Source of the DNA: a virus
Virus record (IMG/VR): IMGVR_UViG_3300030419_005281
Location: 1 to 24,343 of that record
Direction: 5' to 3' (one strand)
Length of the DNA: 24,343 nucleotides
A program made the position numbers and the translations under genes. Below the pieces are notes generated by a model that saw nothing but the letters and a program-made list of their open reading frames with translations, did not search any database and was not told the DNA's origin. Of this stretch, positions 1 to 24,343 are shown piece by piece. Each line of letters begins with the position of its first letter. The first letter of the stretch is position 1.

Positions 1-1046
1 AATTTTCTAGCTTGAACTGCGGCTCTAGCTAAATTTTTACCTGTTGCATCAGTCCATTTAGCCATTGTTTCTGCTGACGCCGCCATATCTCTAAGAACTT
101 GTTGAGGAGCTACATTATTAGCTCTAGCGAAGAGTGTAACATGTTTCATATATTCTTGACTCTGTTCAGCTCCCATACCAGTTATACCTTCCATTTGTCC
201 AACAAAATTACCAACTTCATCATTAGACATTCCTAAAGCTTTACTTGTATCGAGTATACCTGCCGAAAGAGCCGCGGCTTGTTCTTGACTAAATGCAAAA
301 TTATTAGATAAATTATTAGTAATACCAACAACATCATCTATAGAACCACCTAAAGCTTTAACTTGAGCTTCAGATTCTAAAATATTGTCTCTAAGTTGAC
401 CAGATTGAACTGCGGCAGCTCCAAAAGCTTTACCCATAGCTTCTAATTTTTCATTGAAAGAACTCATTATAGCTACCATAGCCGTTAAACCTATAGAAGC
501 TACTTTAAATGGTGTTGGAAATCCATCCATTGCTCCCATTAATTCTTTTCCTTTACCAACCATTCCTCCAGTTAATGAATCAGCTCCTGAAAGAGCTTGG
601 TTCGAAAGTTCTTGTGCTCCCAATCTATTTGTTTCTGCATCTAATAAAAGTTTATTCTTTTTAAGTTCTTGTACTTGTTGTTCACCTATACCTTTATTTA
701 CTCCTCTGTACCTTCTTCTAATTTTAATAATTTCATCTTCTATACTTTTAGCTTTATTCTTAACAGATGATAAATCCATTTCCCCTTTTGCAATATCTTG
801 AATTAATTCGGCTCTATCTTGTGTTTGTTTCAAGGTAATCTTACCTTGTCTTGTAGCTTTCATAGTAGCGTCCAGAAGAACTGACATATTTCTACTTTGT
901 TTCTGTTGACTCTTAGTCATACCTTCCTGTTGGTTATTTAGGACAGCAGAAATATCCCTAAGCTCTTTCATTTCATCTTTAGCTTCTCTTACCGACTCTT
1001 TCCAGAGTTTTACATTTTTCGGATTAAACTTTTCGTCTTCTGGCAT
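1..1046 (-). CDS. Tail tape-measure protein, N-terminal part (runs off window)
   Basis: The minus frame opens at an ATG (1046-1044) and stays open to base 1, giving about 348 residues with no stop, so the 3' part lies outside the window. The first ~180 residues are charged and coiled-coil-like (MPEDEKFNPKN, then many K/E/Q). Around residues 165-185 there is a hydrophobic segment (FKVASIGLTAMVAIMSSF), followed by an alanine/glycine-rich helical region (KAFGAAAVQSGQLRDN, QEQAAALSAGIL, ITGMGAEQSQEYMKH). This composition and the place after the tube and gp26-like genes fit a tape-measure protein, which sets tail length and is ejected with the DNA. T4 gp29 is the positional counterpart. The start follows a modest GAGA ribosome-binding site and lies 13 bases after the previous stop. 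The role is well supported by context, but I saw no sequence-specific signature of one tape-measure family. Confidence 0.75.
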   Translation of the reverse strand, partial: MPEDEKFNPKNVKLWKESVREAKDEMKELRDISAVLNNQQEGMTKSQQKQSRNMSVLLDATMKATRQGKITLKQTQDRAELIQDIAKGEMDLSSVKNKAKSIEDEIIKIRRRYRGVNKGIGEQQVQELKKNKLLLDAETNRLGAQELSNQALSGADSLTGGMVGKGKELMGAMDGFPTPFKVASIGLTAMVAIMSSFNEKLEAMGKAFGAAAVQSGQLRDNILESEAQVKALGGSIDDVVGITNNLSNNFAFSQEQAAALSAGILDTSKALGMSNDEVGNFVGQMEGITGMGAEQSQEYMKHVTLFARANNVAPQQVLRDMAASAETMAKWTDATGKNLARAAVQARK

Positions 1047-1059
1047 TTTTATTCTCTAT

Positions 1060-1314
1060 TTACATAAAGTCTTTAATTGTAAATTTTTCAAATTTAACTT
1101 TTTGACCATAATCTTTTTCTATCATTGTAGCTAAATCATCCCAATTTTGATTTAATTTGCTGATGTGACCTTTAAATTTTCTATCTTTTTTTAATTTATT
1201 TATTTGTTTTGGTTTAAAACCAAACATAGATCTTAGTTTTGAAAAAAACCCTTCAGCTATAACTTTTTTTGGTTTTGGTTTTGTTGTAATTAATTCTTTT
1301 AATTTTACAGACAT
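1060..1314 (-). CDS. Small basic protein with capsid-targeting-like N terminus (84 aa)
   Basis: I start this gene at the ATG at 1314, not at the upstream ATG at 1350. The 1314 ATG has AAGGAG seven bases before it, whereas the 1350 ATG lies inside the promoter-like motif. The protein begins MSVKLKELI and then reads VIAEGFF at residues 18-24. The opening resembles MIKLKDLLTE of the 7682-8068 gene, and VIAE followed by Gly resembles a T4 prohead-protease site (L/I-x-E). The rest is lysine-rich, with a second conserved-looking half (NQNWDDLATMIEKDYGQKV). It has its own promoter-like motif and sits 13 bases before the tape-measure gene. Function is unknown. A packaged internal head protein is my inference; a tail-assembly helper is the alternative. 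Confidence 0.7.
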   Translation of the reverse strand: MSVKLKELITTKPKPKKVIAEGFFSKLRSMFGFKPKQINKLKKDRKFKGHISKLNQNWDDLATMIEKDYGQKVKFEKFTIKDFM

Positions 1315-1347
1315 ATATTTTCTCCTTAGGCAAAGAACACAATAACT

Positions 1348-1361
1348 CATATATAAATATC
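1348..1361 (-). promoter_or_regulatory. Promoter-like motif, copy 1
   Basis: Plus strand reads CATATATAAATATC (minus GATATTTATATATG). It is one of nine near-identical copies in this window. It lies in the gap after the frameshifted reading frame and 33 bases before the ATG at 1314. It is likely a late promoter for the 84-residue gene and the tape-measure gene, inferred from position and recurrence. Confidence 0.6.
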
Positions 1362-1375
1362 AAGATTTATTAAAA

Positions 1376-1609
1376 TTACTTAGATTTTGGTGATGGTCCT
1401 GAATAACGAGGTATTTTATTTGATTTTTTTGATTGTTTTTTCATCTCGTCATTTTCGTTTTTCTTCTGTTCTATCAACTTTTTAACATAAAAACGGCGTA
1501 AATATATAGGCATACTATATACACTATCGTAAGTAAAACCAGGAGTATGATATACTAAGTTAAATATTTCTTCGTGAATTATGGGTTTATGTTTCTGTGT
1601 TAGGCCAAA
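1376..1609 (-). CDS. Tail-chaperone-like downstream frame, probably reached by ribosomal frameshift from the gp26-like gene
   Basis: After the gp26-like gene runs into a T7 run (minus strand, 1613-1607), another frame reads GGC at 1606 and stays open for 76 codons to a TAA at 1378-1376. It encodes GLTQKHKPIIHEEIFNLVYH, then TPGFTYDSVYSMPIYLRRFY and a lysine-rich tail ending SGPSPKSK. The pattern HEEIFxLVYH...GFTxxxVYxMPIxLRRFYxxKL is, from memory, that of small phage tail proteins encoded just after gp26-like genes. The frame has no ATG, GTG or TTG codon before MPIYLRR, and no Shine-Dalgarno site precedes any possible start. A +1 (or -2) slip on the T run would join it to the upstream protein, giving about 321-322 residues. 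This resembles lambda G/GT, also encoded between tube and tape measure. A homopolymer sequencing error is the main alternative. Confidence 0.7.
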   Translation of the reverse strand, partial: FGLTQKHKPIIHEEIFNLVYHTPGFTYDSVYSMPIYLRRFYVKKLIEQKKNENDEMKKQSKKSNKIPRYSGPSPKSK

Positions 1610-2342
1610 AAAAGTTAACCGTCACTGGTATATCTACCTTGACGGGTTCTCCTTCTATTTGTACCTCCTGGGACAATTCTATGTCTGGGGAAACTTTAGT
1701 TACTTCTTGTCTTAAATATAATGAATCTCTAGCTAACATATTTTCAACATAATTATAAATATTACCCTTTGATTCATCACCATTTACAGAAGTTATAGTA
1801 TGTTTTAATCTTGTAGTTAAATCTTTTGAAACATCTCCACCCATTTTTTTGATATTACTCAATTCTGTATTAATTTCTTCTTCATCTTTTCCTGTCAATA
1901 ATTTAAATTTAATTTTATCTTTTGACGCTGGTAATTCAAGTGTGAAAGTTTCTTCATTCTCTATATCCTTCTCTAATGTCTTAAATGGACAGTCTGCTAA
2001 ATTAAAAGTATGTTCAAATGGTATATTAGTTTTTGGATTTACAACTTGACATGTATATTCTGGACCATAAGCTAAAATACGAGCGGCTACCATAACTGCA
2101 TTTTTATCACCAACAATTAAATCTTGACTCTTTATTCCTTCAGTCAAAATCAAAGAATCCAATAATCTATCAATAACAACACCTTTTGTAATTAAATTCT
2201 GTGATGTAAGAATATCTTCTTCTTTAGCCGTCATATACTTAATATCAATTTTACCACTTGACAATGGTGAATCTTCAGGATAAACTTTACCTTTACTAGG
2301 TAAGTCTATTACCTCACTTGGAAATTTATTTTCTTCTGCCAT
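1587..2342 (-). CDS. 26: T4 gp26-like baseplate/tail-chaperone protein
   Basis: A 251-residue protein beginning MAEENKFPSEVIDLPSKGKV, the characteristic opening of the T4 gp26-like family (Pfam T4_baseplate, from memory): a short proline-rich start, then YPEDSPLSSGKIDIKYMTAKEEDIL, followed by a helical domain (ITKGVVIDRLLDSLIL). The C terminus is NFFWPNTET and ends seven codons after a T7 run where the frame can change (see the 1376-1609 entry). In T4, gene 26 is needed for baseplate hub assembly. Its place here between tube and tape measure also fits a tape-measure chaperone. Start: ATG with GGAGTTAAAA upstream, nine bases after the preceding stop. I am confident of the family and less so of the exact role. 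Confidence 0.75.
   Translation of the reverse strand: MAEENKFPSEVIDLPSKGKVYPEDSPLSSGKIDIKYMTAKEEDILTSQNLITKGVVIDRLLDSLILTEGIKSQDLIVGDKNAVMVAARILAYGPEYTCQVVNPKTNIPFEHTFNLADCPFKTLEKDIENEETFTLELPASKDKIKFKLLTGKDEEEINTELSNIKKMGGDVSKDLTTRLKHTITSVNGDESKGNIYNYVENMLARDSLYLRQEVTKVSPDIELSQEVQIEGEPVKVDIPVTVNFFWPNTET
1600..1616 (-). promoter_or_regulatory. Candidate programmed frameshift site (T7 slippery run)
   Basis: On the minus strand the sequence is AACTTTTTTTGGCC, with seven T from 1613 to 1607. The zero frame reads AAC TTT TTT TGG and stops seven codons after the run. The open downstream frame reads TTT TTT GGC. A +1 or -2 slip keeps perfect Phe-codon pairing. I see no obvious strong stimulatory stem-loop right after it. 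Confidence 0.6.
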
Positions 2343-2351
2343 TTTTAACTC

Positions 2352-2534
2352 CTATGATTTTGATTCAGTTACTGATGCTTTTCTATAATCTGTAACTAAT
2401 TTTTTAATTTCACCAATAGCTTTTCTAGCTCTACCACCTGCGGCTTTATTACCTTTTGATGAAAAATCTCTATGATTTTCTTGAAAATCTTCCCATAAAT
2501 TATTTAATTCATTATATAAATTTTCTGTTGACAT
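2352..2534 (-). CDS. Histone H1-like DNA-binding protein (Hc1 family)
   Basis: A 60-residue protein starting MSTENLYNEL. The core reads LWEDFQENHRDFSSKGNKAA, then GGRARKAIGEIKKLVTDYRKASV. The signature SKGNKAAxxRARKAxxEIKKLxxxYRK matches the N-terminal domain of chlamydial-type Hc1 histone H1-like proteins, small basic proteins that bind and condense DNA. The long lysine tail of bacterial Hc1 is absent, so only the helical domain is present. I chose the ATG at 2534 because GGAGG lies eight bases upstream. A longer frame to 2567 overlaps the muramidase gene. The gene starts one base after the muramidase stop and ends nine bases before the gp26-like start, so it is co-transcribed with lysis and tail genes. 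It may act on packaged or host DNA, which is inference. Confidence 0.7.
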   Translation of the reverse strand: MSTENLYNELNNLWEDFQENHRDFSSKGNKAAGGRARKAIGEIKKLVTDYRKASVTESKS

Positions 2535-2535
2535 T

Positions 2536-3015
2536 TTATACCTCCGTTGCTCTTCTGAACCAACCAACCCAAAATCTCTCTTGTTCTGGTTTTTTGTTAA
2601 CTATATCAGCAAATCGTAACACACGATATGCTCTTACTCTATCGACACTTAAGTTTTGTATTGCTTTTAATGTAGCTGGACCTATACCCCCATCTACATT
2701 TATCTTATTTCTTAATTTAGAATTAGCGGCTTTCTGTAACACTTTCACAGCACCCTTTCTACCAAAATTAACACACATATCAAAATAAATATGTCTTAAA
2801 TGTGGTGGTACTTCATCACATTTTGCAGGTCTCCAATAATCTTGATGATATATCTTTTTAGCTTGTTCTTTTGTTAGATTTTTAATATCGACATTGGGAT
2901 ACCATCTTTTAGCTATTCCAAAATTGGTTTCTCCACCTGCGTCATGAGGGTCATTTACATAACCACCTTCGTGTTCTAAAACCTGTTTTATTATTTCTTC
3001 GAAACTTGTTTTCAT
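2536..3015 (-). CDS. N-acetylmuramidase, glycoside hydrolase family 108 (endolysin or tail lysozyme)
   Basis: A 159-residue protein. The N terminus (residues 8-70) carries the GH108 signature: IIKQVLEHEGGYVNDPHDAGG with the predicted catalytic Glu16 in the EGGY motif, then GETNFGIAKRWYP and YHQDYWRPAKCDEVP. The second half (FDMCVNFGRKGAVKVLQKAAN, VDGGIGPATLKAI) matches the peptidoglycan-binding domain usually fused to it. The enzyme cuts the MurNAc-GlcNAc bond of peptidoglycan. There is no signal peptide, so it would need a holin or act in the virion. The ATG at 3015 has GAGG upstream; the longer frame to 3060 runs through the promoter-like motif and is rejected. It lies between the tube gene and a histone-like gene, an unusual place for an endolysin, so a tail-associated role is possible. 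Confidence 0.88.
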   Translation of the reverse strand: MKTSFEEIIKQVLEHEGGYVNDPHDAGGETNFGIAKRWYPNVDIKNLTKEQAKKIYHQDYWRPAKCDEVPPHLRHIYFDMCVNFGRKGAVKVLQKAANSKLRNKINVDGGIGPATLKAIQNLSVDRVRAYRVLRFADIVNKKPEQERFWVGWFRRATEV

Positions 3016-3023
3016 TATAACCT

Positions 3024-3037
3024 CGTATATAAATATA
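3024..3037 (-). promoter_or_regulatory. Promoter-like motif, copy 2
   Basis: Plus strand CGTATATAAATATA, two bases off the main form. It lies directly after the tube-gene terminator and only eight bases before the muramidase ATG. If transcription starts just past the motif, the message would begin at or after the GAGG ribosome-binding site. Either this copy makes a nearly leaderless message, or the muramidase is also read from upstream. Confidence 0.5.
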
Positions 3038-3045
3038 TATAAAAT

Positions 3046-3079
3046 AAAAAAAACCCCCAATATTTTATTAGGGGTTTTT
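3046..3079 (-). terminator. Rho-independent terminator after tail tube gene
   Basis: Read on the minus strand, AAAAACCCC (3079-3071) pairs with GGGGTTTTT (3057-3049) as a 9-bp stem. The T tract continues to 3046. It lies 24 bases after the tube stop codon. Its A- and T-flanked stem could also work on the plus strand. Confidence 0.85.
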
Positions 3080-3102
3080 AATATTATAATAATAATTATG
3101 TT

Positions 3103-3591
3103 TTAATATTGTAGTATAGCGTAATCATACCTTAATGTTAAGGTAATTTCTGCTGGATCATTTGAACCAAAATCTAAATCACCGAAATTAGCCGTTGTTA
3201 TCCAAGTCCCTTTTAAATCCCATTGTTCTACTATATCACCAACTGGACCCAACATATTAAATGAAACATCTTTTTTATAAAAATCAGAATATCCATCTCT
3301 ACCTGTTACAGATTCGTGTGATAATCTCACCCATTCCATACAAGCTTGAGCTGCACTTGGTACAACAGGATCATATAAAGTTATATCAATTGTTTGCCAT
3401 GCGGCTTTTCCTTTAATATATCTTTTCACATTTAAATGATTTAATTCAACTTCTTCGAATTGAATTTGGGGTCTATTAGCCGTTTTAATCATATATGCTG
3501 GTATACCATCTATATTCATAACAAACCGATTTTTTAATTTCGGTTCAAATGGTGTAAACATAATGTCATTAGCTTCTAACAATTCAGCCAT
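3103..3591 (-). CDS. 19: Tail tube protein (gp19)
   Basis: A 162-residue protein, nearly the same length as T4 gp19 (163). It starts MAELLEANDIMFTPFEPKLK and carries the tube-fold pattern: NRFVMNIDGIPAYMIKTANRP, the tube beta-strands (EEVELNHLNVKRYIKG, WQTIDITLYDPVVPSAAQAC) and a C-terminal LTLRYDYAILQY. It polymerises as stacked hexamers to form the inner tube through which DNA passes. The ATG follows GGAGAAAAATA. It is flanked by a promoter-like motif upstream and a strong terminator downstream, so it forms its own highly expressed unit, as expected for an abundant structural protein directly after the sheath gene. Confidence 0.95.
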   Translation of the reverse strand: MAELLEANDIMFTPFEPKLKNRFVMNIDGIPAYMIKTANRPQIQFEEVELNHLNVKRYIKGKAAWQTIDITLYDPVVPSAAQACMEWVRLSHESVTGRDGYSDFYKKDVSFNMLGPVGDIVEQWDLKGTWITTANFGDLDFGSNDPAEITLTLRYDYAILQY

Positions 3592-3643
3592 TATTTTTCT
3601 CCAATTTTTAGTAAACTTTTTAACAAAAAAGAAACCATATTTT

Positions 3644-3657
3644 CATATATAAATATC
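3644..3657 (-). promoter_or_regulatory. Promoter-like motif, copy 3
   Basis: Exact CATATATAAATATC on the plus strand. It lies between the sheath terminator and the tube gene, 52 bases before the tube ATG. Confidence 0.65.
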
Positions 3658-3664
3658 AAAAAAG

Positions 3665-3698
3665 TAAAAAAAAGAGACAATATTTCTATTGCCTCTTT
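3665..3698 (-). terminator. Rho-independent terminator after tail sheath gene
   Basis: On the minus strand, AAAGAGGCAATA pairs with TATTGTCTCTTT around a GAAA loop (3698-3671; 12 bp with one G-U pair). A T run follows (3670-3666). It sits 29 bases after the sheath stop codon and just before a promoter-like motif. Confidence 0.85.
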
Positions 3699-3726
3699 TC
3701 TTTTTAATTAAAGTAATACTTCCCTA

Positions 3727-5577
3727 TTATTCTGGGAATGTAGCACCTGTTGGTTGAACAGTAAAGTCTAACACAATAAACTCTGCAGTTCTTGTAGGTT
3801 GTACAAATATTTGTCCATATAAGATATTTCTATCTATTAAATCTGGAGTATTATTTGAATCATCCATTACAACTCTAAATGATGTTAAACCACTTTGAGA
3901 CTGAACAGTTTCCATATATGGATTAACAATACTTAAGAATCTTCTTCGTGTTGCCGCTGTATTTTGTTCAAATACAAGGAATCTTGAAGTACTTGCGATG
4001 AATTTTTTCAATTTAATCATTAACCTACGAACATTGATTCTGTCTAACGCACTTGATTTTTTCTGTAGTGTTTTTTGTCCCCAAGCACACACACCTTGAC
4101 CAGGGAATGTTGCAATTGGATTAACATTACTATCATACAGAGTATCTCTATTACTATGAGTTAGTTTTCTCTCAGCTTGAATAGCAGTATCAATACCACC
4201 ACGATTCAATCCAGCTGGAGCGAACCAAGGATGAGCTACTTTATCATTAAACGCTATAACACCAGCTATAGAAACTGATGGTGGCACCCATCTTGGTGTT
4301 CCGGATAAATTATCAGGAACTTGAACCCAAGGATAATACATTGCTGCATAATTTGAATCTCTTGAATCACCACGAGATGTAGCTGTTGACAAAGTATCAG
4401 TATATATTGTAGGGTCAGCTACAACAAAACAATCACCTCTATCTTCACATACATCTATTGCTTTTGTTATTATAGCTTGATGGTCACTATTACTGTCACA
4501 TATACCTGGAATCAATATCATATTAATATCATATTCATCTTGATTTTTCAGTAATTGAAGAGCGTCTTCATAAGCTGTTTTACCATCAGCACCACTATTT
4601 AATAAAAATCCTTGAGTATTATCATTAAAAGCTCTTCCAATTTTGTCATACATACATGGAGGATTAGTAGTACTACCTACCCAATTACCTACTGAATCAG
4701 TTCCAGCGTATCCACTTGAAGCTTCTACAAATCCTCCACTAGCTTCCAATGGTAATGACGCTGAATTTGCTGGAACTCTAACATTTCCATTTTCATCAAG
4801 GTAATCAACTGTTGCTTTAACTACTTCAACTCTAACATATTTTGATTTATTTGGATATGAACCAGATAATTGTAAATAAGGATCTGATGTACCAACATCA
4901 GCTATTGAAAATTTTTGATCTCCAATAACTTTAAGGATGTAATTATTAGAATTTGGATCTAAACTTAAATTATTCCAAGTTTCTAATGTTTGTTTTCTTT
5001 TTATAGAATCATCACCTCTTCTAATTAGAAGAGAAAATGTTCCTTTAGAAGTATTTAATGCTGTTGTTTCCCATCTTATATTATGTTTTGAACCAGATAA
5101 TAATACATTATTATCTTTAATGGTAGTAGATCCACTCTCAAATCCACCATGTTGTGGATCTGTACTGTTCATTAAAGCTCCATCGGCTAATGTATATAAT
5201 TTAAATGATGATGCTGTGGCATTTCTACCGAGAAGCACATCTGAACTAAGGTCTGAACCTGTTGGAACATATGATACGGCTGGACCATAATCACCGTCAA
5301 GTATTCTAACAACTGTTAATCTACCAGAATGTTTTAAATAATTTTCTGCTAAATGATCAGTTAAATACCTAAAATAATTACTACCACTTTTAAATGAACT
5401 TCCAAATTTTGCTTCATAGTCACTATATGAAGATACAACGGTTGGAATTAACGCTGGCCCTTTGACTGTTGGCCCTACGACTGCCGCTCCTATCTCACCA
5501 ATTGCCGCTGGAAGAAAGGATTGATCTATTTCTGTCGTAAAGACACCTGGACTTATTACTTTTTCACTTGAAGGCAT
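3727..5577 (-). CDS. 18: Contractile tail sheath protein (gp18)
   Basis: A 616-residue protein, close to T4 gp18 (659). The N terminus (residues 1-60: VISPGVFTTEIDQSFLPAA, AAVVGPTVKGPALIPTVV, YSDYEAKFG) is the classic sheath opening. The C-terminal third (GVCAWGQKTLQKKSSALDRI, NVRRLMIKLKKFI, FVQPTRTAEFIVLDFTVQPTG) is the conserved tube-contacting domain. The middle part is the variable surface region. Sheath subunits stack around the tube and contract during infection. The ATG at 5577 follows AGGAG with eight bases of spacing. The gene has a promoter-like motif 66 bases upstream and a terminator downstream. Confidence 0.97.
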   Translation of the reverse strand: MPSSEKVISPGVFTTEIDQSFLPAAIGEIGAAVVGPTVKGPALIPTVVSSYSDYEAKFGSSFKSGSNYFRYLTDHLAENYLKHSGRLTVVRILDGDYGPAVSYVPTGSDLSSDVLLGRNATASSFKLYTLADGALMNSTDPQHGGFESGSTTIKDNNVLLSGSKHNIRWETTALNTSKGTFSLLIRRGDDSIKRKQTLETWNNLSLDPNSNNYILKVIGDQKFSIADVGTSDPYLQLSGSYPNKSKYVRVEVVKATVDYLDENGNVRVPANSASLPLEASGGFVEASSGYAGTDSVGNWVGSTTNPPCMYDKIGRAFNDNTQGFLLNSGADGKTAYEDALQLLKNQDEYDINMILIPGICDSNSDHQAIITKAIDVCEDRGDCFVVADPTIYTDTLSTATSRGDSRDSNYAAMYYPWVQVPDNLSGTPRWVPPSVSIAGVIAFNDKVAHPWFAPAGLNRGGIDTAIQAERKLTHSNRDTLYDSNVNPIATFPGQGVCAWGQKTLQKKSSALDRINVRRLMIKLKKFIASTSRFLVFEQNTAATRRRFLSIVNPYMETVQSQSGLTSFRVVMDDSNNTPDLIDRNILYGQIFVQPTRTAEFIVLDFTVQPTGATFPE

Positions 5578-5623
5578 CTTGAAATCTCCTGTTATCTTTT
5601 AATTTTAATTTTTTCGAATGCAG

Positions 5624-5641
5624 AAACCACTACAAGGGTTT
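5624..5641 (-). other. Small hairpin in sheath mRNA leader
   Basis: AAACC and GGTTT pair across eight bases just downstream of the promoter-like motif at 5644. If transcription starts there, this weak stem would sit at or near the 5' end of the sheath message, where it could affect stability. It may also be chance. Confidence 0.25.
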
Positions 5642-5643
5642 GT

Positions 5644-5657
5644 CATATATAAATATG
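5644..5657 (-). promoter_or_regulatory. Promoter-like motif, copy 4
   Basis: Plus strand CATATATAAATATG, one base from the main form. It is 66 bases before the sheath ATG. I see no terminator between it and the preceding small gene. Confidence 0.6.
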
Positions 5658-5681
5658 TATGTAAATTCTGAAACGAGTGTT

Positions 5682-5999
5682 TTATTTTGAATCTTTTGTA
5701 AATTCACCAGTTGAGGCGTTTAAAGTTCCATCTCCGTATTTCTTATTCATTTCACTCATAAAATCTTGTTCTTTTTTTTGAGTTTCAAACCAAGAATTTC
5801 TTAAATCATTTTCAGTATTATCAAGATATGAAGCTTGATTATCTAATCTAATTCTAGCTACGGATAACTGACCTAACTTACTTTGAGTATCGAAATATTC
5901 TTGTTGAATACCTTTGATGGTTTCAAGTTCTTCTGGAGTGAACTTTGTTTCTTCTGTACTTTCTTTATATTTTTCTGCTATTTTTGAATCTTCTGGCAT
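5682..5999 (-). CDS. Coiled-coil protein upstream of sheath (105 aa), unknown
   Basis: The start is set at the ATG at 5999 (MPEDSKIAEKY), five bases after GGAGG; the ATG at 6011 overlaps this ribosome-binding site. The protein is almost entirely helical. FTPEELETIKGIQQEYFD then TQSKLGQLSVARIRLDNQ form heptad-like repeats through residue ~85, followed by GDGTLNASTGEFTKDSK, a short glycine/threonine tail. The layout recalls prefoldin-like helical hairpins, but I cannot assign a family. It has its own promoter-like motif and stands between the gp15-like and sheath genes, so a role as sheath or tail assembly chaperone, or a minor virion protein, is plausible. Confidence 0.75.
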   Translation of the reverse strand: MPEDSKIAEKYKESTEETKFTPEELETIKGIQQEYFDTQSKLGQLSVARIRLDNQASYLDNTENDLRNSWFETQKKEQDFMSEMNKKYGDGTLNASTGEFTKDSK

Positions 6000-6024
6000 T
6001 ATAACCTCCATTATTTTGATTAAT

Positions 6025-6038
6025 CATATATAAATATA
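6025..6038 (-). promoter_or_regulatory. Promoter-like motif, copy 5
   Basis: Plus strand CATATATAAATATA, 25 bases before the ATG at 5999. The gap from the gp15-like stop (6072) contains A and T runs but no GC stem that I would call a terminator. Confidence 0.6.
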
Positions 6039-6071
6039 TATATTTTTTTTAAAAACGATATTTTTTTTATT

Positions 6072-6986
6072 TTATGTTATATCAGTTTCTGAATCTAATC
6101 TTGGATCTCTTTTTGAAGTTTGTCCTCTGATTTGTTCTACTGTTGCATCACCTTCATATCCAAATACTATTTTTGATGGTGTAATGTGTCTTTGTGTTTG
6201 ACTCAATTTTCCCATAACAACAGAATTTGTTTCTTCTGGTAATAAATAAGCTTTTGTTGATACATTAAATGTAGATTTTATAAACCTTTCACCATCTTGA
6301 TTCATCTCAGACGCATCACTTATTGATTCAATTAAACATAAAAATTTATAATCTGTTGAATTTCCCCAATATGTGTTATTTTGTTCAATAAAAGATTCTA
6401 CCAAAGGATTCATTTGTTCTATAAATCCTGTCCAACATATAAACTCATAAGTTATATTAACAAAATTTGGCATTGTTGTAACAATATTCTCATAAGATGG
6501 TCTTTTTCCTTGTTGTATAGCAAATCTATCATATCTGTTATTCTTTGACCATTGAGAATGTCTAACAACTTCCGCATATTTTCTTTTAACATCATGTTCA
6601 AAACCTAATGGTAATTCTGTACTTTTATCAACTGATACTCTTTTTAACATTATCAATGGTAACATCAATGAACCATTTTTATCTCTCATTACTCCTCTTT
6701 TTCTAACTGATTTCCATCTTTCCTCGTTACCATAAAATACTGGTACTTTTGATATTTCATTTGATTCTTTAACAGTAGGTCTCATTATATCTTTAACATG
6801 AGAAAGAATTGATGTATCGACATCTTTTAAAGTTATAGAATAATTTTTAGTAAAATTATTTCCTGGTACAATAACACGAGATCTATTACCACTCCTCGTT
6901 GTTTTACTTCTCGTAGTTATTTGTTTACCTCTGTTAATATTTTCTTTATTAACACTATGTTTATTTGTTATTGGTTTAACGGCCAT
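6072..6986 (-). CDS. 15: gp15-like tail sheath stabiliser / tail completion protein
   Basis: A 304-residue protein (T4 gp15 has 272). A basic N-terminal arm (residues 1-45) precedes a core with the gp15-like order of motifs: VPVFYGNEERW, GSLMLPLIMLKRVSV, then ENIVTTMPNFVNITYEFICW, EQMNPLVESFIEQNNTYW and a C-terminal DGERFIKSTFNVSTKAYLLPE. In T4, gp15 forms the ring that caps the finished tail and joins it to the neck. The assignment rests on remembered family patterns and on position with gp13/gp14-like genes upstream and sheath downstream. The start overlaps the previous gene by 11 bases. The first residues (MAVKPITNK) resemble the start of the preceding protein (MAVQRITHK). Confidence 0.65.
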   Translation of the reverse strand: MAVKPITNKHSVNKENINRGKQITTRSKTTRSGNRSRVIVPGNNFTKNYSITLKDVDTSILSHVKDIMRPTVKESNEISKVPVFYGNEERWKSVRKRGVMRDKNGSLMLPLIMLKRVSVDKSTELPLGFEHDVKRKYAEVVRHSQWSKNNRYDRFAIQQGKRPSYENIVTTMPNFVNITYEFICWTGFIEQMNPLVESFIEQNNTYWGNSTDYKFLCLIESISDASEMNQDGERFIKSTFNVSTKAYLLPEETNSVVMGKLSQTQRHITPSKIVFGYEGDATVEQIRGQTSKRDPRLDSETDIT

Positions 6987-7368
6987 TTCGTTTTCTCAAT
7001 GCTTTTAGTTTATCTTTTTTAGTTTTAACTTTACCTACATACTCTTCTGATTTGACTGCACTTGTATCAACCTTTCCTATTGCAATTTCTCTTTTAATAT
7101 CTACTTCAACAGCTCTACTCTTCTGAACTATATCAGGATTAACAGTCAATCCATCAAGTTTATTCATAACACCTGTCATAAACTCATTCATTTGAAGATT
7201 ACCATTGTCAGGTTGATAAGTATGTTTTCTTTCACCGTACACATCAGTATCTTCTTGTACATTTCCACTAACTTCTTTCTTTGGTTTTTTTAAACTTTCA
7301 GGGTCAAAGTTTGGATTCTTTAAATCATACTTAATAATTTTTTTATGTGTTATTCTTTGTACGGCCAT
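6976..7368 (-). CDS. Unknown neck-operon protein with VKTxKDKLKxLR tail (130 aa)
   Basis: A charged, mostly hydrophilic protein with no membrane segment. Residues 1-40 are lysine-rich (MAVQRITHKKIIKYDLK). The C terminus (about residues 87-127) begins VEVDIK and ends VGKVKTKKDKLKALRKR. The same ~40-residue pattern (VEVD-I/V-K ... G-x-VKT-x-KDKLK-x-LR) ends the membrane-anchored protein at 15411-15761. I know of no assigned function; the shared tail suggests a common binding partner. The ATG overlaps the previous stop as TAATG, so translation is probably coupled. It overlaps the gp15-like gene by 11 bases. Confidence 0.75.
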   Translation of the reverse strand: MAVQRITHKKIIKYDLKNPNFDPESLKKPKKEVSGNVQEDTDVYGERKHTYQPDNGNLQMNEFMTGVMNKLDGLTVNPDIVQKSRAVEVDIKREIAIGKVDTSAVKSEEYVGKVKTKKDKLKALRKRNGR

Positions 7369-7685
7369 TATATTCCTAAAGCTTGTTTTAATGTTGAGTG
7401 TATCATCTCACCTTCAATATTCTTTTTTACCACTTTTTGTCCGGGTCTTATCCCTTTTGCAAATTCTATTGTATATTTATTACTTCCTGTTTTAATAATC
7501 TCTACTTTTTTAAATCCATGTTTCCACTTACTTCCACCAAATACTATTCCTTTAGGTGTATGATTAACATAATTAGCTTTAGTTATATTTCCAAATTGAC
7601 TTGTTTTACCACCAGTAATTTGTTTTATTACTTCAAATCCTCTTTTAGTTGTTTTTTCAACTATTAAATCTTTTAATTTTATCAT
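7368..7685 (-). CDS. Small basic protein with 10-residue capsid-targeting-like peptide (105 aa)
   Basis: The start is the ATG at 7685, which overlaps the previous stop as ATGA and follows AAGGA. An upstream in-frame ATG at 7718 is rejected because it lies inside the previous gene and the paralogous start is MIKLKD. The protein begins MIKLKDLIVE, ten residues ending in I-V-E, matching the size and end of T4 capsid-targeting sequences (ten residues ending in an L/I-x-E site). The rest is lysine- and glycine-rich with predicted beta strands (KGIVFGGSKWKHGFKKVEII). It lies beside a second protein starting MIKLKDLLTE. It is probably a packaged internal protein, inferred from the N terminus only. 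Confidence 0.75.
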   Translation of the reverse strand: MIKLKDLIVEKTTKRGFEVIKQITGGKTSQFGNITKANYVNHTPKGIVFGGSKWKHGFKKVEIIKTGSNKYTIEFAKGIRPGQKVVKKNIEGEMIHSTLKQALGI

Positions 7686-8068
7686 CTTGTGTCCTTGTAT
7701 GGACTCCATCTTTTCCATAAACTAAAATCTGTTATTTTACTATCTCTTGGTTCTACAAACTTATCATTAATTGAAAAACTTTTATCTTGTATACCATAAG
7801 CTTTTTTCTTTCTACCATCTATGATGAATAAACCACCTGGTAAAGCTTGTAGTTCCATACCTTTTTTTACATCTAATTTTGTCATTACAGCTTTCTGTAA
7901 TTCTTGTGAACCTCTTCCATGTCCACCATAATGTTGTCCAGTTCCTTTATAATCACCAGTATATGTTTTAGCAGTAAATGATTTAGTAACTGTCCAATAC
8001 TTCTGATTACCGAAATCATTTTTCTTTGTATAATATTTTTCTGTTAATAAGTCTTTTAATTTAATCAT
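7682..8068 (-). CDS. Small protein with 10-residue capsid-targeting-like peptide (128 aa)
   Basis: Begins MIKLKDLLTE, ten residues ending L-T-E, a T4 prohead-protease type site, then KYYTKKNDFG. The body has aromatic/glycine-rich beta-like stretches (GTGQHYGGHGRGSQELQKAV, LQALPGGLFIIDGRKKKAYG) and a basic C terminus (WKRWSPYKDTR). The ATG shares one base with the gp14-like stop (TAATG), and the stop overlaps the next start (ATGA), so the two MIKLKD proteins are translationally coupled to a neck gene. No family recognised. Packaging into the head followed by removal of the first ten residues is the inferred fate. Confidence 0.75.
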   Translation of the reverse strand: MIKLKDLLTEKYYTKKNDFGNQKYWTVTKSFTAKTYTGDYKGTGQHYGGHGRGSQELQKAVMTKLDVKKGMELQALPGGLFIIDGRKKKAYGIQDKSFSINDKFVEPRDSKITDFSLWKRWSPYKDTR

Positions 8069-8541
8069 TATTTAGGTCTCTCTTCAATTTGTAATGTTGA
8101 TAATCTACTTCTATGTGCGGTAGCCTTAATTGAATGTTTATAGTTAGGATGACCACCTATAAGTTGAGGTTCTGTTGTTCCATTTATTTCCCAATAAAAC
8201 TCATTCCAATCAACAATATCACCAACTTCAGGATAAAAATTAAGTGAACCACTTGCAAGATTATTTCTTTGAAAATACATTTCTATTGTCGAATTTACAT
8301 CAGCACCAAATTCATCTTGAAGTACTTCTGGTTCATTAAACATGATTAAACAATTAACTCTAAACCCTACCTCATAATACTTTGTTGTTGATTCACCATA
8401 TACATTTTCTTCTGTATTATCTATACTTACTTTATAAATGTCGACAGATTGTCCAACAATCTCATCAATCAATTCCTCATTCATTGAATCAATTACTTTG
8501 ATTTCTTTTTGTGGTATAAAAAATGGACTTGTTCTTGACAT
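8068..8541 (-). CDS. 14: gp14-like neck protein
   Basis: A 157-residue protein, shorter than T4 gp14 (256). It starts MSRTSPFFIPQ and contains VIDSMNEELIDEIVG, NVYGESTTKYYE and EVGDIVDWNEFYWEI followed by LIGGHPNYKHSIKATAHRSR. The pattern GDIVxWNxxYWEI...QLIGG is what I remember of short gp14-like neck proteins of marine T4-like phages. In T4, gp13 and gp14 form the collar joining head to tail. It follows the gp13-like gene by four bases with an AGGA site. The family call is moderate. It could instead be a generic head-tail connector protein. Confidence 0.55.
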   Translation of the reverse strand: MSRTSPFFIPQKEIKVIDSMNEELIDEIVGQSVDIYKVSIDNTEENVYGESTTKYYEVGFRVNCLIMFNEPEVLQDEFGADVNSTIEMYFQRNNLASGSLNFYPEVGDIVDWNEFYWEINGTTEPQLIGGHPNYKHSIKATAHRSRLSTLQIEERPK

Positions 8542-8545
8542 AATA

Positions 8546-9751
8546 TTATCCTATATAAATTTGTAATGGTGCTTTATTTAATACTGACTGTTGTGATTCT
8601 GCCGTTTCTTGTTCAGCTCGAGCTCTTTCTTGTAAAGAAACAGAATCAAGAAATTCTTTCAATTCATCTAATAATTGTGTTTTTTCCTCTCTACCTTCTG
8701 CCTTTAATCCTTCACCATCCAAATTAACTTCACCATTTGGAAGTGGCATAGATGAGTATTTACTTCTTATAATTCCTAATAATTCTTTTGCCAACGCGAG
8801 GGTATATTTTCTTATCCATTGTCTTCCATTAGAATTTACTTCATTATAAGTAATAAATTTATATGGTATATTTGATGGATCTGATACTTTATTAGTAGTA
8901 TGGGATCTTGTTGTACTTTCTTGATCCTCTCTTAAATAATAATTAAAATATATTTTATCACCTGAATCATTTGAACTTGGTCTTGGAAATATTCTAATTT
9001 TATTATTTACCAATTCAAAAGAATAATTTGATTTTCTAACTCTATCATTTGTTTCAATTGCTTGTGCTCTTGCTATATCGTATGAAACTGGTCTCAATAT
9101 AAATGAAACAGCTGGAGCTACATTACCCATTCCAAATGCATCTAACATTTGTCTTTGTTCAAATGAACCAGCATAAGGGTCATAAAATCTTGTTATAGCC
9201 GCTGGGCCATAATTAAATACTCTTTGTATTTCTAATTTTTTTCCAACATGAGAATCTGTAATACTAGAATCATTTTCTAAGTCATAAACTTGTTGTGAAC
9301 CAGTTAATACTATTGAACCTGTATGTAAAGTTAAATTACCACCAACATTTACTGCTTCACCGTACTGTTCTGATAATACGAATGTACTACCCATATGCGG
9401 TGATTGAGCTTGAAAACTACCTGTTCCCATTGTATTATTTTCATCATTACTCCATCCAGAACCTGATATTTTATTTTCTGAACCATATGATTCCCACATC
9501 CAATTTTTAACATTATAATTATTTATATGAGTAGAATATTCAGAAACAGCTTCTTCAAACATTGAATAAATTGAACCTGAATTAAATTCAAGTTGCATAA
9601 CAGGATGCCCAAGTCTTCTAGCTACAAATTTACATACTTGTAAACTTTCACTTACAAAAGATACATCTGCATCATATATTCCATACGGTGTGTTACCAAC
9701 AATTTGTGATGGTGTTGTTGGGTCACTATAAATAAAATCACTCTTAGGCAT
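8546..9751 (-). CDS. 13: gp13-like neck protein
   Basis: A 401-residue protein (T4 gp13 has 309). The N-terminal part contains RRLGHPVMQLEFNSGSIYSM followed by FEEAVSEYSTHIN, the conserved helix pattern of gp13-like head-completion proteins. Residues ~85-180 are a Gly/Ser/Thr-rich insertion, probably a surface domain. The second half (EIQRVFNYGPAAITRFYDPY, SYDIARAQAIETNDRVRK, NKIRIFPRP) is followed by a helical C terminus (KYTLALAKELLGIIRSKYSS). The role would be closing the portal after packaging and accepting the tail. It opens a transcription unit with a promoter-like motif 28 bases upstream and a GGAG site. Confidence 0.65.
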   Translation of the reverse strand: MPKSDFIYSDPTTPSQIVGNTPYGIYDADVSFVSESLQVCKFVARRLGHPVMQLEFNSGSIYSMFEEAVSEYSTHINNYNVKNWMWESYGSENKISGSGWSNDENNTMGTGSFQAQSPHMGSTFVLSEQYGEAVNVGGNLTLHTGSIVLTGSQQVYDLENDSSITDSHVGKKLEIQRVFNYGPAAITRFYDPYAGSFEQRQMLDAFGMGNVAPAVSFILRPVSYDIARAQAIETNDRVRKSNYSFELVNNKIRIFPRPSSNDSGDKIYFNYYLREDQESTTRSHTTNKVSDPSNIPYKFITYNEVNSNGRQWIRKYTLALAKELLGIIRSKYSSMPLPNGEVNLDGEGLKAEGREEKTQLLDELKEFLDSVSLQERARAEQETAESQQSVLNKAPLQIYIG

Positions 9752-9779
9752 TTACATTCTCCAAATAGCTATTATTCTT

Positions 9780-9793
9780 CATATATAAATATC
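9780..9793 (-). promoter_or_regulatory. Promoter-like motif, copy 6
   Basis: Exact CATATATAAATATC on the plus strand, 28 bases before the gp13-like ATG and 11 bases after a terminator stem. Confidence 0.65.
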
Positions 9794-9802
9794 ACTGAAA
9801 AC

Positions 9803-9832
9803 AAAAAAGGGTGAGATATTTCCCACCCTTTT
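9803..9832 (-). terminator. Rho-independent terminator after the 166-residue virion gene
   Basis: On the minus strand AAAAGGGTG (9832-9824) pairs with CACCCTTTT (9813-9805) around a 10-base loop. It is followed by T residues to 9803. It lies 23 bases after the stop codon. Confidence 0.85.
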
Positions 9833-9855
9833 AAGTTGTTTATTGTTTTTAAGGT

Positions 9856-10356
9856 TTAAGATTCAAATGTCCAACTACCCATACATTCTACAATGTACCA
9901 GCCTGCTGAACCATCACCTACGATAGTAACTCTATCACCTACACCAGCACCACTATCAAGTTGTAAGTCTTTATCATCTACACCAGCACCATTTGTACCA
10001 CCTTCAACAACAGTATCTATAGCATTTGAATCAATACAAGAACCCATTATCTTATCAGATGCATTTGGTGAAATATTGAATGTTTGTCCAGCTGAACCTG
10101 CCCATACAAAAGTATAATTATACCCTTTTACTGTAGCTGGTAAAGTTACAGTTGCACCATTTGTACTTTCAAGGAATGTAGTACCAGATTCTGCTCCAGT
10201 TATTGTATCACCATTAGAATGAGCATCACCTACTTTTATTTTTTCTAGATTTGTCTCACCTATAACAGTTAAGGCACCATCAACAACTCCACCATCTCTT
10301 AGTGAAATTTCAGATTCCTTTTTACTTATTTTATATTTACCTATTCTTTTTGCCAT
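9856..10356 (-). CDS. Probable virion surface or head-decoration protein (166 aa)
   Basis: A 166-residue protein with a short basic start (MAKRIGKYKISKKES), then a glycine/threonine-rich beta protein: DGGVVDGALTVIGETNLEKI resembles the shaft repeats of trimeric phage fibres. It continues ATVTLPATVKGYNYTFVW, GQTFNISPNASDKIMG and VGDRVTIVGDGSAGWYIVE, and ends MGSWTFES. This combination suggests a fibre-like stem plus a small beta head. It sits directly after the major capsid gene with its own promoter-like motif and terminator, the layout expected of an abundant virion protein. No exact family recognised; a head fibre or decoration protein is an inference. Confidence 0.7.
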   Translation of the reverse strand: MAKRIGKYKISKKESEISLRDGGVVDGALTVIGETNLEKIKVGDAHSNGDTITGAESGTTFLESTNGATVTLPATVKGYNYTFVWAGSAGQTFNISPNASDKIMGSCIDSNAIDTVVEGGTNGAGVDDKDLQLDSGAGVGDRVTIVGDGSAGWYIVECMGSWTFES

Positions 10357-10375
10357 TATTTTTCTCCCAATGTTG

Positions 10376-10440
10376 AGTCACTACTCTCAGGATTATTAAT
10401 TTTTTTTATACTAACTATGTTTAGTGACTACTCTAGCTAG
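10376..10440 (-). repeat. Inverted and direct repeats in the leader of the 166-residue gene
   Basis: AGTCACTA (10376-10383) and TAGTGACT (10422-10429) are perfect inverted copies, separated by an AT-rich loop. ACTACTCT also occurs twice as a direct repeat (10380-10387 and 10427-10434). CTAGCTAG (10433-10440) is a palindrome. All lie between the promoter-like motif at 10458 and the ATG at 10356, so they would be part of the message leader. They could form a long-range stem or a protein-binding site. Confidence 0.5.
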
Positions 10441-10457
10441 ATTATATAACTTATTTA

Positions 10458-10471
10458 CACATATAAATATC
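10458..10471 (-). promoter_or_regulatory. Promoter-like motif, copy 7
   Basis: Plus strand CACATATAAATATC, one base off the main form. It is ten bases after the major capsid terminator and 101 bases before the ATG at 10356, leaving a long leader. Confidence 0.6.
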
Positions 10472-10481
10472 ATTTTAAAAG

Positions 10482-10510
10482 AAAAACCCCCTAAATAAAA
10501 GGGGGTTTTT
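10482..10510 (-). terminator. Strong rho-independent terminator after major capsid gene
   Basis: A perfect 10-bp stem: AAAAACCCCC (minus, 10510-10501) with GGGGGTTTTT (10491-10482) around a 9-base AT loop. It is 29 bases after the capsid stop codon. Confidence 0.92.
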
Positions 10511-10539
10511 CAATGATACTATATTAAAGATTAATTAAC

Positions 10540-12255
10540 TTATACTAAGTTTAAATCTTTAACTTGGATCTTACCATAGAACTCTGGTCTAATCATTTTC
10601 TTAGCGTATCTTGTCATCACACCTTTTCTTGGAGTGAAGTCACTTGGATCGTACACTAATGGAGTCATGATTAGTGGAACATATGGTGAATATACAGCAC
10701 CGGTTTCAAGGAAGTTATTACCTCTGAATCCAACCAAGATAGTATTTTCTGTCATATAAGGATTCTTATAAACAGTAAATCTATTTTGGATTGTACCTAC
10801 AGACTGAACACCCATAGCGAACTGAGATTTGTTACCATCTGTATTAGACATATATCCAGGTATTGATTCAAGTATAGTAGCTACTTTTGGAGATACAACA
10901 CAGAAATTAGCACCACCACGAAGAGTCAATCTATGAATCTCGTTTGATACTTTTTGTATTTTACCTACAAGAGTTTGATACCATTCGAATCTTGTACCAT
11001 AGAATGTAGTAATATTCCAATTATCTTCACCTGTACCTACACCATCATAGTCCTCACCAGGAGTTACTGACCAATAATCTGTAGTTACTGCATCTGAAAT
11101 TAACATATCAAGAATTTCTAAATCAATTTCCATTGAAATATATTCTGATAACATTGAAGTTAATTCAGCTTCAGCGTCAACTGAATGATAAGCGTTAAGG
11201 TCTTGAGCTAACTCAGGAGTCCATACAGCTTTCAATTTACGAGTTTTAGCTACAATTGGTAGACTTCTAAGTTGTAAATCAACTTCAGGTATTGCTAAAT
11301 CATCAGTAGTAGCATCACCACCAGTTTCTTCAAAGTCACCTCTGTTAGCTTCATCAGGTTGTTGACTATATATAACTTTAAGGTCTTGAGAACCAGCTCC
11401 ATCAAGAGCTTCACCACAAGTTGAAGATGATACAACAAATTTAAGTGTTGTTCCATCATCAGATATAGTTGTATATTGTGGGAATACTTGTTGGAATACT
11501 GTAGCTGAACTTGAAATATTCCAAGATCTTACAGATTTATTATCAGGTCTTGTAAATACATCTCCTCCTGTTTTAATCGTTAACACATGAAGATTACCCA
11601 ATGAAGAAGAATGTTCTTGATTGAAGTTTATATCTTTATATGTAGCTGATGCAGAAGTATATGTTCCATTTGCTGAATTAATTGAACAAGTAATCGCACT
11701 TGTAGTTTGTGAATTTATTGAATAGTCATATCGACCTTGTCCATAAAGACCACCAACACCATAAGGTGCAGAAGATCCAGATGGATTGTTAGGACCAGAC
11801 TTACCGTGTAATGAATTTACATCACCACCAGGTACATTAACAGCGTCATTAACACCAAACCCACTAGCGTTACTTGATGCAGTTGTTTTACCATATTTAA
11901 AGTCAAGATAAAATACAAGACCAGATGGTAAATTCATTGGTTGAACTGAAACAAAGTCTTGAGCTGCTATTTCACCAAAAATTCTACGAACTAAAGGTAA
12001 AGCAACACCAGACCATTCTTCAGAGTTTGCTCCAGCGGCACCACCAGCGGCATATCCACTTGTAGCTGAAGCTTCTGTAATAAGTTGTTTTGCTTGGTTT
12101 TCAAGCATAACAGCCATTCCAGATTTTTGAAAATCCTCATTCAAACCATCAAGAAGACCAGTTTTATCCCATTTATTAACGAGAGCTTTTGCTTCATCTT
12201 GTTGTTTTTTATAAGGAGACGCATTTAATAAAGCGTCATTTACATAATCACCCAT
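10540..12255 (-). CDS. 23: Major capsid protein (gp23)
   Basis: A 571-residue protein (T4 gp23 has 521). The N-terminal ~61 residues form a helical pro-region (NEDFQKSGMAVMLENQAKQL) ending ITE-A at 61/62. This matches the T4 arrangement in which prohead protease cuts after an L/I-x-E at about residue 65. The mature part begins ASATSGYAAGGAAGANSEEW, then VALPLVRRIFGEIAAQDFVS and QPMNLPSGLVFYLDFKYG, diagnostic of gp23. The C terminus (YKNPYMTENTILVGFRG, TGAVYSPYVPLIMTPLVYDP) and PRKGVMTRYAKKMIRPEFYG are also typical. It assembles into the icosahedral shell on the gp22 core. The ATG follows AGGAG; the gene shares a transcript with the scaffold 16 bases upstream. No separate vertex paralogue (gp24) is present in the window. 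Confidence 0.97.
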   Translation of the reverse strand: MGDYVNDALLNASPYKKQQDEAKALVNKWDKTGLLDGLNEDFQKSGMAVMLENQAKQLITEASATSGYAAGGAAGANSEEWSGVALPLVRRIFGEIAAQDFVSVQPMNLPSGLVFYLDFKYGKTTASSNASGFGVNDAVNVPGGDVNSLHGKSGPNNPSGSSAPYGVGGLYGQGRYDYSINSQTTSAITCSINSANGTYTSASATYKDINFNQEHSSSLGNLHVLTIKTGGDVFTRPDNKSVRSWNISSSATVFQQVFPQYTTISDDGTTLKFVVSSSTCGEALDGAGSQDLKVIYSQQPDEANRGDFEETGGDATTDDLAIPEVDLQLRSLPIVAKTRKLKAVWTPELAQDLNAYHSVDAEAELTSMLSEYISMEIDLEILDMLISDAVTTDYWSVTPGEDYDGVGTGEDNWNITTFYGTRFEWYQTLVGKIQKVSNEIHRLTLRGGANFCVVSPKVATILESIPGYMSNTDGNKSQFAMGVQSVGTIQNRFTVYKNPYMTENTILVGFRGNNFLETGAVYSPYVPLIMTPLVYDPSDFTPRKGVMTRYAKKMIRPEFYGKIQVKDLNLV

Positions 12256-12271
12256 GATTATTTTCTCCTAA

Positions 12272-13324
12272 TTACTTAATTAAACCAGCTAATTTTCTAA
12301 ATCTATCAGCAACTTGAGTTTCTTCAGAAATCACTTTCTTTGATTCTTTAGAAGGTTTAGTTGAACTAACAGCTGAACTAGCTGATTCTTTAATTGGTTT
12401 TCTTCTTGCAATAGATCCGTTATCTCCGAATTGTTCTGCAAGAGTTGTGTATACTAGTTTAATCTCACGAGTAGTTTGAGCTCTGTCAAAAGTTTCGACC
12501 ACTTTTAGTTTTTGATTATTGTTCAAACTATACTCTTTAAATAACTTGTTAGTAAATAACAATTTAGCATTCAGAATATTTACTTCGTGAAGTTTACCTT
12601 TTAAGAAAGATACAGCTTCTTTATACTCTTTTAATTCAGCTTTGATAGACTCCATAGCTTTCGCTTTTTCTTGTCCACCTTTACCGATACCAGAGGATGT
12701 GTCAGTGTTTCCACGACCTGTACCGTTACCAATACCAGAAGATTTATCTACTTCATCAAGTTCTTCTTCGTCTTCTTCAAGAGCTACTTCATCAATCTCA
12801 TACTCTTCTTCAACAGGTTCATCACTTGATTCTTCAACAGGTTCATCAGATTCATCAACTTCAACAGATTCTTCTTCAACTTCAGGTTCTTCTTCGGCAG
12901 GTATTTCTTCTTCACCAGCTTCATCTTCACCTTCTTCTTCAGAAATTTCTTGTTCAAGTTCTTTAATCACAGAATCTAAGTCAAGACTATTTAAACCTTC
13001 TTCTTCAACTTCAGGTTCTTCTTCATCTTCAACTTCAGCTTCTTCTTCACCTTCTTCATCTTCTTGTTCAGCAACATAAGCTTCTTCAGCAGGTATTTCT
13101 TCTTCACCACCTTCTTCGTCATCTACTGCTACTTCTTCATCATCTTCAAATTCATCTTCCATAACTGGATCAGATTCTTCGATTTCATCTTCTTTAAGTT
13201 TAGCAGATAACATATTTTTAAGTTGTGGTGTGAATGCTTCTTCTAAGGCCATTTTAGCATTTTGTAAAGCTGTTTCTCTAACTGCTTTAGCATCTGCTAT
13301 GGCTTCTTTTAAAATATCACCCAT
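12272..13324 (-). CDS. 22: Prohead core scaffolding protein (gp22-like)
   Basis: I start at the ATG at 13324 (MGDILKEAIADAKAVRE), nine bases after GGAG; the ATG at 13339 lies upstream of that site. The protein has 350 residues, longer than T4 gp22 (269). A helical N terminus (ALQNAKMALEEAFTPQLKNM) leads into a ~150-residue stretch that is largely Glu/Asp (residues ~45-195, with EEEIPAEE twice and repeated PVEE), then a helical scaffold core (LHEVNILNAKLLFTNKLFKE, NQKLKVVETFDRAQTTREIK). The core pattern is typical of gp22. The scaffold guides shell assembly and is degraded by prohead protease. The acidic expansion may mimic DNA charge or bind the many basic cargo-like proteins, which is inference. 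It precedes gp23 as in T4. Confidence 0.9.
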   Translation of the reverse strand: MGDILKEAIADAKAVRETALQNAKMALEEAFTPQLKNMLSAKLKEDEIEESDPVMEDEFEDDEEVAVDDEEGGEEEIPAEEAYVAEQEDEEGEEEAEVEDEEEPEVEEEGLNSLDLDSVIKELEQEISEEEGEDEAGEEEIPAEEEPEVEEESVEVDESDEPVEESSDEPVEEEYEIDEVALEEDEEELDEVDKSSGIGNGTGRGNTDTSSGIGKGGQEKAKAMESIKAELKEYKEAVSFLKGKLHEVNILNAKLLFTNKLFKEYSLNNNQKLKVVETFDRAQTTREIKLVYTTLAEQFGDNGSIARRKPIKESASSAVSSTKPSKESKKVISEETQVADRFRKLAGLIK

Positions 13325-13339
13325 GATACTTTTCTCCAT

Positions 13340-13442
13340 ATATTATATTATTTTGGAATAAGTTTATTAGGAAACTTAATAAGGTTAAGCGGATTTTTAG
13401 ACACCATATAGTTCGCAATAAGATGGTGTATTTGTAATTGTT
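13340..13442 (-). promoter_or_regulatory. Structured leader of the scaffold-capsid message
   Basis: About 118 bases separate the promoter-like motif at 13443 from the scaffold ATG. ACACCAT (13401-13407) and ATGGTGT (13423-13429) form a 7-bp stem with a 15-base loop, and TTATTA/TAATAA form a weaker stem closer to the gene. A 5' stem may protect this abundant message. No riboswitch class is recognised. Confidence 0.4.
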
Positions 13443-13456
13443 CGTATATAAATATT
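13443..13456 (-). promoter_or_regulatory. Promoter-like motif, copy 8
   Basis: Plus strand CGTATATAAATATT, two bases off the main form. It lies upstream of the scaffold and major capsid genes and just after the bS21 gene. Confidence 0.6.
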
Positions 13457-13469
13457 AAAAAATATAAAA

Positions 13470-13491
13470 AATTAATAGTTTTTATTAATTA
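13470..13491 (-). terminator. Weak AT-only hairpin at end of bS21 gene
   Basis: AATTAATA and TATTAATT form an 8-bp A/T stem overlapping the bS21 stop codon. It is followed on the minus strand by T-rich sequence. With no G-C pairs it would terminate poorly at best, so read-through into the scaffold gene is likely. Confidence 0.3.
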
Positions 13492-13742
13492 TTTTCTTTT
13501 TCTTTTTCTACTGACCATTTATTTCTTAAAATGGCTAAATTCTTTTTTTCTCTTTTAAGTTTTGATGGTTTTTCATAAAATGTTCTTTTTTTCAATTCAA
13601 ACATTAAATTACTTTTCTTGATTTTCTTTTTAAGAACTTTTAAAGCTCCTTCGACATTATTGTTATAAACCTTTACTGATAACCCACCCATTTGTTTTTC
13701 TTTGGGTTTTCTTTTTTTATGAAACTTCTTTTTGTATCTCAA
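13485..13742 (-). CDS. rpsU: Phage-encoded ribosomal protein bS21
   Basis: An 85-residue protein whose residues 19-75 match small-subunit protein bS21: GGLSVKVYNNNVEGALKVLK, then KKIKKSNLMFELKKRTFYEK followed by PSKLKREKK. The bS21 hallmarks are the V-x-V-x-N-N start, the paired helices and the ELxxRxFYEKPSxxRxxK motif. An extra basic N-terminal arm (FHKKRKPKEKQ) precedes the domain. The start is TTG at 13742, supported by GAGG five bases upstream; an internal ATG before GGLSV lacks such a site. bS21 helps the 30S subunit engage mRNA, and viral copies are known from marine phages. A phage copy could exchange onto host ribosomes and favour viral messages. It sits at the end of the long head operon, next to scaffold and capsid. 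Confidence 0.9.
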   Translation of the reverse strand: MRYKKKFHKKRKPKEKQMGGLSVKVYNNNVEGALKVLKKKIKKSNLMFELKKRTFYEKPSKLKREKKNLAILRNKWSVEKEKENN

Positions 13743-13743
13743 T

Positions 13744-14394
13744 TTAACCTCTTATTTGTTGTTTAATTATTCCTCTTATAACTTTTCGTAACCTTTGTTC
13801 ATTCATTTGTTTTGATTCCAAATGTTTTATGAATTCTTTTGCTAAAAATCTTTCTCTTCCATATTGAGCTTTTGTCCATTTCTTTCTCATTGATATAGGC
13901 ATTGATTCATAGTCTTCTGATAAATTATGATTAACAAACCAAGCTACTCTACGACAATCTGACTGATAAGTTTTTTTATATCTATTTTCTTCAAGTGTTT
14001 TCATCCATTTTTTAACTTCTTTAACAGTACATCTTTTACCTTTTGATTCTTTAACATTTGGATGAGCTGGACCACCCACATCACCACCTTTTGGTCTTTT
14101 TCTTTTTTTCTTTTTCTTTGCAGCTTTCTCAGCAGCATCTAATTTCGCATTAGCGTCACTAACAGCTTTATCCATTCTTTTTTCAATATCTCTTTTAGAA
14201 CCAGGTTTTGTTGGTCTTCCACTACCTGGACCACCTTCTTCTACTTCATCTTTTTCTTCTTCGTCAAAAGGATTATCCATTATATCAGTTTTAGCTTGTT
14301 TTGGCCCTTCAGGTTTTTTATCATCACCCTCAGACATAATCTCATCAATAGATTGTTTAATTATTTCTTTAATCTGACTTTTTGTTAGTTTCAC
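13744..14394 (-). CDS. Basic protein with capsid-targeting-like N terminus (216 aa)
   Basis: Starts at a GTG (14394) preceded by GAGGAAGAGG and overlaps the actin-like gene by 26 bases. It opens MKLTKSQIKEIIKQSIDEIM, then SE-GDD, the same pattern as the starts at 17884, 18121 and 18375. Residues ~45-115 are low-complexity (acidic, then a GGPGSGRPTKPGSKRD linker, then a KKKKKRKRPKGG cluster). Residues ~120-195 look folded (CTVKEVKKWMKTLEENRYKK, CRRVAWFVNHNLSEDYESM). The last 20 residues (MNEQRLRKVIRGIIKQQIRG) resemble the N-terminal peptide again. Function unknown; a DNA-binding internal head protein is a reasonable guess from its charge and the leader-like start. Confidence 0.75.
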   Translation of the reverse strand: MKLTKSQIKEIIKQSIDEIMSEGDDKKPEGPKQAKTDIMDNPFDEEEKDEVEEGGPGSGRPTKPGSKRDIEKRMDKAVSDANAKLDAAEKAAKKKKKRKRPKGGDVGGPAHPNVKESKGKRCTVKEVKKWMKTLEENRYKKTYQSDCRRVAWFVNHNLSEDYESMPISMRKKWTKAQYGRERFLAKEFIKHLESKQMNEQRLRKVIRGIIKQQIRG

Positions 14395-15409
14395 CCTCTT
14401 CCTCCTCTATAAGTTGTGCTTCACTCAAACAACCCCTTGATACGGCTGTATGAGCATCTTCTACTAAAATAAATTCCTTAACATTGATAGGAAATTCATC
14501 TTGACTAAATTGTTCATTTACTACATCCATAAAACCTTTAACCAATGATGTTCCTCCACCAAATACAACTGGAATTGAATTAGGGAAGTTTGGTACACTT
14601 TCAGCATTATTAAACTGATGTGTTAAGTTTGTCAATAAGTAGTTGACTAATGCACCATAATAACTTCTGATAGCATTTATGATATTGTACTCATCACTTC
14701 CCTCACTATAAATATCACTTATTGCACTTTTTGTTAAATCTAAGTTATTTGAACTCTCTTTTATACTTATCACTTTTGCTTTAGTAACACCACAATCTGC
14801 CGCTACATTTTCATCAATCCAATCTCCACCTCTAGCAACAGAGAAGGAGAGTGCACTCATTCCTTGATACATCACACATATATTACACATTCCAGCACCC
14901 ATAGAGATAGCAATACCAGTCAAATCATTATCTACCAATCCTTCATAGGCGAGAGCTACACTCTCCTCTATAACTTTGACATTGTATCCATAATTTTCAA
15001 TGATCTGTTTTAATACATCTTCGTGATAAGAAACTTCTCTTACTTGATCTATTGGTTTTGCTGGTACACAATAAACACAAGTTTCTTTTCCTTTTGCTTT
15101 ACCTAACAATTCACCAATGATTGCATTTAAAACAGGTAAAGCATCTTTTTCTTTTGGATTTAATAATCCACTTGCCATTGGTCTTTTTAATTCTGTTGTA
15201 CTAAATATTTGTGCATAATTAAAAGCGTGTTGTCCAACAATGTGTACATTACCTGCTTTTTCCACAAATGGTATTCTCTGTCTTTTCAACATTCTTTTAA
15301 CTTGATTTGCATCTCCATCGACTGTTAGAAATACATTTCTTTGTTTTTTTATACTTTTATCTGTTGCTGCTATGTAGTAACTTGTACCACAATCTAAACC
15401 TTTAGCCAT
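14369..15409 (-). CDS. Actin/Hsp70-fold ATPase-like protein
   Basis: A 346-residue protein with the ordered motifs of the actin-MreB-ParM-Hsp70 superfamily. Phosphate-1 is GLDCGTS (4-10), connect-1 VIEESVALAYEGL (146-158), phosphate-2 AISMGAGMCNICV (167-179), a GGDWIDENVA segment (194-203) as in MreB/Hsp70, and the adenosine motif PVVFGGGTSLVKGF (280-293). The usual Asp of phosphate-2 (D-x-G-G-G-T) appears to be Ser169, so hydrolysis may be weak or altered. Length fits MreB or ParM rather than full Hsp70; there is no substrate-binding domain. It could form filaments that position DNA or capsids, or act as an assembly chaperone. The ATG follows AAGAGGTTAAT one base after the preceding stop. 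I am confident of the fold, not of the job. Confidence 0.82.
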   Translation of the reverse strand: MAKGLDCGTSYYIAATDKSIKKQRNVFLTVDGDANQVKRMLKRQRIPFVEKAGNVHIVGQHAFNYAQIFSTTELKRPMASGLLNPKEKDALPVLNAIIGELLGKAKGKETCVYCVPAKPIDQVREVSYHEDVLKQIIENYGYNVKVIEESVALAYEGLVDNDLTGIAISMGAGMCNICVMYQGMSALSFSVARGGDWIDENVAADCGVTKAKVISIKESSNNLDLTKSAISDIYSEGSDEYNIINAIRSYYGALVNYLLTNLTHQFNNAESVPNFPNSIPVVFGGGTSLVKGFMDVVNEQFSQDEFPINVKEFILVEDAHTAVSRGCLSEAQLIEEEEGETNKKSD

Positions 15410-15410
15410 A

Positions 15411-15761
15411 TTAACCTCTTAGTTTTTTTAATTTATCTTTTTGGGTTTTAACTTCACCCTTAATTTTTTCATCTAATTTAACACTAACTTCATCTGATTT
15501 TGTGTCAATTATAGTATTTTTCTTTACATCTACTTCAACAGGTCCAGTTGGTCCTACTTTTTTACCTTCTAACCTATCTTTAAGAACCTCAATCGGGTAA
15601 TCAAATCCTTTAGTTTCAGAAACATTAATTACAGGAGATGTTTTTTCAAACTTAATGTTTCTTTTAGCCCATAGTAGAATAACATATACACCTAATACTA
15701 TCTGCCATATAACTAAACTATACATTAAAAAATGTATTATATGATGAGTTAAATCACCCAT
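15411..15761 (-). CDS. Single-pass membrane protein with VKTxKDKLKxLR tail (116 aa)
   Basis: Residues ~8-33 form one strongly hydrophobic segment (IIHFLMYSLVIWQIVLGVYV) followed by LLWAKRN, suggesting an N-out, C-in anchor by the positive-inside rule. The remaining ~80 residues are hydrophilic. The end (residues ~75-115: VEVDVKK ... GEVKTQKDKLKKLRG) is the same tail seen on the soluble protein at 6976-7368. The ribosome-binding site and start (AGAGGTTAATATGG) are identical to those of the actin-like gene directly after it, one base downstream. It could anchor the actin-like protein or another tail-binding partner to the membrane. It is also a conceivable holin or spanin candidate, with no specific support. 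Confidence 0.75.
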   Translation of the reverse strand: MGDLTHHIIHFLMYSLVIWQIVLGVYVILLWAKRNIKFEKTSPVINVSETKGFDYPIEVLKDRLEGKKVGPTGPVEVDVKKNTIIDTKSDEVSVKLDEKIKGEVKTQKDKLKKLRG

Positions 15762-15769
15762 ATTAACCT

Positions 15770-16441
15770 CTATTTTTTAAATTTATTAACAAATTGTCCA
15801 AGAGAAACTCCACCACTTACAACATTAGGAACATCTTTTAAACTTCTTTTAACTTCTTTCATATCTTCACCATCTCTTGCAGCTAAATCTTCTTCGTCAC
15901 CACCACCTTCAGGTGCCTTATCACTATCTAAAGCTTCTTTTTTAACTGCTTTTGATATAGCTTGTCTTTTTTTATGAAGATACTCATCACTATCATCGGT
16001 ATCACCATCATTATCTATATCTTTATCTTCTCTATCGTCATAATCATTATCCAATTCATCTTCGTCTGGTTTATCCATAGCTTCATCTATTTCATAATAA
16101 CGATTAAGTACATGTCCGATATCTTCGTAAAGACCTGTTAATCTTTGATTAAGTGAATTAGCTTCTTTTGCAGTTTTTTCAAACTCCATAACATTACCTT
16201 TAAGAGCTTTCATATTTTTACTCACTGATACTTTATCAAACCAATCATCAGTTTCACTAAGTATATGATTATGAGCTGATTCAGCGATATGAGAAAGTTG
16301 TTTTGCTACTTCCATAATATTGGTATGATTATAAAGTTGTTTACCAACAATACCGAAATTTCTTACTCCCTCAACGACTTGTTTTTTATCTATCTGTTTA
16401 TCTTCAAAAACTTCAGATAGTAATTCCTTCATTTTTTTCAT
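15770..16441 (-). CDS. Helical protein with EF-hand-like calcium loop and capsid-targeting-like start (223 aa)
   Basis: Begins MKKMKELLSE, ten residues ending L-S-E, like the short capsid-targeting peptides elsewhere in this window. Residues 15-120 are helical (VAKQLSHIAESAHNHILSE, ANSLNQRLTGLYEDIGHVLN). Residues 141-152 (DIDNDGDTDDSD) fit an EF-hand or dockerin-type loop, with Asp at positions 1, 3, 5 and 12 and Gly at 6; a basic helix (YLHKKRQAISKAVKK) follows. The C terminus is acidic then hydrophobic (VPNVVSGGVSLGQFVNKFKK). I recall similar DxDxDGDxDxxD proteins in marine T4-like phages, without a function. The start ATG has AGGAG seven bases upstream. It is probably a head-associated protein. 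Confidence 0.75.
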   Translation of the reverse strand: MKKMKELLSEVFEDKQIDKKQVVEGVRNFGIVGKQLYNHTNIMEVAKQLSHIAESAHNHILSETDDWFDKVSVSKNMKALKGNVMEFEKTAKEANSLNQRLTGLYEDIGHVLNRYYEIDEAMDKPDEDELDNDYDDREDKDIDNDGDTDDSDEYLHKKRQAISKAVKKEALDSDKAPEGGGDEEDLAARDGEDMKEVKRSLKDVPNVVSGGVSLGQFVNKFKK

Positions 16442-16454
16442 TATCCATCTCCTG

Positions 16455-17147
16455 TCATTTAATTATATTTGGCATATTTTTTTGTAAAATTTTTGAATTC
16501 CTACCAGATACCGTACCAGGTCTAGCAGGTCTTACCTCATCAATACCAGGGTCATCTCCATAATTACTTCCTGGTGTATATCCTCCACCCATAAGTTGAT
16601 TACCACCTTGATGATTTGTTACCTTTCCATAAACATTAAAATTATTCCAAGTTTGTGTTTGATAGGTATTCTCTGGTGTATATCCTCCACCAGCAAGTTG
16701 ACTTCCCTGATGATTTGTTACTTTTCCATAAACATTAAATTGATTCCAAGTATTAGGTTGATTTGGTGTTGGAATTGGTGTTTTATTTTTACCTTCAGTA
16801 TTTGGTGAACTATAAGTACTGAAATTACTTCCACCCCGTACACTATTCATATTTCCAAAACCTGTCATTCCGTGTTGTCCTTGTTGAAAATTTGAAGCTT
16901 CATCAATACCAACATCGTCACCATAATTGTTTCCAGGAGTATATCCTCCACCTCCTCCTAAAGTACTGAATTGACTTCCACCTCCACCTACACCACCCAT
17001 TTTTTCAAAACCTGTCATTCCCCACTGACCTTGTTGAAATTCTACAACTTCATCAATTCCTGGATCATCACCATAGTTATTACCTGGTATATAACCACCA
17101 GCGGTTGGTCCAAATATACTTGGTCTATTTTCAATTCTTATACCCAC
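16455..17147 (-). CDS. Glycine-rich repeat protein (230 aa)
   Basis: Starts at GTG (17147) after AGGGG. Most of the protein is built from three interleaved repeats: GGYxPGNNYGDDxGIDE at residues 17-33, 67-83 and 187-204, with a shortened GGGYTPENTY at 153-162; FQQGQxGMTGF at 37-47 and 87-97; and TWNxFNVYGKVTNHQG at 133-148 and 166-181. It is rich in Gly, Asn, Gln and Tyr, lacks a hydrophobic core and ends basic (NSKILQKNMPNIIK). The DNA shows matching repeats. The GDDxGIDE segments could bind divalent metal or a partner. No family recognised; a flexible virion or scaffold-like protein is possible. Confidence 0.75.
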   Translation of the reverse strand: MGIRIENRPSIFGPTAGGYIPGNNYGDDPGIDEVVEFQQGQWGMTGFEKMGGVGGGGSQFSTLGGGGGYTPGNNYGDDVGIDEASNFQQGQHGMTGFGNMNSVRGGSNFSTYSSPNTEGKNKTPIPTPNQPNTWNQFNVYGKVTNHQGSQLAGGGYTPENTYQTQTWNNFNVYGKVTNHQGGNQLMGGGYTPGSNYGDDPGIDEVRPARPGTVSGRNSKILQKNMPNIIK

Positions 17148-17156
17148 AATTATCCC

Positions 17157-17450
17157 CTAAAAAAAAATTAATTTGATTATAATTCCTATCAATGTTGAAT
17201 AAGATATCCACATAGCGTGATTTATATTTTGTTTCCATCTTATTAAGGCTTTAAATTCATCAGTATCAATTTGATGTCTCCAATAGGTATTTTTATTTAC
17301 TCTAACTACTATCCCATCTTCTGGGTCTAACAAAATTTCTTTTATTTCTTTAATATTTTCATGCATTTCCAAAAGTTCACCATTTGGTAATCTTTTTTCA
17401 ATACAATCCAATCTATCTGCTAAATGTTTATTTGTGATACTATTTGCCAC
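17157..17450 (-). CDS. Small protein with helical stalk and C-terminal membrane anchor (97 aa)
   Basis: Starts at GTG (17450), sharing one base with the previous stop (TAGTG), after AAGGA. Residues 1-45 are helical and charged (NKHLADRLDCIEKRLPNG, MHENIKEIKEIL), followed by LDPEDGIVVRVNKNTYWRH. A C-terminal segment (~residues 77-97, HAMWISYSTLIGIIIKLIFF) is hydrophobic enough to span the membrane. The arrangement (N-terminal coiled coil, DPEDG turn, tail anchor) resembles small phage membrane proteins such as XhlA-type lysis accessory proteins, but that is a resemblance in layout only. It could help lysis or membrane attachment of assembly factors. Confidence 0.7.
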   Translation of the reverse strand: MANSITNKHLADRLDCIEKRLPNGELLEMHENIKEIKEILLDPEDGIVVRVNKNTYWRHQIDTDEFKALIRWKQNINHAMWISYSTLIGIIIKLIFF

Positions 17451-17884
17451 TATTTAGTCCTTCCAGGTTTTCCTTTTTTACCACCAAAATATTTTCTAAA
17501 TCTATCCATAATTTTATCTCTATTTAAAACAGACATTAAAAACTTTGTTTCAAATGGTTTAGCTCTTGCAATATTACCAGTTTGCATTCCCCTTACTAAA
17601 TCAAAATAATCAATTGTACCATTTTTAGCTTTTGACATCCAATCCTTTATTACTCTATATTGAGTTTTTCTTAAATCTTTTGCCCACATTCTTAAACCAT
17701 CATCAACTACTTTTTTTGCTTCTTTTGAAGAAAATCCTTGATAAAAATCTTTATTACCACTCTTTTCTCTTTTTTTATATTCTGAACTACTTGTACCAGG
17801 ATATGAAGGGGTAGAAAATGAACCAAGTTCATTAACAAGTTCCTCTTTAATAATTTCTTTTAATCTATCCTTACTTATTTTCAT
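17450..17884 (-). CDS. Basic protein with capsid-targeting-like N terminus (144 aa)
   Basis: Opens MKISKDRLKEIIKEELVNEL, with L-V-N-E as a possible protease site at residues 16-19. A Ser/Pro-rich linker (GSFSTPSYPGTSSSEYKK) follows, then a helical basic domain (GFSSKEAKKVVDDGLRMWAK, YRVIKDWMSKAKNGTIDYFD, FLMSVLNRDKIMDRFRKYF) and a GGKKGKPGRTK tail. No family recognised. It starts seven bases after the previous stop with no clear Shine-Dalgarno site, so translation probably depends on coupling to the gene before it. The leader plus linker plus basic domain fits a packaged internal head protein. Confidence 0.72.
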   Translation of the reverse strand: MKISKDRLKEIIKEELVNELGSFSTPSYPGTSSSEYKKREKSGNKDFYQGFSSKEAKKVVDDGLRMWAKDLRKTQYRVIKDWMSKAKNGTIDYFDLVRGMQTGNIARAKPFETKFLMSVLNRDKIMDRFRKYFGGKKGKPGRTK

Positions 17885-17890
17885 ATCATT

Positions 17891-18121
17891 TTAAGATGCT
17901 AAACGATGCATCTTAACTCCTCTTAACAGATTATATAATTCTTTTTTATCTAAAATAGCTTTACCTTTTCCTGTCATAATTACAATTTTATCACCTGTCC
18001 ACTGCATATCAGCTCTTGAAGATAATTTAAATCTCCCACCTTCATTAAGTTTTTCTTCTTTTACAAGTTTTTGAATTTCTTCTCTAATAATTTCTTTTAA
18101 TCTTTCCTTAGATATATTCAT
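17891..18121 (-). CDS. Small protein with capsid-targeting-like N terminus (76 aa)
   Basis: Opens MNISKERLKEIIREEIQKLV, then KEEKLNE-GG at residues 21-29, where K-L-N-E followed by Gly is a good L-x-E site. After removal, about 49 residues would remain: GGRFKLSSRADMQWTGDKIV, then a small beta-like region and LLRGVKMHRLAS. The start overlaps the previous stop as TAATG. No family is recognised. This is the clearest case in the window of a leader that makes up a third of the whole gene product. Confidence 0.7.
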   Translation of the reverse strand: MNISKERLKEIIREEIQKLVKEEKLNEGGRFKLSSRADMQWTGDKIVIMTGKGKAILDKKELYNLLRGVKMHRLAS

Positions 18122-18375
18122 TATTTTTCCCTTTTCATTTTTGTCTTAATTTTTTGAATATACATAATTAATTCTTGTGGAGATATTCCTAAAGCTTTGA
18201 TTACTTTGAATAAAACAGACATTTTTTTAATTTTATTTAAATCAGCTTCTTTTACGGCACCTACAAATTTTTTCATAAATCTTTTTACTTGTGCTGGAAC
18301 AACCACTTTTTCGAGATTTTGTTCTTCAATTGTTTGTCTAATAAGTTCTTTTAATTGTGATTTTGTAATTTTCAT
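18121..18375 (-). CDS. Small basic helical protein with capsid-targeting-like N terminus (84 aa)
   Basis: I use the ATG at 18375, with AGGAG upstream, rather than the TTG one codon earlier. It opens MKITKSQLKELIRQTIEEQN, then LE-KVV. The remainder is basic and helical (PAQVKRFMKKFVGAVKEADL, KMSVLFKVIKALGISPQELI) and ends in KTKMKREK. No family recognised. It is coupled to the next gene by TAATG overlap. Size, charge and leader all fit the phage's group of small candidate internal proteins. Confidence 0.7.
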   Translation of the reverse strand: MKITKSQLKELIRQTIEEQNLEKVVVPAQVKRFMKKFVGAVKEADLNKIKKMSVLFKVIKALGISPQELIMYIQKIKTKMKREK

Positions 18376-18384
18376 CAATATCTC

Positions 18385-20106
18385 CTATAATCTCACATTC
18401 ATTCCTGTATATTTTTTAAACATTGTACCAAGTTGGTCTGCATATACACCTTTTAATTTTTTAACTACTTTTCTACTTGTTCCTCTCATTCTAATAAATT
18501 CCACATCATATAAATCAGAAGATTTCAAAGTTATTATGACATGTGATATTGATTTTGAGTTTCTACCTATCTTAAATTGTAAACTATTTTTACTTGAACC
18601 AAAATTTTTAGCACCAGTCATAGCGATAAATCTATTACCACCTAATTGTTGTAGAATGGTTTTCGCTACTTGTGATTCTGTAAGTTTTCCTTCTTTTACA
18701 GATTCATTATACCCAAGAAGATTTGGAGTATTCTTCATAAGAAAAGTTTCAAAAGTTTTTAATTGTTTAAAATAGCTTTTTTCTTTTCCAAATGATGTCT
18801 TTGGAAATATTCTAATCATATCCTTTAAAGATTTTGCTACCTTTGTTACTTCACCCACAAAATATTCATCTTTAGGTGGTCTTCGTTTTTCTGTAAGTTT
18901 TCCTTCTTTTTTCAATCTACTCTTTTCAGCTCTTCCTCTATTCTTTGATTCTGCTTCAAATCCCACAATTTTTCCACCTTTATGAGATGCATCTTTACCA
19001 TCACCATTACCATAAGTTCCTTTTTGACGATTGTATTTGTTTAATTCTGCTCTATACTTTTTTGATTTAGTAGATGATTGAAATTTCTTGTATTCTGCTT
19101 TGTAATCTCTTTTTTTAGTTTCAGCCACAATTTTTTTAACTTTACTTAATGGTAATTCTTGCCAAGTTGATTCTGGATGGACATTTCTTCTACCAGCATC
19201 TTCCCAATGGTCTGTAACTTGAACAGATTTGTTATCACCACCTTGTAAATTATATCTTTTTCCTTTTTTATCATATACAACTACATCTTTACCTTGATTA
19301 ACAGCCTTCATCCATTTTCTTACATTTATTCTTTCTGTAAGTTTTCCTTCAACAAATTTAATTCTATGTTTTTTCAAATATTTTTTTAATATTTTTTCAT
19401 CACCAGGTTTAGTGTGTAATTTAATTCTATAAGGATCTATTGGATCAAATGTAGGAAGTTTTTTACCAGGATATTTTTTCATTATTATTTTAAGTTTTTT
19501 TTCATCAGCACTATTAATTGTTATTCCTTCTGTAACTGTAGCATCACCTATATTTACTTTTATATCATCAGTTCCTGTTAAAGTATATCCAAGAACTTCT
19601 GATTGTTTTCTTCGTTGTTTATCAAATGCTTTTCTATCTTCTTTCTTAAGAGCTCCTGCAAAACCTTCACTAACTCTTATCCTATTTGATATAAGAACAT
19701 CTAATGTTTTATTTAAAACTTTTTTACTTATATCCAACACAAAAGTATTTCTATCACCAACACCTATATCATAATCTTTTCCAGGTTTCAATCGTAATTT
19801 TTTTAAAATTTTATCAACTTTTAATTTATCCATAGTTGGTATTTTTAGTTGTCGTCTTAATTTACCTTCATCCATCATAATTTCACGAACCATTTTTTTA
19901 ATTAATTCTCTAACTCTTGTTTCTTTTTTAATTTTTTCTGGTTTTCCTTTATGTTTTGTAGAGGCAAAATCATGTGTATCTTTTTTACTCATACTTTTTG
20001 CCGCATCCTTAACATCTTTCGATACCTTAGATGGTGATAATTCACCCTTTTTCAAAGCATGAACCATTCCCATAAATCTTTGTTGTGATTTTGACTTGGA
20101 AGGCAT
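18385..20106 (-). CDS. Large modular protein: DUF3008-like start plus domains joined by EGKLTE linkers (573 aa)
   Basis: The start is the ATG at 20106 (MPSKSKSQQRFMGMVHALKK), overlapping the previous stop as TAATG after AAGGA; an upstream ATG at 20139 lies inside the previous gene. Residues 1-55 match the DUF3008 pattern (MPxKSKxQQRFMGMVHxxxKGE ... SMSKKDxHDFASTKHKG). A leader-like helix follows (RVRELIKKMVREIMMDEGK, 65-82), then two small alpha/beta domains (~85-147, ~193-253), a domain at ~262-325, a basic linker, a domain at ~412-465 and a C-terminal domain (478-573, ILQQLGGNRFIAMTGAKNFG) that I recall as a stand-alone phage protein of unknown function. EGKLTE occurs at 253-258, 401-406 and 472-477, with VSEG and VTEG at other joints. 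These L-x-E sites suggest that gp21 cuts this as a polyprotein. Strongly basic; probably packaged. Confidence 0.82.
   Translation of the reverse strand: MPSKSKSQQRFMGMVHALKKGELSPSKVSKDVKDAAKSMSKKDTHDFASTKHKGKPEKIKKETRVRELIKKMVREIMMDEGKLRRQLKIPTMDKLKVDKILKKLRLKPGKDYDIGVGDRNTFVLDISKKVLNKTLDVLISNRIRVSEGFAGALKKEDRKAFDKQRRKQSEVLGYTLTGTDDIKVNIGDATVTEGITINSADEKKLKIIMKKYPGKKLPTFDPIDPYRIKLHTKPGDEKILKKYLKKHRIKFVEGKLTERINVRKWMKAVNQGKDVVVYDKKGKRYNLQGGDNKSVQVTDHWEDAGRRNVHPESTWQELPLSKVKKIVAETKKRDYKAEYKKFQSSTKSKKYRAELNKYNRQKGTYGNGDGKDASHKGGKIVGFEAESKNRGRAEKSRLKKEGKLTEKRRPPKDEYFVGEVTKVAKSLKDMIRIFPKTSFGKEKSYFKQLKTFETFLMKNTPNLLGYNESVKEGKLTESQVAKTILQQLGGNRFIAMTGAKNFGSSKNSLQFKIGRNSKSISHVIITLKSSDLYDVEFIRMRGTSRKVVKKLKGVYADQLGTMFKKYTGMNVRL
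18676..19350 (-). repeat. Three identical 18-bp direct repeats encoding EGKLTE
   Basis: Plus-strand TTCTGTAAGTTTTCCTTC occurs exactly at 18676-18693, 18889-18906 and 19333-19350, all in the same frame. Each encodes the linker between modules of the 573-residue protein. A diverged relative lies near 19850-19875 (EGKLRR). Identity at silent positions suggests recent duplication or recombination. Confidence 0.85.
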
Positions 20107-20441
20107 TAGAGTAGTTTCCTTATCGATTGACGAAGCCATGCGTGGAAACCTAATACATTTTTTGAATATTTTCTATGTATATTCATCGCTTCTTTATTTA
20201 AACCTTTTTTCTTTAAAGCCAATTGAAAATCATTAACTGAATCCCAATAAGCTTTATATGTTTTTTCGAAATTTTTACGGAGTTTGTGATATTCTTGTGA
20301 AGCACCAACTTCTTTAATATTAAATTCTTCTTTTATATTTTTAAGAACCTCATTAACTTTAGATTTAGATTCTTTTTTGGTAACTTTTTTGGTAACTTTT
20401 TTTTTCTTACCATATCCCATTAATTTTTTATAATCACTCAT
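20106..20441 (-). CDS. Basic helical protein between gp21 and the modular protein (111 aa)
   Basis: Starts MSDYKKLMGYGKKKKVTKKV followed by TKKESKSKV, a very basic N-terminal arm with two tandem VTKK units. An L-x-x-I-K-E-E helix (VLKNIKEEFNIKEVG) leads to a helical domain (YHKLRKNFEKTYKAYWDSV, NDFQLALKKKGLNKEAMNI) and ends LRQSIRKLL. The ATG follows AGGGG, four bases after the protease stop. It is coupled to the next gene by TAATG. No family recognised. Position near gp21 corresponds loosely to the small prohead core genes 67 and 68 of T4, a positional comparison only. Confidence 0.75.
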   Translation of the reverse strand: MSDYKKLMGYGKKKKVTKKVTKKESKSKVNEVLKNIKEEFNIKEVGASQEYHKLRKNFEKTYKAYWDSVNDFQLALKKKGLNKEAMNIHRKYSKNVLGFHAWLRQSIRKLL

Positions 20442-20445
20442 TTTA

Positions 20446-21075
20446 TTATCCCCTAAATATATCGTTGATTATATCTTCAATTTTACAATCGTGACAACAC
20501 ACACCATCTCTTGTTCCAACACTTTCTTTTAATACACCTTCATTTGTTGGATGAAGAAATGCTCCGTGTGTAGATGGATTTGATACGAAATCAAATGCTA
20601 TTAATTCAAAATCTGGTTGAACTTTAACGATAGGTTGATGTCCATCACTTTCATCTAATTCTTCAACAGAACCTAAACCACGAGATGATATACCAAGTTT
20701 AATACCACTCTTAAATAGTTCTTTTAGAATGTTTCCCGCAGGTGTTCCAAGAACCTCTACAGTTCCAACTAAATCATCACCATCCCAATGCATTTCTAAT
20801 ACATTGTGGGATACATTGTTTAAATTTACAACAGAAGAATCAGGATGGTCTAATTCACCTAACGCTCTTCTTTCTTTAATTTGAATTTTAGAATACTTCG
20901 AAGCTTCCCTCATTAATGTATCTTTTGGATATATTCTACCATTTTGATTTTTAGCTTCTGCTCTTTGTAGAACACCTTTAACAACCAATCTACCATTATT
21001 ATCCGAAATAGATTCATTGATTTGTTCTCTTGTTACCTCAAATGGTATATAATCTACTAATAAATTCTTAGACAT
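20446..21075 (-). CDS. 21: Prohead core protease (gp21)
   Basis: A 209-residue protein, like T4 gp21 (212). It has the prohead protease signatures: LVVKGVLQRAEAKNQNGRIY (30-49), GELDHPDSS (74-82) with catalytic His77, and KLGISSRGLG (126-135) with the nucleophilic Ser130 or Ser131 by comparison with T4 Ser140, plus ELIAFDFVSNPSTHGAF (157-173). The enzyme sits in the prohead core, cuts after L/I-x-E, matures capsid and internal proteins and destroys the scaffold. An unusual cysteine cluster (GVCCHDCKIED, 191-201) ends the protein; I do not recall it from T4. The ATG follows AGGAG. It lies upstream of most genes whose products carry its predicted cleavage sites. Confidence 0.95.
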   Translation of the reverse strand: MSKNLLVDYIPFEVTREQINESISDNNGRLVVKGVLQRAEAKNQNGRIYPKDTLMREASKYSKIQIKERRALGELDHPDSSVVNLNNVSHNVLEMHWDGDDLVGTVEVLGTPAGNILKELFKSGIKLGISSRGLGSVEELDESDGHQPIVKVQPDFELIAFDFVSNPSTHGAFLHPTNEGVLKESVGTRDGVCCHDCKIEDIINDIFRG

Positions 21076-21084
21076 CGTTATCTC

Positions 21085-21447
21085 CTATCTTCGTCCTGTT
21101 GATAATCCGCTTGTATATACAAATATTATTTTTCCCTGGTCTCCAGAACTACCACTCCACGCAGTAGGATGAATATCTAAAATTGTACCAACTGCAGGTT
21201 TACCATAACTTATATAATGTTCTGAACCAGTCATATTATTTGCACTAATACTATTTTCTGCAAAAGAAGCAGATGAACCAAAGAAAAAATGTACTGGTTT
21301 TGCAGGTGCTTCATTAAAGTAAACATAATTTGGTGTCTTATGAAAACTTGCACTAGCTACTACAACATGTCTATCATATGCATTATCAGGTAATTTTCCA
21401 GGTACCTGTGAATTTGAATTGTTAGGATCTTTTATGTAATCTGACAT
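21085..21447 (-). CDS. Unknown head-region protein (120 aa)
   Basis: Starts MSDYIKDPNNSNSQVPGKLP with GAGGAG upstream. The sequence is rich in Ser, Asn and aromatic residues (YDRHVVVASASFHKTPNYVY, KPVHFFFGSSASFAENSI) and predicted mainly beta (ISYGKPAVGTILDIHPTAW, DQGKIIFVYTSGLSTGRR). No charge bias or leader peptide, so it differs from the cargo-like group. No family recognised. Its place between two small head genes and the protease suggests a minor virion or prohead component. Confidence 0.7.
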   Translation of the reverse strand: MSDYIKDPNNSNSQVPGKLPDNAYDRHVVVASASFHKTPNYVYFNEAPAKPVHFFFGSSASFAENSISANNMTGSEHYISYGKPAVGTILDIHPTAWSGSSGDQGKIIFVYTSGLSTGRR

Positions 21448-21465
21448 TTATACCTCTCCTCTAAA

Positions 21466-21780
21466 TTATTTTGGGTTTTTCCATATACTTCGTCTAATCC
21501 AAATATCTCTTAACCAATTAGCTATGACATCTCTAACAATTGACTTAATTTTTTTAATGTCATTTTTATCAATTTCTTCATCCAATACTTCAAATCCTGT
21601 ACTGTTTGTTGAAATTTGTTTTTTCTTTTTTTTACCTTTACCACCAGTAAAAGCAAATGGAGTATTGTATCCAGCTACATCACCTGTAACTGTTTCTTCT
21701 TCTAACTCCTCGTCTTCAAGCATTTCATTAGCTAACGATTCTATTAAATCTTTAAAGTGTTTTTTTGTTTTTATTTCCAC
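21466..21780 (-). CDS. Small head-region protein with TGDVAGYNTPFAF motif (104 aa)
   Basis: Starts at GTG (21780), ten bases after AAGGAG, overlapping the previous gene by 29 bases. An N-terminal amphipathic helix (MEIKTKKHFKDLIESLANEM) and an acidic stretch (EDEELEEE) precede TVTGDVAGYNTPFAFTGG, which I recall as a recurring motif in small T4-like head proteins. A lysine run (KGKKKKK) and a second helix rich in Trp and Arg (IVRDVIANWLRDIWIRRSIW) follow. The first helix may be another capsid-targeting element. The position matches the prohead core genes of T4. Function not assigned. Confidence 0.7.
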   Translation of the reverse strand: MEIKTKKHFKDLIESLANEMLEDEELEEETVTGDVAGYNTPFAFTGGKGKKKKKQISTNSTGFEVLDEEIDKNDIKKIKSIVRDVIANWLRDIWIRRSIWKNPK

Positions 21781-22636
21781 TTTTCTTTAACTCCTTCAGA
21801 AGTTCCATATATCTCATAGTTTGAATTACTACTGAATCTTTTACTATACTTGATTTATTTGATGTACCACAAAAGTTATCAATAGATTTTAAAGCTTCAT
21901 TCATTTTTATTTTTACAACTTTATCTTTAAGATTTTTAGAATATTTTTTAAGTTCTTTCTTAATAGTAGGAACTTGTTTTTCAATATATTCTTTTAAAGA
22001 ATTTGTATTTGAAATATTGTTAATATACGCTCTTAATAAATTCTTTTGAGGTAAATTTAATTTTGAATATTTTTGATTAAATTTTTCTAATAAAGTTCTA
22101 TAAGTTAATACCCTTAAATCTTTATCATTTGGTAATTTTTGAACAGTTTCTGATAATTTAATATTTTTTTCATCGGTTGTTACATGTTCAACTAAATTAA
22201 AAAATGATTCTGTTTTTTCATTCGGAGATAATGAATTAGAATATTCAAATAATTTATATATTGATGCATAAATTTTATAATTATTTACTTTGGAAGATAA
22301 AAATTTTTGTAAATCATATGACTCTTTTAAATCTTTTATAAGATTAAACTTTTCCCTTTTTAAAATAGAATTATTTATTTTATGTCTTCTCTCTATAACT
22401 TCATTAATAAAATAATCAGCCTTTTTGTCTGATTTAAATTTTGTATTCATTAAACAGTTATAAAGATTTAATTCTCTTCCAAGATTTGTATTCTCATTAA
22501 ATCTTTTTTTAAGTATATCTATCGATTTACTTTTTTCGTTTTTATCTAAAACATCCGCTGTGATTTGTCGTAACAAAAATTCAAACAACAATCCTGTATT
22601 ACGGATTTTGGAATGCTTTAACGAATTTCTATGCAT
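21752..22636 (-). CDS. Conserved phage helical protein after the portal gene (294 aa)
   Basis: Starts MHRNSLKHSKIRNTGLLFEF, then LLRQITADVLDKNEKSKSID. The pattern KxRNTGxLFExLxRQxTxDVL...DILKKxFNxNTxLGxELxLY is one I recall from many marine T4-like phage genomes, always unassigned. The protein is almost all helix, lysine-rich and without a membrane segment. The C terminus contains NKSSIVKDSVVIQTMRYMEL and a KSGNKNKKTL tail. It opens the long head operon, with a promoter-like motif 44 bases upstream and a GGAG site. Sitting between portal and protease, it occupies the place of T4 prohead core genes 67 and 68, so an initiation or core role is plausible. Confidence 0.8.
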   Translation of the reverse strand: MHRNSLKHSKIRNTGLLFEFLLRQITADVLDKNEKSKSIDILKKRFNENTNLGRELNLYNCLMNTKFKSDKKADYFINEVIERRHKINNSILKREKFNLIKDLKESYDLQKFLSSKVNNYKIYASIYKLFEYSNSLSPNEKTESFFNLVEHVTTDEKNIKLSETVQKLPNDKDLRVLTYRTLLEKFNQKYSKLNLPQKNLLRAYINNISNTNSLKEYIEKQVPTIKKELKKYSKNLKDKVVKIKMNEALKSIDNFCGTSNKSSIVKDSVVIQTMRYMELLKELKKSGNKNKKTL

Positions 22637-22680
22637 ACTATTGTCTCCGTTTTATTGACACTAAGCTTATTTCATTATTT

Positions 22681-22694
22681 CATATATAAATATA
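22681..22694 (-). promoter_or_regulatory. Promoter-like motif, copy 9
   Basis: Plus strand CATATATAAATATA in the gap between the portal stop (22719) and the ATG at 22636. No terminator stem is visible in this gap, so the head operon could also be read from the portal transcript. Confidence 0.6.
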
Positions 22695-22718
22695 GAATTT
22701 TTATACTTTTATATATAT

Positions 22719-24343
22719 TTATTCACTTAAATCTTCGTCTAATAATGATTTTTCACTTAGTATACTTTTATTTTTTAAATCTCTATCAAATTTTTTCTTA
22801 AGAGAATCCATTAAACCTTCTCTAGCTACAATTGTTCCACCCTTACCAACATAAAGTGGTGAACCACCTTTAAATTCTCGTTTACCATTTCGTTGTCTTT
22901 CATACTTTGTAGCGTTTTTTAAATCTTTAGAATCAAATCCTACTCTTGAATCTGGTTTATATGAATCTTTTTCACTACCACCCCATTCACCTCTCGGTAT
23001 TTCTAAATCATCTTCATCACCTACGGCTTCACCAGACTTGGCCGGATCATTTCCTTCTTGTTCAATTTGTTCAAATCTAAATGTTTGTTTTCTATCTTCT
23101 ACAATTTCATCAAATACTTTTTTCTTATCACCATCATTTAAATCAAATATATTATCATATATCCATTCTCTGGACATAATTTTATTTTCCAATATATTAT
23201 TAGCTATTTCAACTTGTTGGGTTAATAACTCTAATTTTTCTTGTTGATGTATCATTGATGGATTTGTTAATTCTAAATTGAAATCAATTAAATCTGCATC
23301 TTCAAATCCTTGTGTATATAAATGTACAATAGCTACCTTCTCAAGTTCAGCACATACAATTTTTTGTATTCTTTCAATTGTTCTTGCGAATCTAACATCT
23401 TCAGCGGCTAATGTAGCTTTACTACCAACATTTTCTTCATATCCTAAAAACGCTTTTGGAACTTTAAGAGCCGCGTGTAATTTATTTCGTAGATATTCAA
23501 TATCATCAATCGCACCATCATTAGTTAAACCAGGTAAAGTATCTATATTTGTTCCACTATCACCACCACGAACAGGTAAATAATAATCTTCTGTAACTGA
23601 TTCCATATTATATCTTAAATTATATTCACCACTATTTTGATCTATAACAGGTATTTTTTTCATTTTATTAATGATTTTATTCATATAATTCTCAACTTCA
23701 TTTGGTGGAATGTTACCAATATCTACCTTAAATATTCTTTTTTCTGGAGCTCTCATCATTCTATGAATCAACATAGCATCTTCCATAAGAGTTAATTGTT
23801 TCCATACTCTCCTTGCACCTTCTAACATTGATTTACCATAAGGTAGATAATTAGAATCTGATAACATTCTGAAATGTGCTACTTCATAATTTTCCTTAAA
23901 AGAAGAATCTTTTTTACTACTATGAGTACCAGAATCAGTTTCTATTTCGAATTGAACTAATTTTGGATTGGATGGATCGTGGTCTTCTAATCTATTAACT
24001 TCATAAACTGAAAGAGGTTTTACATTAACAATACCATATTTATCCAATATATCTAATTGTAAGTAAAAATCACCATATTTTGTAAGATTTCTAATCCAAG
24101 ACCATAAATTAAATTCTACATTCATTATATCATAAAATAAATTATGTAATATTTCTGTTATTTTTGGATTATCAGATTTTATATTTAATATTTTATTTTC
24201 AACATTATCAACAGTAGATTCATCAGAATATATATCCAATGCAGATGATATGATTGGATCTGCGTCCATTAACTCATAATCTCTAAATAACTCTTTACGA
24301 GCTACATCATATGCACTTCTATTTTGAGCCGCGGCGTATTTAG
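22719..24343 (-). CDS. 20: Portal vertex protein (gp20), 5' end missing
   Basis: The frame is open through the right edge: upstream of the ATG at 24269 it continues for 24 codons (ending RKELFRDYEL-M), so the true start lies outside the window and about 540 residues are visible. Portal signatures include DADPIISSALDIYSDES near the start, WSWIRNLTKYGDFYLQLDI, YGKSMLEGARRVWKQLTLME, RMMRAPEKRIFKVDIG, LRNKLHAALKVPKAFLGYEE and ATLAAEDVRFARTIERIQ. These match T4 gp20-type portals. The dodecameric portal starts prohead assembly, forms the DNA channel and binds the packaging motor. The C-terminal ~120 residues are charged and glycine-rich (RGEWGGSEKDSYKPDSRVG) and end LLDEDLSE, an L-x-E at the very tail. 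Terminase is not in the window. Confidence 0.95.
   Translation of the reverse strand, partial: KYAAAQNRSAYDVARKELFRDYELMDADPIISSALDIYSDESTVDNVENKILNIKSDNPKITEILHNLFYDIMNVEFNLWSWIRNLTKYGDFYLQLDILDKYGIVNVKPLSVYEVNRLEDHDPSNPKLVQFEIETDSGTHSSKKDSSFKENYEVAHFRMLSDSNYLPYGKSMLEGARRVWKQLTLMEDAMLIHRMMRAPEKRIFKVDIGNIPPNEVENYMNKIINKMKKIPVIDQNSGEYNLRYNMESVTEDYYLPVRGGDSGTNIDTLPGLTNDGAIDDIEYLRNKLHAALKVPKAFLGYEENVGSKATLAAEDVRFARTIERIQKIVCAELEKVAIVHLYTQGFEDADLIDFNLELTNPSMIHQQEKLELLTQQVEIANNILENKIMSREWIYDNIFDLNDGDKKKVFDEIVEDRKQTFRFEQIEQEGNDPAKSGEAVGDEDDLEIPRGEWGGSEKDSYKPDSRVGFDSKDLKNATKYERQRNGKREFKGGSPLYVGKGGTIVAREGLMDSLKKKFDRDLKNKSILSEKSLLDEDLSE

What the first reader, a model, noticed from the sequence alone, without database searches (positions are those of the whole stretch)
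7368..18375. A family of predicted capsid-targeted cargo proteins sharing short N-terminal leaders
Two related leader types recur. The short form is exactly ten residues: MIKLKDLLTE (8068), MIKLKDLIVE (7685) and MKKMKELLSE (16441). The long form is M(K/N)xxKxxxKE(I/L)IxxxI..., ending at or near an xE site: starts at 14394, 17884, 18121 and 18375. A related start is at 1314 (MSVKLKELI...VIAE). T4 internal proteins carry ten-residue capsid-targeting sequences ending in an L/I-x-E site cut by gp21. Here the protease gene (20446-21075) is in the same operon. At least eight otherwise unrelated small proteins therefore look packaged and processed, far more than a simple head needs, and could be injected effectors.
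Basis: partly seen in the sequence, partly recalled or inferred. Interest (0 to 1): 0.88.

Follow-up and report, generated by a model that had tools for sequence, protein, structure and literature searches.

The report
Phage head cargo address tags
This uncultured T4-like phage makes at least seven different small proteins that share the same removable N-terminal "address tag", which very likely sends them into the virus head and is then cut off by the head protease, so each particle may deliver a set of ready-made proteins into the cell it infects.

Summary
The leaders are real. Seven window genes start with one of two leader types: short at 7685, 8068 and 16441, long at 14394, 17884, 18121 and 18375. 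An eighth (1314) is plausible. Chance gives about 0.0002. In relatives fetched by the protease gene alone, leaders occur 88 times in 195 kb downstream of the protease and never in 318 kb upstream. Conservation stops sharply at an L/I-x-E site, the known cleavage motif of T4 gp21, and bodies are unrelated. Short and long leaders swap on homologous bodies, with the break at the site. The short form matches T4 IPII/IPIII and a cyanophage enzyme found in virions at the positions that matter, 4, 7, 8 and 10 (PMC9026906, PMC3037559). The protease has the gp21 catalytic His and Ser motif.

I also found a 584-aa polyprotein (18385-20139) whose modules are reshuffled in relatives at the same kind of site. 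Products are mostly small and basic, like T4 internal proteins.

Packaging and cleavage are strongly inferred; injection and effector function are untested. The principle is known from T4. New are the size of the set, the long interchangeable leader, and the polyprotein.

The parts
7656..7685 (-). short leader MIKLKDLIVE of gene 7368-7685 (105 aa; predicted mature body 95 aa, pI 10.3)
   Evidence: sequence; pI
8039..8068 (-). short leader MIKLKDLLTE of gene 7682-8068 (128 aa; body 118 aa, pI 9.8, no internal L/I-x-E)
   Evidence: residues 1-5 and E10 invariant in homologues down to 34% identity
16412..16441 (-). short leader MKKMKELLSE of gene 15770-16441 (223 aa, acidic body)
   Evidence: 64 relatives in fetched loci
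14329..14394 (-). long leader VKLTKSQIKEIIKQSIDEIMSE (GTG start) of gene 13744-14394; likely cut after MSE22 or IDE18
17828..17884 (-). long leader MKISKDRLKEIIKEELVNE of gene 17450-17884; predicted helix 5-19, then disordered linker, then helical body
18041..18121 (-). long leader MNISKERLKEIIREEIQKLVKEEKLNE of gene 17891-18121
18322..18375 (-). long leader MKITKSQLKELIRQTIEE of gene 18121-18375; homologous body carries a short leader in L032
1252..1314 (-). plausible IPI-like leader MSVKLKELITTKPKPKKVIAE of gene 1060-1314
   Evidence: no relatives found
18385..20139 (-). predicted cargo polyprotein (584 aa; start perhaps at 20106): up to eight mostly basic modules of 5-11 kDa between L/I/V/M-x-E sites at residues 91, 158, 204, 269, 340, 417, 488 (EGKLTE three times), with an internal leader-like helix at residues 76-91
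   Evidence: module reshuffling in relatives with boundaries at the sites; repeats and pI; internal leader
20446..21075 (-). gp21-type prohead protease (His77, SSRGLGS at about 130)
   Evidence: phrog_207 E=1e-52; T4 gp21 structure 5jbl E=1e-13; catalytic His and Ser motif aligned to T4
10540..12255 (-). major capsid protein (gp23 type), propeptide ending QLITE61|ASAT
   Evidence: phrog_138 E=8e-73; 26 distinct relatives with L-[ILV]-x-E at the same place
12272..13339 (-). probable gp22-like scaffold with 14 L/I-x-E sites (T4 gp22 has 16)
   Evidence: position and site count; no family match
22719..24269 (-). portal protein (gp20 type), start of the head operon
   Evidence: phrog_213 E=2e-66

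Best explanation
These are capsid-targeting propeptides of the T4 internal-protein kind. The leader, an amphipathic helix of 10 residues (short) or about 18-27 residues (long), docks the newly made protein into the scaffold core of the prohead. The gp21-type protease then cuts after the Glu of L/I-x-E, frees the mature protein inside the head, and it stays with the DNA. On infection the small, mostly basic proteins enter the host with the DNA, where at least some probably act early, for example against restriction as T4 IP1-3 do. The 584-aa ORF is a cargo polyprotein cut at the same motif. Shown here: the leader, its boundary, the site, leader swapping, confinement to the head operon, and the protease with its catalytic residues. 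Inferred: docking, cleavage, retention, injection and effector function.
For: In loci fetched by protease alone there are 0 leaders in 318 kb upstream of it and 88 in 195 kb downstream. In 57 distinct short-leader bodies selected on residues 1-6 only, residue 10 is E in 40; information is about 2 bits at residues 7, 8 and 10 and 0.2-0.5 bits from residue 11 on. In 163 distinct long-leader bodies selected on residues 1-13, the tail carries L/I-x-E in 77% against 13% in the bodies, while L/I-x-D is not enriched. 303 bodies fall into 214 homology clusters, and six clusters carry both leader types, with homology starting at the site, e.g. MIKLKDLLKE|AKQTQFQIP and MKLSKERLKEIIREEIRNLHE|AKQTQFSIP. 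T4 IPIII MKTYQEFIAE and cyanophage S-SM1 GC190 MKKFSAFLNE align position by position; GC190 was detected in purified virions (PMC3037559). In T4 IPIII residues 4 and 7 govern targeting, 8 and 10 processing, and gp21 cuts L/I-x-E (PMC9026906). Protease and catalytic residues. Capsid propeptide sites. gp21-type protease in 33 of 50 large contigs caught by the leader alone, against 4 of 19 control contigs. Polyprotein boundaries fall at the sites: 94 of 201 within 3 residues of seven sites, 17.7 expected, 0 of 5000 random sets as many. Synonymous codons vary in the leaders, so the peptide is what is conserved.
Against: No proteomics exists for this phage. Two of the four in-window long leaders end in V-N-E or M-S-E rather than strict L/I-x-E. 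Two window bodies (15770, 13744) hold further internal L/I-x-E sites. Depletion of the site in bodies overall is slight (observed/expected 1.04 against 1.25 in control ORFs). Whole T4-like contigs of 145-185 kb from other branches have only 1-3 leaders. None of the seven leader-bearing bodies has a recognised functional domain. Of the polyprotein only its first module has a Pfam match, the uncharacterised DUF3008.
Confidence: 0.86

Rival explanations
1. The proteins are packaged and trimmed as above, but act inside the head as basic DNA-condensing or space-filling proteins, not as injected effectors.
For: Predicted mature products are mostly small and basic, pI 9.8-10.4 for seven of eight leader proteins. 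No recognised enzymatic domain in the window bodies.
Against: Bodies are extremely diverse, 214 clusters among 303. Relatives' cargo includes zeta-toxin/AAA_33, NUDIX, HD, RNase_T-type exonuclease, M23 and pentapeptide-repeat domains, which a DNA-neutralising role does not need. T4 IP1-3 are all injected anti-restriction proteins (PMC12373910).
Confidence: 0.3
2. They are prohead core or scaffold components like T4 gp67/gp68, which the protease shreds so that they are absent from the mature virion.
For: They sit in the head operon beside scaffold and protease. The acidic 15770 protein is widespread (64 relatives) and has five internal L/I-x-E sites.
Against: Five of the seven window bodies have no internal L/I-x-E, whereas the window scaffold has 14 and T4 gp22 has 16. 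Scaffold parts need not be this diverse or enzymatic.
Confidence: 0.12
3. The leader is an N-terminal signal unrelated to the capsid, e.g. for binding a host factor, for protein turnover or for translation.
For: Some cargo domains in relatives are ordinary nucleotide enzymes. The 5' position alone fits a regulatory role.
Against: Strict confinement to the head operon, a boundary at the gp21 motif, long and short forms that differ in sequence but share the site, synonymous codon variation, and the position-by-position match to T4 IPII/IPIII.
Confidence: 0.04
4. The similarity is a by-product of recent duplication of gene starts (a mobile 5' cassette) without function.
For: Three long-leader genes lie in tandem (17450-18375).
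Against: Leader DNA is diverged at synonymous positions. Leaders persist when the whole protein is only 34% identical.
Confidence: 0.02

Closest known systems
T4 internal proteins IPI, IPII, IPIII and Alt with capsid-targeting sequence, cut by gp21 (PMC9026906, PMC12373910)
   Same: 10-residue leader with hydrophobic residues at 4, 7 and 8 and E at 10; L/I-x-E; unrelated small basic bodies; gp21 homologue with the same catalytic His and Ser motif; an IPI-like longer propeptide exists
   Different: At least seven leader genes and a cargo polyprotein clustered inside the head operon instead of scattered genes; Leu/Met instead of Tyr/Phe at position 4 and Leu instead of Phe at 7; a second, long helical leader type
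Cyanophage T4-GC190 cytidyltransferase (S-SM1, S-ShM2)
   Same: Starts MKKFSAFLNE / MKKFSTFISE and was detected in S-SM1 virions (PMC3037559)
   Different: A single leader gene located away from the head operon; enzymatic body not found in the window
T-even accessory internal proteins (at least ten reported, per PMC12373910 citing Repoila 1994)
   Same: Found by the shared N-terminal signal in front of unrelated bodies
   Different: Described for T-even coliphages only; no long leader and no polyprotein reported in what I read
P1 DarB capsid-targeting sequence and phiKZ/SPN3US ejection-protein propeptides (PMC9024508, PMC5694885)
   Same: N-terminal targeting of proteins into heads; in the giant phages, cleavage after Glu by a distant gp21 relative
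   Different: Different leader sequences and lengths; no shared leader repeated on many proteins, apart from the identical 15 residues of SPN3US gp53/gp54

Membership tests
T4-type capsid-targeting propeptide (CTS) | N-terminal propeptide of 10-20 residues with hydrophobic residues at 4, 7, 8 and Glu at the cut | tested here: met
   Short leaders match T4 IPII/IPIII position by position; long leaders are 18-27 residues, somewhat longer than in T4
T4-type capsid-targeting propeptide (CTS) | Ends in the gp21 motif L/I-x-E | tested here: met
   Strict in three short and two long window leaders; 77% against 13% in long leaders overall; VNE and MSE at 17884 and 14394 deviate
T4-type capsid-targeting propeptide (CTS) | Same genome encodes a gp21-type protease with catalytic residues, and the capsid protein has the same cut motif | tested here: met
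T4-type capsid-targeting propeptide (CTS) | Only the leader is shared; the bodies are unrelated | tested here: met
   alignments A1 and A2 conserve the leader only
T4-type capsid-targeting propeptide (CTS) | Protein is found in the virion with a trimmed N-terminus | not testable with these tools
   Only indirect: S-SM1 GC190 with such a leader was detected in virions (PMC3037559); its N-terminus was not reported in the text read
T4-type internal (injected) protein | Enters the host and acts there | not testable with these tools
   none for these bodies
T4 gp67/gp68-type prohead core protein | Cut into many fragments, i.e. several internal sites | tested here: not met
   Five of seven window bodies have no internal L/I-x-E; 15770 and 13744 have some

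The most novel reading that the evidence does not exclude
A phage lineage that loads each head with about fifteen different small proteins, by two interchangeable address tags and by a cargo polyprotein cut inside the head, so that new effector genes are gained simply by joining a leader, or a module between two cut sites, to a new body.
Probability: 0.5. Interest if true: 0.85.

Novelty: new variant of a known kind. Interest (0 to 1): 0.72.

Why it matters
In T4 the injected internal proteins turned out to be counter-defence proteins, and they were recognised by their leader. Here a leader rule finds hundreds of candidate packaged proteins in uncultured phages; 303 bodies from a capped sample already fall into 214 families, most without known function. 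It turns anonymous small genes into a testable class, suggests how new head cargo is acquired (leader swapping and modules between cut sites), and gives short tags that might be used to load proteins into phage heads.

Tried and rejected
tblastn of a bare long leader against annotated phages found nothing, probably because of the low-complexity filter. Megablast of the window against phages found nothing. The 1060-1314 gene gave no relatives. AlphaFold of 7682-8068 was too uncertain to use (mean pLDDT 57); the 17450-17884 model was usable for its layout but had no fold match in the PDB. I first read several relatives' bodies as ADP-ribosyltransferase-like (YHFT/YHGT); Pfam gave only a sub-threshold Tpt1/KptA match for one, so I do not claim it. 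Selection against internal L/I-x-E in bodies is weak and not used as proof. PADLOC matches among the short-leader proteins were few and scattered. Prior-art searches for capsid-targeting sequences in marine or metagenomic T4-like phages found no report of such arrays, but only open-licence papers are held.
Full report
What the window is. The 24.3-kb window is a whole uncultured virus record, with nearly all recognisable genes on the - strand. From portal to tail it carries a T4-type head and neck operon: portal (22719-24269, phrog_213), gp21-type protease (20446-21075, phrog_207, E=1e-52), a probable gp22-like scaffold (12272-13339) and a gp23-type capsid protein (10540-12255, phrog_138). The protease matches the solved T4 gp21 (5jbl, E=1e-13). 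Its His77 in ALGELDHP and its SSRGLGS motif align with His85 and the serine motif of T4.

The observation. Seven genes start with one of two leaders. The short form has ten residues and ends in L/I-x-E (7685, 8068, 16441). The long form, M(K/N)(I/L)(S/T)Kxx(L/I)KE(I/L)I..., ends 18-27 residues in, at LNE, IEE, VNE or MSE (18121, 18375, 17884, 14394). Shuffled N-termini of the window genes give 0.00015 short and 0 long leaders per window. The expressions were made after seeing the leaders, so the independent test is in relatives. Of the 80 loci fetched by the protease alone, 62 were counted on either side of the gene: no leader in 318 kb upstream of the protease, 88 in 195 kb downstream, and 15 of 17 loci with at least 3 kb downstream have at least one. 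In a first scan of those loci, two annotated-neighbour controls excepted, all 111 hits lay on the coding strand, nearly all at gene starts.

Boundary and site. I tested the site on sets chosen without it. Among 57 distinct short-leader bodies selected only on residues 1-6, residues 7, 8 and 10 carry about 2 bits each (L/I, L/I, E; E in 40 of 57) and conservation falls to 0.2-0.5 bits from residue 11. Among 163 distinct long-leader bodies selected on residues 1-13, L/I-x-E lies in the leader tail of 77% against 13% in equal stretches of body. L/I-x-D is not enriched (ratio 0.73), and LNE is commonest. Aligning 140 short- and 134 long-leader proteins leaves only the leader conserved. The capsid protein propeptide of 26 distinct relatives ends in the same L-[ILV]-x-E, so the motif is what the protease of these phages is expected to cut. 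For T4 gp21 the motif L/I-X-E is established (PMC9026906).

Leader swapping. 303 bodies form 214 homology clusters, 186 of them singletons; six clusters carry both leader types. In the clearest pairs homology begins at the cut site: MIKLKDLLKE|AKQTQFQIP (L094) and MKLSKERLKEIIREEIRNLHE|AKQTQFSIP (L070), 77% identical over 74 residues; MIKLKDLLVE|KNLSDEMKELK (L115) and MKITKTQLRRIIKEEIQLLTE|RSLSGEMEELK (L287); and LITE|ATRW in L204 and L287. The two forms are therefore treated by evolution as equivalent, independent units. Synonymous codons vary within leaders, so selection acts on the peptide.

Match to T4. T4 IPII and IPIII start MKTYQEFIAE, T4 IPI MKTFKEFTSTTTPVSTITE, and cyanophage S-SM1 GC190 MKKFSAFLNE. 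Window short leaders have hydrophobic residues at 4, 7 and 8 and Glu at 10, exactly the positions shown in IPIII to govern targeting (4, 7) and processing (8, 10) (PMC9026906). GC190 was detected by mass spectrometry in purified S-SM1 virions (PMC3037559), which is experimental evidence that a protein with such a leader is in the particle of a marine T4-like phage. The 1314 gene resembles IPI in layout and may be an eighth case.

Polyprotein. It contains the sequence EGKLTE three times and seven well-placed L/I/V/M-x-E sites. In 91 fetched loci its segments recur in different combinations. Of 201 homology boundaries 94 lie within three residues of the seven sites, with 17.7 expected and none of 5000 random site sets reaching that. 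One module (residues 95-156) exists elsewhere as a stand-alone protein with a short or a long leader, and in the window it follows an internal leader-like helix RVRELIKKMVREIMMDE. All modules but one have pI near 10 and all are 5-11 kDa; the seven basic leader-protein bodies have pI 9.8-10.4 at 5.5-22 kDa, as expected for T4-like internal proteins. I infer a cargo polyprotein; this is inference from homology boundaries only.

Shredded or kept? Five of seven window bodies have no internal L/I-x-E, while the scaffold has 14 and T4 gp22 has 16. This favours surviving cargo over core proteins that are degraded. Depletion in all bodies together is slight and is not used as proof.

Spread and limits. 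Large contigs caught by a leader pattern alone carry a gp21-type protease in 33 of 50 cases, against 4 of 19 control contigs; many are fragments. A scrambled pattern of equal specificity matched only 27 stretches in the whole collection, whereas both leader scans stopped at their limit of 120. Four contigs of 145-185 kb from other branches have only 1-3 leaders, close to T4; the window and relatives such as L070, L072, L287 and L301 have 7-13 in 10-24 kb. The expansion is thus lineage-specific. Cargo domains in relatives include zeta-toxin/AAA_33, NUDIX, HD, RNase_T-type exonuclease, M23, lysozymes and pentapeptide repeats, but the window's seven leader-bearing bodies match none of these. The predicted model of 17450-17884 shows a leader helix at 5-19, a disordered stretch from the cut site, and then a helical body.

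Mechanism and standing. Shown: leader, boundary, site, swapping, head-operon confinement, and the protease with its catalytic residues. Inferred: docking into the prohead core, cleavage, retention, injection, early action in the host. The principle, including diverse injected anti-restriction proteins that share only a leader, is established for T4 (PMC12373910, PMC9026906). The array size, the long interchangeable leader and the punctuated polyprotein are the new parts; I found no report of them in the open literature searched. I class it as a new variant of a known kind.

Noticed in passing
window 13485-13691 (-): Ribosomal protein bS21 homologue (Pfam Ribosomal_S21, E=5e-14) inside the head operon; Microcystis phage Mel-JY01 has an annotated RpsU between protease and capsid too.
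   Followed up: partly
window 14369-15409 (-): Actin-like protein matching Pfam Volactin over its whole length (E=1e-72), between leader genes in the head operon.
   Followed up: partly
window 21466-21780 (-): Small protein between portal and protease with a GYNTPFAF motif; the counterpart in another T4-like contig (G019 near 62828) starts MDKLKEIIRELIKRELDE, so a gp67-like core protein may carry a related leader.
   Followed up: partly
window 15770-16441 (-): Acidic body with an EF-hand-like stretch DIDNDGDTDDSDEYLHKKRQAI, similar by eye to one in cyanophage S-SM1 GC1454, encoded next to GC190.
   Followed up: partly
L035 near 4208-5400; L067 near 6271: Fused ORFs in relatives keep a complete short leader in their interior (MAKLKDILSE, MIKLKDLLTE), i.e. 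further likely polyproteins.
   Followed up: partly
window 16455-17147 (-): Protein made of repeats around GGGYTPGNNYGDDPGIDE, without a family match.
   Followed up: no
window 2536-3018 (-): Endolysin-like protein with Glyco_hydro_108 and PG_binding_3 domains in the tail part of the window.
   Followed up: no

Follow-up and report, generated by a model that had tools for sequence, protein, structure and literature searches.

A ribosomal protein bS21 homologue with a basic N-terminal arm in the head-gene cluster of a T4-like phage group

The window analyzed here, a 24,343-base uncultured virus record (IMG/VR), carries within its T4-like head-gene cluster an open reading frame that is, with near certainty, a genuine homologue of ribosomal protein bS21. 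We consider it fairly probable that this phage bS21, which is kept in the head cluster, is made during virion building, binds host 30S subunits at the platform, and sustains initiation led by Shine-Dalgarno (SD) sequences; our confidence in the functional claim overall is moderate. Phage-encoded bS21 proteins are already known (Mizuno et al. 2019; Chen et al. 2022), and we regard the window gene as a variant of these and not as a novel type.

Results

A bS21 gene in a T4-like head module

All convincing genes of the window lie on the minus strand, to which every window coordinate below refers, and they constitute a T4-like head and tail module encoding the portal gp20, the prohead protease gp21, the capsid protein gp23, and the tail sheath. 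The gp20, gp21, and gp23 homologues occur in the order of a T4-like myovirus head module (PF07230, PF03420, and PF07068), with the major capsid protein gp23 at 10540–12255 (PF07068, E 2e-77). The 85-residue bS21 gene (13485–13742) sits between a gene for a 216-residue protein, X216 (13744–14394), and the gene for an acidic prohead scaffold-like protein (12272–13324) that itself precedes gp23. Homologues of the scaffold-like protein likewise stand before the major capsid gene in relatives, in Flavobacterium phage immuto, and in Microcystis phage Mel-JY01; its listed start at 13339 is probably 15 nucleotides too early, and we revised it to 13324, which has an SD. Pfam and PHROG searches returned no match for either the scaffold-like protein or X216, and a phmmer comparison of neighbouring genes placed an X216-related open reading frame at the same position in most loci of the close clade. 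Upstream of X216 lies a 346-residue volactin-type actin homologue (14369–15409), which matches the PF25216 profile with 245.5 bits (E 1.3e-72; 1–331). PF25216 is named after the haloarchaeal volactin. Many otherwise unrelated-looking proteins share an N-terminal motif of the type MKITKxxLKEIIRxxIxE or MIKLKDLxxEK (in the window at 7368–8068, 13744–14394, and 17450–18378, several genes), which may serve internal head proteins as a capsid-targeting leader.

The initial annotation had read the open reading frame at 13485–13742 as bS21, and this assignment was borne out. The protein matches the Ribosomal_S21 family PF01165 with 50.8 bits (cut-off 27; E 1.3e-13) over residues 22–73, covering positions 1–53 of the 55 in the profile, and it also matches phrog_21469, ‘ribosomal protein S21’, as well as solved bS21 chains in the PDB. 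The YEKPS core motif is kept. AlphaFold predicted the core, which together with the C-terminal helix spans residues 21–85 (13485–13682), with confidence (pLDDT 84–96) and with helices at residues 30–44, 46–54, and 59–84. Foldseek aligned this core to the bS21 chain 9fib_U with an rmsd of 1.2 over 58 columns (TMt 0.81, prob 0.97, E 0.23); the best E-value, 0.02, was to mitochondrial bS21m, and bacterial bS21 was matched as well. The Foldseek E-values are weak (0.02–0.2) because the protein is short; the predicted core and the structural matches together conform to the helical bS21 fold. A tblastn search of phage records with the full protein gave no match, probably due to low-complexity masking; the core of a relative did match.

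Conserved placement and purifying selection

To examine the locus across viruses, we fetched 80 virus loci via relatives of the neighbouring volactin gene, and two more via bS21 itself. bS21 is present in nearly all of them; the five loci without it (L007, L011, L012, L013, and L015) end before the position that it would occupy. Wherever the sequence continues sufficiently beyond the volactin gene, in 77 of 77 loci, bS21 comes next or is separated from it by one or a few genes; the scaffold and capsid genes come after bS21 wherever the contig reaches them, on one strand throughout. The placement beside scaffold and capsid genes that had been pointed out for the window is thus a property of the group. 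Pairwise dN/dS among close bS21 genes has a median of 0.35, indicating purifying selection. The volactin-type protein is similarly fixed in the head cluster of the group, with 73–92% identity to the window copy across 11 aligned sequences.

The fixed order in 77 loci and the dN/dS median argue that bS21 is no passenger and that a widespread group of marine T4-like phages maintains it as a core gene among those for head assembly. The gene could alternatively be a passive moron or a recent capture from a host, carried without a selected function, and multiple transfers of bS21 between viruses and hosts are documented (PMC6375957). Against a fixed position, purifying selection, and a conserved SD and N-terminal arm, we regard such a passive origin as effectively refuted.

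Start codon and translational coupling

The window bS21 gene starts with TTG (13740–13742) in the context aagaggttaaa|TTG, with GAGG placed 5 nucleotides before the start codon (SD region 13743–13752) and a predicted pairing with the 16S tail of −7.0 kcal/mol. The 26 aligned close relatives possess ATG at the equivalent position, mostly behind the same GAGGT SD; the GAGGTTAAA-TTG of the window corresponds to GAGGTTAAT-ATG, or a closely similar sequence, in these relatives. Since the ATG of the relatives aligns with the TTG, the start proposed in the initial annotation is right. The TTG itself is a one-codon difference from ATG confined to the window contig, and a sequencing or assembly error is possible. 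To call this start distinctive, as had been done for the start and the arm together, is apt for the arm and overstated for the TTG; alphaproteobacterial rpsU genes mostly begin at non-AUG codons. The alphaproteobacterial rpsU genes that we sampled (L113–L127 and L140–L169) are mostly without an ATG start, GTG being the commonest, and in 14 Pelagibacterales genomes rpsU offers no in-frame ATG, GTG, or TTG, only ATA behind AAGGAGG or similar (ATT in L111 and L127). This suggests that bS21 is controlled through its start codon.

The SD of the phage bS21 gene falls within the last codons of X216, and the X216 stop lies 1 nucleotide before the bS21 start; bS21 is for that reason probably coupled translationally to X216.

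A basic N-terminal arm

Preceding the core, the window protein carries an arm, MRYKKKFHKKRKPKEKQMGG, of 20 residues with a net charge of +9 (residues 1–20; 13683–13742), which AlphaFold modeled with low confidence (pLDDT about 58). The basic extension noted for the window is real and group-wide: in 25 of 27 aligned relatives the arm comprises at least 8 residues with a net charge of at least +3 (median length 17, median charge +7), and among these 27 the charge is kept while the sequence drifts. One relative, L026, possesses a bS21 without the arm, and the arm accordingly appears dispensable. bS21 of F. johnsoniae has two residues before the same point of the core, and the alphaproteobacterial bS21 genes begin directly at the core. 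Mitochondrial bS21m, which furnished the best Foldseek matches, extends a few residues further at its N-terminus than E. coli bS21; the phage arm exceeds even this length and is very basic, and the phage and mitochondrial proteins are about 28% identical.

Transcription units and an RNA leader next to bS21

Between bS21 and the scaffold gene lies a promoter-like motif (13447–13454), the TATTTATA core of GATATTTATATATGA, also written TATTTATATA. The motif strongly favours one strand, with ratios of 50:1 among close relatives and 23:0 for the second clade, and it stands before structural genes, sometimes directly after a terminator-like hairpin. In the window it occurs, in gene orientation on the minus strand, at 1352, 3028, 3648, 5648, 6029, 9784, 10462, 13447, and 22685. 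Read as its reverse complement, the late-promoter word of T4, TATAAATA, is contained in the motif; a T4-type TATAAATA late promoter in gene orientation was rejected, as the enriched word is the reverse complement there and part of GATATTTATATATGA. With one site at 22685 and the next at 13447, bS21 would be the last gene of a unit starting near 22,690, just before the scaffold-capsid unit, and outside the latter, given that the candidate promoter is downstream of bS21. We count this candidate promoter after bS21, together with the absence of the arm in L026, against our main reading.

The scaffold gene is preceded by a two-hairpin RNA leader (13327–13436; 91.4 bits with covariance model R1, built from the leader). 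In an alignment of 37 non-redundant sequences, all 518 pair cells across the 14 pairs are standard, with compensatory change in 7 of the 14; slid controls fall to 28–51%. Leaders were also located at 3896–4000 in L005, 9299–9398 in L041, and, on the minus strand, 16841–16947 in L084 and 14740–14830 in L085. The leader matched no Rfam family. With R1, the corresponding site before the scaffold gene is detected in immuto (E 1e-4 across the whole 160-kb genome) and in Mel-JY01 (E 0.003); a match in Pelagibacter phage HTVC008M is antisense inside a coding sequence and was dismissed as chance. The head region of immuto shows no bS21, and immuto is not among the phage records matched by the bS21 core. 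As the leader is thus present where bS21 is not seen nearby, it is not an accessory of bS21, and its reading as a bS21-dependent element is not supported. The leader probably represents a cis-regulatory RNA family, new as a finding where phage bS21 is not, that belongs to the head operons of T4-like phages.

The adjacency of a conserved structured RNA, the very basic arm, and the location in the head operon could be taken to mean that bS21 has left the ribosome, with arm and core binding phage RNA or DNA during head assembly, for instance the scaffold leader or packaged DNA; bS21 has been reported in a non-ribosomal ribonucleoprotein, the OLE complex (PMC12054373). We deem this unlikely, as the YEKPS motif and the helices of the core are retained, the leader also occurs in immuto, and one bS21 is without the arm. 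Slightly less likely still, the arm-bearing bS21 might make phage-specific ribosomes, or act as an RNA-binding regulator, favouring late head mRNAs that bear the two-hairpin leader; if so, a ribosomal protein and a cis-acting RNA would jointly control scaffold and capsid output.

Shine-Dalgarno use and evidence on the host

Strong SDs in the window had been proposed to suit ribosomes enriched in bS21. We quantified SDs using one crude gene caller for all genomes, counting as strong a ΔG of at most −5 with the 16S tail. Strong SDs precede 61% of window genes; the share is 66% among close relatives, 53% for the second clade, and 68% for a 113-kb relative, against 12–22% for internal ATGs as a control. 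By the same measure, the proportions are 0% in immuto, 46% in Mel-JY01, 50–55% in pelagiphages, and 63% in T4. T4, in which we detected no bS21, thus equals the window, and Mel-JY01, which has bS21, lies lower; SD use therefore tracks SD-using translation and not the presence of bS21, and we rejected strong SDs as evidence for bS21-tuned ribosomes. The strong SDs of the window group are nonetheless real, and they argue that the host uses SDs.

This bears on the model put forward for Bacteroidota, in which Tyr54 of F. johnsoniae bS21 occludes the anti-SD (PMC9723584) and a phage bS21 would enter ribosomes with an occluded anti-SD and select phage mRNAs. The capsid and portal genes of the window are closest to those of Mel-JY01 and of the Flavobacterium phage immuto, which would fit such a host. 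However, the window group uses strong SDs and immuto none, and the residue aligned to Tyr54 is L72 in the window protein; 58 of 61 distinct relatives likewise have a non-aromatic residue there, the three exceptions being two His and one Tyr. The use of SDs and the lack of an aromatic residue at the Tyr54 position speak against a host among the Bacteroidota in which the anti-SD is occluded, and the model of Chen et al. 2022 does not transfer directly to the window group; we disfavour it as improbable here. The sole genome match with a close volactin is the Pelagibacter metagenome-assembled genome MED605 (L086), where the match is a viral contig of 8.6 kb within a metagenome bin, which is weak evidence of host. 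In the 113-kb relative, a one-piece tmRNA (RF00023, 121.7 bits; L132 11967–12389) is encoded next to a tRNA-Arg, which is possibly useful for host assignment.

Discussion

Known phage bS21 proteins offer a comparison. The bS21 of HTVC008M (AGE60443; Mizuno et al. 2019, PMC6375957) likewise has the NNNVE core and belongs to a T4-like marine phage with SD-using genes, but it starts with ATG, has no basic arm, and adjoins genes for a cobalt-chelatase subunit (CobS) and a heat-shock protein instead of residing in a head cluster. The lake ‘bS21 phages’ (Chen et al. 2022, PMC9723584) resemble the window group in that their bS21 lies in a conserved region together with genes for capsid, protease, and portal; they are predicted phages of Bacteroidota, which are hosts without SD use, with bS21 on the strand opposite to the structural genes and an aromatic residue at the Tyr54 position, whereas bS21 of the window group is co-directional in all loci, belongs to SD-using phages, lacks the Tyr54-type aromatic, and has the basic arm. 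RpsU of the cultured relative Mel-JY01 (WWT39311) is likewise encoded between protease and scaffold/capsid on the same strand and accompanied by both the promoter-like motif and the RNA leader; it differs in beginning without a basic arm (MFDTTYGINPKP...), and no volactin is seen between protease and capsid.

Taken together, the most likely role for the phage protein is that bS21 made late replaces or tops up host bS21 on the 30S subunit during virion production. bS21 would be made as virions are built, probably co-transcribed with head genes and coupled to the preceding gene; late timing is predicted from gene order, and lake-phage bS21 is highly transcribed at the stage when structural genes are (PMC9723584). 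The protein would then bind the 30S platform, instead of or besides host bS21, and keep initiation going on SD-bearing phage mRNAs where a shortage of bS21 would otherwise set the limit. The N-terminal helix of bS21 lies near the duplex of mRNA and anti-SD (PMC9723584), so the basic arm may be positioned near this duplex as well and add non-specific affinity for RNA.

In the only published test, a pelagiphage bS21 entered E. coli ribosomes, and those ribosomes were about 5% active in vitro (PMC6375957); in the natural host, phage bS21 may thus either support translation or inhibit it. The same result could signify host shut-off, with phage bS21 displacing host bS21 and disabling 30S subunits for host mRNAs while playing no positive role for phage mRNAs. 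We give this a minor share of the probability, though more than any other alternative, given that the test employed a foreign host, that bS21 resides with head genes and not early genes, and that ribosomes must be active for head proteins to be synthesized late.

It is an open question whether phages make specialised ribosomes, and the window group poses it cleanly: its members are common marine phages that use SDs, to which the model of anti-SD occlusion does not apply, and bS21 has a fixed place in their head cluster. The conserved basic arm has a role that is testable by deletion, and the cultured Mel-JY01, with bS21 and leader, and immuto, with the leader and no bS21 in its head region, provide the comparators.
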